A stretch of 64,000 bases of DNA, taken from positions 6,307,001-6,371,000 of the forward strand of contig NZ_CP108455.1 in assembly GCF_036241575.1 (NCBI RefSeq), given 5' to 3'. The notes below the pieces were generated by a model. The model searched no databases. It worked only from the letters and a program-made list of their open reading frames with translations, and was not told the DNA's origin. Below are positions 1 to 64,000 of this stretch, one piece after another. Position numbers and translations under genes: made by a program. This stretch comes from Streptomyces sp. NBC_01267 (GTDB taxonomy: Bacteria > Actinomycetota > Actinomycetes > Streptomycetales > Streptomycetaceae). The stretch's first letter is position 1; every line of letters begins with the position of its first letter.

Positions 1-3000
1 GTCCGCGAGTTCGACGCCACGCTCTTCGGAATCAACCCGCGCGAAGCCCTCTCGATGGATCCGCAGCAGCGACTGCTCCTGGAGACCGTGTGGGAGGCCG
101 CCGAACGCTCGGGCATCGACCCGCTCTCGCTGGCAGGCAGCCGCACCGGCATGTTCGCCGGGAGCAACGGCTCCGACTACGGGGGCCTGCTCCTCAGCAG
201 CCCGCAGGGCGCCGACGGTTACTTCATGACGGGCAACGCGGCAAGCGTGCTGTCCGGCCGCGTCGCCTACACGCTCGGCCTGGAGGGTCCGGCGGTGACG
301 GTGGACACGGCCTGTTCCTCGTCCCTGGTGGCCCTGCACCTGGCGGCGCAGGCCCTGCGCGCCGACGAGTGCTCGCTCGCGCTGGCCAGTGGCGTCACAC
401 TGATCTCGACGCCCGCACCGTTCGTCCAGTTCAGCAGGCAGCACGGCCTGGCGACCGACGGCCGCTGCAAGGCGTTCTCGGACGACGCGGACGGCACGGG
501 CTGGGCGGAGGGCGTCGGGGTCCTCGTACTGGAGCGGCTGTCCGACGCACGACGTAACGGACACCGCGTCCTGGCCCTGGTCTCCGGCAGCGCGACCAAC
601 CAGGACGGTGCCTCCAACGGCCTGACGGCGCCGAACGGACCCTCGCAGCAGCGGGTGATCCGGCAGGCCCTGGCCAGTGCCGGTCTGTCGGCGTCGGACG
701 TGGACGCGGTGGAGGCACACGGCACGGGCACCACACTCGGCGACCCGATCGAGGCGCAGGCGCTGCTCTCCACGTACGGGCAGGGGCGCACCGAGGACCG
801 GCCGCTCTGGCTCGGCTCGGTGAAGTCGAACATCGGGCACACCCAGGCCGCGGCGGGCGTCGCCGGGCTGATCAAGGTCATCCTGGCGATGCAGCACGAG
901 GTGATGCCGAGGACCCTGCACGTGGGAACGCCGTCCACACATGTCGACTGGTCGGCAGGGGCGGTCCAACTGCTGGCCGAGGCACGGGAGTGGCCGCGTA
1001 CGGACCGGCCGCGGCGCGCCGGGGTGTCGTCGTTCGGCATCAGCGGAACGAACGCGCACGTGATCCTCGAAGAGCCACCGGCCGAGGACGCCGTGGTGAC
1101 CGGTGGTGCTGCGGCCGATGGCACGGCGCCCGGCGAGCCCCCGGCCACCACGCCGGCCACCACCCCGGCCACCACGCCGACCACAACCCCGGCCACCACG
1201 GCGAGCACCACGCCGGCCGCCGACGCCGGTGCCGCACTGCCGGTGATCCCCTGGCTGGTGTCCGCGAAGACGCCCGCCGGGGTCGCCGCGCAGGCCGACC
1301 GTCTGCTGAACGGCCTGCCCACCGGGCAGAACCCGGTGGATGTCGCCCTCTCGCTGGCCACCACCCGGGCCGGTCTGGAACACCGCGCGGTGGTACTCGG
1401 CTCCGACCAGGAAACCTTGCACGCAGGGCTGGCCGCACTCGCGGCGGGCGGCTCGGCGCCCGGAGTGGTCACGGGAACGACCGCGAGCGGACTCACCGCG
1501 TTCGTCTTCTCCGGACAGGGTGGCCAACGCCTGGCCATGGGCGAGGAGTTGGCGCAGGCGTTCCCGGTGTTCGACGACGTGCTCAGCGAGGTGTGCGCGC
1601 ACTTCGACGCGGTGCTCGACCGTCCGCTGCGTGAAGTCGTGCGCGAGGACGCGGACGCGCTGCGGCAGACGGGATGGGCTCAGCCCGCACTGTTCGCGGT
1701 CGAAGTGGCACTCTTCCGGCTCGTCGAGTCGTGGGGGATCACCCCCGACGTCCTTGTCGGACACTCCGTCGGTGAGCTGGCCGCCGCCCACATCGCGGGG
1801 GTCATGTCCCTGGAGGACGCGTGCCGGTTGGTAGCCGCTCGGGCGGGTCTGATGCAGGCGCTGCCGGCGGGCGGTGCGATGTGGGCCGTACGGGCCACCG
1901 CCGACGAGGTCGCTCCGCTGCTGGTCGACGGTGCGTCCATCGCAGCCGTCAACGCCCCCGGCCAAGTGGTGGTCTCCGGTGCACGGACGGCCGTGGAGAC
2001 GGTCGCCGCCACACTCTCCGACCGGCGGGGCCGATGGCTGGACGTCAGCCACGCTTTCCACTCGGCCCTGATGGACCCCATGCTCGCGGAGTTCGGCAAG
2101 GTGGCGCAGGACATCGAGATGCGCCGCCCGCGGATCCCCATCGTCTCGACCCTGACGGGCGAGCCCGTCGAGGAGTTCGACGCCCGGTACTGGGCGGACC
2201 AGGTCCGGGGTGCCGTCGCCTTCGCCGATGCGGTCACCCGCGCCCGGTCCCTGGGCGCGACCCGGTTCCTGGAGCTCGGCCCGGACGCCAGCCTGATCGG
2301 CGCGATCGGCGAGACGTACGACGGGGCGCTCGCCGTCCCCGTACTCCGCCGTGAACGGCCCGAACCGGCCACCGCCGTCACCGCACTCGCCGGGCTCTGG
2401 GCGGACGGCTGCCCGGTCGACTGGCAGGCGTTCCACGCTCCGACAGGTGCGGTCGTCACCGCACTCCCGACGTACGCCTTCCAGCGGAAGCCGTACTGGC
2501 CGGAGGCCATGGCCGGAAGGCCCGGTGACGTGTCGGCGGTCGGCCTGGCCGACGCGGGGCACCCGCTGCTCGGCGCCGCCGTCGCACTGGCCGGTGACAA
2601 CGGCCACCTGTTCACCAACCGGCTCAGCGTCCACGACCACCCGTGGCTCGCCGACCACGAAGTGATGGGGACCGTCCTCTTCCCCGGCACCGCCTTCCTG
2701 GAGCTGGCGATGCGCGCGGCCGACGAGGTCGGCTGCGACCAGGTCGAAGAACTGACCCTGGCCGCACCCCTCGTCCTGCCCGCCGACCACGCCGTCCAAC
2801 TCCAGCTCGCGGTGGGCGGCCCCGACGGGACGGGCCTGCGCCAGCTCCAGCTGCACGCGCGCCCCGACGGCGGCCCGGCGGACACCCCGTGGACGCTGCA
2901 CGCCACCGGCACCCTGGGCACCGCCCAACGGGCTGCCGCGTTCGACCTCACGGCCTGGCCACCGCCCGGCTCGGAAGCCATCGACGTCTCCGGCTTCTAC

Positions 3001-6000
3001 GAGATGTACCGCCAGGGCGGATTCGCGTACGGGCCGTCCTTCCAAGGGCTGCGGCAGGCCTGGCGCGTCGGCGAGGAGGTCTTCGCGGAGATCGCCCTGG
3101 ACCAGGAGCACGCGGCAGAGGCAGCCCGCTACGGACTCCACCCGCCGCTGCTCGACGCGGCCCTGCAGGCGCTGACCTTCGTCGCACTCGACGGCAGCGG
3201 CCGGAGCAGACTTCCGTTCTCCTGGTCCGGTGTCTCCCTGTTCGCATCGGGAGCGTCGACACTGCGCGTACGGCTGGCCAAGGCGGGAGCCGACTCCCTG
3301 ACCCTGTCCATCGCGGACGGCACGGGCCAACCCGTCGCCTGCGTCGACTCGTTGGCGATGCGCCAGGTGTCCGCCGCGCAGCTGCACACCTCGCCCACGC
3401 GGTACCCGGACGCGATGTTCTGCCTCGACTGGGCGGACACCGCGCTGCCCGGTGCGAGCGCGGCCGACACCACGTCGTGGGCGGTACTCGGTCCCGACGA
3501 ACTGAACCTGGCGGGAACGCTCGGCGTACGCCACGTCCCCGGTCCCGACGCCCTCGGCGAAGGCCCGGCCCCCGATGTGGTCCTGGTGCCGTGCATCTCC
3601 GCGAAGGCAGGAGCAGACGGGGGAGCAGACGGGGCAGGCACCGGCGGAGACGAGACTTCCGGAGACGACACCTCCGGAGACGACACCTCCGGAATGGCGC
3701 AGGAGGCGCGCGCTCTCTCGAACCGCGTCCTCTCACTGGTCCAACAGTGGCTGGGCGAGCGCAGGTTCGCATCCTCCCGGCTCGCCCTGATCACCCGTGG
3801 CGCGGTGGCGGCCGACCCCGAGTCCCTGCGGGAGGGGCTCTGCGACCCCGCGGCGGCCACGGTCTGGGGCCTCATCCGCTCCGCCCAGTCCGAGGAACCC
3901 GGCCGCTTCGTGCTGGTGGACATCGACGGCGCCGAGCAGTCCGTACGCGAACTGCCACGCGTCCTCGCCGGTGACGAGCCGCAGGTCGTCGTACGCGACG
4001 GGGCGGTACGGGCGGCGCGCCTGGCCCGCCTCGCCGACGACGGATCCCTGGTCCCTCCGCCCGGCACCGACGTCTGGCGCCTGGACACCACCGGCCGCGG
4101 GACCCTGGCCAACCTCGCCCTGGTCGCCGACCCGGAACTCCGGGAACCGCTGGCACCCGGCCAGGTACGGATCGGTGTGCGCGCCGCGGGCCTGAACTTC
4201 CGCGACGTACTCAACGCACTCGACATGTATCCGGGAGAACCGGGCGCCATGGGGGTCGAGGGAGCGGGCGTCATCACCGAAGTCGCCCCCGACGTAACCC
4301 AGTTCGCACCCGGGGACCGCGTCCTCGGCATGTTCGGCAAGGCGTTCGGGCCGGTGACCGTCGCCGATCACCGGATGATCGCCCCCATGCCGGACGGCTG
4401 GACCTTCGAGCAGGCGGCCTCCGTGCCGATCGTGTTCCTCACCGCCTACTACGCGCTCGTCGACCTGGCCCGGCTCCAGCCGGGCGAGAAGGTCCTCGTC
4501 CACGCGGCGGCCGGCGGCGTCGGGATGGCCGCTGTGCAACTCGCCCGGCACCTGGGAGCCGAGGCGTTCGGCACGGCGAGCGACAGCAAGCAGCATGCCC
4601 TGCGGGACCTGGGACTCGGCGACGACCACATCGCCTCCTCGCGGAACCTCGACTTCGCGCAGCAGTTCCGCACGGTCGCACCGGGCGGCCGGGTGGACGT
4701 CGTACTCAACTCACTGGCCCGCGAGTACGTCGACACCTCACTGGGTCTGCTCGGTGCGGGCGGCCGGTTCGTCGAGATGGGCAAGACCGACATCCGCACC
4801 CCGGAGAGCGTCACCGAACAGCACGCCGGAGTGGCGTACGGAGCATTCGACCTCATCGAGGCCGGGCCCGAGCGCATCGGCGAGATGCTCACCGAAGTGC
4901 TGCGCCTCCTCGCGGCCGGGGCACTGCGCCCGCTCCCGGTGACCAGCTGGGACGTACGCCGGGCACCGGACGCCTTCCGGTACGTCAGCCAGGCACGCCA
5001 CATCGGCAAGGTCGTCCTCACCGTCCCCGCACGGCTCAGCCCCGACGGAACCGTACTGGTCACCGGTGCCACAGGTGGCCTCGGACGGTATGTGGCCAGG
5101 CACCTGGTCGAACAGCACGGGGCACGGAACCTGCTGCTCGTCAGCCGCCGCGGCGAATCGGCCGACGGCGCGGCCGAGCTGCGCGCGGAGCTGACCGCGC
5201 TCGGGGCCGACGTACGGATCGAGGCGTGCGACGCCTCGGACCGGGCCGCGCTCGCACGCACCGTGAACGCCGTCCCCGCCGCCCACCCGCTCACCGCCGT
5301 GGTCCATGTCGCGGGCGTGGTCGACGACGGGATGATCCCGGCGCTGGACCCGGACCGCATGGACACCGCACTGCGCCCGAAGATGGACGCGGCCCTCAAC
5401 CTCTACGAACTGACCAAGGACGCCGATCTCGCCGCGTTCGTCCTGTTCTCGGGCGCTGCCGGAACCCTCGGCGGCGCCGGGCAGGCCAACTACGCGGCGG
5501 CCAACGCGTTCGTCGACGAGTTCGCCCGGTGGGCCAGGGGACGGGGAGTGCCCGCGGTGTCCCTGGCCTGGGGTCCCTGGGTCGCGGACCGCGGCATGAC
5601 GGGCCACCTCACCGACACCGACATCGCACGTATGGAACAGGCCGGACTGCGGGCACTGGGCGAGGAACAGGGCATGGCGCTCCTCGACTTCGCGCTCACC
5701 GTCGACCGGGCGGCGCTGCTCCCGATGAGGCTCAGCACCGGCCCGGGAGCCTTCGCCGCCGGGCCGGTCCCGCCACTGTTCCGCGCCCTCGCGGGCGCCG
5801 CGCCGCGGAGGACGGCCGCCGTGGCGAGTGCCGAGTCCGAGGGGATCGGGCTGGTCCGGAGCCTGCGCGCCATGTCGGCGGCCGACCGCGCGGACCACCT
5901 GCTGGACCTGGTCTGCGGGCAGGCCGCGACGGTACTCGGCCACGGCACGGCGGAGGAGATCGAACCGGACCAGGCGTTCAACGACATCGGGTTCGACTCA

Positions 6001-6444
6001 CTCACCGCCATCGAACTGCGCAACCGGCTGAACACGGCCGCCGGAATCCGGCTGCCCGCGACGCTGGTCTTCGACTACCCGACACCGACGGCACTCGCGG
6101 AGTACCTACTGGGCGAACTCCTCCCGGACGAAGGTGAGTCAGCGCCCGGTGGCGGCGAGGACACCGTACGGACGGGAAGCGCGGCACTCGACGAGATCGA
6201 GCGGCTGGAGCAGGCCCTCGACCGGCTCGCGGCCGGCGGCAGGCTGGACGGCACGGCGCAGGGCGGGGCACCCGGCGACGGGCCGGACGGCGCGGTGAGC
6301 AGGCGCCTCCAGGCACTCGCGGCCAAGTGGGCCGTGGTGGCGGGCGGAACGGACAGCAGCGTCGTCGACGACGACGCCCTTGAGTCGGCCACGGCCGACG
6401 AACTCTTCAAAATGATCGACGGCGAATTTGGTGGCGCGTCTTGA
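1..6444 (+). CDS. Type I polyketide synthase, fully reducing module (5' end outside window)
   Basis: The gene enters the window inside its ketosynthase; the frame is open from base 1. Domain order by nucleotide: KS to about 1070 (active-site DTACSSS, then EAHGTGT and [10 protein letters not shown]), AT about 1500-2390 (GHSVGE near 1759; HAFH at 2050-2061, the malonyl-CoA signature), DH about 2550-3360 ([10 protein letters not shown], intact HxxxGxxxxP), ER about 4060-5030 ([15 protein letters not shown] motif), KR about 5047-5600 ([11 protein letters not shown] in the B-type position), ACP about 5900-6110 (phosphopantetheine Ser at 5998-6000), then a C-terminal docking segment. It should add one malonate unit and reduce it to a methylene. 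The stop overlaps the TTG start of the next PKS by 4 nt. It holds two low-complexity linkers: Thr/Pro/Ala-rich (1141-1200) and a 15-nt triplicate (3646-3690). About 2147 residues are visible. Confidence 0.97.
1141..1200 (+). repeat. 12-nt in-frame tandem repeat in KS-AT linker
   Basis: Five consecutive 12-nt units of the form ccggccaccacg, slightly diverged, encode a P-A-T-T type repeat between KS and AT. It lengthens a flexible linker; no function is implied. Confidence 0.85.
3646..3690 (+). repeat. 15-nt in-frame triplicate in the DH-to-ER linker
   Basis: Three 15-nt units (ggagacgacacctcc; the first has two substitutions) encode [15 protein letters not shown] within the low-complexity part of the region between DH and ER. 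Confidence 0.85.
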
Positions 6445-9400
6445 GCGAGAACCAGGCTGTGCGGAAATCTGACGGCGAGCAGAAGCTGCTCGACTACCTG
6501 AAGAAGGTCACGGGCGACCTCCGCCAGGCACACCGGCGGCTGCGCGAGATCGAGTCGGCGAGCACCGAGCCGATCGCGATCATCGGCATGAGCTGCCGGT
6601 TCCCCGGCGACGTACGCTCACCGGAGGATCTCTGGCAGCTCCTCGACCGCGGTGGCGAGGGCAGGTCCGGCTTCCCCGCCGACCGCGGATGGGACCTGGA
6701 ACGGCTCTACAGCCCCGACCCGTCGGACACCGGGACGGGGACCGGGACCGGGACGAGTTACGCCCGGGAGGGTGGCTTCGTCCACGACGCGACCGAGTTC
6801 GATCCGGCGTTCTTCGGCATGAGCCCCCGCGAGGCCCTGGCGATGGACCCGCAGCAGCGGCTGCTGCTCCAGGCCTCGTGGGAGGCGTTCGAACACTCCG
6901 GCATCGATCCGCACTCGTTGAAGAACAGCAACACCGGCGTCTTCGTGGGCGCGGCCTCGACCGGCTACGGATCGCACCTCACCGCCCTGCCGGAAGGCGT
7001 GGAGGGGTATCTGCTCACCGGGAACTCCATGGCGGTCGCCTCCGGACGCGTCGCCTACACCCTGGGTCTCAAGGGCCCGGCGCTGACGGTGGACACGGCA
7101 TGCTCGTCGTCCCTGGTGGCACTGCACACGGCGGCCCAGTCGCTGAGGTCGGGGGAGTGCTCACTCGCCCTGGTCGGCGGTGTCACCGTCATGTCGACGC
7201 CCGGAATGTTCCTCGAATTCAGCAAGCAGCAGGGCCTGGCCGCCGACGGCCGGTGCAAGGCGTTCTCCGACGACGCTGACGGCACGGGCTGGTCCGAGGG
7301 CGTCGGCCTGGTGGTCGTCAGCAGGCTGTCCGACGCCCTGCGGAACGGGCACCGGGTACTGGCGGTCGTCCGGGGAACAGCGGTCAACCAGGACGGAGCC
7401 TCCAACGGCCTCACCGTACCGAACGGCCCTTCGCAGCAGCTGGTGATCCGCAAGGCGCTGACGAACGCGGGCCTGTCGGCGTCGGATGTGGATGTGGTGG
7501 AGGCGCACGGTACGGGTACGTCGTTGGGGGACCCGATCGAGGCGCAGGCGCTGCTGTCCACGTACGGGCAGGGGCGGCCGGAGGGGCAGCCGTTGTGGCT
7601 GGGTTCGGTGAAGTCGAACATCGGGCACACCCAGGCCGCCGCCGGCATCGCGGGTGTGATGAAGATGGTGCTCGCTCTCCAGCACGAGGCGCTGCCCCGG
7701 TCCTTGCATGTGGGTACGCCGTCGTCTCACGTCGACTGGTCCTCGGGAGGAGTGGAACTCCTGACGGAAGACCGCCCTTGGCCCCGTACGGACCGACCGC
7801 GGCGCGCAGGCGTGTCGTCGTTCGGGATCAGTGGCACGAACGCCCACGTCATTCTTGAAGAGGCCCCAACCTCGACTGCCACTGAGGAACTTGGATCGGA
7901 ACAGGGCTCCGGCACAGGCTCCGGGGCTGCGGGCGGGGTGACTCTCGCAGGTACCCGCGGGCGCCGTGCGGAGCTGCCGGTGGTGCCGTGGCTGCTCTCG
8001 ACCCGTCAGGACGATGCCCTGCCACGGCTCGCCGCCCGCCTGAGGACCTCACTGACGTCACGGCCCGACGTGGCCCCGGCGGACGTGGGCTACTCGCTGG
8101 CAACCGGACGCGCTTCGTTCGAGCACCGGGCGGTAGTGCTCGCGACGGACGTGGAATCGGCGATCAACGACCTGGGACAGGCGGCGGCGGGTCAGCCGTC
8201 ACCGACGCTCGTCCGAGGCACGGCCTCACGCGGCGGGACGGCGCGATCCCGGGAACGGCTTGCGTTTGTCTTCTCGGGTCAGGGTGGGCAGCGGGTCGGT
8301 ATGGGGCGGGAGTTGGCCGAGGCGTTCCCGTTGTTCGGTGCTGTGTTGGGTGAAGTGTGTGCTCATTTCGACGGGCTTCTTGGCGGCTCGTTGCGTGGGG
8401 TGATGTTCGGGGACGGGGATGGGGTGGCGTTGGGGCGGACGGGTTGGGCGCAGCCCGCTTTGTTCGCGGTTGAGGTGGCGTTGTTCCGGTTGGTGGAGTC
8501 GTGGGGTGTGCGGCCGGATTATGTGGTGGGCCATTCGGTGGGTGAGTTGGCTGCCGCGTATGTGGCGGGTGTGTTGTCGTTGGGGGATGCGTGTCGTTTG
8601 GTGGCGGCGCGTGCCCAGCTGATGGAGGCGTTGCCTGAGGGTGGTGCGATGTGGGCGGTGCGGGCGTCTGCGGAGGAGGTCACGCCGCTTCTGGTGGAGG
8701 GTGTTTCGATCGCTGCGGTGAATGCTCCTGGTCAGGTGGTTCTGTCGGGTGAGCGTACGGCTGTTGAGTCTGTTGCCGTATCTCTGTCCGGCCGTGAGGG
8801 GCGCTGGTTGGAGGTGAGTCACGCGTTCCACTCGGCTCTGATGGATCCGATGTTGGAGGCGTTCGGCGGCGTTGCCTCGGGCATGGCGATGCATCGCCCG
8901 CAGATTCCTGTGGTCTCGACGTTCACGGGTGAGCTGGTGGAGGAGTTCACGGGGCGGTATTGGGTGGATCAGGTGCGTGGGACGGTCAGGTTCGCGGATG
9001 CGGTGACCCGGCTCCAGGCCCTGGGCGTGTCCCGGTTCGTGGAGGTCGGTCCTGACGCGAGTCTGGTGGGCGCGGTCGGTGAGGCCTGCGGCGATGACGT
9101 GCTTGCGGTGCCGCTGTTGCACCGGAAGCGTTCGGAGCCGCTGACTGCGGTGACGGGGTTGGCCCGGTTGTGGGCGGATGGTTGTCCGGTGGACTGGCAG
9201 GGGTTCTACGCGCCCACGGGTGCGGTTGCCATCGATCTGCCCACCTACCCCTTCGCGCGGGAACGCTACTGGATGGACAACCCCGAGGCCGCGCGCAGCA
9301 GCGAGCCGAAGGACACCGGACTGTGGGATGCGGTCGAGAAGAGCGATGTGGAGTCGTTTGCTGCTGAGCTCGGGGTGGGGCTGGATTCGTCGTTGCGTGA

Positions 9401-12400
9401 GACGTTGCCGGCGCTGTCGGCTTGGCAGCGGGGGCGGCGGGAGCGTGCGGTGGTGGACCAGTTGAAGTACGAGGTGGTGTGGCGGTCGGTTGTGGTGGGT
9501 GAGGTGGCTGATGTTTCGGGTGAGTGGTTGTTGGTGGAGTTCGAGGGTGGTGGGGATCCTTGGCCGGGGTTGTTGGCTGAGGAGTTGGTGTCTCGTGGGG
9601 CGCGAGTGAGTCGGTTGGTGGTGGGTGTGGGTGATGTGGATCGTGGGGTGTTGGCGGGGTTGTTGGCTGGGTTTGCGGGTTGTGGGCGGGTGGTGTCGTT
9701 CTTGGGTCAGGGTGAGTCGGCGTATGCGGGTGATGCGGGTGACGTGGCTGGTTCGGATGGTTCGGGTGGTTTGGTGGGTTCGGGTGTGCCGGTGGGGTTG
9801 GTGGGGTCGGCGGTGTTGGTGCAGGCGTGGGGTGATGTGGGTGGGGTTGGTGGTGTGTGGGTGGTGACGTCGGGTGCGGTGGGTGTGGGTGGTGGTGATG
9901 TGGTGTTGCGTCCGGTGAGGGCGGGTGTGTGGGGTTTGGGTCGTGTGGTGGCGTTGGAGGAGCCGGGTTGTTGGGGTGGGTTGGTTGATGTTCCTGAGGT
10001 TGTGGATGGTGGTGTGGTTGGTGGTGGTGTGGTGGGTCGTTTGGTGGATGTGTTGGCGGGTGGTGTGGTGGGTGAGGGTGAGTTGGCGGTGCGTGGTGGT
10101 GGTGTGTTCGGTCGTCGTCTGGTTCCTGCGGTTCCGTCTGGTCCTTCGCCTGAGTCAGCTGCGGGTGGGGGTTTGGGTGTTGGTGGGCTTTCGGGGACGG
10201 TGTTGGTGACGGGTGGGACGGGTGTGTTGGGTGGTCGGGTGGCGCGTTGGGTGGTGGGTTGGGGTGCTGGTCGTGTGGTGTTGGTGAGTCGTGGTGGGTT
10301 GGGTGCTGTGGGTGCGGTGGGGTTGCGGGATGAGTTGGTGGGGTTGGGGGCTGTGGTGGATGTGGTGGCGTGTGATGTGGGTGTGTTGGGTGAGGTGGAG
10401 GGTTTGTTTGAGCGGTTTGATGTGTCGGCTGTGGTGCATGTGGCGGGTGTTTTGGATGATGGTGTGGTGGGTGGTTTGTCTGGTGGTGGGTTGGGTGGTG
10501 TGTGGGGTGGTAAGGCGGGTGGTGCGTGGAATTTGCATCGGGTGGTGGAGGGTCGGTCGTTGGATGCGTTTGTGTTGTTTTCGTCTGCGGCTGGTGTGTG
10601 GGGTGGTGTGGGTCAGGGTGGTTATGCGGCGGCGAATGCGGCGTTGGATGCGTTGGTGGAGTGGCGTTGTTCTCGAGGGTTGGTGGGTGCGTCGGTGGCG
10701 TGGGGTCCGTGGGCTGAGGGGGGTATGGCTGGTGGTGGTGTGTTGGAGCGTGCGGGTCGTGGTGGTGTGGTGGCGTTGGATCCTGGGGTGGCGTTGGGTG
10801 TGTTGGAGTCGGTGTCGGGTTGTGTGACGGTGGTGGATGTTGACTGGGGTCGGTTTGTTCCGGTGATGACGGCGGTGCGGGAGAACCGGTTCTGGGACGA
10901 GGTCGCACCACCACGCACCCTCCCCGCTGCGCCATCAGGATCTTTGCCTGCCACGGCAGGCGGCCTGAAGGAACAGTTGGCGGGCCTCGCTGCCACGTCC
11001 AGGCGCGCGCAGGTGAGGGAGTTGGTGCGCGGGCTGGTCGGTGCTGTGCTCGGCTTTCCGGATTCCACTGCCGTGGATACGGCGACGGCATTCCGGGACC
11101 TCGGCTTCGACTCGCTCACCGCTGTCGAACTCCGGAACGCCCTGGTGGTTGCTTCCGGGTTGAAGTTGGCTTCGACGGTGGTGTTCGACTACCCGTCGGT
11201 GGAGGCGCTGGCTGATTTCTTGATCGGTGAGTTGTTCGGGAGTGAGGGCGTCGCTTCGTCGGGTGTGCTGGTTCCGTCGGTGGTGGTGGCTGGTGTGGAG
11301 GATCCGGTCGTGGTGGTGGGGATGGGGTGCCGATTCCCTGGTGGGGTGGTTTCTCCGGAGGGTTTGTGGGGGTTGGTGTCGGGTGGGGTCGATGCCATGG
11401 GTGGTTTCCCGGTGGACCGGGGTTGGGAGGCCGGTGGGGACTTTGCGCCGGTGGGTGGTTTCGTGGAGGGGGTGGCGGACTTCGATGCTGGTCTGTTCGG
11501 GATTTCGCCGCGTGAGGCGTTGGCGATGGATCCGCAGCAGCGTCTTCTGCTCGAGGTGGCGTGGGAGTCTCTGGAGCGTGCGGGGATAGGCCCGATGTCC
11601 CTGCGTGGACGGCCGGTTGGTGTGTTCGCGGGGACGAACGGCCAGGACTACCCGGCCCTGCTGGCCCTGGCAGGTGAGTCGGGTGACGGCTATGGGGGGA
11701 CCGGGAGTTCGGGGAGTGTGCTCTCGGGTCGGGTGTCGTATGTGTTGGGGCTTGAGGGTCCTGCGGTGACGGTGGATACGGCGTGTTCGTCGTCCCTGGT
11801 GGCGATGCATCTGGCGGCGCAGTCGTTGCGTTCGGGGGAGTGTTCGCTGGCGTTGGCCGGTGGTGTGACGGTGATGTCGACGCCGGGCGCTTTCGTGGAG
11901 TTCGCCAGGCAGGGCGGCCTGGCCGGTGACGGACGGTGCAAGGCGTTCTCTGACGACGCGGACGGCACCAGCTGGGGGGAAGGCGCCGGCGTTCTCGTAC
12001 TGGAGCGGTTGTCGGACGCTCGGCGCCATGGGCATCCCGTACTGGCTGTGCTGCGGGGCAGCGCGGTCAATCAGGACGGCGCGTCCAACGGTCTCACCGC
12101 GCCCAACGGCCCCTCCCAGCAGCGGGTGATCCGGCAGGCTCTGGCCGATGCCGGTCTGTCGGCGGCGGACGTGGACGCGGTGGAGGCGCACGGCACGGGT
12201 ACCTCTCTGGGTGACCCGATCGAGGCGCAGGCGTTGTTGGCCACCTACGGGCAGGGGCGGCCGGAGGGGCGGCCGTTGTGGTTGGGGTCGGTCAAGTCGA
12301 ACATCGGTCACACCCAGGCCGCGGCGGGTGTGGCCGGGGTCATCAAGATGGTGCAGGCGATGTGCCACGGGGCCATGCCCAAGTCGCTGCATGTGGGTAC

Positions 12401-15400
12401 GCCGTCGTCGCACGTGGACTGGTCGGCGGGTGCGGTGGAACTGCTCGCCGAGGGTCGGGCTTGGCCGGAGACGGACCGGCCGCGGCGGGCCGGTGTGTCC
12501 GCGTTCGGCGTCAGCGGCACCAACGCACACGTGATCATCGAAGAAGCACCCGAGCTGGCCGCTGTCCCGGTCAGTGATGACCTGTCGGGACAGGGCGGTC
12601 AACTGGAGGCATGGAAGCTACCGCTGGTGCCATGGCCGCTCTCGGCGAAGTCGACCGATGCGGTGGCAGCGCAGGCGAGCCGCCTGGCGTCCGACCCTGC
12701 TTCGGGCATGAAGCCGGAGGCCGTGGGCTTGTCATTGGCCACCACCCGAACCGGCCTTGAAAGCCGTGCGGTAGTACTCGGCTCGGACTCCGAGGAGTTC
12801 AAAGCCGGGCTCGAGGCACTGATGGCAGGTCGACCCGCGCGTAACGTCGTCTTCGGTACGGCGAACAGTGGTGGTCTGACCGGGTTTGTGTTCTCGGGCC
12901 AGGGTGGCCAACGGCTCGGCATGGGAGCGGAGTTGGCTGCTACCTTCCCGGTCTTCGACGGGGCTTTGGGTGAGGTGTGTGGGCATTTCGACGTGCTGCT
13001 CGACCGGCCGTTGCGTGAGGTGATGTTCGGGGACGGGGAGGCGCTGCGGCGTACGGGCTGGGCACAGCCCGCGCTGTTCGCCGTCGAGGTGGCGTTGTTC
13101 CGGCTGGTGGAGTCGTGGGGCCTGGTCCCCGATTATGTGGTGGGCCATTCGGTGGGCGAGTTGGCTGCCGCTCATGTGGCCGGTGTGCTGTCGCTGGGGG
13201 ATGCGTGCCGTCTGGTGGCTGCGCGTGCCCAGCTGATGGAGGCGTTGCCTGAGGGTGGTGCGATGTGGGCGGTGCGCGCGTCTGTGGAGGAGGTGTCGCC
13301 GCTTCTTGTCGAGGGTGTGTCCATCGCTGCGGTGAACGCTCCTGGTCAGGTGGTTCTGTCGGGCGAGCGTGCGGCTGTTGAGTCTGTTGCCGCGTCTCTG
13401 TCCGGCCGTGATGGGCGTTGGCTGGAGGTGAGTCATGCGTTCCACTCGGTGTTGATGGACCCGATGCTGGAGGCGTTTGGTGATGCTGCCTCTGGCATTG
13501 AAATGCATCGCCCGCAGATCCCCGTGGTGTCCACCCTGACGGGTGAGTTGGTGGAGAAGTTCACGGGCCGGTACTGGGTGGATCAGGTGCGTGGGACGGT
13601 GCGGTTCGCGGATGCCGTGACCCGGTTGCGGGCTCTGGGTGTGTCCCGGTTCGTGGAGGTCGGTCCTGACGCGAGTCTGGTGGGCGCGGTCGGCGAGACG
13701 TGTGAAGGTGCGCCGGCTGTGCCGTTGCTGCACCGTAAGCGTCCTGAGTCGGGCACGGTTGTCACCGCGCTGGCCCGGTTGTGGGTGGATGGTTGTCCGG
13801 TGGACTGGCAGGGGTTCTACGCGCCCACGGGTGCGGTCGCCGTCGATCTGCCGACGTATGTCTTCCAGCGTGAGCGTTACTGGCCGCGTGTGAAGCCCGC
13901 TGCCCTGGCGGAGCCCGGTGTGGGTGCCGACGCCGAGATATGGGAGGCGGTCGAGCGGGGTGATGCCGATCTGTTTGCCGCAGAGCTCGGGCTGGGGGCA
14001 GGGTCTTCGCTGAGCGAAGCGCTTCCGGCGCTTTCCGCGTGGCGTAGGCGTCGCCAGGAGCGTGCGGCGGTGGACCGGCTGAAGTACGAGGTCTCGTGGA
14101 CTCCGGTGGGTGTGAGTTCTGATCGGGATGTTTCGGGTGAGTGGTTGTTGGTGGAGTTCGAGGGTGGTGGGGATCCTTGGCCGGGGTTGTTGGCTGAGGA
14201 GTTGGTGTCTCGTGGGGCGCGGGTGAGTCGGTTGGTGGTGGGTGTGGGTGATGTGGATCGTGGGGTGTTGGCGGGGTTGTTGGCTGGGTTTGCGGGTTGT
14301 GGGCGGGTGGTGTCGTTCTTGGGTCAGGGTGAGTCGGCGTATGCGGGTGATGCGGGTGACGTGGCTGGTTCGGCTGGTTCGGATGGTTCGGCTGGTTTGG
14401 TGGGTTCGGGTGTGCCGGTGGGGTTGGTGGGGTCGGCGGTGTTGGTGCAGGCGTGGGGTGATGTGGGTGGGGTTGGTGGTGTGTGGGTGGTGACGTCGGG
14501 TGCGGTGGGTGTGGGTGGTGGTGATGTGGTGTTGCGTCCGGTGAGGGCGGGTGTGTGGGGTTTGGGTCGTGTGGTGGCGTTGGAGGAGCCGGGTTGTTGG
14601 GGTGGGTTGGTTGATGTTCCTGAGGTTGTGGATGGTGGTGTGGTGGGTCGTTTGGTGGATGTGTTGGCGGGTGGTGTGGTGGGTGAGGGTGAGTTGGCGG
14701 TGCGTGGTGGTGGTGTGTTCGGTCGTCGTCTGGTTCCTGCGGTTCCGTCTGGTCCTTCGCCTGAGTCAGCTTCGGGTGGGGGTTTGGGTGTTGGTGGGTT
14801 TTCGGGGACGGTGTTGGTGACGGGTGGGACGGGTGTGTTGGGTGGTCGGGTGGCGCGTTGGGTGGTGGGTCGGGGTGCTGGTCGTGTGGTGTTGGTGAGT
14901 CGTGGTGGGTTGGGTGCTGTGGGTGCGGTGGGGTTGCGGGATGAGTTGGTGGGGTTGGGGGCTGTGGTGGATGTGGTGGCGTGTGATGTGGGTGTGTTGG
15001 GTGAGGTGGAGGGTTTGTTTGAGCGGTTTGATGTGTCGGCTGTGGTGCATGTGGCGGGTGTTTTGGATGATGGTGTGGTGGGTGGTTTGTCTGGTGGTGG
15101 GTTGGGTGGTGTGTGGGGTGGTAAGGCGGGTGGTGCGTGGAATTTGCATCGGGTGGTGGAGGGTCGGTCGTTGGATGCGTTTGTGTTGTTTTCTTCTGCG
15201 GCTGGTGTGTGGGGTGGTGTGGGTCAGGGTGGTTATGCGGCGGCGAATGCGGCGTTGGATGCGTTGGTGGAGTGGCGTTGTTCTCGGGGGTTGGTGGGTG
15301 CGTCGGTGGCGTGGGGTCCGTGGGCTGAGGGGGGTATGGCTGGTGGTGGTGTGTTGGAGCGTGCGGGGCGTGGTGGTGTGGTGGCGTTGGATCCTGGGGT

Positions 15401-16082
15401 GGCGTTGGGTGTGTTGGAGTCGGTGTCGGGTTGTGTGACGGTGGTGGATGTTGACTGGGGTCGGTTTGTTCCGGTGATGACGGCGGTGCGGGAGAACCGG
15501 TTCTGGGACGAGGTCGCACCACCACGCACCCTCCCCGCTATCGAGGCTGCTCCGGAGAAGGACGGACTACGAGACCGCCTGGCTGGGGAGTCCGCAGTGG
15601 CACGCCGGTCCCTCGTCGGGGAGTTGGTACGGGCGCAGGTCGCCGCCGTACTCGGCTTCGCCGACGCCACCGCTGTCGAGGCGGCTGTTCCGTTCAAGGC
15701 TCTCGGGTTCGACTCCCTCACCGCTGTCGAACTACGTAACGGCCTGGCAGTGGCAACGGGACTCAGCCTTCCGTCGACGCTCGTGTTCGACTATCCGACG
15801 GCCTCGGCCCTTGCTGAGTTCCTGCTGGGCGAGCTGGTCGACGACTCGTCCGACGGGAGTCGTGACGCCGACGCCGAATTGGACCGTCTCGAAGCGACAC
15901 TGCTGGCCCTGCCCGCACAGGAAGTTACTCGCATGCGGGTGGCCTCGCGTCTGCAACAGCTAATGAAACGCCTGGAGACCGGCGCGAGCGAGGGCAGTTC
16001 CGGTGACATCTCGGCAAAGATCGAAGCCGCCACATCCGACGACATCTTTGCCCTTATTGATAACGAGATCGGGACGCGGTGA
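6441..16082 (+). CDS. Type I polyketide synthase, two KS-AT-KR-ACP modules
   Basis: The gene starts at TTG 6441 inside the stop of the previous gene (TTGA), which implies translational coupling; no good ribosome-binding site is seen. The N-terminal coiled-coil docking segment has the expected [17 protein letters not shown] type of sequence. Module 1: KS (Cys codon 7101-7103), AT (GHSVGE near 8529, HAFH near 8820), KR about 9480-10910 ([11 protein letters not shown], Ser/Tyr/Asn present), ACP (Ser 11112-11114). Module 2: KS (Cys 11784-11786), AT (HAFH 13434-13445), KR about 14095-15530, ACP (Ser 15714-15716), then a docking tail. Both ATs are malonyl-type and both KRs B-type, so two successive beta-hydroxy units are expected. 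The two KR regions are almost identical in DNA and have a codon choice (GGT, GTG, TTG) unlike the rest of the window. Length 3213 aa. Confidence 0.97.
9510..10928 (+). repeat. Near-identical KR region, copy 1 (G+T-rich)
   Basis: This stretch of about 1.42 kb covers the structural and catalytic KR halves of the first module. Its sequence recurs at 14127-15539 with few substitutions and two in-frame indels: copy 1 carries 15 extra nt in the VVGGGVVG segment and copy 2 carries 9 extra nt in a Ser/Gly/Ala stretch. The coding strand is strongly depleted in A and C compared with the flanks, and sharp borders on both sides return to normal codon use. Confidence 0.95.
11494..12342 (+). repeat. Near-identical KS segment, copy 1
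   Basis: This KS part of the second module of the gene matches 16371-17219 (first KS of the next gene) at a constant offset of 4877 nt with no indels. Differences cluster at the codons after AGTNGQDYP and toward the right end. It indicates recent duplication or gene conversion between neighbouring modules. Confidence 0.9.
14127..15539 (+). repeat. Near-identical KR region, copy 2 (G+T-rich)
   Basis: This is the second copy of the repeat at 9510-10928. The offset is 4617 nt at the left edge and 4611 nt at the right edge; the 6-nt difference equals the two in-frame indels. Identity stops abruptly after the shared sequence accaccacgcaccctccccgct, where the two ACP linkers diverge. Confidence 0.95.
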
Positions 16083-19000
16083 GCTTGATGGGCAACGAGG
16101 ACAAGCTTCTCGGCTACTTGAAGAAGGTCACCCTCGAACTGCACGAGACCAAGCAGCGGCTCCGTGAGGTGGAGTCCACCGGAGATGATCCGGTGGCCGT
16201 GGTCGGGATGGGATGCCGCTTTCCGGCCGGAGTGGATTCGCCCGAGAGTCTGTGGGGTCTGCTTGCGGGCGAAGTCGACGCGATGGGCGACTTCCCTGCG
16301 GACCGGGGTTGGGGTACCGAGAGTGGTATCGGCGGTTTTGTGCAAGGCGTGGCGGACTTTGATGCTGCTTTGTTCGGGATTTCGCCGCGTGAGGCGTTGG
16401 CGATGGATCCGCAGCAGCGTCTTCTGCTCGAGGTGGCGTGGGAGTCCCTGGAGCGTGCGGGGATAGGCCCGATGTCCCTGCGTGGACGGCCGGTTGGTGT
16501 GTTCGCGGGGACGAACGGCCAGGACTACCCGGGATTGCTGGCGATGACGGGCGAGCCCGTCGACGGCTATGGGGGGACCGGGAGTTCGGGGAGTGTGCTC
16601 TCGGGTCGGGTGTCGTATGTGTTGGGGCTTGAGGGTCCTGCGGTGACGGTGGATACGGCGTGTTCGTCGTCCCTGGTGGCGATGCATCTGGCGGCGCAGT
16701 CGTTGCGTTCGGGGGAGTGTTCGCTGGCGTTGGCCGGTGGTGTGACGGTGATGTCGACGCCGGGCGCTTTCGTGGAGTTCGCCAGGCAGGGCGGCCTGGC
16801 CGGTGACGGACGGTGCAAGGCGTTCTCTGACGACGCGGACGGCACCAGCTGGGGGGAAGGCGCCGGCGTTCTCGTACTGGAGCGGTTGTCGGACGCTCGG
16901 CGCCATGGGCATCCCGTACTGGCTGTGCTACGGGGCAGTGCGGTCAATCAGGACGGTGCGTCGAACGGCCTCACCGCGCCCAACGGCCCCTCCCAGCAGC
17001 GGGTGATCCGGCAGGCTCTGGCTGATGCCGGTCTGTCGGCGTCGGACGTGGATCTGGTGGAGGCGCACGGCACGGGTACATCTCTGGGCGACCCGATCGA
17101 AGCGCAGGCGTTGCTGGCCACCTACGGGCAGGGGCGGCCGGAGGGGCGGCCGTTGTGGTTGGGGTCGGTCAAGTCGAACATCGGTCACACCCAGGCCGCA
17201 GCAGGTGTGGCCGGTGTCATGAAGGTGATCCTCGCGCTCCAACACCGCCTGATGCCCGCATCGTTGCATGTGGGTACGCCGTCGTCGCACGTGGACTGGT
17301 CAGCAGGTGCGGTGGAGTTGCTGGCAGAGGTGCAGGAGTGGCCGGATGCGGACCGGCCGCGCCGGGCAGGTGTGTCATCCTTCGGCATCAGTGGGACGAA
17401 CGCACACGTGATCGTCGAGGAGCCGCCTGCGCCTGCTTCCCCTCCCGCGAAGTCGGACACGGAGGGTGCGGGCAACTCGACCGATGATGCTGTGGTCCTG
17501 CCGGTCGTGCCGTGGGCGATCTCGGCGAAGGCGCCTTCGGGTGTTGCTGCGCAGGCATCAAAGATGCTCTCCGCTCTGAGCGGCACCGACGGGCTGACCG
17601 GCACGAATGTCGGTTTCTCGTTGGCGACGACGCGTACGGCGTTGGAGCATCGTGCGGTGGTGCTCGGTTCGGATGTGGCCGAGTTGTGCTCGGGTCTGGG
17701 TGTGTTGGCTGCTGGTGAGTCCTCGCCTGGTGTGGTGCGTGGAGTCGCGGGATCTGGTCTCACCGGGTTTGTCTTCTCCGGACAGGGAGGCCAACGGCTG
17801 GGCATGGGGCATGAGTTGGCCGCCGCCTTTCCGGTCTTCGGGCAGACCTTGGGTGAGGTGTGTGGGCATTTCGACGTGCTGCTCGACCGTCCGTTGCGTG
17901 AGGTGATGTTCGAGGACGGAGACGGGGAGGCGCTGCGGCGGACGGGATGGGCGCAGCCCGCGCTGTTTGCCATCGAGGTGGCGTTGTTCCGGCTGGTGGA
18001 GTCGTGGGGCCTGGTCCCCGATTATGTGGTGGGCCATTCGGTGGGCGAGTTGGCTGCCGCTCATGTGGCCGGTGTGTTGTCCCTGGGGGATGCGTGCCGT
18101 TTGGTGGCGGCGCGTGCCCAGCTGATGGAGGCGTTGCCCGAGGGTGGTGCGATGTGGGCGGTGCGGGCGTCTGTGGAGGAGGTCACGCCGCTTCTGGTCG
18201 AGGGTGTGTCCATCGCTGCGGTGAATGCTCCTGGTCAGGTGGTTCTGTCCGGCGAGCGCGCGGCTGTCGAGTCTGTTGCCGCGTCTGTCCCGGGTCGTGA
18301 AGGGCGTTGGCTGGAGGTGAGTCACGCGTTTCACTCGGCTCTGATGGATCCCATGTTGGAGGCGTTCGGCGACGCTGCCTCTGGCATTGAAATGCATCGC
18401 CCGCAGATCCCCGTGGTGTCCACCCTGACGGGTGAGTTGGTGGAGGAGTTCACCGGCCGGTACTGGGTGGATCAGGTACGCGGCACAGTCAGGTTCGCCG
18501 ATGCCGTGACCCGACTCCAGGCCCTCGGCGTATCCCGGCTCGTAGAAGTCGGTCCTGACGCAAGTCTGGTGGGCGCGGTCGGTGAGACCTGCGGCGATGA
18601 CGTGCTGGCTGTGCCGTTGTTGCACCGTAAGCGTCCCGAGCCGGGCACGGTTGTCACCGCGCTCGCCCGGTTGTGGGCGGACGGCTGTTCCGTCGACTGG
18701 GAGGCGTTCTACGCGCCGACCGGTGCCTGCCGTACCGAGCTGCCCACGTACGCCTTCCAACACCAGCGTTACTGGCCGACCGCTCGTCTGTCCGTCGGCC
18801 CGCACCCGTTCGGATCCACCCGTGCCGGGCACCCCCTGCTTCAGGCCGTGATCTCGCTGGCCGGCTCGGGCGATGTGCTCCTGCTCGGCGGGCTTTCGAC
18901 TCAGGCGCAGCCCTGGCTGGTCGACCACCAGGTGGCGGGCCGGATCGTGTTCCCCGGGACCGGTTTCCTGGAACTCGCGCTCTGTGCGGGGGACCGTGTC

Positions 19001-22000
19001 GGCTGCGAGCGGGTCGAAGAGCTGACCATCACGACGCCTCTGGTCATTCCCCCGACCGGCGCCGTGCATCTCCAGCTCCTGGTCGGCCCGCCGGACGGCG
19101 AGGGGCACCGTCCGTTGCAGGTGTCGTCGCGCCACGACGACGATCCGGCTGAGCAGTGGACCCACCACGCCGGCGGGATGCTCGCTCCTGCGGCGGACGA
19201 GGCCGCCTTCGAGTTCGCCCAGTGGCCACCGGCCGATGCCGAATCCCTCGATGCGACCGAACTGTACGAGGGGCTGGCGGGCGTCGGACTTCAGTACGGG
19301 CCGGTCTTCCGTGGGTTGCAGCGGGCGTGGCGGCGTGATGGCGAGCTCTTCCTGGAGGTCCTGCTGCCCGATCCCGAGCAGGGGGACAAGGATCCCTTCA
19401 ATCTCCACCCGGCCGCTCTGGACTCCGTGCTGCACTCGATGGCGCTCGGTGGCGCTCTCGGGGAGGCCGCATCCGCATCTGCATCCGTATCCGGTGCCGG
19501 ATACGACACCGGTGACCGTGAGCCGGGGCGACTGCCGTTCTCGTGGGAAGGGGTGGCGCTGCACGCGGTGGGTGCCACCGCGCTCCGAGCCCGTCTGATG
19601 CCCACCGGGCCCGAGACGGTAACCCTTCAGGTCGCCGATGCGTCCGGTCGGCCGGTGGCCACGGTGGATTCGCTGACGCTCCGGCCGATGGCCGTGGATA
19701 CCCTCGCAGCCGGACCGGCCGACGGCATGGTGCGTGACGCGCTGTTCCAACTGGACTGGACCCAGGTCCCGGCTCCGGAGACCGCCCCGACCAGTTGGGC
19801 GGTCATCGATACGGACACTTACGAGGACTCGCCGGGGCCGGGCGGCGACCGGTACGCGGATCTGGACGCGCTGCGTGCTGCGCTCGACGCGGGCGCTCCC
19901 GTGCCGGACGTGGTGCTGACCGGGATCGGAACAGCGACGGAACACGGTGGCGCCGACGTCGTACAGGACACGCACGACGCGGTACTGCGAGCCCTGGAGC
20001 TGATTCAGGGATGGCTGGGAGACGAGCGGTTCGAGGGGAGCAGGCTGGCCTTCGTGTCGGACGGCGCGGTGGCGGTCCGAGCCGGGGACGGGGTCACCGA
20101 CCTGCCCGGAGCGGCGGTCTGGGGACTCGTACGGTCGGCGCAGTCCGAGCACCCAGGGCATTTCCAGCTCATCGACACCCCACTGCGCGGAACCACCTTC
20201 CCGAACGCAGCCCCGAACGCGGCCCCGAACTCGTCCCCGACCACTACTCCGACCGCTGTCCCGACCCTCTCTGCAGCCGCCACGTCATCGGCTCTCCGTT
20301 CCGCCGAGCCCCAGATCGCCGTGCGGGACGGCGCCCTGTTCGCCTGCAGACTCGGCCGGGCCTCGGTGCGGCAGGGGGGCCGGCCGCCGCAGGATCAGCC
20401 GACGCCGATGTGGGACACCACGGGCACCGTCCTGGTCACCGGCGCGACCGGCCAACTCGGCGGCATCCTCTGCCGCCACCTGGTGGCCGTGCACGGCGTA
20501 CGGCATCTGCTCCTGCTCAGCCGCCGGGGATCCGCGGCGCCGACTGCGACCCAACTCGTCGCCGACCTGACGGAACTCGGTGCACACGTCACCCTGGCCG
20601 CGTGCGACGCGGCCGACCGCCCGGCGCTCGCGGCCGTACTGGCGGACATCCCCGCCGACCGCCCGCTGACCGGCGTCGTGCACACGGCCGGAGTGCTCGC
20701 CGACGCGACGGTGACCTCGCTGACCCCCGCGCAGGTACGGCGGGTACTGCGCCCCAAGGTCGACGCGGCGGTGAACCTGCATGAACTGACGCGTACCGCA
20801 CCGCTGTCGGCATTCGTCCTGTACTCCTCCGTCTCCGCCGCCCTCGGCGCACCGGGACAGGGCAACTACGCCGCCGCGAACTCCTTCCTGGACGCCCTCG
20901 CCGCCCACCGCCGGGCCGAAGGTCTCGCCGGGCTCTCCCTCGGCTGGGGCCTGTGGGCCCCTGCCGGGGCGGGCGACATGACCGGCGGTCTCGACGAGGC
21001 GGATCTGCGCCGGATGGCGCGTGGCGGTGTCGTCCCGCTGTCCGCGACGGACGGCGTCGCGCTCTTCGACCTCGCGCCGTCGGCCGGGCGAGCCGCGCTC
21101 CTGCCCGTACGGCTCGACCTCGCCGCGCTGCGGGACACGGCCGACCACCTCCCCCCGGTGTTCCGCGCCCTGGTCCGCAGGCCCCGCAGGCGGGCCGCGG
21201 AGGCCGCATCGGCCACCTCCGCCTCGCTGGTCGAGCGGCTGAGGCAGCTCTCCGTGGAGGAACGCACGGAAGCAGTACGCGAGTTGGTCCGCGCGCAGGC
21301 GGCCACCGTGCTCGGCCACGACACGGCTGACGACGTGGCCCTGGACCAGCCGTTCCGCGACCTGGGCATCGACTCGCTGACCGCGGTCGAATTGCGCAAC
21401 CAGCTGAACGCCATCACCGGGCTCCGGCTGTCCGCGACGCTGGTGTTCGACCATCCGACCGCGGCGGCCGTCAGCACGCACGTCCTGGAACGGCTGCTCG
21501 GCGCCGAGCAGGACCCGGCGAGCCCCGCCCCCTCCCCGACCGGGGCGGCGGCACGGCGAACCGAGGACCGCATCGTCATCGTCGGGATGAGCTGCCGGTT
21601 CCCCGGCGGCGTGCGGAACCCCGACGATCTGTGGAACCTGGTGATATCCGGCGCCGACGGGGTCACCCCCTTCCCGGAGGACCGTGGCTGGGACCTGGAC
21701 GGGCTGTACGACGCCGACCCCGACGCGGGTGGCGCCAGCTACGTCCGCGAGGGCGGATTCCTGCACGACGCCGCCGACTTCGACGCCGCCTTCTTCGGGA
21801 TCTCGCCGCGCGAGACGGTGGTCATGGATCCCCAGCAGCGCCTGCTCCTCGAAACCTCCTGGGAGGCCGTCGAGTCGGCGGGGATCGACCCCTCCACGCT
21901 GCGGGGTGGGCGCACCGGAGTGTTCGCCGGTGTCATGTACCACGACTACCTCGCCCGGTTGCAGACCGTTCCCGAGGGGGCCGAGGGCTTCCTCGGCACC

Positions 22001-25000
22001 GGCTCCGCGGGCAGTGTCGCCACCGGCCGGGTCGCCTACCTGCTCGGCCTGGAAGGGCCCGCGGTGACCATCGACACCGCCTGTTCCTCGTCGCTGGTCG
22101 CACTGCACCTGGCGGCGCAGGCGCTGCGGGAGGGCGAGTGCGCGACGGCTCTGGCCGGTGGTGTGACGGTGATGGCGACCCCCGGTACGTTCGTCGACTT
22201 CAGCCGCCAGCGCGGGCTGGCCCCCGACGGCCGGTGCAAGTCGTTCGCCACCGCGGCCGACGGCACCGGGTGGGCGGAAGGCGTCGGCATGCTGCTCCTG
22301 GAGCGGGAGTCCGACGCGCGGCGCAACGGGCACCGGATCCTCGCCGTCGTCCGGGGCAGCGCGGTCAATCAGGACGGCGCGTCCAACGGGCTCACCGCAC
22401 CCAACGGCCCGTCCCAGCAGCGGGTGATCCGCCAGGCACTCGACCGCGCGGGGCTGCGCCCGGCCGAGGTGGACGCCGTCGAGGGACACGGCACCGGTAC
22501 GGTGCTCGGCGATCCGATCGAGGCGCAGGCGCTGCTCGCCACCTACGGCCAGGACCGCCCGGACGGTGAGCCGTTGTGGCTGGGGTCGATCAAGTCGAAC
22601 ATCGGCCACGCCCAGGCGGCGGCCGGTGTCGGCGGGATCATCAAGATGGTGCAGGCGATGCGGCACGGAGTACTGCCGCCGACCCTGCACGTCGATTCGC
22701 CGAGCGAGCAGGTCGACTGGTCGGCGGGCCAGGTGGAGCTGTTGTCCGAGGCGGTGCCGTGGAACCCGGCCGGGCGCCCCCGACGGGCGGGTATCTCCTC
22801 CTTCGGGATCAGCGGAACGAACGCCCACGTCATCCTGGAAGCCCCGGACGACGCCTCAACGGCCGCCCCGGAGAAGGCAGTTACGTACAAGGGCCCGGTG
22901 CAGGAGCCGCCCGTGGTCCCGCTGCTGGTCTCCGGTCGGAGTGAGGACGCCGTACGGGCGCAGGCGGCGGCCCTTCGAGAGCACCTGACGCGCCATCCCG
23001 GGCTCACACCGCTCGACGTCGGGTTCTCGCTCGCCACCACCCGTACGGTCTTCGAGCACCGCGCCCTCGTACTCGGGACCGACCGGGACACCGCACTGGC
23101 CGCCCTGGGCGCCATCGCGGCCGGTGGCACCGTTCCCGAGGTGACGCGCGGCCGGTCCGCCGAGCGGCGCATCGCGTTCCTCTTCACCGGACAGGGCAGC
23201 CAACGCCCCGGAATGGGCAGGGAGTTGTACGCCTCGTCGGTTGTCTTCGCCGAGGCGCTGGACGCCGTGTGTGCGCACCTGGACCCGCTCCTCGCCCCGC
23301 ACTTCGACCGGCCGCTGCGGGAACTGCTGTGGGACGAGGAGCCATCGGGGTCCGGAGCCCACGCGCTCGACGGGACCGGCTGCGCGCAGCCCGCCCTGTT
23401 CGCCGTCGAGGTGGCGCTGTACCGGCTGCTCGAATCCTGCGGTCTGCGCCCCGACCACCTCGTGGGCCATTCCGTCGGCGAGTTGGCGGCGGCGCACGTG
23501 TCCGGTGTGCTCACGCTGGAGGACGCCTGCCGGCTGGTGGCGGCACGTGGCCGGCTGATGCAGGCGCTGCCGCCGGGCGGCGCGATGGTCGCGCTGCGTG
23601 CGGCCGAGTCCGAAGTCCTGCCCCTGCTCCGGGACGGGGTGAGCATCGCCGCTGTCAACGGGCCGGACGCCGTCGTACTGTCCGGTGACGAGGCCCCGGT
23701 ACTGGCCGTGGCCGGGCACTTCGCGGACCGCGCGAGCAAGCGGCTCCGGGTGAGCCACGCCTTCCACTCGGCCCGGATGGAACCGATGCTGGAGGAGTTC
23801 CGCGCGGTCGCCGAGTCGGTCACCTACCATCCGGCCCGGATCCCGATCGTGCCGACGCTGGGTGCGGACCTCGCCGACCGGATCGGGGAGGCCGACTACT
23901 GGGTACGGCAGGTACGCGAGGGCGTGCGCTTCCACGACGCGCTCGCCCACCTGCGTGCGGAGGGCGTCACCGGCTTCGTCGAACTCGGTCCCGACCCGGT
24001 ACTGACAGCGGCCGTCCAGGAACTCGAAGAGGCCACCACCGGCATCGGACAGGACGCCGGTACGGGTACGGGTATGGGTGCGAGTACGGGTACAGGGACC
24101 GGCAACGGCACCCATGACGGGGCCGGTGACGCGTCGGTGGACGGGCTGCGCCGGACCCCGCCGTTCTTCGCCGCGTCGGTGCTGCGCCGTGGCCGCCCCG
24201 AGGCCCGGACACTGGGGACGGTGCTCGGCGGGCTGCTCGCGTACGGCACCCGGGTCGACCGTACGGCGCTCTTCGCGCGCAGCGGCGCCCGGCAGGTCGA
24301 CCTGCCCACCTACGCCTTCCAGCACCGGCGTTACTGGGCCGAAGGCGGTCCGGCTCCTGCGGCACCGGCCGGTGCCGCAGGTGGCACACATCCGCTGCTC
24401 GGTGCGTGCATGCCGCTGCCCGACGGGGGATTCGTCTGCACCGGGAACCTCTCGTCGGCCGCCCACCCGTGGCTGGCCGACCATCTGGTCGACGGAGCCG
24501 CGGTCGTGCCGGGCACCGCGCTGCTCGAACTGGCCATTCACGCGGGCGATCACACCGGCTGCCCCCGCGTGGACGAACTGGTCCTGGCGGCGCCGCTCTC
24601 CCTCGACCACTCGCGTCCCCGCCGGGTCCAACTGGTGACGGGGCCCGCCGACGAGTCCGGAGACCGTACGGTCCAGCTCTTCTCCCACTTCACCGAAGGC
24701 GACGCCAACGGCGGTTCGGTGGGCGGGGAACCGTGGACCCTCCACGCGACCGGAACCCTGACAGCTGCCGGAACAGCCGCCGCCACAGCCGCCGCCACAA
24801 CGGCCGGTACGGAGCCCGGTACGAAGGCCCGTACGGAGCCCGACCCGTTCGACGCCACGGTCTGGCCGCCCGAGGGCGCCCTTGAGGTGCCCGTCGACGG
24901 CCTCTACGACACGCAGGACAGCGAGCGCGACGGGGACCACGGCGGAGAGCCCGCGCGTCCCGTGACCGGTGTGGCCTACGGACCCGCCTTCCGGGGGCTG

Positions 25001-27982
25001 CGCGCCGCCTGGCAGCGCGAGGGCGAGCTGTACGCGGAGGTCGCCCTGCCCGAACCGGTACACGACGACGCACCGCGCTACGGTCTGCATCCCGCCCTGC
25101 TCGATGCCGCCCTGCACGGCCTGGCGTACCTGCTGCCGGGCGCGGCCGGACGGCTCGTACCGTTCTCCTTCAGCGATGTCGAGCTGCACGCCCAGGGCGC
25201 CGCCGTACTGCGCGTACGGCTGACGGCGACCGGTACCGAACAGGTGGCCGTCAGCGCCGCCGACGTTTCCGGCGGGCCGGTGCTCTCGGCCGGTTCGCTG
25301 ACCCTGCGCCCGCTGGCTGCCCCGGCCCACGGAACCGTCTCCCGGACGGGCTCCCGTGCCGCCGCTCCCACCAACTCCCGCACCGGCGACTCGATGTTCC
25401 GCGTGGAGTGGACCCGGGCAGTGCCCGAAGGAAGCGACAGCGGCAGCGCGGTCCGGGACTCCCGGCGCTGTGTGCTGGTCGGCTCAGACGTCCTGGGGAT
25501 CGCGGGTCCGCTCGCCGAAGCGGGCGTTCCGGTGGAGTCCTTCGTGGATCTCGATGCCCTGACGGCCGCCGTGTCGACCGGGATGACGCTTCCCGAGATC
25601 GTCCTGGTCTGCTGCGCGGGCCGCGCCGGGAGCGACCCCGCCGACGCGGTACGGGAGGTCACGGCCACGGCGCTCACCACGGTGCACTCCTGGCTGGCGG
25701 AGACACGGTTCGCGGGCTCCCGGCTGGCGTTCGTGACCCGGGGCGCACTCGGTACGCACGGCGGGCGGCCCGACGACCTCGCGTCCGCACCCCTGTGGGG
25801 CCTCGTACGGACCGCGCAGTCGGAGAACCCCGGCAGGTTCGTGCTCGTGGACATCGACGGCAGCACCGGCTCCGTGCTCGCCCTGCCCGCCGCACTCGAC
25901 ACTGCTGAGCCCCAACTCGCCGTCAGAGACGGCGTATTGAACAAGGCGCGGCTGGTCCGGTGTGCCGTTCCCGAGCAGCGGCGACCGGGCTCCGAGTGGG
26001 ACCCGGAAGGCACCGTCCTCGTCACCGGCGCCACCGGCGCCCTGGGCGGACTGGTCGCCCGGCACCTCGTCACCGGGAGGGGCGCCCGGCACCTGCTGCT
26101 CCTCAGCCGCAGTGGGCCGGCCTCCCCGGCGGGCGAGAGCCTGCGGAAGGAACTCACCGCGCTGGGCGCGGACATCACCCTGGTCGCCTGCGACGCGGGG
26201 AACAGGGACGCCCTCGCGGCCGTACTGAAGGCCGTGCCGCAGGAGCACCCGCTCACCGTGGTGCTGCATCTGGCGGGCGTACTCGACGACGGGGTGATCG
26301 GCTCGCTCACCCCGGACCGGTTCGACACGGTGTTCCGCCCCAAGGTCGACGCGGCGCTGAACCTGCACGAGCTGACCCGGTCCGCGCCGCTCGCCGACTT
26401 CGTCCTCTTCTCCTCGTCGGCGGCGACGTTCGGCACACCCGGCCAGGCCAACTACGCCGCTGCGAACGCCTTCCTCGACGCCCTGGCCGAACAGCGGACC
26501 GCCGACGGCCTGCCCGCCACCTCGCTCGCCTGGGGTGCCTGGGAGCACGGGATGGCCGGGCGGCTGGACGGTGTGGACCGCAACAGGATGGCCCGCGGCG
26601 GAGTGCTCGCCCTCGGCGACGAGGAAGGGCTCGCGCTCCTCGACGCGGCGCTGCGCGTCGACGCCGCGTCGCTCGTCCCCGTACGCATCGACACCGCGGC
26701 CCTCGGTGCCCACCCGGCCCCGTTGCTGAGCGGCCTCGCCCGCCCGGCGGCGCGCCGCGTCGCGGCCACGGGCGGGACCGGGCCCTCTCTGGCCGGGCGG
26801 CTGCGCGGGCTGGACCGGGCGGGGCGGCGGCGCGAAGTGCTCGCGGCGGTGCGCGGTGCCACCGCGGCCGTGCTCGGGCACGCCTCGCAGGAGGCGGTCG
26901 AGCCGGACCAGGCGTTCCTCGAACTCGGCCTCGACTCACTGACCGCCGTGGAACTGCGCAACGCACTGGCCGCGACGACCGGCCTCAGGCTGCCCGTCAC
27001 CGTGACCTTCGACCACGCGTCCCCGCTCGCCCTCGCCGTGCATCTGGAGGCCGAACTGGGCGGCGGGGACACGTCGGAGACCACGGGGGCGGGGATCACC
27101 GGGGCGGAGACAGCAGGAGACGCTGCGGTGGCGCGGCCCGGCCGGTCCGCACCGGACGAGATCATCGGACGGCTGTTCCGTCAGGCCTGCGAGGACCGGC
27201 GGCTGCGCGAGGGCTTCGAGCTGCTGCAGAGCGTCGCCAATCTGCGCCCCACCTTCACCGATGCCGCCGAGGTGAGCGAACTGCCCACCTCGGTCCGCCT
27301 CGCCAGAGGTCCGGCGCCGGTCCGGCTGGTCTGCTTCAGCTCCCAGGTGGCGCTCGCAGGTGTGCACCAGTACGCGCGGTTCGCCTCGGCGTTCCGCGAT
27401 GTCCGGGACGTCGTCGCCCTCGCGGTCCCCGGGTTCGCCGACGGCGAGCCGCTGCCGGCCACCGACGAGGCGCTGGTGGGGCTGCTGGCCCGGATGGTGC
27501 GCGAGCAGGTCGGCGACGAGCCGTACGCCGTGCTCGGGTCCTCCTCCGGGGGCATCCTGGCGCACGCCACGGCCGCCCGGCTGGGCGAGGAGGGCCGGGC
27601 CCCCCGGGGTGTGGCGCTGCTCGACACCTACGTACCGGGTGACGACTCCCTCGGCCAGTTCGAGGATCAGCTCCTCGGCGGGATGTTCGAGCGCGAGGCC
27701 GGCTTCGCCCGGATGGACGCGGCCAGGCTGTCGGCGATGAGCTGGTACTTCAACCTGCTGGGCGACTGGGCCCCGAAGCAACTCGCGGCGCCGGTACTGC
27801 TGGTGCGGGCCGGGGAGCCCATGGCCGGCGGGGAGTCGCTCGCACCGGAGCAGTGGCAGACGCAGTGGACGGCGGCGGACACCGTCGTGGACGTCCCCGG
27901 GAACCACTTCACGATGATGGAGGACCTGGCGGGCACGACCGCCCGGGTGGTCGACGACTGGCTCCGCACCCTGGAGGCGTGA
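16079..27982 (+). CDS. Terminal type I polyketide synthase, two KS-AT-DH-KR-ACP modules plus thioesterase
   Basis: The GTG at 16079 overlaps the previous stop (GTGA). ATG 16088 is an alternative start and gives the more familiar docking sequence [15 protein letters not shown]. Module 1: KS (Cys 16661-16663), AT (HAFH 18323-18334), DH (His 18926-18928 in [10 protein letters not shown]), KR about 20420-20990 ([11 protein letters not shown] keeps the B-type second Asp), ACP (Ser 21374-21376). Module 2: KS (Cys 22082-22084), AT (HAFH 23756-23767), DH ([10 protein letters not shown], 24482), KR about 26000-26560 (LDD), ACP (Ser 26936-26938). The C-terminal thioesterase, about 27250-27970, has a GSSSG nucleophile elbow (central Ser 27542-27544), Asp in LLDTYVPGD and His in NHFTMMED. 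Both modules should give alkenes from malonate, so release yields a 2,4-dienoyl lactone or acid. Ala/Thr/Gly-rich insertions occur in several linkers. Length 3967 aa. Confidence 0.97.
16371..17219 (+). repeat. Near-identical KS segment, copy 2
   Basis: This is the partner of 11494-12342, located in the first KS of the terminal PKS gene. The downstream AT regions of the neighbouring modules are also very similar at DNA level, but identity is more broken. Confidence 0.9.
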
Positions 27983-28060
27983 CGGCTCTGGCCGAACCCC
28001 GCAGCCCACCCCGACCGGACCCGACAGGACCGGACCCGACCGGACCGGGACAACGAGGCG

Positions 28061-28100
28061 AGCCGTGTCGCTGCTCGGGGGAAGTCGCAGCGACACGGCT
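28061..28100. terminator. Strong hairpin between PKS and ABC exporter
   Basis: The arms agccgtgtcgctgc (28061-28074) and gcagcgacacggct (28087-28100) form a perfect 14-bp stem with a 12-nt loop. It lies 79 nt after the PKS stop and before the convergent ABC permease stop, so it probably terminates in both directions. A run of gaccggacccgac-like short repeats precedes it at about 28011-28050. Confidence 0.85.
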
Positions 28101-28172
28101 CTTTCGGCCGTGCGGACGGCCGTTCGTGGGGGCCGGATCAACCGGCCGGTACAGCAGCGGAGTTGACCGGAG

Positions 28173-28976
28173 TCACTCCTGCCGGGGGGCCCATTGGAAC
28201 CGGCGGATGGCGACGACCGCCCCGGCCAGGCCCCAGATCAGCAGCACCGCGAAGTTCTTCCACGGCACCCCCGAGTGCTCGGCGAACGCACTGAGCAGGG
28301 CCTCGTTGAACGGCCGCACCGGCAGCGCCGCCGAGATGCTGTTCAGCGTGCCGGAGTGGATCGGCATGTACGTGCCGGAGATGAAGACCAGCGGGAAGAG
28401 GATCAGCTGCACGACCGACGGCGCGGCCTCGGCGTTGCGGATCAGGGAGGCCACCGCGACCCCCAGGGCGCAGAAGCTGGCAGATCCCAGTACGAGGGTC
28501 ACCGCGATCGCGGGCCACTGGGAGCCCGCCGGGAACGGGACCCCGTAGAGCCTGCCGACACCGATGATCAGCGCGACGTCCACGATGCTGACGACGATGC
28601 AGTGCGCGAGCAGCCCCAGGAAGTAGATGTACGTCGGCAGGGGCGTCGCCCGCACGCGCTTGAGGATGCCGTTCTGCCTGCGGGTCGACAGCACGATCGC
28701 CAACTGGCTGTAACAGGCGCCCAGTACGGAGACCGCGGCGACGGTGGAGACGTAGTACTGGAGCGCCGACCGCCCGTAGAAGAAGTCACTGCTGCCCACG
28801 GCGCCGAACAGCGCACCGAAGATCGCGATGACCACGACCGGGAAGAGGAAGGTGAAGAACGCGCTCTGCGGATTACGCCAGAAGGTGAGCTGCTCGTAGC
28901 GGATCTGGTGCCACAGCAACGCCCAGTCACGGTGCGGGGACCGGCGGACGTCGGCAGCGGCGGTGACGGTACTCAC
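28173..28976 (-). CDS. ABC-2 type transporter permease (DrrB-like)
   Basis: This 267-aa integral membrane protein is half of a two-gene exporter with the ATPase encoded just upstream. About six hydrophobic segments are visible, starting with one that contains FFTFLFPVVVIAIFGALFGA, and the ABC-2 pattern near FPLVFISGTYMP is present. The GTG start at 28976 was chosen because it overlaps the ATPase stop (GTGA) and the preceding sequence in this frame is low-complexity Arg/Pro-rich. Family members move hydrophobic drugs or lipids out of the cell. Here it is a candidate for export of, or self-resistance to, the macrolide. The gene converges on the PKS operon across a strong terminator. Confidence 0.93.
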   Translation of the reverse strand: MSTVTAAADVRRSPHRDWALLWHQIRYEQLTFWRNPQSAFFTFLFPVVVIAIFGALFGAVGSSDFFYGRSALQYYVSTVAAVSVLGACYSQLAIVLSTRRQNGILKRVRATPLPTYIYFLGLLAHCIVVSIVDVALIIGVGRLYGVPFPAGSQWPAIAVTLVLGSASFCALGVAVASLIRNAEAAPSVVQLILFPLVFISGTYMPIHSGTLNSISAALPVRPFNEALLSAFAEHSGVPWKNFAVLLIWGLAGAVVAIRRFQWAPRQE

Positions 28977-29932
28977 CGTGCGCTCCTCTCCAGTGTGTGT
29001 TCCGGTGCGCCTGCGCCCTGGTCCGTCAGATGCAGATAGACGTCCTCCAGGCTCGGCCGGTCGACCGACAGCCGGTCGAGGACCGTGCCCCGGTCGAGGG
29101 CCCAGCCGGTCAACTGGTGCAGCGTCCGCGTCGGTTCGGCGGACTCGACCACGATCAGCCCGTGTGCGGGCTCGGACATCCCGTGCGCGGGTGCGGCGTC
29201 GACCGGGAGGTCGGAGAGCGCGCACCCCTCGGGCAGGGCGAAGCTGATCCGGGCCTTGGCGGTGTCCCGGCCGCCGAGCGTCTCCGGCGTCCCCTCGGCC
29301 ACGATCTCGCCCTTGGAGATCACCGCCACCCGGTCCGCCAGCTCCTGGGCCTCTTCCATGTAGTGCGTGGTGAGCACGATGGTCATCCCGGCGTCGCGCA
29401 GATCGCGTACGAGCTGCCAGGCACCCCGGCGCGCGTTCGGGTCGAAGCCCGTCGTCGGCTCGTCGAGGAAGAGCACGCCCGGGTTGCCGATGATGCCGAG
29501 CGCCAGGTCCAGGCGCCGCTTCTGACCGCCGGACAGCGCTCTGACCTTGCGGTTCTCCTGACCGGCGAGGTCGACCAGCGTGATCACTTCGGCGACGTCA
29601 CGCGGCGACGGGTAGTACCCCGCATTGCGCGCGATCGTCTCACGGACCGTCAGATACGGTTCCACGGCGATGTCCTGGAGCACCAGGCCGATCCGCTCGC
29701 GCAGAGCCCGTTCCGTGGAGGTGTCACCCGGATCGAGCCCCAGCACCTCGGCGCGACCGCTGTCCCGGGTGCGGAAGCCCTCCAGGATCTCCATCGTGGT
29801 GGTCTTCCCGGCGCCGTTGCGGCCGAGCAGCGCGAATATCTCCCCGTGCTCGACGGAGAAGCTCACCCCGTGCACGGCCCGCAGCGTGCCGTACGTCTTG
29901 TGCAGGTCCTCGACCACCACCGCGCTAGACAT
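28973..29932 (-). CDS. ABC transporter ATP-binding protein (DrrA-like)
   Basis: This 319-aa cytoplasmic ATPase energises the adjacent permease. Walker A is GRNGAGKTTT, the Q-loop is in VLQDIAVEP, the signature is LSGGQKRRLDLALG, Walker B is VLFLDEPTTGFDP and the switch His is in TTHYMEEAQ. A C-terminal domain of about 100 residues follows, as in daunorubicin-resistance-type ATPases. ATG 29932 is the start. It is second in a probable minus-strand operon yceI-like / ATPase / permease; the gap to the first gene is 45 nt, and its stop overlaps the permease start. Confidence 0.96.
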   Translation of the reverse strand: MSSAVVVEDLHKTYGTLRAVHGVSFSVEHGEIFALLGRNGAGKTTTMEILEGFRTRDSGRAEVLGLDPGDTSTERALRERIGLVLQDIAVEPYLTVRETIARNAGYYPSPRDVAEVITLVDLAGQENRKVRALSGGQKRRLDLALGIIGNPGVLFLDEPTTGFDPNARRGAWQLVRDLRDAGMTIVLTTHYMEEAQELADRVAVISKGEIVAEGTPETLGGRDTAKARISFALPEGCALSDLPVDAAPAHGMSEPAHGLIVVESAEPTRTLHQLTGWALDRGTVLDRLSVDRPSLEDVYLHLTDQGAGAPEHTLERSAR

Positions 29933-29977
29933 GCGCGACCCGGCCCGGGTGCGGGTGGCGGCGGACGTGCGACGGTC

Positions 29978-30493
29978 TCAGGTGCGTGTGCACTGGATCT
30001 CCAGCGTCAGATCGAGGTAGCGCCCGGTCATCCCGCGGGACCCGGTCACCCCGAACTCCAGCCGGTCGATCCGCGTCGTGGCCACGGCGCTGAACGCACC
30101 GGGGGCGGTCCGCGACTCCTGGATCGCCAGGGTGACCGGCCTGGTCACCTCGCGCACGGTCAGCTGCCCGGTGATGCCGGTGGCGTCGACGCTCTCGGAG
30201 ACGAAGGTCATCGTCGGATAGCGGCCGGTGTCGAGGAAGGTCTTCGACCGTACGGTCGAGTCCCGCTTCTCGGTCCCCGTCTCGAAGCTGGCCGTGTCGA
30301 TCTCGACGCGGACGCTCGACTCCCCGAGCGGTTCGGCGACATCGACCGTCCCGCCGCGGATCGCGAAGGTGCCGAGCACCGAGCCGAGACCGAACATGTG
30401 CTTGGTCCTGAACTTGATGACCGAACTGCTGGTGTCGATGTCGTAGCGGCCCAGCTGGGGAGTCGCGGCCCCGTTGCCCCGGTTCGTTTCCAT
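29978..30493 (-). CDS. YceI-like lipocalin-fold protein
   Basis: The 171-aa protein matches the YceI pattern: an early GRYDIDTSSSVIKFRTKHM segment, SSVRVEIDTASFETG, RDSTVRSKTFLDTGRYPTMTF and a C-terminal VTRPVTLAIQ ... FGVTGSRGMTGRYLDLTLEI. Members form a beta-barrel that binds isoprenoid quinones or other amphiphiles. No signal peptide is present, so it is probably cytoplasmic. ATG 30493 was chosen over upstream extensions because the family motif begins about 12 residues later and a candidate -10 (TGTAAT) sits 6 nt upstream, suggesting a leaderless transcript. It precedes the ABC exporter genes and is divergent from the histidine kinase. A link to quinone or macrolide handling is inference only. 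Confidence 0.88.
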   Translation of the reverse strand: METNRGNGAATPQLGRYDIDTSSSVIKFRTKHMFGLGSVLGTFAIRGGTVDVAEPLGESSVRVEIDTASFETGTEKRDSTVRSKTFLDTGRYPTMTFVSESVDATGITGQLTVREVTRPVTLAIQESRTAPGAFSAVATTRIDRLEFGVTGSRGMTGRYLDLTLEIQCTRT

Positions 30494-30670
30494 GCACCCA
30501 TTACACGGCGTCCGGACGGCGAACAGCAGGGCCGCCGGTCGGTCGTGAAGGAGACGAACGTCCGGTCGTACGGGGCGGGATGCGACTTTCGTAGGTTGCG
30601 CCCCGGCCGGGGGTCTGCTTGTCGGCGGAGGCACACCCCGCGGACCCGCGCGTGGCATAACGTGTGCCGC
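30494..30670. promoter_or_regulatory. Divergent promoter region, YceI-like / histidine kinase
   Basis: This is a 177-nt gap between divergent genes. On the minus strand TGTAAT (30500-30505) lies 6 nt before ATG 30493. On the plus strand TAACGT (30658-30663) lies 7 nt before GTG 30671. Both spacings fit leaderless transcription, in which the start codon is the first or nearly first base. I see no convincing -35 hexamers. Confidence 0.4.
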
Positions 30671-31867
30671 GTGAGAGAAGAGCGCTGGCACCGTCGGCAC
30701 CGGGTCGCCGTGGACGTGGTGATCGCGGTCTTCTTCGTACTGCTCGACACCGGGGCCACGCTCGCCGGCGCGACCTGGTGGCCGGACCACCCGGGGCCGC
30801 TCGCCGAGGTGTTACTGGGGGTGCAGGCCCTCGCCTGCGGCTCACTCGTCCTGCGCCGCCGCGCCCCGCTGACGGTCGTCGCCGTGCTCGGCGCGTTCAC
30901 CCTGGCCGTGACGCTGCTGATCTCCCCGGCGCACGCGCTGACCCCGGCCCGCCCCGGCAACGTGTGGGCGCCCTACGCGACGGCGCTCGCCGCCACCGGG
31001 CCGCTGTTCTACGGGACGAGCCGCCGGACCGCGTTCGTCGCTCTGACCGGGTTCACGCTCATCGTCGCGCGGGTCTGGCAGCCCACGGCCACCATCATCA
31101 CGATCGGCCTGCTCCGCACCGTGTCCGGGCCGCTGCTCGGCCTGTACCTGGACGCCCGACGCCGCCTGGTGCTCGCGCTGACCGAGCGGGCCGAGCGGGC
31201 CGAGCGGGAACACCATCTGCTCGCCGAGCAGGCCCGCGACGAGGAACGGGCCCGGCTGGCGGGGGAGATGCACGACGTGGTCACCCACCGGGTGAGTCTG
31301 ATGGTGCTCCAGGCCGGTGCACTGCAGATGACGGCGCGCGACGAAGCGACCCGGCGGGCCGCGGAGGAACTGCGCGCCGCGGGCTGCCAGGCACTGGACG
31401 AACTCCGGGACCTGGTGGGCATTCTGCGCACCGCCCCGGAGGAGGACACCACACCGTCGGCGGACGGATTCACCACGCTCATCGCCGAGTCGGCCGCGGT
31501 CGGCATACCCACCGAACTGGTCGAGGAGGGCGACCGGTCGCTCGCCTCGCCGGTCGTCGGCCGTACCGCGTACCGCATCGTGCGGGAGGCGCTGACCAAC
31601 GTACGCAAACACGCGCCCGGCGCGCGGGTCACCGTGCGCGTCGAGTACGAGGAGGCCCAGTTGCGGGTCACGATCCACAACACGCCCCCCACCGGCAGAC
31701 CCAGCAGCGCCCTGGTCGAGACCGGGTCCGGCCTCGGCATCGTCAACCTCAGGCAGCGCATCGAACTGGTCCACGGCACCCTGCGCGCCGGACCCGCGCC
31801 GGACGGCGGGTTCTGCCTCGCGGCGACCCTGCCCGCCTACGTACCTACTGCGGAATCGGCGGTGTGA
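30671..31867 (+). CDS. Two-component sensor histidine kinase (NarL-partner type)
   Basis: This 398-aa membrane kinase has hydrophobic segments in its first 150 residues or so. The phospho-acceptor motif is GEMHDVVTHRVSLMV (His about residue 201, HisKA_3 type) and the ATP-binding part has EALTNVRKHAPGARV and GSGLGIVNLRQRIELVHG. GTG 30671 was chosen because a -10-like TAACGT lies 7 nt upstream; GTG 30662 is an in-frame alternative. The kinase gene carries a TTA codon at 30812-30814, so translation may depend on the bldA tRNA. The stop is followed after 3 nt by its response regulator. Divergence from the yceI/ABC genes makes it a candidate sensor for that exporter. Confidence 0.93.
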   Translation: MREERWHRRHRVAVDVVIAVFFVLLDTGATLAGATWWPDHPGPLAEVLLGVQALACGSLVLRRRAPLTVVAVLGAFTLAVTLLISPAHALTPARPGNVWAPYATALAATGPLFYGTSRRTAFVALTGFTLIVARVWQPTATIITIGLLRTVSGPLLGLYLDARRRLVLALTERAERAEREHHLLAEQARDEERARLAGEMHDVVTHRVSLMVLQAGALQMTARDEATRRAAEELRAAGCQALDELRDLVGILRTAPEEDTTPSADGFTTLIAESAAVGIPTELVEEGDRSLASPVVGRTAYRIVREALTNVRKHAPGARVTVRVEYEEAQLRVTIHNTPPTGRPSSALVETGSGLGIVNLRQRIELVHGTLRAGPAPDGGFCLAATLPAYVPTAESAV

Positions 31868-31870
31868 GTC

Positions 31871-32530
31871 ATGATCCGGGTAGTGGTGGTGGACGACGAG
31901 CCGATGGTCTGCGTGTTCCTGCGCACGATCCTCGGCTCCGCCCCCGACATCGAAGTCGTCGACGAGGCGCACGACGGGGCGGCCGGTGTCGACGCGGTGG
32001 TACGCAGCAGGCCGGACGTCGTACTGATGGACCTGCGGATGCCGGGCGTCGACGGGCTCACCGCGATCGAACGCATCGGCCGGCTCCCCGACCCGCCGCC
32101 CATCGTGGTGCTGACGACGTTCGACGCCGACCAGTACGTGATGCGCGCGCTGCGGGCCGGTGCGGCGGGCTTCCTGGTCAAGTCCACCCCGCCGGAGGAC
32201 CTGATAGGACTGGTACGGGTGGCCGCCGAGGGCCACACCGTGCTGTCCGCGGTGGCGGCCCGCAGGCTGGTCGCCGCGTCGACGGACACCTCGTCCGCGC
32301 GGGACCGGGCCCGGCAGCTCGTCGCGACGCTGACCGAGCGGGAGACCGAGGTGCTCGCCTGCCTCGGCGAGGGTCTGTCCAACGCGCGGATCGCGGCCCG
32401 GCTCCACCTCTCCGAGGCGACGATCAAGGGCTATGTGTCACGGATGCTCGACAAGCTGAGCTGCGCGAACCGCACCCAGGCCGGACTGATCGCGCACGAG
32501 GCGGGTGTCGTCCCGGCCCAGGAGCAGTGA
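31871..32530 (+). CDS. NarL/FixJ-family response regulator
   Basis: This 219-aa regulator is the cognate partner of the kinase just upstream (3-nt gap). The receiver has VVDDEP acidic residues, the phosphorylation site Asp54 in VVLMDLRMPG, the conserved Thr in VVLTTFDAD and Lys in FLVKSTPP. The C-terminal LuxR-type HTH is LTERETEVLACLGEGLSNARI followed by LSEATIKGYVSRMLDKL. It should bind promoter DNA when phosphorylated; the divergent yceI/ABC promoter is the natural first target to test. A hairpin follows immediately after the stop. Confidence 0.95.
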   Translation: MIRVVVVDDEPMVCVFLRTILGSAPDIEVVDEAHDGAAGVDAVVRSRPDVVLMDLRMPGVDGLTAIERIGRLPDPPPIVVLTTFDADQYVMRALRAGAAGFLVKSTPPEDLIGLVRVAAEGHTVLSAVAARRLVAASTDTSSARDRARQLVATLTERETEVLACLGEGLSNARIAARLHLSEATIKGYVSRMLDKLSCANRTQAGLIAHEAGVVPAQEQ

Positions 32531-32531
32531 T

Positions 32532-32564
32532 CCCGGGCCCGGTCGATCCCTGACCCGGCCCGGG
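32532..32564. terminator. Hairpin between response regulator and glycosyltransferase 1
   Basis: The arms 32532-32544 (cccgggcccggtc) and 32552-32564 (gacccggcccggg) pair over 13 positions with one C-C mismatch around a 7-nt loop. The neighbouring genes are convergent, so the hairpin may work in both directions. Confidence 0.7.
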
Positions 32565-32590
32565 GACAGGGGCAGCCGGAGCCTGCCGCG

Positions 32591-33859
32591 TCAGACCGTC
32601 CAGGGATCGGTCCGGCGCTCGGCGACCAGCTTCTCCAGTACCGGAATCACATCGGCCGGTGCCGGACGCGCCAGCGCCTCCTCGCGCAGCCGGTCGGAGT
32701 TCTCCTGGAAGGCCGCGTCGGACAGGATCCGCGCGGTCCTCTCCCGCACCTGCCCCGCCGTGGCGCTGGCGCTTTCGAGCAGCAGCCCCGCGCCCTGGCT
32801 CTCCAGACCGGCCCCGCGGTAGATCTGATCGGCCACCGGGGTGGTGACGGTGAGCTGCGGGACGCCGTGGACCAGCGCGTTGGCGTAGCTGCCGAAACCG
32901 CCGTGGTGGATCAGCACCGAACAGCTCGGCAGCAGCGCGTGCAGCGGCACGGACTCCACCACCCGGACGTTCGCCGGCAGCGCCCCCAACTCCCTTACCT
33001 GCGAGGGCAGCAGCGCGGCCACCACCTCGGCGTCCAGCTCCGCCAGGGACTCCAGGATGTCGGACTTCGACACGTAGTCACCGCCGTAGCGCTCGGTGTT
33101 CGACGCGCCGAGACTCAGACAGATCCGGGGGCGTTCCGGCGGCGTCCGCAGCCAGGCGGGCACCACCGCGGGACCGTTGTACGGCACGAAGCGCACCGGG
33201 GCCCGCGCCACCCCGGTGTCGATGGCGAGGCTGTCGGGCAGCGGGTCCAGGGTCAGCTGACCGGTGGTCGACTCGGGGGAGTAGGTACCTCCGAACTGCT
33301 CCGTGCGCTCGGTGAGCCAGCCGCCCAGCGGGTCCCTGGCCCGTTCGTCGGCCGGGGCCTCGGCGGCGAGCTTCAGGAACAGCTGGCGCTTCTTCACCCA
33401 CACGTCGGCGAAGCACAGCGACCGCACGTGCGCGGCACCCGCCACGCCCGCGGCGATCGGCCCCGCGTAGGTCAGCGGATCCCAGACGACGAGATCGGGC
33501 CGCCAGTCCCGGGCGAACGCCACCAGGTCGTCGATCATCGGCTCGTTGTACATCGCGCACCCGTACGCCCCGAGCTGGGCGCGGTCGAACTCCTCCTGGT
33601 AGGTGGGGTTCGGCGGATCGAGCTCACTCCAGTTGACCGAGTCCCACTGCTGCGTCTCGCGGTTCGCGCTCATCGCCGCGCTGATGCCGTCGTTGCTGCC
33701 CACCGCCACCGCGGTCATGCCGGTACGGGCGATGACGTCGACGAACTCCGCGGTACTGGCGACACGGACCTCGTGACCGGCGGCCCGCGCGGCCCAGGCG
33801 AGCGGGGTCAGACAGAAGAGATGGGACTTCTCGGGGATGGTCGCGAACAGCACGCGCAC
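32591..33859 (-). CDS. GT1-family glycosyltransferase (DesVII/EryCIII-like), GT 1
   Basis: This 422-aa protein has a macrolide-glycosyltransferase layout: N-terminal VRVLFATIPEKSHLFCLTPL with the His expected to act as general base, and a C-terminal nucleotide-sugar site VLIHHGGFGSYANALVHGV. The middle PYNGPAVVPAWL and ICLSLGASNTERYGGD segments resemble EryCIII/DesVII-type enzymes. GTG 33859 was chosen because GGAG lies 7 nt upstream and the family sequence begins there. Some relatives need a P450-like helper (DesVIII type); none is seen in this window. It probably transfers a deoxysugar to the aglycone or to an existing sugar. It is transcribed away from the 4-ketoreductase gene, with a PAS-LuxR-like box between them. 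Confidence 0.93.
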   Translation of the reverse strand: MRVLFATIPEKSHLFCLTPLAWAARAAGHEVRVASTAEFVDVIARTGMTAVAVGSNDGISAAMSANRETQQWDSVNWSELDPPNPTYQEEFDRAQLGAYGCAMYNEPMIDDLVAFARDWRPDLVVWDPLTYAGPIAAGVAGAAHVRSLCFADVWVKKRQLFLKLAAEAPADERARDPLGGWLTERTEQFGGTYSPESTTGQLTLDPLPDSLAIDTGVARAPVRFVPYNGPAVVPAWLRTPPERPRICLSLGASNTERYGGDYVSKSDILESLAELDAEVVAALLPSQVRELGALPANVRVVESVPLHALLPSCSVLIHHGGFGSYANALVHGVPQLTVTTPVADQIYRGAGLESQGAGLLLESASATAGQVRERTARILSDAAFQENSDRLREEALARPAPADVIPVLEKLVAERRTDPWTV

Positions 33860-33943
33860 GGTGGACTCCTGGGTGGACGGGTGATCCGGTGCGGGTCCAG
33901 GTTCGTCCGCTCCCCGGCCGGCGGGGGCGGTGGCCCGCGGAGT

Positions 33944-33959
33944 CGGGGGAAACACCCAG
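33944..33959. promoter_or_regulatory. Candidate PAS-LuxR (PimM-type) operator, site 1
   Basis: The sequence cgggggaaacacccag matches the published PimM operator consensus CTVGGGAWWTCCCBAG at 13 of 16 positions by eye. It lies in the 209-nt divergent gap 33860-34068, 85 nt from the GT 1 start and 110 nt from the 4-ketoreductase start. The cluster encodes a matching PAS-LuxR regulator at 53531. Alone this match would be weak; it gains weight from the two other sites. Confidence 0.45.
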
Positions 33960-34068
33960 AGTTCGGTCCGGCAAGGGGGGACGCGGGTGCCCGGGAAGGC
34001 GATCCGTGTGAATAGTGAGCGACGGGCCCCGGGGTCCGCGAGCCCCGGTTGTCCAGTGAGGGGTCCGA

Positions 34069-35100
34069 GTGTCCAGCGAGCCAGAGAGGCTGCCCATGCG
34101 CGCAGTGGGGAACGACGGCCCGGCGCCGCCCGTCGCCGTCGTGCTCGGTGGCGCCGGATTCGTCGGCCGCCATGTCTGTACGGTGCTGCGGGCCGCGGGC
34201 TGGGCGGTGACCGCCGTGGTGCGCCGGGCCGCCGCGGCGCCCCCCGGCTGCGGAACGCTCCGGATCGACGCCGTACGGGCGGACGCCGCCACGCTCACCG
34301 AGGCGCTGGTACGCCTGCGGCCCACCCTGGTGGTCAATGCCGCGGGTGCCCTGTGGGACGTCACCGACGAGGAACTCACCGAGGGCAATGTGACGCTGGT
34401 CGGGCGTCTGGTGTCGGCGGTGGCGGCCCTGCCGGGACCGGTCAGGCTGGTGCACATCGGCTCGTCCTACGAGTACGGCAGCGTCCCCGGGCACACCGCC
34501 CTGTCGGAGTCCGCCCCGTGCGCCCCGGCCAGCGGGTACGCCAGGACCAAACTCGCCGGAACCCGCACCGTCACCGGCGCCGTCCGGGACGGCCGTATCG
34601 ACGCCGTCGTCCTGCGGGTCACCGTCTCGGTCGGCCCCTACGCCTCACGGCACAGCCTGCTCGGCGGGCTGGCCCTGCAACTCGCTGAACAACCAGGTGA
34701 GTTGAAGCTTCCGCCGATCTACGGGGTGCGGGACCTCATCGATGTCCGGGACGTCGCCGACGCCGTACTGGCCGCGGCGGACGCGCCGGAGGTCCCGCCG
34801 GTCGTCAACATCGGCGCGGGTGTCGGAGTCGCACTGACCGACGCCGTGGACGCGCTGATCCGGATCGCGGGCTCGACCGCCGCGGTCGTCCGCACCCCGG
34901 CGCCGACCGTACGCCGCGACGCCGGGACCGGAGAGCAGCCGCTCGACGTCGGCCTGGCGCTGCGGGAGCTGGGATGGTCCCCGGCGCGGACGCCGGCGGA
35001 CGCGCTGCGGGCCCTGTGGGACAGCGTCGCCCCACCCGCCGACGGCCCCGGCGTACCCCTTACGACCCTCGCAGTGGACGGAGAGAGCATTCATGGCTGA
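34069..35100 (+). CDS. NDP-hexose 4-ketoreductase (extended SDR)
   Basis: This 343-aa NAD(P)-dependent enzyme is expected to reduce the 4-keto group late in NDP-deoxyhexose synthesis. It shows the Rossmann motif [13 protein letters not shown] and the catalytic SSYEYG ... YARTKLAGT (Ser/Tyr-x3-Lys). GTG 34069 was chosen because GAGGGG lies 5 nt upstream; ATG 34096 is a weaker alternative. The stop overlaps the next gene (3-dehydratase) by 8 nt, so the two are co-translated. It resembles EryBIV/TylCIV/UrdR-type reductases; stereochemistry cannot be read from the sequence. Confidence 0.9.
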
Positions 35101-36403
35101 CCCCGATGTGCAGTCCATACTGGAGCAGACCCGCAAGCTTCACCGTGACCGGGCCTCGGCCGGGAGCGAGTTCGTTCCCGGGGTCACACCGATCCTGCCG
35201 TCGGGTGCGGTCCTCGACGAGGACGACCGTGCCGCGCTCGTGGAACAGGCCCTGGAGATGCGGATCGCGTCCGGTGCCCAGGCACTGCTCTTCGAGCGGA
35301 AGTTCGCCAGGACCATCGGTGTCCGCAAGGCACACCTGACCAACTCGGGATCGTCCGCCAACCTCCTCGCGCTCTCCTCGCTGGCGGTGCCGGAGCTGGA
35401 GGACCGCAGACTGCGGCCGGGCGACGAGGTGATCACCGTGGCGGCGGGCTTCCCCACCACGGTCAACCCGATCATCCAGTGCGGTCTGGTGCCCGTCTTC
35501 GTGGACGTGGACCTGGCGACGTACAACACGACGGTCGAGCGGATCGAGGCGGCGCTCACCCCGCGCACCAAGGTCATCATGCTGGCGCACACCCTGGGCA
35601 ACCCCTTCCCGGTCGCCGAGGTCGCCGAACTGGCAGCGCAGCACGACCTGTTCCTCATCGAGGACAACTGCGACGCGGTGCTCTCCACGTACCAGGGCCG
35701 CAACACCGGCACCTTCGGTGACTACGCCACCGTGAGCTTCTACCCGGCCCACCACCTCACCACCGGTGAGGGCGGCTGTGTCCTCACCAACACCCTGGAG
35801 CTGGCCCGGATCACCGAGTCGATGCGGGACTGGGGACGGGACTGCTGGTGCGAGCCGGGCGAGGACAACAAGTGCCTCAAGCGCTTCAACTACCAGATGG
35901 GCGACCTGCCGCACGGGTACGACCACAAATACATCTTCTCGCACGTCGGCTACAACCTGAAGGCCACCGACATCCAGGCGGCCCTCGGTCTGACACAGCT
36001 CGCCAAGCTCCCCGATTTCGTCGCGGCCCGCAAGCGCAACTGGCAGCGGCTGCGCGACGGCCTCGACGGGGTGCCGGGGCTGCTGCTGCCCGAGGCCACC
36101 CCCGGCAGCGACCCGAGCTGGTTCGGCTTCGTCATCACCCTCACCGACGACGCGCCCTTCAGCCGCCCGGAGCTGGTGGACTTCCTGACGGCGCGCAGGA
36201 TCGGCACCCGGCTGCTGTTCGCGGGCAACCTCACCCGGCACCCCGCGTACCGCCACGAGACGTACCGGGTCAGTGGCGAGCTGACCAACAGCGACATCAT
36301 CACCGACCGGACGTTCTGGATCGGTGTGTACCCGGGGATCACCGGCGAGATGGTCGACTACATGGTCGCCTCCCTCCGGGAGTTCGTCGCCAAGCCGCAC
36401 TGA
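35093..36403 (+). CDS. NDP-4-keto-6-deoxyhexose 3-dehydratase (E1/SpnQ/UrdQ type)
   Basis: This 436-aa PLP- and [2Fe-2S]-dependent enzyme removes the C3 hydroxyl of an NDP-4-keto-deoxysugar. The PLP fold is clear, but the usual Schiff-base Lys is His in [13 protein letters not shown], the hallmark of the E1/ColD dehydratase group. The cysteine cluster C-x-C-x(7)-C in [11 protein letters not shown] is the [2Fe-2S] ligand set of E1/SpnQ enzymes. ATG 35093 follows a GGAGAG site and overlaps the 4-ketoreductase stop. With the 3- and 4-ketoreductases it points to a 2,3,6-trideoxyhexose such as rhodinose or amicetose. Electrons would come from a reductase not encoded here. Confidence 0.94.
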
Positions 36404-36442
36404 GCTGAACAGATGGGAGGCGGGCGGGCGGGCGCCTGCTCG

Positions 36443-36462
36443 CTCCCCGTCCGGCCGGGGAG
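36443..36462. terminator. Small hairpin between 3-dehydratase and GT 2
   Basis: The arms ctccccg (36443-36449) and cggggag (36456-36462) form a perfect 7-bp stem with a 6-nt loop, directly beside the stop codon of the convergent glycosyltransferase. Confidence 0.6.
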
Positions 36463-37686
36463 TCAGCCGCGGGCCAACTCCTCCATCCGGGCCGCGAGTT
36501 CGACGGGTGTCGGTCGCCGGAGGTTGTCCTCGCGCAGCCCGGCCGCTGCCTTCAGGTAGCGCGGCTCGCCGAGCAGTTCCACGGCCGCCGCACGGATGGA
36601 CTCCGCGTCCGCCGGATGCCCGGACAGCCGGAGCCCGGCCCCGGCGCCGGTCAGCCGTTCCGCGACGCGGGTCTGCTCGGTGGCGAAGGTGATCGCCAGC
36701 TGCGGCACCCCGGCGGCCAGCGCGGTCATCGTGCTGCCCGCGCCTCCGTGGTGCACCACCAGGTCGCAGTGGTCGAGCAGCAGCCGCAGCGGACAGCGCT
36801 CCAGCACCCGGACGTCCGGCGGTACGTCACCGAGCGCCGCCACGTCGTCCCTGGTCGCGGTGAGGACCAGCTCGGCGTCGAGACCGCTGAGCGCCTCGAC
36901 GATCCGCGGCAGCAGGTAGGAGCGCGGACCGGACATCGAGGTGAGCGCGGTGGACCAGGTCACCGCGATCCGGGGCCGGGTCCGGCCCGCCGCGCCCAGC
37001 CACTCCGGAGCCACCCCACCGCCGTTGTACGGGACGAAGCGCACCGGCAGCCGCTCACCGCGCACGGGCGGCCGGAGCGCGGACGGACAGGGGTCGATGA
37101 CGTACTCGATCGCATCGGCGCCGAAGGGCGCACAGCCGTACCGCTCGAAGGAACGGCCGAGGTCCTGCGGCAGGATGTCGAGACCGCGGTCCTCGTGCGT
37201 GCCGACCGGGCCCCACAGGGCGAGCGCCGCCGGGATGCCCAACACCCGTGCGGCGAGCAGCCCTTCGGTACTCACCGGGTCGTGCACCACGGCATCGGGG
37301 CGCCAGCGCCGGGCGAACCGGACCGCCTCGTCGTGCCCGTGGGCGGAGCGGCGCGCGTACTGCGGCTCGACGGACCGCCGGTACTCCGCGAGGTCGAAGT
37401 CACCGAGCGCCGACATCGGGGCACCGGTCAGCGGGTGGAGGGGCAGCCAGGGGTACGCCCACTCGCCGCGCAGCGCCTCCCGTACGTAACTCATCCGGTT
37501 GTGCACCGCCACGTCCATGCCGTCGAGCACCGGCACCGGCAGCAGACCTGCCCGGGTGACCGGCGCGGACTGCGAGGGCGGGCACAGCACCCGCACCTCG
37601 TGCCCGCCCGCCTGCAGGGCCCAGCCCAGCGGTACGGCCGCGGCGTAGTGGGTGGGCCAGGACGACACGGAGAACAGCACGCGCAC
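36463..37686 (-). CDS. GT1-family glycosyltransferase, GT 2
   Basis: This 407-aa glycosyltransferase begins VRVLFSVSSWPTHYAAAVPLGW and has the donor-binding segment LVVHHGGAGSTMTALAAGV followed by PQLAITFATEQTRVAERL. GTG 37686 was chosen because GGAGGT lies 5 nt upstream on the coding strand. It resembles enzymes that transfer deoxysugars in macrolide, anthracycline and aureolic acid clusters. The acceptor cannot be predicted. It converges on the 3-dehydratase gene and is divergent from the 3-ketoreductase, with a PAS-LuxR-like box in the 270-nt gap and a TAGGGT -10-like element on its own strand at 37745-37750. Confidence 0.92.
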   Translation of the reverse strand: MRVLFSVSSWPTHYAAAVPLGWALQAGGHEVRVLCPPSQSAPVTRAGLLPVPVLDGMDVAVHNRMSYVREALRGEWAYPWLPLHPLTGAPMSALGDFDLAEYRRSVEPQYARRSAHGHDEAVRFARRWRPDAVVHDPVSTEGLLAARVLGIPAALALWGPVGTHEDRGLDILPQDLGRSFERYGCAPFGADAIEYVIDPCPSALRPPVRGERLPVRFVPYNGGGVAPEWLGAAGRTRPRIAVTWSTALTSMSGPRSYLLPRIVEALSGLDAELVLTATRDDVAALGDVPPDVRVLERCPLRLLLDHCDLVVHHGGAGSTMTALAAGVPQLAITFATEQTRVAERLTGAGAGLRLSGHPADAESIRAAAVELLGEPRYLKAAAGLREDNLRRPTPVELAARMEELARG

Positions 37687-37800
37687 GGGAGACCTCCGGT
37701 GGCTGGTCCCCGGGCCGGCCGCCGCGGGCCCGGGGGTGAGCCGAACCCTAGTGTCGCGACCCCCGATGACCTGGGCGGACGCCGTGCCCGGTGCCGCACT

Positions 37801-37816
37801 CTGGGGAAAGTCGCAG
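37801..37816. promoter_or_regulatory. Candidate PAS-LuxR (PimM-type) operator, site 2
   Basis: The sequence ctggggaaagtcgcag matches CTVGGGAWWTCCCBAG at 13 of 16 positions. It sits in the divergent gap 37687-37956, 115 nt from the GT 2 start and 141 nt from the 3-ketoreductase start. Confidence 0.45.
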
Positions 37817-37956
37817 ACTCCGGGCACGGCCGGTGCCACGGTGACCACGGCGGTCCAGGATGGGCCGCACATCACGCCGGCCAGAGGCGTGGTCCGGCCG
37901 GGGAACGGTCCGGCCGAAGCCTGGCCCGGTCGGCCACCGAAACCCCGTGGGGGGAC

Positions 37957-38991
37957 ATGTCTGACATCGAGCCTGTCGGCATCGCGGTGCTCGGCGCCGC
38001 CGACATCGCCTGGCGGCGCACCGTACCGGCCATCCGACGCTGCGCCGGGCTGCGGCTGGAGGCCGTCGCGAGCCGCACCCCGGAGAAGGCGCGGGCCTTC
38101 GCCGACGCCTTCGACTGCGAGGCCGTGACCGGGTACGAGCGGCTGCTCGCGCGTGAGGACGTGGCTGCCGTCTACATTCCGCTGCCGAACGCCCTGCACG
38201 AGGAGTGGGCCGAGGCCGCCCTGCGCGCCGGTAAGCACGTCCTGGTGGAGAAGTCGCTGACCACCAGTGCGGCAGCGGCCACCGCACTGGTGCGGACGGC
38301 GGAGACCGCGGGGCTCGCGTTCATGGAGAACTTCGCCTTCCTCGGGCACCCCCAGCACGACCGGGTGCGCGAACTGATCGCCGACGGCGTCATCGGGGAA
38401 CCCCAGGTGGTCAGCGCCTCGTTCGGAATCCCGCGGGCCGACTCCGGACTCATCAGGTACAGCCGTGAACTCGCGGGCGGCGCGCTGCGGGAGACCGGCT
38501 GCTACCCCGTCCGGCTCGCCCAGCTCCACCTCGGCGACGGCATCGGTGTGCTGGGCGCGCGACTGCGGTACGACCCGGACAGCGGGGTCGACGTCTCCGG
38601 CTCGGTGCTGCTGGCCGACAGCGCCGGGCTCACCGCCCAGTGCGACTTCGGGCTGACCCACGCCTACCGCAACACGTACGCGGTGTGGGGCAGCGAGGGC
38701 CGGATCGAGGTGGACTGGGCCTTCACCCCGCCCCCCACGACGCGGCCGGTGATCCGGCTGCACCGCGCGGACTCCAGGGAGGAGCGTGTGCTGCCCGCCG
38801 CCGACCAGTTCCTCGGCGCGGTCACCACCTTCGCCGAGGCCTGCGCCGACCCGTCGGGGCACCGGCGGCACGGCACGGACGCCGTGCGCCAGGCGACGCT
38901 GCTCGAATCGGTGGTCCGCCGGGCGGGCGCCGCGGACCCGGCCGGGCCGTCGGCGGTCCACGACGCGAGGAGCGCTCATGTCCCTGCCTAG
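37957..38991 (+). CDS. NDP-hexose 3-ketoreductase (Gfo/Idh/MocA family)
   Basis: This 344-aa oxidoreductase has an N-terminal Rossmann motif GIAVLGAADIAWRRTVPAI, the AVYIPLPNALHEEW segment and VEKSLTTSAAAA, a variant of the EKP motif. This family reduces the 3-keto intermediate made by NDP-hexose 2,3-dehydratases during 2-deoxysugar synthesis. ATG 37957 follows a GGGGGG stretch. The matching 2,3-dehydratase is not in the window and may lie upstream or elsewhere. The 3' end overlaps the next glycosyltransferase by 14 nt. Confidence 0.9.
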   Translation: MSDIEPVGIAVLGAADIAWRRTVPAIRRCAGLRLEAVASRTPEKARAFADAFDCEAVTGYERLLAREDVAAVYIPLPNALHEEWAEAALRAGKHVLVEKSLTTSAAAATALVRTAETAGLAFMENFAFLGHPQHDRVRELIADGVIGEPQVVSASFGIPRADSGLIRYSRELAGGALRETGCYPVRLAQLHLGDGIGVLGARLRYDPDSGVDVSGSVLLADSAGLTAQCDFGLTHAYRNTYAVWGSEGRIEVDWAFTPPPTTRPVIRLHRADSREERVLPAADQFLGAVTTFAEACADPSGHRRHGTDAVRQATLLESVVRRAGAADPAGPSAVHDARSAHVPA

Positions 38992-40285
38992 CGAGCCGCG
39001 GTCCACGGCGCCCCTGCCTGAAGCGGCCCTGCCTGAAGTGCCCCTGTCCGAAGTGCCGAGGTCCGAAGTGACGGTGTCCGAAGCGCCCGTGTCCCGGCAC
39101 ATCCTCTGGTTCGGCTTCCCCGCGTACAGCCACCTCAAGGCCTCCCTCGGCATGGTCGAGGAGCTGATCCGGCGCGGACACCGCGTCACCTACGTCGTGG
39201 CCGACCGGCTCGCCGACCGGGTCGCCGAGACCGGTGCGCGGGTCGTTCCGTACTCCTCGGTGTTCCCCGCCTCCCTGAGCGGGGAGGAGACCGCGACGAC
39301 CATGATGGTCGCGTTCCTGCGCGAGAGCTTCGCGCCCCTGGAGACCGCGCTGGGCAGCGTGGCCGACGATCCGCCCGACCTGATCGTGCACGACGCGCTC
39401 GCCTCCGACACGGCCGCCGTGCTGAGCCGGAAGTACGGTGTGCCGACCGTACGGACGTACGCGGGGTTCGGCACCAACAGTCACGTGCCGCAGAACGGCA
39501 CCGAGGCCGATCCCACGCACACCCCGCCCGATCCGGGCGACCCGCGGCTGGCCGAGCTGGGGGGCGAACTCGCCGCCCGTATCACGGCGGCCGGGGTGGG
39601 CGACCTGCTCTCCACCGGACCGGCCAGCGGCGACGACGCGGTGCTCGACATCTCCTTCGTCACCCGTGAGTTCCAGATGCGGGGCGACACCTTCGGCGAC
39701 GAGTACCTCTTTGCCGGACCCTGCCTGCGCGCGTCGGACTTCAGCGGGCGGTGGACACCTCCGGCGGGCACCGGACCGCTGCTGCTGGTCTCGCTCGGTA
39801 CCACCGCCAACCAGCACCCGGACTTCTTCCGGACGTGCGCGAAGGCGTTCGCGGACACGCCCTGGCACGTGGTGATGACGCTCGGCGGGGGAGTGGACCC
39901 GGCGGAGCTGGGGATGCTGCCGCCCAACGTCGAGGCACATCAGTGGATCCCGCATCTCGCGGTGCTCGAACACGCCACCGTGTTCGTCTGCCAGGGCGGT
40001 GTCGGAAGCCTGATGGAGGCGGCCCACCAGGGCGTCCCCGTCGTGGTGGTGCCGCAGCAGTGGGACCAGCACGCCACTGCCCGTCAGGTGAGGGACCTGG
40101 GCATGGGGCAGTGGCTCCACCCCGGTGATCTCGACGCCGACGGGCTGCGGGCCGCCGTCGAGGAGGTGGCCGCCGATCCGGACGCCGGGCGGCGCGCTCG
40201 GGAGATGAGCCGTTCCGTGCGGACGGCGCCGGGAGCGCCCGGCGTCGCCGACCGGCTGGAGTCGCTCATGTCCGGCCCGAACTGA
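38978..40285 (+). CDS. GT1-family glycosyltransferase (OleD/MGT-like) with repetitive N-terminus, GT 3
   Basis: This 435-aa glycosyltransferase starts at ATG 38978 after GAGGAG. About 35 residues rich in L/V-P/S-E repeats precede the usual first strand HILWFGFPAYSHLKASLGM, which keeps the His general base. The donor-site motif reads VFVCQGGVGSLMEAA, so the His of the usual H-x-G-G is replaced by Cys. PQQWDQHATARQV then matches the OleD-type D/Q motif. Relatives transfer glucose to macrolides for self-protection, or deoxysugars during assembly. It overlaps the 3-ketoreductase gene, so they are co-transcribed. Confidence 0.9.
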   Translation: MSLPSEPRSTAPLPEAALPEVPLSEVPRSEVTVSEAPVSRHILWFGFPAYSHLKASLGMVEELIRRGHRVTYVVADRLADRVAETGARVVPYSSVFPASLSGEETATTMMVAFLRESFAPLETALGSVADDPPDLIVHDALASDTAAVLSRKYGVPTVRTYAGFGTNSHVPQNGTEADPTHTPPDPGDPRLAELGGELAARITAAGVGDLLSTGPASGDDAVLDISFVTREFQMRGDTFGDEYLFAGPCLRASDFSGRWTPPAGTGPLLLVSLGTTANQHPDFFRTCAKAFADTPWHVVMTLGGGVDPAELGMLPPNVEAHQWIPHLAVLEHATVFVCQGGVGSLMEAAHQGVPVVVVPQQWDQHATARQVRDLGMGQWLHPGDLDADGLRAAVEEVAADPDAGRRAREMSRSVRTAPGAPGVADRLESLMSGPN

Positions 40286-40291
40286 GCCCGG

Positions 40292-40342
40292 CCGCCGGTG
40301 GGAACGGACCGCCGGTGGGAACGGGCCGCCGATGGGAACAGA
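40292..40342 (+). repeat. 17-nt tandem triplicate after GT 3
   Basis: Three adjacent 17-nt units start just after the GT 3 stop: ccgccggtgggaacgga, ccgccggtgggaacggg, ccgccgatgggaacaga. They lie before the terminator hairpin; the function is unknown. Confidence 0.9.
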
Positions 40343-40359
40343 CCGGCGGCCGGGCGGAT

Positions 40360-40417
40360 CCGGTGGGCCACGCAGCCACGGCACCAGGTGCAGGCCGGTG
40401 CCCGCGTGGCCCACCGG
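40360..40417. terminator. Long hairpin between GT 3 and mqnD
   Basis: The arms ccggtgggccacgc (40360-40373) and gcgtggcccaccgg (40404-40417) are perfectly complementary over 14 bp. The 30-nt loop can itself fold (ggcacc / ggtgcc). It lies 5 nt from the convergent mqnD stop and probably terminates both strands. Confidence 0.8.
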
Positions 40418-40422
40418 TCCGT

Positions 40423-41334
40423 TCAGACCGCGCCGGCGGAACCGCTCCCGTGTACGGCGGGCAGATCGAGTGCCCCCGGAGCGAGCGCCGGAACCGCGCC
40501 CGTCCTCGCGGCCAGGCCCAGCAGCGAGCGGACCGCCTGGTAGCCCGACTCACCGAGGTCCTCGGTGTACGCGTTGACGTAGAGACCGATGTGCTGGTCC
40601 AGCACCTCGGTCTCCATCTCCTGCGCATGGGCGCGCACGTACTCCCGGGACGCACCCGGATCCGCCCAGGCGTACCGGACCGAACCACGGATCGCGTCGG
40701 CGATCCCGGCCAGACGCTCCGCACCCAGATCCCTGCGGGCCACGATGGCCCCGAGCGGGATGGGCAGCCCGGTGCGGGCCTCCCACGCCTCGCCGAGGTC
40801 GACGACGCGGTGCAGTCCGTACGTGTGGAAGGTGAACCGCGCCTCGTGGATGACCAGTCCGGCGTCCACGCTGCCGTCCCGGACCGCCGGCATGATCTCG
40901 TGGAACGGCATCACCACGGTCCGTACGCTGCCGCCGGGCAGTGCCCGCTCGGCCCACAGCCGGAACAGCAGATACGCGGTGGAGTGCTCCGTGGGGATCG
41001 CGACGGTCCCGCCGTCCAGGTCCGCAGGGTCGCGGACTCCCCGGGTGAGCACCAGCGGCCCGCAGCCGTGCCCGAGTGCGCCGCCGCAGGGCAGCAGCGC
41101 ATACCGGTCGAGCACCCGGGGCAGTGCCGCGTAGGAGATCTTCAGCACGTCCAACTCGCCTTTCTCGGCGAGTGAGTTGGTGACGTCGATGTCGGCGAGG
41201 GTGACCTCGGGCGGGACCGCCCCCGGCAGCAGCCCCGACGTCCACGCGTGGAAGACGAAGGTGTCGTTGGGACACGGCGAGTGGGCGAGCGTCAGCGGTG
41301 TGGCCGGGGTAGTCGGTGTGGCTGGTGTGGTCAT
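40423..41334 (-). CDS. mqnD: 1,4-dihydroxy-6-naphthoate synthase homologue (MqnD)
   Basis: The 303-aa protein has the MqnD hallmark LAHSPCPNDTFVFHAW near its start, then IDVTNSLAEKGELDVLKISYAAL and VIHEARFTFHTYGL, in a periplasmic-binding-protein-like fold. MqnD acts in the futalosine pathway to menaquinone and releases 1,4-dihydroxy-6-naphthoate from cyclic dehypoxanthine futalosine. ATG 41334 overlaps the stop of the upstream methyltransferase (ATGA), so both are made together. No mqnA, mqnB or mqnC homologue is present in the window. Lying between glycosyltransferases, it is more likely a dedicated copy that feeds a naphthoquinone group into the natural product than the housekeeping gene; this is inference. 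Confidence 0.9.
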   Translation of the reverse strand: MTTPATPTTPATPLTLAHSPCPNDTFVFHAWTSGLLPGAVPPEVTLADIDVTNSLAEKGELDVLKISYAALPRVLDRYALLPCGGALGHGCGPLVLTRGVRDPADLDGGTVAIPTEHSTAYLLFRLWAERALPGGSVRTVVMPFHEIMPAVRDGSVDAGLVIHEARFTFHTYGLHRVVDLGEAWEARTGLPIPLGAIVARRDLGAERLAGIADAIRGSVRYAWADPGASREYVRAHAQEMETEVLDQHIGLYVNAYTEDLGESGYQAVRSLLGLAARTGAVPALAPGALDLPAVHGSGSAGAV

Positions 41335-42002
41335 CGGGTGGCTCCTGCCGCCGGGGCGGCCGACATGTCCCACAGGCCGAGGTACTTGTTCGGCGAGTCC
41401 TCGGGGATGCGCTCCAGCGGCGTCCCCAGGCCGAACGGCGGCAGCGCGAGGTCGAGCTTCGCGTGCAGCAGGCTCGGCGCGTCCATCCGGTCGGAATTGG
41501 TGAACTCGCCCCGCGCCACGCCGGGATCGCTGGTGTAACTGGTGGTGAGCAGCAGCCGGCAGGACTTCCTGAACCGTTCGAGCGCGGCCAGGATCATGTC
41601 GTTCGGCAGATGGATGAAGACGTCCCGGCAGATCAGCAGGTCGGCCGGGCGCGGTTCGTCCACCGTGATGTCGACGACTTCGAGCCGGAACCCGCGGCGC
41701 CGCAACTCGGGCCAGGAGTCCCGCTCGTGGACGTCGTACCCGGTGTAGTCGACCCCTCCGAGGTCGAGCGTGCTCATCCACGCGAGGTCGCCGCAGCCGG
41801 CGTCGTTCAACGTGGTCACCTCGTACGTTTCGAGGATGTTCACGAGTTCCTTGCGGACGAGCTGGGTGTGAGGCTCGCTGGAGCCCCAGCCGCAGACCGT
41901 GTCGGGTGCCTGGTCGGGCCACCCTCGGGAGAAGACCTCCAGGCCGGGGCTCATGTGTCCGCCGGGCACTCGCACATCGGCGTGCCCTGCTGATTGGGTC
42001 AC
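41331..42002 (-). CDS. Class I SAM-dependent methyltransferase
   Basis: This 223-aa protein has the SAM-binding motif LNDAGCGDLAWM, then VDYTGYDVHERDSW and the acidic/aromatic DLLICRDVFIHLPNDMI segment of class I methyltransferases. GTG 42002 (GGAGAG 10-12 nt upstream) or ATG 41954 may be the start; I prefer GTG but am not sure. Its stop overlaps the mqnD start. Candidate substrates are the naphthoate/naphthoquinone made with MqnD or a sugar hydroxyl; the coupling to mqnD favours the quinone. It shares a divergent promoter region and a near-perfect PAS-LuxR box with GT 4. Confidence 0.85.
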   Translation of the reverse strand: MTQSAGHADVRVPGGHMSPGLEVFSRGWPDQAPDTVCGWGSSEPHTQLVRKELVNILETYEVTTLNDAGCGDLAWMSTLDLGGVDYTGYDVHERDSWPELRRRGFRLEVVDITVDEPRPADLLICRDVFIHLPNDMILAALERFRKSCRLLLTTSYTSDPGVARGEFTNSDRMDAPSLLHAKLDLALPPFGLGTPLERIPEDSPNKYLGLWDMSAAPAAGATR

Positions 42003-42146
42003 GGAACGTCTCGCTCTCCGTCGGGGCCGGGGTGGTGGGGCCGGGGCCGTGGGCCCCCAACCCAGCACGACGCCCGCACCCGGATCCAGGACAAGAGCCG
42101 GAGTCCGGGTGTTTCCCGCAACCGCGGCGGCGGGTGCACGAACCGC

Positions 42147-42162
42147 CTGGTGATTTCCCCAG
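42147..42162. promoter_or_regulatory. Candidate PAS-LuxR (PimM-type) operator, site 3 (best match)
   Basis: The sequence ctggtgatttccccag matches the consensus CTVGGGAWWTCCCBAG at 15 of 16 positions (T for G at position 5). It lies in the 212-nt gap between the methyltransferase and GT 4. A TTGACC hexamer at 42165-42170, just downstream on the plus strand, is a possible -35 element for GT 4, an arrangement expected for an activator. No clear -10 was found. Confidence 0.65.
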
Positions 42163-42214
42163 AGTTGACCGGCGCGGCCGGTCGGCGGGCGGTGGGTGCT
42201 GACATGCTGCGGCC

Positions 42215-43420
42215 ATGTCGGAACTCCACGTGGCGTTTCTGCCGTTTCCCGCATTCGGACACATCAACACCACCCTTCCGATCGTCGCCGAGCTCGTGCG
42301 GCGCGGTCACCGGGTGACGTTCGCGACCAACGAGCGCTTCGCGCCGCTGGCCGCCGGGGCGGGTGCGGACGTACTGCGCTACGAGTCGTGGCTCGCCTCG
42401 CGCAAGCTGCCCGACACGGTGGACGCGGACTATCTGGCGCACGAGCCGGTCCGCTCCATCGACGAGGCCATCGCCACCGTGCCGCTCTACGAGGCCGGGT
42501 TCGCCGAGGACGTACCGGACGTGCTGCTCTACGACGTCAGCACCTTCGCCGCGGGGCGCGTGCTCGCCCGCAAGTGGAAACGGCCCGCGATCGAGCTGTT
42601 CGCCACCTTCGCCTCGAACGAGCACTACTCACTCACCCAGCAGATCGGCGCGATGTACGCCGACGAGATCGACGGGAGCCACCCGGCGATCATCGACTTC
42701 TTCGTGAAGCAGGGGCAGCTCTGGGCGGAACACGGTCTCGACGGCATGACGCTGGAGGAGTTCAACGCCCCGGCGGACGGAGCGAACCTGGTGTTCCTGC
42801 CGCGCCGGTTCCAGCCCGCCCAGGAGACCTTCGACGACCGGTTCGCGTTCGTCGGCACGTGCATCGGCAGCCGGGCCACGGAGCCGGAGTGGCAGCCGCC
42901 CGCGCCGGACCGGCCGGTGGTCCTGGTGTCGATGGGCAGCTTCAGCTACGACCACCAGGACGCGTTCGTCCGCACCTGTGTGGAGGCGTTCACCGGGACG
43001 CCGTGGCACGTGGTCATGTCGGTGGGCGAGCAGTTCGACCTCGGTGGTCTCGGCGAGGTACCGGACAACATCCAGCTGATGCGCTGGGTGCCTCAACTCG
43101 CCGTACTGGAACGGGCCGACGTGTTCGTGTCCCACGCGGGCATGAACAGCGTCATGGAGTCGATGTACTTCGGTACGCCGGTCGTCGCACTGCCCCACAT
43201 GCCCGAACAGCGGCTCATCGCCTCGCGCCTGGCGGAGCTGGGCCTCGGCGTGCACCTGCCGCCCGCCGAGGTCACGGCCGAGCGGCTCCGCACGGCCGTG
43301 GCCACCCTCGCTTCGGACGAAGGGGTACGTACACGGGTCCGCTCGCTCAGCGACGACCTGCGCGCCACCGATGGCCCCTCGCTCGCCGCGGACTACATCG
43401 AGGCACGCGCCAGGGGCTGA
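42215..43420 (+). CDS. GT1-family glycosyltransferase (OleD/MGT-like), GT 4
   Basis: This 401-aa macrolide-type glycosyltransferase has the N-terminal MSELHVAFLPFPAFGHINTT, with the His general base, the linker segment VVLVSMGSFSYDHQDAF and the donor site VFVSHAGMNSVMESMYFGTP followed by PHMPEQRLIASRL. The start ATG has no strong ribosome-binding site; the nearest purines are in gtgggtgctgac. It may transfer a sugar during assembly or glucosylate the product for self-protection. It is divergent from the methyltransferase-mqnD pair. Confidence 0.93.
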   Translation: MSELHVAFLPFPAFGHINTTLPIVAELVRRGHRVTFATNERFAPLAAGAGADVLRYESWLASRKLPDTVDADYLAHEPVRSIDEAIATVPLYEAGFAEDVPDVLLYDVSTFAAGRVLARKWKRPAIELFATFASNEHYSLTQQIGAMYADEIDGSHPAIIDFFVKQGQLWAEHGLDGMTLEEFNAPADGANLVFLPRRFQPAQETFDDRFAFVGTCIGSRATEPEWQPPAPDRPVVLVSMGSFSYDHQDAFVRTCVEAFTGTPWHVVMSVGEQFDLGGLGEVPDNIQLMRWVPQLAVLERADVFVSHAGMNSVMESMYFGTPVVALPHMPEQRLIASRLAELGLGVHLPPAEVTAERLRTAVATLASDEGVRTRVRSLSDDLRATDGPSLAADYIEARARG

Positions 43421-43613
43421 TCTTCCGCCGGTACCGACTGACACCTCGTCTCATTCCCGGCCCCGGGAACCAGCCCCCTGACGCTCTGTCAGTACATGAA
43501 CTCCGTGTGTACGGCGGGGCGAATAACGGGTGCCCCTCATCTCGGGGCCGGAAATCGCCTACTGTGCAAGATCATGGTCCGCGAGGGCAGTGGGATGAGC
43601 GGGGGAGCAGGAC
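43421..43613. promoter_or_regulatory. Gap before LuxR regulator with perfect palindrome
   Basis: This 193-nt gap holds the perfect 16-nt palindrome ttcccggccccgggaa (43454-43469), which has too short a loop to act as a terminator and so may be a protein site. It also holds a small hairpin ctgac-gctct-gtcag (43478-43492). The regulator start has a GGGGGAG site about 7 nt upstream. Confidence 0.4.
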
Positions 43614-44366
43614 ATGAACGCCTCGGGAATACTGAAGGCCGCCGTCGTTGCCACGAGTGAAGTGGTCCGGACCGGCCTTGCCCAGATGCTCGAACAGGCC
43701 GTGGGCGTCGACGGCTACGCGGTGTTCGAACCCGAGGAGTTCGCGGCGGAGGCGCGCGAGGACGCCATCCAGTTGCTCATCCTCTCCTGCCATGTGCTGA
43801 TCCTGTGGTCCGTGAACGGATCGGGCCACGGCGAGGACGCGTGGACCGCCGAACTCGCCGCGGTCGCCCGTGAGAACGGCATCCTGGTGGTGCTGGTCCT
43901 GCCCGGGGCCGAGATGGACCGGGCCGCTGCCGGGATCGTCGTGCCGTGCGACGGCATCCTGGACCAGGACGCCCTGACCACCGACGGGCTGAGCTGCGCG
44001 CTCAAACGGCTGGCGAGCGGTGAACGGTTCGTGATGGAGCCGACGGCGCGGGCGGCGCAGCGGACCCGCAAGGGCGACGTCACCCCCATGGCCGGTGTGG
44101 CGGCCGTACTGCTGACCGCGCGCGAGCAGCACGTGCTGGAACTCCTCGTCGAGGGGCGGAGCAACAAACAGATCGGGCAGGCGCTGGCGTTCTCCGAACA
44201 CAGCGCCAAGCGGCTGGTGGCCATCGTGCTGTCGAAGCTGAACTGCCCCAACCGTACCCAGGCCGTCGCCGTGGCCCTGCGGGAAGGACTGGTCGGCGCC
44301 GACGCGGGATTCCGTGGCATCGCGGGCCGGGTCGCAGCCGGTCGGCGCGAGGACCGTACGGGCTGA
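43614..44366 (+). CDS. LuxR-family regulator with degenerate receiver
   Basis: This 250-aa protein is built like a NarL-type response regulator but lacks the acidic pocket: the first strand reads KAAVVATSEVVRTGLAQML and the strand that should end in Asp reads LLILSCHVLILWS. Phosphorylation is therefore unlikely. The C-terminal HTH, LTAREQHVLELLVEGRSNKQI with FSEHSAKRLVAIVLSKL, is intact. Similar atypical regulators respond to ligands or act constitutively in antibiotic clusters. It converges on the LAL 2 gene across a small hairpin. Confidence 0.88.
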   Translation: MNASGILKAAVVATSEVVRTGLAQMLEQAVGVDGYAVFEPEEFAAEAREDAIQLLILSCHVLILWSVNGSGHGEDAWTAELAAVARENGILVVLVLPGAEMDRAAAGIVVPCDGILDQDALTTDGLSCALKRLASGERFVMEPTARAAQRTRKGDVTPMAGVAAVLLTAREQHVLELLVEGRSNKQIGQALAFSEHSAKRLVAIVLSKLNCPNRTQAVAVALREGLVGADAGFRGIAGRVAAGRREDRTG

Positions 44367-44367
44367 C

Positions 44368-44389
44368 CGGGCCGCTGAGGACCGGCCCG
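44368..44389. terminator. Hairpin between LuxR regulator and LAL 2
   Basis: The arms cgggccg (44368-44374) and cggcccg (44383-44389) pair perfectly around an 8-nt loop, 2 nt after the regulator stop. Confidence 0.55.
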
Positions 44390-44425
44390 CCCGGGGGCTT
44401 CAGCCGGCCCGGGGGCTTCATCCGG
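44390..44425. repeat. 18-nt tandem duplicate
   Basis: Two adjacent units, cccgggggcttcagccgg and cccgggggcttcatccgg, differ at one base. The second contains the stop codon of the LAL 2 gene (44418-44420). Confidence 0.85.
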
Positions 44426-47120
44426 TGGGGGTGCCGCCGTCGCCGAGTCCCAGCGCGGCGGCCAGATCGGCCCGGCCGCTGATCCCCAACGCCCGGTAGC
44501 TGTTGGTCAGATGGAGCTCCACCGCGCGCAGGGAGATGGACAGGGCCTGGGCGATCGCCTTGTTCGGCAAGCCTTCGGCGGCGAACAGCGCGACCCGGAG
44601 CTGCGCCGCCGTCAGGCGGACCTGTGCGGTGCGGGCGAGCGCCGCGTACCGTGCGGCCACCTCGTCCGCGCGGGGCGTCGGGCGCCCGCCGCCCACCCGT
44701 AGCGTCTCCATCGCCTCGCGCAGCATGCGGCGGCCGTTCGCCGGCTGTCCGTCGTCCAGCAGTACCGCGGCCAGCTCCACCTTCGCCTGGGCGTACCGGG
44801 CGCGGGCGGGGGAGCCAGCCAGCACCCGTACGGCGTTCCGTAGATGTCTGGCCGCCGCAGGTCCCGGCAGCGCGAGAGCGGTCCGGAGATAGACCGCGCC
44901 GACGGTGCCCGACGCCCCCCAGGCGCGCGCCGTGGCCAGCTCGTCGGCGAGTAACCGGGTGGCGGATTCCGGGTCGGTGGCCGCCTGCGCCAGGGCCAGA
45001 TGGGAGCGCCAGGGCATGACGGCGGGGTTGGTGCACCCCGCGTTGAGCAGCAGCCGGCCGCACTCGCGCAGATGGGTCGTGGCCTCGGAGGTCCGGCCGG
45101 TGCACAGTTCCAGCAGGCCCCTCGCGAACAGCAGCTCGGTCCAGCCGAGGCTGTACTCGTGCCCGTCGGGGAGCGGCGCCGCGAGAGCGGACTCGGCGCG
45201 GTCGACGAGGCCCGACTCCAGGTCGACGAGCACCCCCAGCGCGGTCAGCCGGGGCAACTCCCTGGGGTGCCAGTGGGCGCCGGGCACCTCGATCACGGTC
45301 TCGGCGAGCCGGGCCCGCGCACGGGGCAGATCTCCGCAGCGCAGGGCGAGTTCGGCGCGGGTCAGCATGGCCAGACCGACAGCGGGGCGTACCCCGCGCC
45401 GCCTGGCCTCGGCCTCGATCAGGTCGAGACCGGCGCGTGCGGCGTCCATGTCCTCGGCGACCGCCATCACCCGGACCGCGGCCAGTCCGGGTGCCAGGGG
45501 CCCGGCGGCGACGGCTGCCCGGGTGAGCGCCACCGCGGCGAGACGGCGCGCTTCGTGCGGTTCGGTCCCGAGGGCGCAGCGGCGCCAGGCGGCGGCAGCG
45601 GCCTGCGCCGGATCGGTCGGCGGCGGGGCGGGTTCCGTGCGGGCACCGCCGGGCGCGACGGGACCGGTGGGCGCGAACGCCTGCCCGGCCGTGGGCTGTT
45701 CGGCGGCCGACAGACCGTGCAGGCCGAGCAGCGTGCGCCGCTCGGCCTCCGGCACCGTGTCCCGGCCGCCCGCCGAAGCGAGCGCGCACGCCGCGGCCCG
45801 GCCACCGCCGCGCAGCGCCAGGACATCGGCTGCGATGAGCCGGGGCCCGGACAGTTCCGGCTCGGTCACCTCGGCAAGCACCCGGTGGAATCCGCGGTCG
45901 GCGGCCTCCGGCCGCACATAGGTCTGTGCCATGGCGAGTTCCAGCAGCACCTCGGCCCGCAGTGCGCCGGTGGCCCCGCGGTCCACGGCGCGTTCGAGGA
46001 GCGCGACCGCACCTCCGGGGTCACCGGACCGGCGGGCGTGTGCGCCCGCCGCGTGCAGGATCCGGGGCACCCACGCCTCGGTCAGCCGGGTGTGCGACAC
46101 GAGCCGCCCGAGGACCGGGGCCGGTGCCCCGTCGCGGCGCCCCAGCCGGACCGCGCGGACGTACAGCTCACGCCGCTCGGCGCCGTCCATCAGGCCGAGG
46201 ATCCGGTCGGCCATGAGCGGGTCGCGCAGCCGGGGCCGGGCCGGATCGTCCAGCAGCCCGGTGTGTGCCAGCTCCGCGCGGGCCCGCTCGCAGGACGACG
46301 GGACCTCGGCGATCTCGTACACCTGCCGGAAGGAGAGGTCACCGCTCCCCACCGCGCTCGCCCGCAGGAGCGCGATCAGCTGCGCGGGGAGTGCGGCCAG
46401 CGCCCGTCGTACCTGGTCCCTGCCCACCTGGTCGGCCACCGCGCCCAGTTCACCGGCCGCCGGGGCCGGGGCCGGACAGCGGTGGAGCGTGGCCCGCAGC
46501 ACCGCGGGGTTGCCGCCGGTCGCGGCGACGGCCGCCGGGACGAGCGGGCGGTAGGAACGCTCGCCGTACGCCTCGATGAGCAGGGTGCGCACCCCGTTGC
46601 GGCTCAGCGGGCGCAGCGCCAGCTCGTACCGTGCCGCCGCGCGCACCGTCGGCAGCACCGGGCCGTGACCGGTGAGGACCAGGAGCAGGGGGCGGTCCAC
46701 CGGGCGACGGGTCAGCGCGTGGGCCCACCGCTGCGAGTGCGGGTCGGCCCACTGGGTGTCGTCGACGAGGAGTGCCAGCGGTGGCTGTGGCCCGGACGGT
46801 TCCCCGGCCGATCGCGCACCGGCGCCTCGCACCGCGGTGACGACGTCCCCGGCGATCCCGTACCGGCGTGCGCGGTCGGCGGGTGCGCACCTCACCGTGA
46901 TGACCTGGAGCCGGGCATCCCGGGCGAGTTCCGCGGCCTCGGTGAGCAGGGCGCTGCGGCCGGTGCCCGGCGGGCCGTGCACGACCACGGTGGCCGACCC
47001 CCCGCCCGCCACCTGCCGCACGGCTTCCCGCAGGGCCGCCGACTCCGCCGCCCTCTCCACCAGCCGGACCCGGTCCCCGTCCGGGTCCGCCGGGCCGGGG
47101 GCCCGGTGCTGCGGGCTCAT
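44418..47120 (-). CDS. LAL-type LuxR regulator 2 (AAA-LuxR, 900 aa)
   Basis: This large regulator has an N-terminal AAA/STAND ATPase: Walker-A-like HGPPGTGRSALL (Arg replaces the usual Lys) and Walker B in LALLVDDTQWADP. An alpha-helical middle of TPR-like repeats follows, and a C-terminal HTH, LTAAQLRVALFAAEGLPNKAI then ISLRAVELHLTNSYRAL. ATG 47120 overlaps the stop of the upstream LAL gene (ATGA), so the pair forms one operon. A TTA codon at 44952-44954 suggests bldA-dependent translation. Members are usually pathway-specific activators of macrolide PKS genes (PikD/NysRI-like); the target here is likely the PKS operon, by inference. Confidence 0.92.
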   Translation of the reverse strand: MSPQHRAPGPADPDGDRVRLVERAAESAALREAVRQVAGGGSATVVVHGPPGTGRSALLTEAAELARDARLQVITVRCAPADRARRYGIAGDVVTAVRGAGARSAGEPSGPQPPLALLVDDTQWADPHSQRWAHALTRRPVDRPLLLVLTGHGPVLPTVRAAARYELALRPLSRNGVRTLLIEAYGERSYRPLVPAAVAATGGNPAVLRATLHRCPAPAPAAGELGAVADQVGRDQVRRALAALPAQLIALLRASAVGSGDLSFRQVYEIAEVPSSCERARAELAHTGLLDDPARPRLRDPLMADRILGLMDGAERRELYVRAVRLGRRDGAPAPVLGRLVSHTRLTEAWVPRILHAAGAHARRSGDPGGAVALLERAVDRGATGALRAEVLLELAMAQTYVRPEAADRGFHRVLAEVTEPELSGPRLIAADVLALRGGGRAAACALASAGGRDTVPEAERRTLLGLHGLSAAEQPTAGQAFAPTGPVAPGGARTEPAPPPTDPAQAAAAAWRRCALGTEPHEARRLAAVALTRAAVAAGPLAPGLAAVRVMAVAEDMDAARAGLDLIEAEARRRGVRPAVGLAMLTRAELALRCGDLPRARARLAETVIEVPGAHWHPRELPRLTALGVLVDLESGLVDRAESALAAPLPDGHEYSLGWTELLFARGLLELCTGRTSEATTHLRECGRLLLNAGCTNPAVMPWRSHLALAQAATDPESATRLLADELATARAWGASGTVGAVYLRTALALPGPAAARHLRNAVRVLAGSPARARYAQAKVELAAVLLDDGQPANGRRMLREAMETLRVGGGRPTPRADEVAARYAALARTAQVRLTAAQLRVALFAAEGLPNKAIAQALSISLRAVELHLTNSYRALGISGRADLAAALGLGDGGTPTG

Positions 47121-49774
47121 CGCGGATCGCCGAGCGCTCTCGGCGGTGTCCGCGCGCTGTCCGGATCGAGCCGCTCCGCGAGATCCGTCCGGCCCGTCAC
47201 ACCCAGCTTCCGGTAGGCGTTCGTCAGGTGGTACTCGACGGTGCGCACCGTCAGACAGAGGGCGTCGGCGATCTCGCGGTTCGTCGCGCCGGTCGCCGCG
47301 AGCTCCGCCACCGGCCGTTCGGCGGCGGTGAGGACGTCCTGGGAGAGGCGCCCCACGGCCGGTGCCCGGCCACCTGCCGTCGCCAGCGCGGCACGGGCGT
47401 GACCGGCCAGGACCAGCAGACCGTGCTGGGTCGCCCGGGTCCGTGCCGCGTGCAGATGGGCGCGCGCGGCCTTCTTGTCGCCCAGTTCGAGCAGGGCGCA
47501 GCCGAGGCGCAGTTCGGCGAGCACGTGGTACGGCCGGTCCGGGCTGGTCGCCAGGGTCCGTACGCTCTCGGCGAGCAGCTCCGCACGGGCGGACCCGGTG
47601 GCGACCATCCCCGACGCGAGCAGGCTCAGGCCGATACTGCGCCCGGTGGGCCACCGCTCCGCCAACTGCCGTCCCCGTTCGGCCCGGTCGGCGGCTTCGT
47701 CCGCACGGCCGAGCCGCACGAGCAGATCGGTGCTCGCCACCCACCAGGTGGTGAACACCGGATTGCCGACACCCGCCGACTCCAGGCTCGTTCCGCAGGC
47801 ATTCAGCAGCTCCAGTGCCTCCTCGGGCCGGCCACGCCTGCGCTGGATCAGGGCCGCCGCCATCAGACGGCGGTGTTCCCCGACCGAGCCGTCGGTCCGC
47901 CTGCCGTCGAGTCTGCGCAGCGTCCTCTCCGCACCGTCGGTGTCCGACCTGGCCAGCATGGCCATCGCCAGAGTGGTCAGCGGGAGAGCCGTCTGCGTCT
48001 CCCAGCCGTGTGCCTCCGCGATCCGCAGCGCGGCCTGGGCCTGGGCCACGGCTTCGGCCAACTCGCCGGTGCGGAGCAGGATCCAGCCCTGTACCGAACG
48101 GGCATGGCACTCCGCCCACACCTCTTCGCGGTGTCGGCTCTCGGCGACGGCCCGGCCCAGATGGTCGAGCGCGGAGGCCGTGTGGTCGGCCAGGCTCAGG
48201 GCCCGCGCCGCGGCGACCGTCGCCCAGGCGCTGCGCGGCTGGTCGCAGCGGAGCACCTGGTGGGCATCGTCGACCGTGTCCTGCAACGTGGTGCCGCGCA
48301 GTGCGTCGCGCAGTGCCCGGGTGGCCAGTGCGAGCCGCCCCGGCGCGGCGGTGGCCGGCGGCGTGGCGGGACGCGGCCCTGCGCGGAGCGCGTGGTCGGC
48401 CACCGGCGGCCCGGCCTGTTCCGCCGGCCCGGTGTGTGTCCGTACGGCGCCCGGCCGGGGTGCCCGGGGCGCGCAGCGGGCGCTGAGCGGTCCGGTGCCG
48501 ACCCCGGTGCGCAGATCACCGAGGATCTCGTCCAACGCGTGCGGGGTGTCCGGGCGTTCACCCGTCATCAGCGCGATGAGTCCGAGCAGTACCACCGTGC
48601 GGTCCTCGGCGGCCGGCCCCGCGGTGCGCGGCAGCGGCCTGCCGAGCTGGTCCAGCGCCGCGAGGGGGTCGGTGTCGAGCAGCGCCGTGGCGAGGTCGAC
48701 GCGCGTCGACACGTCGTCGGGGTCGAGGCGACGCAACCGCGACAGGTAACGCACCGCGTCCGCCGGGCTGTTCGGCCACACGGACGCGGTGGCCTCCTTC
48801 AGGAGGGAGACCATCCAGGGCCGGTCCAGGGTCGACTGCGCCAGCAGGAGGTCGGCCACCTGCCCGACCGGCCGGGCCGCGTCGTTGAGGATCGCGGCGG
48901 CCTGTGCGTGCATCCGCTCGCTCTCGGCCTCGGGCAGCTCGGCGAGCAGGGCGTCGACGGGGTGCGACACCCCCATCGGCGGCATCGGCTCGGGAATCAT
49001 CCCGGTGCTCCGCGCGGCCTTCAGCGCCTTGCCGACCAGCCGCGCGGGGAGACGGGTGAGGGCGCCGACCAGGTCGGTGTCGGTGCTGCGCAGCACGGCG
49101 GCGGCCCGCGCCACGTGCAGCAGGTGCGGGTCGTGCCGTACGAGGTCGTCGTAGTCGGGGCTCGCCGCCTGGCCCGCCCCGGCCGTCAGGAAGTCGGCGA
49201 CCTCGGCGACCGTGCAGTAGTCCCGGGTCGTGATCTCGTGGAATGTCGCGTCGGCGGCGCCGAGCGCGCGGTGCGACGACGACAGCAGGACCGTCAGCGG
49301 CCGACCGGGCAGACGGCGCATCAGCTGGTCGATCCAGCGGAGCGTACCGGCGTCGCACCACTGGGCATCGACCAGGGCCAGCACCAGAGGCGCCCGCTCG
49401 ACGAGCCCGTGTACATGGGCGAGTGCTTCGGACGGCGTCCGGTGGGCCCGTGCCCAGGCATCGCTCTGCTCCCCGAACAGCCCCCGGAGTACGGAGTACT
49501 CGGCGCCGATGCCGTGCGGGAGGCATCTGAAGCGACGCAGCGTCGCCGTCTCCCCGTAACTGCCGCAGATACGCCGGACGATCTTGTCCACCGGCGCCGG
49601 GGCGTGCGAGCCGAGCGTGACGACGCAGCGTGCGGAGGACGGTCCGGTGGGAACGCGGACGAGTGGCCGGCTCGTCCGCCACGCTCTCCCGAGGAGGTCG
49701 GTATCGGGCAGGCCGTGTCTCTGGGCCGCGGTCGGCGTCCAGGCGTAGTCGTGCTCTGACCGGATCGAGCTCAT
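47117..49774 (-). CDS. LAL-like LuxR regulator 1 without recognisable Walker A (885 aa)
   Basis: The protein has the LAL plan: an N-terminal ATPase-like region, helical repeats and a C-terminal HTH, LTAAERPVAELAATGATNREI with LTVRTVEYHLTNAYRKL. Where a P-loop is expected the sequence reads LVRVPTGPSSARCVVTLGSH, with no GxxGxGK/R-S/T. A Walker-B-like LALVDAQWCDAGTLRWIDQL is still present. It may therefore bind ATP poorly or not at all. ATG 49774 was chosen; a -10-like TACTGT (49782-49787, minus strand) lies 7 nt upstream, which would make the mRNA leaderless. It is the first gene of the two-LAL operon and is divergent from LAL 3. Confidence 0.88.
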   Translation of the reverse strand: MSSIRSEHDYAWTPTAAQRHGLPDTDLLGRAWRTSRPLVRVPTGPSSARCVVTLGSHAPAPVDKIVRRICGSYGETATLRRFRCLPHGIGAEYSVLRGLFGEQSDAWARAHRTPSEALAHVHGLVERAPLVLALVDAQWCDAGTLRWIDQLMRRLPGRPLTVLLSSSHRALGAADATFHEITTRDYCTVAEVADFLTAGAGQAASPDYDDLVRHDPHLLHVARAAAVLRSTDTDLVGALTRLPARLVGKALKAARSTGMIPEPMPPMGVSHPVDALLAELPEAESERMHAQAAAILNDAARPVGQVADLLLAQSTLDRPWMVSLLKEATASVWPNSPADAVRYLSRLRRLDPDDVSTRVDLATALLDTDPLAALDQLGRPLPRTAGPAAEDRTVVLLGLIALMTGERPDTPHALDEILGDLRTGVGTGPLSARCAPRAPRPGAVRTHTGPAEQAGPPVADHALRAGPRPATPPATAAPGRLALATRALRDALRGTTLQDTVDDAHQVLRCDQPRSAWATVAAARALSLADHTASALDHLGRAVAESRHREEVWAECHARSVQGWILLRTGELAEAVAQAQAALRIAEAHGWETQTALPLTTLAMAMLARSDTDGAERTLRRLDGRRTDGSVGEHRRLMAAALIQRRRGRPEEALELLNACGTSLESAGVGNPVFTTWWVASTDLLVRLGRADEAADRAERGRQLAERWPTGRSIGLSLLASGMVATGSARAELLAESVRTLATSPDRPYHVLAELRLGCALLELGDKKAARAHLHAARTRATQHGLLVLAGHARAALATAGGRAPAVGRLSQDVLTAAERPVAELAATGATNREIADALCLTVRTVEYHLTNAYRKLGVTGRTDLAERLDPDSARTPPRALGDPR

Positions 49775-50117
49775 GATTCTTACAGTACGACGAAACTGTG
49801 AACCCAGGTCGGACAAACGTACGGCAGCGAGGTGGACACCAGGTTCCATCTGCCGGTGGAAACCGCCGAGTTCGGACATCCGGTGCGCGAGCGACGCCCC
49901 GTTCTCAGAAGGTCCTCAGAAGTCCTGACGGCACCCTGGCACGGGGCGGATCGCACGACGTGGAGCGGGCGGATCCCGTGCGGCTGCCCGACGTTCCGCT
50001 GTAGTCGGTCGACTGTATTGTCTCGTTCAACATTCGCTCGACCACCGATGCCGCTCTCCTTCCGGCCCGGCGCCGAACGGTTCCCGTTCCCGCCTTCGGC
50101 CGTGGCGGAGGACGGCC
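49775..50117. promoter_or_regulatory. Divergent promoter region between LAL 1 and LAL 3
   Basis: This 343-nt non-coding gap should hold both promoters. Visible elements are TACTGT (49782-49787) on the minus strand, an imperfect inverted repeat ggttcca / tggaaacc (49842-49848 / 49857-49864) that could be a regulator site, and GGAGG (50106-50110) as the ribosome-binding site of LAL 3. No PimM-like box was found. Confidence 0.45.
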
Positions 50118-52976
50118 GTGTACACGACGGAGGCACCCGCGTTGCTCCACGACCGGGCGGAGGACCTCGCCGCAGTCGGCGCGGCGACGGCGCCGGTCCT
50201 GGCCGGTGGCCGAAGACTCGTGGCGGTCACCGGGACACCGGGCGCGGGCCGCTCGGCGTTCCTCGACTCGGCCGCCGAACTGGCGGACGGGCAGGGGCTC
50301 GTCGTCCTGCGGGCCGCAGCCGGACGGCTGGAGCACGGGGTCGCGTCCGGCGTAGCCCGGCAGGTCCTCGCAAGCGCGATCGGCGCGGACGACGGCGAGC
50401 CGCTTTGGTCCCCGCCGCGGACCCCGTGCGGCGCGGCGCTGGACGGATGCGTACCGGGCGCGGTCCTCGGGGACGCGTTGTCGGCGTCCGGCCGCGCCCC
50501 CGCGCACACCGCCGTCGCGATCCTGGTGGACGACCTGCAGTGGGCCGACGAGGCATCACTGGACTGGCTGGCGCGGCTGTTCGCCGATACGGCAACGGGC
50601 CCGGCCGGACTGCTCGTGCTGGTGACGGTCTGCGACGGCGAGGCCGAGGCCGAACTGCCCGCCGTGCAGGACATGCTGAACGCCGCCGATCGTGTCATCC
50701 GGCTCGGACCGCTCACCGCGGACGGCGCCAGGGCCTTCCTCGGGCAGCGGTCCGTCCTCCTCTCCGACGAGGGGAGCCGGGCGTGGGCGCGGGCCGCGGG
50801 CGGCAATCCCGCGCTCCTCGACTCCCTGTGCCAACGCCTGGCCGGGATACGGCGGCCCGCACACCCCCACCTGCTCGCCGCCGCCCTCGCCAGGCCCGCG
50901 CCGTGGAGCCTGCGCGGCCGGGTCGCCGCCGCGCTGAGCGGCCACCCGGAGCCGGTGCGCCGCTACGCCTACTGCGCGGCGCTCCTCGGCGGCCCCGCGG
51001 AGGGGCAGCTCATCGCCCGCCTCGCCCGGCTGGACCCCGCCGAACAGGCCGCTGCCGAACGGGCGTTGCGCAGACTCGGCTGGTCCGCCGACGGATACGG
51101 ACCGGAGGTGCTGTGGGAGTGCGTACGGGAGATCGCCGAGGACAGCTACTCCCTCGCGGCCTGCGACGATCTGCACCGGCGCGCCGCCACGTTCCTCCAC
51201 GCGTCCGGCCACCCGGCCGAGGAAGTGGCAGGACACCTGCTGGAGGTCGGCCCGGGTGTGCACGCCCATGCCGCCCGGATCCTGCACGAGGCAGCCGATG
51301 ACGCACGCGGGAGGGGCGACCACTACCGCGCGATCCGCTACCTGCGCAGGGCGCTGCGCGAATTCCCGCTCGACAGCCCCCGGCGCGGCGGATACCTGGC
51401 CGCGCTGGCCGATGCGGAACAGGACTTCGACACCTCCGCGACGCTGCGACACCTCGCCCAGGCGGCGCCGCTGCTCGGGTCCGCCCGGGAACGCGCGGCG
51501 GTCGCGGCCTGCGTGCCGCTGACCCTGTCCGCGGCTGCGTCGCCCGCCGCGCACGAGGCGATCGAGTGCGCCCGCGCGGCGTTGGCCGGCTCGGGGACGC
51601 CGGACCCCGGCACCGCTGACCTGGCGGCCCGGCTCGAAGCCCGTGCCCGGCTGGCCGGACTCGGCAGCCCCACCGCGTCGGCCGACGCGGTCGCGCGACT
51701 GCGGGAACTGGGGCCGCAGGCCGACCTGGGCACCTCCGCGGGCCGCGAACTCGTCGCCGTCCTCACCTTCGGCGGGACCGTCGGCGGACAGCTCCCGGCG
51801 GGCGAAGTGGCCACGCTGGTGGGGCGGATGCTGGACCGCGAGCCCGCCTCGTCCGCCTCCGGGTACGCGGCGACCTCACTGATGATCGCGTCCGGCACGG
51901 CGGCCGGGGCGGGCGAACCCGTCCGCAGCTGGCTGGACATGGCGCTGGAGACGGCACGCGGGCGCGGCGACGAACGGCAGCGGACCAGAATGCTCTGCTG
52001 GCGGGCGATGGCGGCCCAGCACACGGGTCTCCTCGCGGACGCCTGGTCGGACGCGCGGGACGCCTGCGGCCCCGGTTCGGTCGTGCTCGGAACCAACGAC
52101 TGGCTGTCCGTACTCGGTCTGATGTCGGTGGCGGTCGACACCCGCGACCCCTGGCTGATCGGCGAGGTGCAGGCCGCGTGCGCGGACCAGCGCGACGCCG
52201 GGATGCCCGTCCTGCACGTCGGGCTGCTGGCACTGCGCGCCCAGACCGCGCCGATGTCCGAACTGCCCGGCCTGGTGGCCGAACTGGTCGACGGCGCACG
52301 CCGGGCTGCCGCGGCGGGCTGGCACAACCCCTCGCTCTTCCCGATGGCGTACTGGGCCGCGCCCGCCCTGCTGCGGCTCGGGGAGACCGAGACGGCGCGC
52401 GAGCTCATCGCCGAGGAGTGCGACCGGGCCCGCATGTGGGGGGCGTCGGCGACCCTGGGCCGGGCCCTGCGGGTGTGGGGGACGCTCGTTCCCGGCCGGT
52501 ACGCGCTGTCCCTGCTGGCCGAATCGGTCGCCGTACTGAGGGAGAGCTCCAACACCCTGGAGCTGGGGCGGGCGCTGATGGCGTACGGCACCCGGCTGCG
52601 CGCCGCGGGACGGCCTGGCTTCCGTGACCTCTTCACCGAGGCGGACGGGATCGCCGACACGGTGGGCACCTCACTGCTGAAGTGCTGGGCGGAGCCGGGG
52701 CAGGGCGAGTCGCGCGGGGTCGGCCTGCTGGGCACCGACTGGCTGAGCGTCACCGAGCGCCGGGTCGCCGGACTGGTGTCGCTGGGCCGCACCAATCAGG
52801 GCGTCGCCGATGAACTCGATGTCACCCGGCGCGCTGTGGAGAAGTGCCTGACGAGGCTCTACCGACGGCTGGGTGTGTCCAGCCGGGCGGAACTGATCCC
52901 GGTGGTGCGCCGGATCGCGGGTGCGACGGCGTACGGCTGGGGAGTCCGGCCGGAGGATCTGTACCGCGCCCAGTGA
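50118..52976 (+). CDS. LAL-type LuxR regulator 3 (952 aa)
   Basis: This AAA-LuxR regulator has a Walker-A-like VTGTPGAGRSAFLDSAAEL (Arg for Lys), Walker B AILVDDLQWADEASLDWLA, sensor-like AAGGNPALLDSLC, a long helical-repeat middle and a C-terminal HTH, LSVTERRVAGLVSLGRTNQGV with VTRRAVEKCLTRLYRRL. GTG 50118 follows GGAGG at 7 nt. It is divergent from the LAL 1/LAL 2 operon and is followed by a 554-nt gap before the PAS-LuxR gene. It is probably a pathway-specific activator. Confidence 0.93.
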   Translation: MYTTEAPALLHDRAEDLAAVGAATAPVLAGGRRLVAVTGTPGAGRSAFLDSAAELADGQGLVVLRAAAGRLEHGVASGVARQVLASAIGADDGEPLWSPPRTPCGAALDGCVPGAVLGDALSASGRAPAHTAVAILVDDLQWADEASLDWLARLFADTATGPAGLLVLVTVCDGEAEAELPAVQDMLNAADRVIRLGPLTADGARAFLGQRSVLLSDEGSRAWARAAGGNPALLDSLCQRLAGIRRPAHPHLLAAALARPAPWSLRGRVAAALSGHPEPVRRYAYCAALLGGPAEGQLIARLARLDPAEQAAAERALRRLGWSADGYGPEVLWECVREIAEDSYSLAACDDLHRRAATFLHASGHPAEEVAGHLLEVGPGVHAHAARILHEAADDARGRGDHYRAIRYLRRALREFPLDSPRRGGYLAALADAEQDFDTSATLRHLAQAAPLLGSARERAAVAACVPLTLSAAASPAAHEAIECARAALAGSGTPDPGTADLAARLEARARLAGLGSPTASADAVARLRELGPQADLGTSAGRELVAVLTFGGTVGGQLPAGEVATLVGRMLDREPASSASGYAATSLMIASGTAAGAGEPVRSWLDMALETARGRGDERQRTRMLCWRAMAAQHTGLLADAWSDARDACGPGSVVLGTNDWLSVLGLMSVAVDTRDPWLIGEVQAACADQRDAGMPVLHVGLLALRAQTAPMSELPGLVAELVDGARRAAAAGWHNPSLFPMAYWAAPALLRLGETETARELIAEECDRARMWGASATLGRALRVWGTLVPGRYALSLLAESVAVLRESSNTLELGRALMAYGTRLRAAGRPGFRDLFTEADGIADTVGTSLLKCWAEPGQGESRGVGLLGTDWLSVTERRVAGLVSLGRTNQGVADELDVTRRAVEKCLTRLYRRLGVSSRAELIPVVRRIAGATAYGWGVRPEDLYRAQ

Positions 52977-53530
52977 GCCGGTACGAAGGACCTCATCTCC
53001 GTTCACTACAAGGTGAGTTGAGCCTCGGTCGAGGCGGACACGCGCCCCTGGCAATGCCGGAGGCAACGTACTCCGGTTCTGGTACGGTCGGTGAGAATCC
53101 GCCCACGGGGAGTGTTCCACCGGTCGCTGTCGGTCGTCTTCGACCACAGGAAGTGGCGCTGTGCAGGACGTTTGCACCGGCTCGACCCCTCGGTGCGGTT
53201 CCCGGGCCCGTCGGCCGTGCTGCGGTCCGGTGCTTCGGTAGCCGATCGGTGCACCAACCGGCTATCCGGGACGGCCCGATCCCCTCTTTCCGTACCTGCC
53301 GACCCGCGTCCGCCGCGGGCGCCAAGTCCCGCACGTCGACTTCGGGCAGGGGGGCGGTGTCCGCAGGGTTACGGCAGTCGGTCCCGGCTCCACGCACCGC
53401 CCGCTCTCCGAACCCCGCAGGGGCGACCACAGTGTTAACTCGCGTCACAGTGATGCATTGACCCCCTGGGCCCGCCGTGCTTACGCTCCCGACGCCCGCC
53501 GGTAAACGCAACGGGGAAGGTGTGGCGTAG
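52977..53530 (+). promoter_or_regulatory. Long leader/promoter region of the PAS-LuxR gene
   Basis: This 554-nt gap has no credible gene. The best promoter is TTGACC (53458-53463), an 18-nt spacer, then TACGCT (53482-53487), close to the HrdB consensus, about 45 nt before the ATG. GGGGAAGG (53513-53520) is the likely ribosome-binding site. Further upstream the sequence is GC-rich, with only short inverted repeats and nothing I can name. Confidence 0.6.
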
Positions 53531-54439
53531 ATGATCTTCACAGAGAATGGCACGGACAGCGACATTCGAGAGGGAGCCGAATTTTATTCGACTCCGGATC
53601 CAACCGTAAATTCACCATTTCCTTTGTCGCCCGATGTGGCACTCATACCTCGGCAGTCGACAAATTCCATCGATACTTCTCGCCCTGCGGATTCATCTCT
53701 CTTCGACGCGGAGATCCGCAGCGACGAATACGGCGACGTGGTGCTGTCGTTCTTCGAGCGGTCCGGGATCGGGCTCGCGATTCTTGATCCGACGCTGCGT
53801 GTGAGGGCCGTTAACGGGGCGTTCAGCGGGCAGTGCGGCCGGCACCACGACGACATCTGTGAGCGCAGCTTCGCCGAGTTCCTCCACCCGAGCGTCCGGC
53901 AGTACCTGATGCGCCAGTTCGGCAGGCTCGTGCAGGGGCACCACGCACGCCTGGTGGGGCAGTCCATCGCGATGTGGTTCAACGACACCGCGCTCGCCGG
54001 AAAGCTGAGCGCCTTCCCGGTCGACGACGACGCCGGCAAGGTCAAGATGATCATGGTGCAGTTCACGCCCGAGAAGTCCGACGACCAGCAGGTGCTCATC
54101 GGCGCCCAGCGGAAGCTGACGCCCCTCACGGCGCGGGTCCTCGAAGGGGTCGCCGCGGGCGACCCGACCGTACGGCTCGCGGCCAAGCTGTTCCTGAGCC
54201 GTCAGGGCATCGAGTACCACGTGAGCATCCTGCTGCGGCAGTTCAAGGTGCCCAACCGGACCGCGCTCGCCGCGAAGGCGTACTCGATGGGTATGTTCAG
54301 CATCGGCTGCTGGCCGCCCACCGTGCTCCCGGAGTACATCCGTGCCGATCGGAACGGGTCCGAGCGCACCCGGGGCGACGGCCGCCAGGACGCACACGAG
54401 GAGCGCAGACGCAGAACGGTCGGGGGGCGGGCGTCTTGA
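53531..54439 (+). CDS. PAS-LuxR transcriptional regulator (PimM/NysRIV/AmphRIV-like)
   Basis: This 302-aa regulator has a single PAS domain (about residues 68-165: FERSGIGLAILDPTLRVRAVN, ICERSFAEFLHPS) and a LuxR HTH at about 197-262 (LTPLTARVLEGVAAGDPTVRL, then LSRQGIEYHVSILLRQFKVPNRT). This combination is typical of positive regulators in polyene-macrolide clusters. It is longer than PimM (about 190 aa): an N-terminal extension of about 60 residues encoded by relatively AT-rich DNA and a charged C-terminal tail are extra. Its stop overlaps the TTG start of the next regulator (TTGA). Three PimM-like operators elsewhere in the window are probable targets. Confidence 0.93.
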   Translation: MIFTENGTDSDIREGAEFYSTPDPTVNSPFPLSPDVALIPRQSTNSIDTSRPADSSLFDAEIRSDEYGDVVLSFFERSGIGLAILDPTLRVRAVNGAFSGQCGRHHDDICERSFAEFLHPSVRQYLMRQFGRLVQGHHARLVGQSIAMWFNDTALAGKLSAFPVDDDAGKVKMIMVQFTPEKSDDQQVLIGAQRKLTPLTARVLEGVAAGDPTVRLAAKLFLSRQGIEYHVSILLRQFKVPNRTALAAKAYSMGMFSIGCWPPTVLPEYIRADRNGSERTRGDGRQDAHEERRRRTVGGRAS

Positions 54440-55125
54440 AATTCCTGGTAGTGGAGGACAACGCCCGGGTGTCGGCCGCGCTGGAGGCCGCGCTGACCCA
54501 GCAGGGGCTGGAGGCGGTCTGCGCCGGTACCGGCAAGGCCGCGATCGACCTGCTCGACAGCCACCCGGATGCGATTCTCCTCGACATCGACCTGCCGGAC
54601 TGCGACGGGTTCGCGCTGTGCAGCGCGATCCGGGCGAGGAGTTCGGTTCCGCTCCTCGTGACCACGGCCCGTTCGGACCACGCCTCACGGGTGCGGGGGC
54701 TCGACCTGGGCGCCGACGACTACCTGGTCAAGCCGTACAACCTGGCCGAACTGCTGGCCCGGGTACGGGCGGTGATGAGGCGACGGCAACCGCCGGAGCC
54801 GGCGGCGGGCAGCGCCGCACCCGGGGATCTCATCCTGGCCGGTCCGGTGCGGATCGACCTGTGGGAGCGGGTCGTGCTGATCAACGGATACCCGACCGAG
54901 CTGTCCGACGAGGAGTTCAGCATCCTGGCCGCGCTCGCCAGGCGGCCCGGCGAGACGCTCTGCTTCGAGCAGCTCGCCGACGAGATCCTGCGGGCCAAGA
55001 GGACGACGCTGCACGAGTCGGTCCACCGCTGTGTCGCGTCACTGAGTCAGCGCCTCGGCGCGCCGCACCGGCTCGAAGCGGTCGAGGGATCGGGCTACCG
55101 GCTGACGCTCGCCGGGTCCGTGTGA
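54436..55125 (+). CDS. OmpR/PhoB-family response regulator (orphan)
   Basis: This 229-aa regulator starts at TTG 54436, within the stop of the PAS-LuxR gene. The receiver has VVEDN, the phospho-Asp in AILLDIDLPDCDG, Thr in LLVTTARSD and Lys in DYLVKPYNL. The C-terminal winged helix has LSDEEFSILAALARRPGETL and AVEGSGYRLTLAG. No kinase gene is adjacent, so its partner is elsewhere or it is controlled otherwise. Coupled translation with the PAS-LuxR protein suggests a joint role. Confidence 0.92.
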   Translation: MKFLVVEDNARVSAALEAALTQQGLEAVCAGTGKAAIDLLDSHPDAILLDIDLPDCDGFALCSAIRARSSVPLLVTTARSDHASRVRGLDLGADDYLVKPYNLAELLARVRAVMRRRQPPEPAAGSAAPGDLILAGPVRIDLWERVVLINGYPTELSDEEFSILAALARRPGETLCFEQLADEILRAKRTTLHESVHRCVASLSQRLGAPHRLEAVEGSGYRLTLAGSV

Positions 55126-55162
55126 CCCGGCTGCGGGTGCCCCGGCCCGTTGCTGACTGAGC

Positions 55163-55195
55163 GCTGTCCGATCGCTGTCCGATCGCTGTCCGACG
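55163..55195. repeat. 11-nt tandem triplicate
   Basis: Three adjacent copies of gctgtccgatc (the last ends cg) lie in the gap between the OmpR-type regulator and the cold-shock gene, just before the terminator. Confidence 0.85.
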
Positions 55196-55203
55196 GGAAC
55201 GGA

Positions 55204-55230
55204 GGGGCCGGCGGGCGAACCGTCGGCCCC
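55204..55230. terminator. Hairpin between OmpR-type regulator and cold-shock gene
   Basis: The arms ggggccggcgg (55204-55214) and ccgtcggcccc (55220-55230) give an 11-bp stem with one G-U pair and a 5-nt loop, between convergent genes. Confidence 0.8.
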
Positions 55231-55243
55231 GTGCTCGCGTGTG

Positions 55244-55732
55244 TCAGTCGACCCAACCGCGCTGGGAGGCGAAGTCCACCAGGGCCGCGCGGAGGGCGAG
55301 GACCTGTTTCCCGGTGAGGTCGGGGCCGTTCGCCAGCAGCAGTTCGGTGACGTGCCGGGTGAACTCGCCCTTCGAGAACACCTCGCAGAGCCCGTCGGCG
55401 ATCCCCTCGCCCCGGACGGCGGAAGGCTGGTCGCCGGCTGTCGGGACCGGTCCGCCGGGCGCCGCGTCGGCCGGTCCCGTGCTGTCACCGGACCGGTCGG
55501 CGACAGCGGTGCCGGTGCCCGGCGGCGCCGTGTCGACGACATGGACGCCGTACGCCTTCGGGCCGCGACCGCCGTCGAGAACGCTGAATTCGACCCGGGT
55601 ACCGAAGCCGATGGAGGCGCCGCGCTCACTCAACTCGTTGGCATGGACGAATACATCGTCCCCGCCGTCGTCCGGTGCGATGAAGCCGTATCCTCTGGCC
55701 TCGTCGAACCGGACTACCATTCCCTGTGTCAT
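55244..55732 (-). CDS. Cold-shock-domain protein with extra C-terminal region
   Basis: The 162-aa protein begins with a cold-shock domain: GMVVRFDEARGYGFIAPDDGGDDVFVH carries the RNP-like GYGFI and VFVH motifs for nucleic acid binding. A Pro/Gly/Ala-rich linker follows, then a conserved-looking helical segment (EVFSKGEFTRHVTELLLA ... LVDFASQRGWVD) absent from small Csp proteins. ATG 55732 fits the domain start; ATG 55765 would add 11 residues. It is likely an RNA chaperone or regulator. Such proteins are common on Streptomyces chromosomes, so it may not belong to the cluster. Confidence 0.88.
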   Translation of the reverse strand: MTQGMVVRFDEARGYGFIAPDDGGDDVFVHANELSERGASIGFGTRVEFSVLDGGRGPKAYGVHVVDTAPPGTGTAVADRSGDSTGPADAAPGGPVPTAGDQPSAVRGEGIADGLCEVFSKGEFTRHVTELLLANGPDLTGKQVLALRAALVDFASQRGWVD

Positions 55733-56070
55733 TTTCTCAACCGACCCAATGCCAAAGGATTTCATAAAGACTGCATGGTCTCTTCGCGGTGCGTCAAGAT
55801 CCTATCCAACTGTCCCGTCGGGCGACAACTGGGTGAACCACCGGTACGAAAAGGTGCAATTCCACCACCCGCGCGGGACCCCGTGCCGAGCCGTATCTCC
55901 GGCGTGTCCGAGGGCTGCGCCAACGGGTAAGTCCCCCGCCTCTGGCACTTCTTATAGTGACTCGCCGTAACCCGGGCCACCGAGTGTGATCACGCATTAT
56001 GGTCCGTCTTCTCGGAGAAAGCAGAAGGACGGGTCGGACACACGCGGGGTCAGGTAGCTGGTGGGTGGAA
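55733..56070. promoter_or_regulatory. Divergent gap, cold-shock gene / DAHP-synthase-like gene
   Basis: This 338-nt gap (266 nt if the upstream ATG 55999 is used) has no gene I can support. A plus-strand TATAGT (55953-55958) is a possible -10, but the sequence 17 nt upstream has no -35 consensus. The region is less GC-rich than its neighbours. Confidence 0.35.
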
Positions 56071-57279
56071 ATGACCGACATCGAGACCAGGGTGATCCGT
56101 ACGGCGGAGAGCCGGCCGCCGGGACCCGATCCCGTGCGCGAGGCCACCGCCGAGCTGCGCTCGTGCCCGCCCCTGGTGCTCGCCGCGGAGTGTGAACTGC
56201 TCAAGCGGCGGCTGGCGCAGGCCGCTCGCGGTGAGGGCTTCGTGCTCCAGTGCGGAGCCCGCCCGGCAACGTTCGACGGCGCGACCGGCGACACGATCCG
56301 TCACCGGCTGAGGACTCTGCTCCAGATGTCCGCCCTGCTGACCTACGCCACGTCCCTGCCCGTGGTCAAGATCAGCCGGATCGCCGGACCGGCCGGCAAC
56401 CCGGTGAGCGGCTACCGGTCCGCCGCGGCCACCCTGAACCTGGTCCGGGCCTTCGCCGCCGGCGGGTACGCCGATCTGCGCCGGGTCCACGACTGGAACC
56501 TCGACTTCGTCGCCAACTCGCCCTGCGGCGCCTCCTACGAGTCACTGACCACACAGATCGGGCGCGCGCTCACGTTCATGCGGGCCTGCGGCACCGCGCC
56601 CGAACCGCTGCGCACGGTGGAGCTCTTCGCCTCCCACGAGGGCCTGTTACCGGACTACGATTCCGCGCTCACCCGGGCCGACGCGGACACCGGGCGGCTG
56701 TACAACACCGCGGGCCACTTCGTCGGGCTCGGTACGGGGACGAGGGCGGGCACGGGGACGGGCGCAGAAGAACTCGACCCGGCACGTGTCGACCACGCCG
56801 CCACGATCAGCAATCCGCTGGGCGTCGTACTCGGCCCCGACAGCGGCCACGACGAGGCGCTGGACCGGTTGGACCGGCTCGATCCGGCGCGCGAGCCGGG
56901 ACGGCTGACCTTCCTCGTCCGCATGGGCGGTGGGCCCGGGAGCGACAGGCTGTCCGCGCTGATCGAGAAGGTCACCGCGGAGGGCCATCTGGTCACCTGG
57001 ATCTGCGACCCCGTGCACGACACGGCATCGGACGCGCCCCGTGGCGGTGCGAGCAGCCGCTTCGACGCGGTGCGCGACCGGGTGACGGCCTTCTTCGACG
57101 TGCACCGGGCCCTGGGTACCCATCCGGGCGGAATCCACGTCGAGTTGACCGGTACGGATTCGGGCGCGGGCACCGTCACCGATGCGCCCGCGGCCCCCGG
57201 CCTCAGCCACTCCGGCGCGCTCGATCTGGCCTTTCTCGTGGCGGAGCTGTACCGATCAGGCACCGGTGCCGGTCGCTGA
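56071..57279 (+). CDS. Class II DAHP-synthase homologue with altered active site
   Basis: The 402-aa protein aligns along its length with class II 3-deoxy-arabino-heptulosonate-7-phosphate synthases: LLQMSALLTYATSLPVVK, RIAG, VHDWNLDFV, ELFASHEGLLPDYDSAL, ISNPLGVVLGP, PGRLTFLVRMG, TWICDPVHD, HRALGTHPGGIHVELTG, ALDLAFLVAE. Several residues needed in Mycobacterium AroG differ. The GGDCAE metal-Cys motif is CGARPA, the QYAKPRS loop is PAGNPVS, the Lys of GVKLGP is Val, the Asp of CDPRLN is Ala, and a segment of about 40 residues after the KPRS loop is missing. Canonical DAHP synthase activity is doubtful. ATG 56071 is preferred; ATG 55999 is in frame. It has a TTA codon at 56647-56649 and a Gly/Thr-rich insertion. 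A role in supplying shikimate-derived precursors for the quinone is possible but unproven. Confidence 0.85.
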   Translation: MTDIETRVIRTAESRPPGPDPVREATAELRSCPPLVLAAECELLKRRLAQAARGEGFVLQCGARPATFDGATGDTIRHRLRTLLQMSALLTYATSLPVVKISRIAGPAGNPVSGYRSAAATLNLVRAFAAGGYADLRRVHDWNLDFVANSPCGASYESLTTQIGRALTFMRACGTAPEPLRTVELFASHEGLLPDYDSALTRADADTGRLYNTAGHFVGLGTGTRAGTGTGAEELDPARVDHAATISNPLGVVLGPDSGHDEALDRLDRLDPAREPGRLTFLVRMGGGPGSDRLSALIEKVTAEGHLVTWICDPVHDTASDAPRGGASSRFDAVRDRVTAFFDVHRALGTHPGGIHVELTGTDSGAGTVTDAPAAPGLSHSGALDLAFLVAELYRSGTGAGR

Positions 57280-57335
57280 AGGCTGACCTGGCGCCGTGAC
57301 CGGAGCTGTGGCTCGACACAGTGCGCGGTCCGGAA

Positions 57336-57836
57336 CTACGCGCTCCTGTGCGGCACTTCGGGCCCGTCCTTACCTTCTGACTCTTCGGTCTCTCGGCGCC
57401 CTTCTGCCTCTTCGGGCATCCGCCCGGTCTCCGGCGAAGCGGCCTCCGGCGGTCCGGACATACCGTCGCCCATCAGCAGGGTGAAGAGCAGAACGGCGAA
57501 CGCACCGCCGAGCCCCACCCCGATCCAGCCCAGGCGCTGCACCCGTGCGGAGCCGCATGCCGCCGCATCGTGGGTGTCGTCGGCCAGCGCATCGTCACCC
57601 GCCGGGCGCACGACCGACCCGCAGTGCACCTGCCTGGGGTAGGTGTAGACGGTGCCGGGTTCCGCCGGGTCGACGGTCGCCGAAACCGGCAGGAAGACGG
57701 CCCCGACTGCGGCCACAACGATGAGCAGCGCGATGGTCACCCCACCCCTGACGACCGCCGGCAGCCTGCCCAACGGGCCTGCCCGCAGAGCTGCTTCGGA
57801 TGCAAATGTTGTTCCGTCGTCGCCCGCGTGCCCCAT
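57336..57836 (-). CDS. Small membrane protein, function unknown
   Basis: This 166-aa protein has two predicted transmembrane helices (VTIALLIVVAAVGAVFLPVS and LGWIGVGLGGAFAVLLFTLL). The roughly 55-residue loop between them contains two Cys that could form a disulfide outside the cell. A charged Glu-rich C-terminal tail of about 45 residues would then be cytoplasmic. ATG 57836 has purines upstream. I do not recognise the family. It is convergent with the DAHP-synthase-like gene and probably outside the cluster. Confidence 0.75.
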   Translation of the reverse strand: MGHAGDDGTTFASEAALRAGPLGRLPAVVRGGVTIALLIVVAAVGAVFLPVSATVDPAEPGTVYTYPRQVHCGSVVRPAGDDALADDTHDAAACGSARVQRLGWIGVGLGGAFAVLLFTLLMGDGMSGPPEAASPETGRMPEEAEGRRETEESEGKDGPEVPHRSA

Positions 57837-57941
57837 GGATCGCCGCCCCGTCCCCTGTAGGTCGAACTCCCGCCCGACGAGGTTACGGCTTGGTGCCGTC
57901 GGGCGGAATCGCCGAGGTCTGTCGGAACTCCTCGGTGACCG

Positions 57942-58274
57942 TCAGAGCAGCTTGGCCACGGTCAGCAGGATCGCGGAATCCTCCAGGGCGTCAACCCGAT
58001 GACGGCTGTCGGGCACGATGATCAAGTCGCCCTCCCGGCCTTCCCAGGCGAGGTCGCCCGCCGTCAGCCGCACCCGCCCGCGCAGCACCTGTACGGTCGC
58101 CTCGCCGGGGTTCTCGTGCTCGGCGAGCTGGGCGCCCAGGGTCATGCCGATCACTGTCTGGCGCAGAACCTTCTCGTGGCCGCCGTAGACGGTGTCCGCG
58201 GTGTGGCCGCCACCGGCCGCGGCGGCGAGTTCGATCTGCTGGCGGGCCAGAGCTTCCAGGGACAGTCTCTGCAT
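57942..58274 (-). CDS. Cupin-domain protein
   Basis: The 110-aa single-cupin protein has the two motifs of the fold: LGAQLAEHENPGEATVQVLRG and GDLIIVPDSRHRVDALEDS, with His residues that could bind a metal. ATG 58274 has GGGAGA upstream. Small cupins of this type are often cytoplasmic sensors or minor enzymes; no specific role can be given. Confidence 0.82.
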   Translation of the reverse strand: MQRLSLEALARQQIELAAAAGGGHTADTVYGGHEKVLRQTVIGMTLGAQLAEHENPGEATVQVLRGRVRLTAGDLAWEGREGDLIIVPDSRHRVDALEDSAILLTVAKLL

Positions 58275-58330
58275 ACCGCCATTCTCCCGGCATACCCGCG
58301 ACCGGGCAACGCGGGCGGTTCCGGCACGAT

Positions 58331-58361
58331 TCCTGGTGCGGTCCTGGTGCGGTCCTGGTGC
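58331..58361. repeat. 11-nt tandem repeat upstream of binding-protein gene
   Basis: Nearly three copies of tcctggtgcgg occur in the gap between the divergent cupin and binding-protein genes. A hairpin cgtccgg-gtgt-ccggacg follows at 58430-58447. Confidence 0.8.
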
Positions 58362-58476
58362 GATTCCGGGCCGATCGGCTGTGGGCGCCGAATGTCCCGC
58401 CCGCGGGCTGGGCAGGTACAGGTGTGCGGCGTCCGGGTGTCCGGACGGCGCGGACCCGGAGGGGGCGCGAAACGTC

Positions 58477-59355
58477 ATGGAACAGCCGGCCTGGCAATTT
58501 TCCGACGACCGTGGACAGCTGTCGACAGCCGGGCGGACGCCCTCGAAGGTGACGGCGTACATCCAGGCCGGAGCCACCCTGTGGGACCACGGCATAGCCC
58601 CGGCCGCGATATTCGGCTCGTTCCACGACGGTTCCACGGCCGACCCGGTGAAAGCGGGTTCGCTGCCCCTGGACGGCATCGGCTATCTGGGGGCGGGCAG
58701 CGCCCTGGACGTGGACACCCTGCTGACCGGCGGGCCGGACCTCGTCGTGGCCGTCAGCTACGGCGGCGGTCAGGTGTACGGGCTGGACCCGGACGCCGCC
58801 AAACATCTGGAGGAGCGGGTACCGGTCGTGGTCGTCGATGTCGGACAGGCGCGCACCCTGAGTGAGATCCGGGAGCGGTTCGGCGCCCTGGCCCGCTCGC
58901 TGGGGGCCGCCGGTGACGGGGAGGGGCAGCGGCTGCTGGACGCCGCGCGGGACCGGCTCCGTACGGTGGCGGGCGCACCGTCCGGGCCGCGGGTACTGGC
59001 ACTCTCGCCGGCCGGGCCCGACCAGGTGCACCTGGCCCGCCCCACCGCCTGGCCCGATCTGCGCGCGCTGACGGAGTGTGGTGTCCGGACCGTGCGGCCA
59101 CCGGAGGGCGGCGGGGCGAACTGGGCCACCGTCAGCTGGTCGGAGGCGGCGGAGCTGCGCCCCGACATCGTGCTCGCCGACGTCCGCGCCAATGCCGCGC
59201 CACTCGACACGCTGCGTGCGGTCGAGGGCTGGCAGCGTATCGGGGCCGGTGCCCGGGTGATGCCGTGGAACCCGGAATCCCCCGGCACCGCCCGCGCGCA
59301 CGCCCGGTTCTTCGGTGCGGTGGCCGACGCCGTGGAGGCCGCCGCGGCGCGGTGA
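58477..59355 (+). CDS. ABC substrate-binding-like protein without signal peptide
   Basis: This 292-aa protein resembles class III (TroA/BtuF-type) metal-chelate binding proteins: GYLGAGSALDVDTLLTGGPDLVVA, a central VPVVVVDVGQARTLSEIRERF helix region and a C-terminal lobe ending in ARFFGAVADAVEAA. The N-terminus (MEQPAWQFSDDRGQL) has neither a signal peptide nor a lipobox, so it is predicted to be cytoplasmic. That is odd for a transporter component, and no permease or ATPase is adjacent. ATG 58477 lies 13 nt after a GGAGG stretch. Confidence 0.8.
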   Translation: MEQPAWQFSDDRGQLSTAGRTPSKVTAYIQAGATLWDHGIAPAAIFGSFHDGSTADPVKAGSLPLDGIGYLGAGSALDVDTLLTGGPDLVVAVSYGGGQVYGLDPDAAKHLEERVPVVVVDVGQARTLSEIRERFGALARSLGAAGDGEGQRLLDAARDRLRTVAGAPSGPRVLALSPAGPDQVHLARPTAWPDLRALTECGVRTVRPPEGGGANWATVSWSEAAELRPDIVLADVRANAAPLDTLRAVEGWQRIGAGARVMPWNPESPGTARAHARFFGAVADAVEAAAAR

Positions 59356-59430
59356 GTGTGCTCACACCGGGACCTGATCAAGGGACTCGCCCGTGTCGGA
59401 GTTGGGCCGAACGGGTGAGGAGGGTCAGAA

Positions 59431-59865
59431 TTGGCTGATGCAGATAGAAAGCCCAGCCGAGGTGGTCCGGTGAGCAGGTACGACAGGTACGACGTCACCG
59501 ATGAACAGTGGGAGGGGCTTGCCCAGGTAGTACCGCTGCGTGGCCGTAACGAATGGCCGTCGCGGATCGATCACGAAACCATCCCCAACGACCAGGCGTC
59601 CGAGCAGCGGCGGCTCGTCGTGCTGCGGGTGCAGATCTTCTCGGACGCCCGGGAAGTCGCCGAGCACCTCATCGCCCAGGTTCCCGTGCTGCTGGATCTG
59701 ACGGCGGCGGAGACCGACGTGGCCAAGCGCATCCTGGACTTCACCAGTGGTGTGGTCTTCGGTCTCGGCAGCGGGATGCACCGGGTCGACAAGAACGTCT
59801 TCCTGCTGGCTCCGGTCGGCATGGAGGTCGAAGGGATCGCTGCGGCTGCGGTCCCCCGATCGTAG
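59431..59865 (+). CDS. sepF: SepF-like cell division protein
   Basis: This 144-aa protein of the SepF/YlmF family has RLVVLRVQIFSDAREVAEHL, VPVLLDLTAAETDVAKRILDF and FGLGSGMHRVDKNVFLLAP, the conserved core that binds FtsZ and membrane. Streptomycetes carry several sepF genes; this one is away from any ftsZ cluster and so is a paralogue. TTG 59431 has GGAGGG at 6 nt. GTG 59470 (MSRYDRYDVTDEQWEG) also has a GAGG site and is an alternative. The usual N-terminal amphipathic helix is not obvious. Confidence 0.85.
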   Translation: MADADRKPSRGGPVSRYDRYDVTDEQWEGLAQVVPLRGRNEWPSRIDHETIPNDQASEQRRLVVLRVQIFSDAREVAEHLIAQVPVLLDLTAAETDVAKRILDFTSGVVFGLGSGMHRVDKNVFLLAPVGMEVEGIAAAAVPRS

Positions 59866-59921
59866 GAAGGTAGGAGAGACGGAACGGTTCGCCACCGTGG
59901 AGGGTGCATACGGTCCGGACC

Positions 59922-61046
59922 ATGGACCTGAAGCACACCCGCCCCGCCGTCACCGAACTGCGGCTCTCCGCCTTCAAGTCGCACCGGAGTGCCGTCTTCC
60001 CGCTCGCCCCGCTGACCCTGTTCACCGGAGCGAGCGGGAGCGGCAAGTCGAGCGCGCTCCAGGCGTACGAGGCGCTCGCGCGTCTCGGTGCGGGGGAGGA
60101 ACTCGGCGCGGTCTTCGGAGATCCGGCCGGGTGCGTACCCGAGTGGGCCGGGGCTGACGAGCAGGGCAGACGGGGATTCCGGATCGGCTGCACCGCCGAC
60201 GGCCCGGCCGGTCCCGTGCGGCTCGATCTCGCGGTCCAGGCACAGCCCGCGCTGCGTATCGTCGGTGAACGCCTCACCGCCGGCGGGGAGTTACTGCTGT
60301 CCACGGCGCTGCGCGATCCGGCGCGCCGTACCGTACAGGCCGCCTGGCACACGGCGGGTTCGGTCCCGGTGACCCGCGCTCCGCTGCCCGACGACCGGCT
60401 GGGTACCGCGCTGTTGCCGTTGCGCGTGGCGGGCAAGACCGTCGGGCAGCTGAAGGTGCTGGCCGCCGCCGAGCAGATGGTGGTGGCGCTCCGCACGGTC
60501 TTCGCCTGTGACCCCCAGCCGCAGTGGATGCGGGACCCTTCGGTGGTGACGGACGACCGGTTGCGGAGCGGCTGTGACAACCTCGCCGCGGTGCTGCACC
60601 GCACCCGGTCCGAGTGCGGGGACGGGCACAGGCAGCTGGCGGCGGCGGCGCGTGCGGGATGCTCGGGGCCCGTGGAGGAGCTGGCCGCCGAGCAGTTGAC
60701 GGACGGGACCGTGCGGATGGTGCTCGGCCGGGGCCGTGGGACGGTCGCACCGGCGGGGGGACTGGGCGAGGGCGAGCTGCGCTATCTGGCCCTCGCGCTG
60801 GTGATGCTGACGGGGCCCGGAGTGCTCGCTGCGGGGGCCGCGGGCGAGGTTCCGTCCACGATGCAGTCGCTCACGGTCCTGGCCGACGGATTCGACCGCT
60901 GTCTGGACGGGCGGCAGATCCGGGAGCTGACCTCCCTGGCGGCGGCGGTCTGCGCGCGGGGCCGTGTCCGGCTGGTGGGGACGGCTCTGGACGCGGGATG
61001 GGCCTGTGGGGCGGAAGGCGTCGCAGTGGTAGACCTGAGCGCGTGA
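59922..61046 (+). CDS. AAA-family ATPase (RecF/SMC-like), unknown role
   Basis: The 374-aa protein has Walker A FTGASGSGKSSALQAYEAL near the N-terminus after ELRLSAFKSHRSAVF, a RecF-like opening. GEGELRYLALALVML is in the position of an ABC signature, followed by LADGFDRCLDG as probable Walker B. Stand-alone ATPases of this type are widespread in Streptomyces and uncharacterised. The start is uncertain (ATG 59922 or GTG 59904; neither has a well-spaced ribosome-binding site). A TTA codon lies at 60291-60293. The stop overlaps the MazG-like gene (GTGA). Confidence 0.78.
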   Translation: MDLKHTRPAVTELRLSAFKSHRSAVFPLAPLTLFTGASGSGKSSALQAYEALARLGAGEELGAVFGDPAGCVPEWAGADEQGRRGFRIGCTADGPAGPVRLDLAVQAQPALRIVGERLTAGGELLLSTALRDPARRTVQAAWHTAGSVPVTRAPLPDDRLGTALLPLRVAGKTVGQLKVLAAAEQMVVALRTVFACDPQPQWMRDPSVVTDDRLRSGCDNLAAVLHRTRSECGDGHRQLAAAARAGCSGPVEELAAEQLTDGTVRMVLGRGRGTVAPAGGLGEGELRYLALALVMLTGPGVLAAGAAGEVPSTMQSLTVLADGFDRCLDGRQIRELTSLAAAVCARGRVRLVGTALDAGWACGAEGVAVVDLSA

Positions 61047-61405
61047 CGGAACTGGATGTAGCGGGATTGCAGCGTCGGCTGGCCGAGTTCGCCGCGGCGC
61101 GGGACTGGCAGCAGTACCACACGCCGAAGAATCTGGCGTCGGCGCTGAGCGTGGAGGCGGCCGAGCTGGTCGAGATCTTCCAGTGGCTGACCCCGGAGCA
61201 GTCGGCCCGGGTGATGGAGGAGACCGCTTCGGCACACCGGGTGGTGGACGAGGTCGCCGATGTCCTGGCCTATGTGCTGCAGTTCTGCGAGGTGCTGGGG
61301 ATCGATGCTCTTGCGGCACTTTCCGACAAAATTGACCGAAATGAGACACGCTTCCCGGTGGGTCTTTCAGTAAAGGACACCCCGCATCGTCACTCTCCGG
61401 AGTGA
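61043..61405 (+). CDS. MazG-like nucleotide pyrophosphohydrolase
   Basis: This 120-aa protein has the all-alpha NTP pyrophosphatase pattern: LASALSVEAAELVEIFQWL (E-x-x-E) followed by VVDEVADVLAYVLQF (E-x-x-D) for Mg2+ binding. It is close to RS21-C6/dCTPase-type housekeeping enzymes that hydrolyse non-canonical NTPs. GTG 61043 overlaps the ATPase stop, so both are co-translated. A small hairpin (61390-61405) covers the stop codon. Confidence 0.9.
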   Translation: MTELDVAGLQRRLAEFAAARDWQQYHTPKNLASALSVEAAELVEIFQWLTPEQSARVMEETASAHRVVDEVADVLAYVLQFCEVLGIDALAALSDKIDRNETRFPVGLSVKDTPHRHSPE

Positions 61406-61527
61406 GTGAGTTATCAACAATGCGCCTTGAGTCCACAGATTTCCGAATTCCCCTGGCTTTACGGTCCTACTGCCCTCACGCTGGGTAATGAAAGGGGAGA
61501 GGGAAAGTCTGAGGAACGGGGACGCGG

Positions 61528-61989
61528 ATGGATGGGGTGCGACTCATTGCGATCAGTCGGGACGCTCTGGCGCAGAGCGTGCCGGAACTGGACACCATGG
61601 TGGAGGCGTGGCAGGCGCAGGCGCTCGCCCAGGCCGTGGGCGGACACCTGGCGTTGAGAGGCCCGCAGGAGTTGCGGGCCGAGGCGCGGGCGCTGGGTGA
61701 GTCCGGCGGCCGTGGCTGCGGGGCGCTCGAAGTGCCGGCACTGCGCGGCGGGCTGATACGTGCCGCGCAGCTGTCGGAAGTATCGGATGTGCGCGAGGCG
61801 TTGACCGCGCTGGGCGTGCTCCTCGGGGAGGTGGGGATCGCCCTGGTCGGCGTCGCCTGTGGCACGGAGGAGGAGGGGGTCTACTGGCAGTGCATCGAGG
61901 CGATGGACGCGGCGGACGAATCGGGTGACCGGGTGAGCGGGATGCTGCGCAGGCTGGACGAGCGGGACGGGGAGAGAGCGTGGCACTGA
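61528..61989 (+). CDS. Conserved actinobacterial protein, function unknown
   Basis: This 153-aa acidic, Ala/Leu-rich and mostly helical protein has no transmembrane segment and no catalytic motif I recognise. It includes AWQAQALAQAVGGHLAL and GVYWQCIEAMDAADESGDRV. ATG 61528 is the start. It is probably a housekeeping gene of unknown function (a DUF family, judged from memory only). Confidence 0.7.
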   Translation: MDGVRLIAISRDALAQSVPELDTMVEAWQAQALAQAVGGHLALRGPQELRAEARALGESGGRGCGALEVPALRGGLIRAAQLSEVSDVREALTALGVLLGEVGIALVGVACGTEEEGVYWQCIEAMDAADESGDRVSGMLRRLDERDGERAWH

Positions 61990-62084
61990 CCGGAACCGGT
62001 CCCGGTCGTGTCCTGGGCGGCGGGCGGCGGGCGGCGGGCGGTGCGGGGGCGGTCCGCGGCCCTTCGAAGGTGCAGGATGGATGC

Positions 62085-63005
62085 ATGGATCTTCGAATCT
62101 TCACCGAGCCCCAGCAAGGGGCGAGTTATGACACCCTGCTGACCGTCGCCAAGGCCACCGAGGACCTCGGTTTCGATGCGTTCTACCGCTCGGACCACTA
62201 TCTGCGGATGGGGTCCGGGGACGGTCTTCCCGGACCGACCGACGCCTGGATCACGCTGGCGGGTCTTGCCCGCGAGACCAAGCGGATCCGCCTCGGGACG
62301 CTGATGACCGCGGGCACGTTCCGGCTGCCCGGCGTCCTGGCGATCCAGGTGGCCCAGGTCGACCAGATGTCCGGTGGCCGGGTCGAACTGGGCCTGGGCG
62401 CGGGCTGGTTCGAGGAGGAACACCGGGCGTACGGGATCCCGTTCCCCAAGGAGAAGTTCGGCCGCCTGGAGGAGCAGCTGGCGATCATCACCGGGCTCTG
62501 GGGCACCGAGGTGGGCGAGACCTTCAGCTACGACGGTACGTACTACCAGCTCGCCGACTCGCCCGCGCTGCCCAAGCCGGCCCAGGCCAAGGTGCCCGTG
62601 CTGATCGGGGGGCACGGAGCGACCCGTACACCCCGGCTGGCCGCGCAGTACGCCGATGAGTTCAACATCCCGTTCGCCTCGGTCGAGGACAGCGAGCGGC
62701 AGTTCGGGCGGGTCAAGGAGGCCGCCGCGACAGCAGGAAGGGCGGACGACCTGGTGTACTCCACCGCCCTGGTCGTCTGCGTCGGCAAGGACGACGCGGA
62801 GGTGGCGCGGCGGGCGGACGCCATCGGGCGTGACACGGCGGACGTCAAGGCGAACGGTCTGGGCGGTTCGCCCGCCGAGGTCGTCGACAAGATCGGGAGG
62901 TACGGCGCGATCGGGGCGTCGCGCATCTACCTCCAGGTCCTCGATCTCGACGACCTGGACCACTTGGAGCTGATCTCCTCGCAGGTCCTGTCCCAGCTGA
63001 ACTAG
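62085..63005 (+). CDS. LLM-class F420-dependent oxidoreductase
   Basis: This 306-aa TIM-barrel enzyme of the luciferase-like family shows MDLRIFTEPQQGASYDTLL, FDAFYRSDHYLRMG, IRLGTLMTAGTFRLPGVLAIQV and VELGLGAGWFEEEHRAYGI, typical of F420-dependent members (TIGR03560-like layout). ATG 62085 was chosen because AGGATGG lies a few bases upstream and the family starts there. The substrate is unknown. A strong hairpin follows the stop. Confidence 0.9.
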   Translation: MDLRIFTEPQQGASYDTLLTVAKATEDLGFDAFYRSDHYLRMGSGDGLPGPTDAWITLAGLARETKRIRLGTLMTAGTFRLPGVLAIQVAQVDQMSGGRVELGLGAGWFEEEHRAYGIPFPKEKFGRLEEQLAIITGLWGTEVGETFSYDGTYYQLADSPALPKPAQAKVPVLIGGHGATRTPRLAAQYADEFNIPFASVEDSERQFGRVKEAAATAGRADDLVYSTALVVCVGKDDAEVARRADAIGRDTADVKANGLGGSPAEVVDKIGRYGAIGASRIYLQVLDLDDLDHLELISSQVLSQLN

Positions 63006-63012
63006 GGCCTCT

Positions 63013-63057
63013 CGTTTGGATCGGGCCGGACCACGCGAGCCCGGCCTGATCCAAACG
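63013..63057. terminator. Very strong hairpin after the oxidoreductase gene
   Basis: The arms 63013-63029 (cgtttggatcgggccgg) and 63041-63057 (ccggcctgatccaaacg) pair over 17 positions with one G-U pair around an 11-nt loop. Confidence 0.88.
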
Positions 63058-63184
63058 GAAGACTCTGGGCCCCTGTCCGGCCGGTCTCTGCCGGGCCCGG
63101 GGCGTCCGGACCTTCCCCGCGGACCGTAACCACGGGGGTGAAAACCTCTGGTCGGGGTGCACGGGGCGGACGATAATCGGACCT

Positions 63185-64000
63185 GTGTTCCTGACGATCA
63201 GTACCACCGGCACCCCAGAGCGTCCTGCCACCGACCTCGGATTTCTGCTGCACAAGCATCCCGACAAGGCGCAGATGTTCTCCACCTCCCACGGCACGGC
63301 GCACGTCCTCTACCCCGAGGCCACCGCCGAGCGCTGCACCGCGGCGCTGCTGCTGGAGGTGGATCCGGTGGTACTCGTACGGCGGGGGAAAGGCAAGGGA
63401 CGTGGCGGCGCGCCCGATTCGGCGCTCGCGCAGTACGTCAACGACCGCCCGTACGCCGCCTCCTCGCTGCTGTCCGTCGCCATGACCACCGTCTTCAAGA
63501 GCGCCCTGCGCGGCGACTGCAAGGCCATGCCGGAGCGGGCCGCGAGCCCGCTGCCGCTGCGTATCGAGGTGCCCGCGCTCCCCGCGCGCGGCGGCCCCGA
63601 ACTGGTGCACAAGCTCTTCGGCCCGCTCGGCTGGGAGACCGTGAAGGCCGAACCGATCGCCCTGGACGAGAAGTTCCCGGACTGGGGCGAATCGCGGTAC
63701 GTCAAGCTCGTACTGGAAGGTGAACTGCGGCTCGCCGACGCCCTGCGGCAGTTGTACGTCCTGCTGCCCGTGCTCGACGACGCCAAGCACTACTGGGTGG
63801 CGCCCGACGAGGTCGACAAGCTGCTGCGCGCGGGCGAGGGCTGGCTGGCCGAGCACCCCGAGCAGAACCTGATCACCAGCCGCTACCTGTCCCATCGCTG
63901 GGGACTGACCCGGCAGGCGAGGGAGGCCCTGGAACTGGTGCGCCTCGCGGAGGCCGACGACACCGAGGTCGAGACGATCGACAACGCCGTCGACGAGACC
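63185..64000 (+). CDS. hen1: Hen1 3'-terminal RNA 2'-O-methyltransferase, N-terminal part (runs off window)
   Basis: The frame from GTG 63185 is open to the window end (272 codons). It begins VFLTISTTGTPERPATDLGF followed by LLHKHPDKAQMFS and GTAHVLYPEATAERCTAALL, the N-terminal domain of bacterial Hen1. Hen1 methylates the 2'-OH of a broken RNA 3' end and works with the Pnkp kinase-phosphatase-ligase to repair cleaved tRNA so that it cannot be cut again at the same place. The methyltransferase domain and the expected pnkp gene lie beyond the right edge. Confidence 0.9.
   Translation, partial: MFLTISTTGTPERPATDLGFLLHKHPDKAQMFSTSHGTAHVLYPEATAERCTAALLLEVDPVVLVRRGKGKGRGGAPDSALAQYVNDRPYAASSLLSVAMTTVFKSALRGDCKAMPERAASPLPLRIEVPALPARGGPELVHKLFGPLGWETVKAEPIALDEKFPDWGESRYVKLVLEGELRLADALRQLYVLLPVLDDAKHYWVAPDEVDKLLRAGEGWLAEHPEQNLITSRYLSHRWGLTRQAREALELVRLAEADDTEVETIDNAVDET

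Follow-up and report, generated by a model that had tools for sequence, protein, structure and literature searches.

A mqnD-methyltransferase gene pair as the probable end of a dedicated naphthoquinone branch in a glycosylated-macrolide gene cluster of Streptomyces sp. NBC_01267

Why should a gene for a menaquinone-type enzyme lie amongst glycosyltransferase genes, overlapping a methyltransferase gene, and on what might the products of the pair act? The pair is found in a window of 64,000 nucleotides (the whole stretch of DNA analysed), which is positions 6307001-6371000 of the genome contig of Streptomyces sp. NBC_01267. Very probably it stands at one end of a dedicated branch to a naphthoquinone, encoded within a large cluster for a glycosylated macrolide. 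The features of the window that bear on this reading are as follows.

1..6444, + strand: 3' part of modular PKS gene g044, 8241 aa in full (ORF, AT domains)
6459..16082, + strand: modular PKS gene g045 (ORF, AT domains)
16088..27982, + strand: modular PKS gene g046 (ORF, AT domains)
32591..33859, - strand: EryCIII-like glycosyltransferase gene g051 (PF21036, PF06722)
34096..35100, + strand: NDP-sugar epimerase/4-ketoreductase family gene (PF01370)
35093..36403, + strand: DegT-family gene, RfbH-type NDP-hexose 3-dehydrase, 3-deoxygenation as for rhodinose (PF01041)
36463..37650, - strand: EryCIII-type glycosyltransferase gene, start approximate (PF21036/PF06722 at residues 447-829 of the 832-aa frame; this ORF call, g054, is too long for such a gene)
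37960..38991, + strand: Gfo/Idh/MocA oxidoreductase gene, start approximate, predicted NDP-hexose 3-ketoreductase (PF01408 and PF22725 in the frame 36616-38991)
38978..40285, + strand: glycosyltransferase gene g055 (PF06722, PF00201)
40423..41334, - strand: mqnD-type gene g056, 303 aa, predicted 1,4-dihydroxy-6-naphthoate synthase (PF02621, TTHA1568/2czl, His163)
41331..42002, - strand: class I SAM methyltransferase gene g057, 223 aa, GTG start, overlapping mqnD by ATGA
42003..42214, no strand: 212-bp gap between the divergent methyltransferase and glycosyltransferase starts, promoters presumed from layout
42215..43420, + strand: MGT (macrolide)-family glycosyltransferase gene g058, a divergent neighbour kept in relatives (TIGR01426, 396 bits)
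55244..55720, - strand: cold-shock-domain gene, similar in kind to gonA (PF00313)
56065..57279, + strand: class II DAHP synthase gene (PF01474)

The product of g056 is predicted to be of the MqnD type, with a PF02621 score of 255 bits against a Pfam cut-off of 26. Its top solved match is TTHA1568 (2czl, labelled as a menaquinone biosynthetic enzyme) at E 5e-72, and TTHA1568 and AF1704 are its only solved-structure matches at E<=0.001, so that it stands nearer to MqnD structures than to those of MqnA. His145 of TTHA1568, which we take to be a catalytic active-site residue, aligns with His163 of the window protein. In the NCBIfam search of this protein no model naming it scored above its cut-off. 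The mqnD start and the methyltransferase stop share an ATGA overlap, the junction reading CGATGACC. The methyltransferase GTG start at 42002, preceded by GGAG, gives a protein of 223 aa, and its 20 closest relatives amongst the matches listed (P0001-P0020) are 214-225 aa long. Against Pfam the methyltransferase has a Methyltransf_12 match alone, below the cut-off, and its predicted structure (mean pLDDT 87) indicates a class I SAM methyltransferase fold, the matches of which amongst solved structures are generic and tied. The first-pass annotation had described a MqnD homologue overlapping a SAM methyltransferase gene between glycosyltransferase genes, which the ORFs, PF02621 and the predicted fold confirm. 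It had also proposed a divergent promoter shared with the glycosyltransferase gene; the divergent layout and the gap are there, but such a promoter is a reading of the layout, because a sigma-70-type scan of the 212-bp gap (42003..42214) found none.

The genome carries four PF02621 genes, which are read as two housekeeping copies and two in the macrolide cluster. The gene at 3420828, the housekeeping mqnD, adjoins the sole gene that scores above the MqnB cut-off (at 3420172), and the gene at 4544379 is taken for the housekeeping mqnA. The first reading had been staked on this not being the only mqnD in the genome, and since a housekeeping mqnD is present beside the single mqnB, it is not. It had further placed mqnA-, mqnB- and mqnC-like paralogues upstream of the window, and two of the three are found there: an operon mqnE-ferredoxin-mqnA-mqnC (6202342-6206010, with mqnE at 6202342-6203505) lies to the left of the window at a distance of 101-105 kb, and 141 kb separate it from g056. 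No gene in the macrolide cluster scores above the MqnB cut-off. The cluster MqnE scores 532 bits (equivalog cut-off 434.55) and MqnC 451 bits (cut-off 428.1), and the best solved matches of the cluster MqnA are the SCO4506 chorismate dehydratase structures. Between the cluster copy and the other copy in the same genome identity is 88% for MqnE, 84% for MqnC, 67.5% for MqnD and 62% for MqnA. A tree built from 32 MqnA sequences separates, with support of 98/92, 14 of the naphthoquinone (NQ) or cluster type from 18 labelled as housekeeping by their lower identity rather than by surroundings, one of which (L084) is on a long branch.

Other genes of the cluster are consistent with such a branch. 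The gene g030 (6216145-6225618, 3157 aa) was scanned for domains over 2952 of its 3157 residues and holds a CoA-ligase, KR, ACP, KS, AT, DH and KR together with a second PP-binding stretch; the combination of a CoA-ligase with a KS-AT-DH-KR-ACP extension module that is a feature of the PM100117/118 type is thus present, and by its domains g030 looks like a fusion of GonSL with the extension module of GonP8. The AT motif of g030 is HAFH, that of its homologue in strain ITFR-6 is YASH and the Streptomyces angustmyceticus homologue has neither. HAFH in an AT is usually read as malonyl-specific. The AT of GonP8 has been described as methylmalonyl-type (PMC4763440). Directly upstream of g030 is g029, plasmid homologues of which are annotated as arylcarboxylate reductase. 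Across the seven modular PKS genes there are 20 AT domains, and the sugar genes of the cluster encode RmlA, RmlB, a 2,3-dehydratase, the RfbH-type 3-dehydrase (68.6% identical to an S. angustmyceticus gene annotated rfbH), the Gfo/Idh/MocA reductase, for which a gene of this type is annotated at the matching position in three plasmid relatives, FdtA (g033) and a DegT aminotransferase (g034). The last two point to a predicted 3-amino-6-deoxyhexose. The part of the cluster bounded by mqnE and the DAHP synthase gene covers ~162 kb, and this class II DAHP synthase may possibly provide extra shikimate and chorismate for the naphthoquinone branch. A plasmid of NBC_00316 also has a DAHP synthase gene near its own mqnD-methyltransferase pair, just 49% identical to that of the window.

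From the gene content, paralogy and synteny observed, we infer the reactions, their order and the product. Together with the single MqnB, whose gene lies outside the cluster, the MqnA (chorismate dehydratase), MqnE, MqnC and MqnD of the cluster would supply 1,4-dihydroxy-6-naphthoate separately from the menaquinone pathway, and the methyltransferase would then, most likely, methylate the naphthoquinone or hydroquinone ring at once. The CoA-ligase domain of g030 would load the acid, one PKS module would extend it, and the extended unit would finally be attached to the macrolide's sugar chain.

Two further groups of genes may be mentioned. Left of mqnE (L005:11096-15885) are an aminotransferase III gene, a KSIII gene, another gene and a TPP-enzyme gene; homologues of the aminotransferase III/KSIII/TPP-enzyme group (73-80% identity) are also found near mqnE in genome G302, and the group may belong to the cluster. 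The cluster also has a GH20 hexosaminidase gene (L006:8203-9792) along with several macrolide-family glycosyltransferase genes, and these might form an inactivate-and-reactivate pair for self-protection.

The pairing of mqnD with the methyltransferase is not chance, because it is kept in every set of relatives searched: the order glycosyltransferase-methyltransferase-mqnD in 6/6 genome-contig loci, and the pair in 6/6 strong matches of the genus and in 6/6 Streptomyces plasmids, although these counts are not additive because some genomes recur between the sets. The genus search covered 392 Streptomyces genomes, 19 of which have a match to the methyltransferase, six of them strong (at least 73% identity). 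The other 13 matches are weak (about 28-37% identity) and were dropped, having no mqn gene within 1.5 kb. Amongst plasmids, 14 records match the methyltransferase, and the six from Streptomyces (73.8-75.6%) all have mqnD next door along with homologues of MqnE, MqnA, g029, DegT (g034) and FdtA (g033). The cluster type occurs on plasmids recorded as linear in three Streptomyces strains (NZ_CP134614, NZ_CP120998 and NZ_CP108024; L048-L050) and three further plasmids bear the pair, with annotated regions viewed for three of the six. Other plasmid matches to mqnD come from S. clavuligerus, Paenibacillus and two Leptospira records, and no PKS gene is annotated in the S. clavuligerus plasmid record.

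What the methyltransferase acts on is a separate matter from the existence of the branch. The likeliest reading, to which we give about an even chance, is that its substrate is the quinone (the naphthoquinone or hydroquinone ring). Every strong orthologue examined adjoins mqnD, and in the proposal for the gon pathway of PM100117/118 methylation of the MqnD product is the next step (PMC4763440), and the quinone of cyphomycin is methylated (PMC6355912). No PF13649 methyltransferase was found elsewhere in the cluster; to call the window protein the sole methyltransferase recognised there is a weak statement, because PF13649 also misses the window protein itself.

It is also possible, though rather doubtful, that the mqnD branch works as proposed and the methyltransferase has a sugar as its substrate, most likely in an N- or O-methylation of the predicted 3-amino-6-deoxyhexose. 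NQ-type MqnA is found in 13 of the 392 genomes (at least 71% identity, the next best being at most 69%), and when fdtA was searched for in these 13 it was present in the same six that have the methyltransferase and absent from the same seven that lack it. Since the two track each other exactly, their co-occurrence cannot separate a quinone from an amino sugar. The presence of both DegT and fdtA homologues on all six plasmids with the pair agrees with a sugar substrate, as do the glycosyltransferase genes that flank the pair and the surroundings of some distant homologues: of eight weak plasmid matches the surroundings of six were taken, one being without annotation, and a glycosyltransferase gene lies within about 7 kb in three of the five annotated and not in the other two. 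Against this, fdtA and the DegT gene are ~119 kb off whilst the methyltransferase sits beside mqnD in all strong orthologues examined, and it has no significant sequence match to solved methyltransferases, those of sugars, sugar N-methyltransferases included, amongst them.

If the quinone is the substrate, the methyltransferase might tentatively be seen as founding a small, undescribed family of naphthoquinone C-methyltransferases that take the MqnD product itself as substrate and show no detectable kinship with UbiE/MenG, the presence of a close relative in Penicillium being due to transfer between bacteria and fungi. The searches against NCBIfam and Pfam gave no match to UbiE/MenG profiles at E<=0.001. 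At least 11 Penicillium-named proteins amongst the matches listed (P0030, P0033, P0034, P0036, P0037, P0046, P0048, P0053, P0054, P0056 and P0059) are 62-74% identical to the window methyltransferase, many of them extended at the N-terminus to a length of about 300-320 aa. A tree was built by a quick method from the window protein and 100 of the 120 matches listed (128 found), with many forks under 80, and in it the Penicillium proteins, together with unnamed ones, are sister to the actinobacterial group (the split between the groups has an SH-aLRT of 93), both being nested in a broader collection of shorter proteins without a named source. The sequences thus suggest a putative transfer of the methyltransferase between bacteria and fungi.

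A quite different reading of the mqn genes of the cluster, that they are remnants in a strain which no longer attaches a naphthoquinone, is very unlikely. In its favour, no KSIII of the gon type (gonS1/gonS2) is matched in the genome at E<=1e-60 with the S. angustmyceticus KSIII as a stand-in query, the KSIII-family gene g013 (6197505-6198503) left of mqnE not being gon-type by this test, and in ITFR-6 a 129-bp C-terminal piece of a KSIII is annotated beside the CoA-ligase PKS (L048:3096-3224), which suggests the trace of a lost KSIII gene. Against it, the five ORFs of the mqn operon and mqnD are all open and intact, and identities between species of 80-83% for MqnA, 73-79% for MqnD and 74-84% for the methyltransferase suggest selection. 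Least probable of all is that the cluster mqn set is a menaquinone back-up by gene dosage and not a macrolide branch, for although its paralogues retain their family features and should give the same intermediate, the set sits in a conserved PKS/glycosyltransferase cluster, on plasmids too, with the CoA-ligase/PKS gene, and the gon precedent is of a role in the quinone moiety in which the low residual production of the gonM4 mutant is overlap only (PMC4763440).

A dedicated naphthoquinone branch remains the preferred reading. A second type of NQ cluster is seen in the seven of 392 genomes (L101-L118) that have NQ-type mqn genes without the window-type methyltransferase and without FdtA. For each genome 24-60 kb about mqnA and KSIII were read, and every one of the seven has genes for MqnE, ferredoxin, MqnA, MqnC, a CoA-ligase protein and KSIII, along with a thioesterase-type gene, ABC-transporter-like genes and PKS genes. 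In six of them mqnD adjoins mqnE, and the pieces read of G302, which has short contigs, do not include mqnD. A gon-type KSIII is present in 18 genomes, namely these seven, G155 (which alone of the six pair-bearing genomes has it) and ten further. Diversion of a duplicated futalosine pathway to polyketides would therefore not be one lineage's curiosity, as the genomes with NQ-type mqnA fall into two groups that differ in their partner genes, and clusters with such genes lie on plasmids too. Naphthoquinone macrolides with predicted amino sugars become candidates worth isolating, and a small methyltransferase now has a defined candidate substrate.

That a naphthoquinone branch of this kind exists has already been established with mutants of the PM100117/118 (gon) cluster (PMC4763440; PMC5103430). 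Deletion of gonM4 (mqnD) lowered the product, with low residual production and NQ-less congeners, and mutants of gonMT, gonSL, gonS1, gonS2 and gonP8 made no PM100117/18 (PMC4763440). As described for Streptomyces caniferus, gon has in common with the present cluster a macrolide PKS, homologues of mqnA, mqnC, mqnE, ferredoxin and mqnD with mqnB outside, additional mqn copies at other places in the genome, glycosyltransferases, a 2,3-dehydratase, a 3-dehydrase, a CoA-ligase with an extension module and a cold-shock gene, gonA being listed in Table 1 of PMC4763440. The differences lie in arrangement and detail: gonM1-M4 are listed in a row whereas here mqnD is far from the operon and beside the methyltransferase, GonSL and GonP8 are separate whereas here there is a single gene, and the present cluster has FdtA and DegT genes. 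PM100117 is given as 21 ketide units, one more than the AT domains counted here, and the quinone methyltransferase GonMT has 345 aa against the 223 aa of the window methyltransferase, the two being compared by length alone.

A PM100117-like cluster is also found in S. angustmyceticus CQUSa03, on the 616-kb plasmid p1 (NZ_CP104318; L045, L047), which shares mqnD, mqnE, ferredoxin, mqnC, mqnA, the 'arylcarboxylate reductase' gene and PKS genes. On p1, however, mqnD is one gene from mqnE, there is a KSIII gene and a gene for a 410-aa methyltransferase, taken for GonCM by its length and place, and no homologue of the window methyltransferase is found. With this 410-aa protein as query, no gene for a GonCM-type sugar C-methyltransferase (axenose) was matched at E<=1e-8 amongst the 102 called proteins of 6185001-6405000. 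The cyphomycin cluster of Streptomyces ISID311 is described as similar to the PM100117/8 family, with a product that carries a C-methylated naphthoquinone (PMC6355912); cyphomycin, whose cluster is likened here by description, is C77H122O26 and has no nitrogen, whereas the present cluster has genes of the amino-sugar type. In NEAU-S7GS2 a related cluster has been described with the same logic (PMC6746918). Because its working is gon-like but the searches for a gon-type KSIII and a GonCM-type gene gave no match, the cluster is filed as a variant of the gon type, one that differs in gene order, methyltransferase and sugar genes and follows a principle already published.
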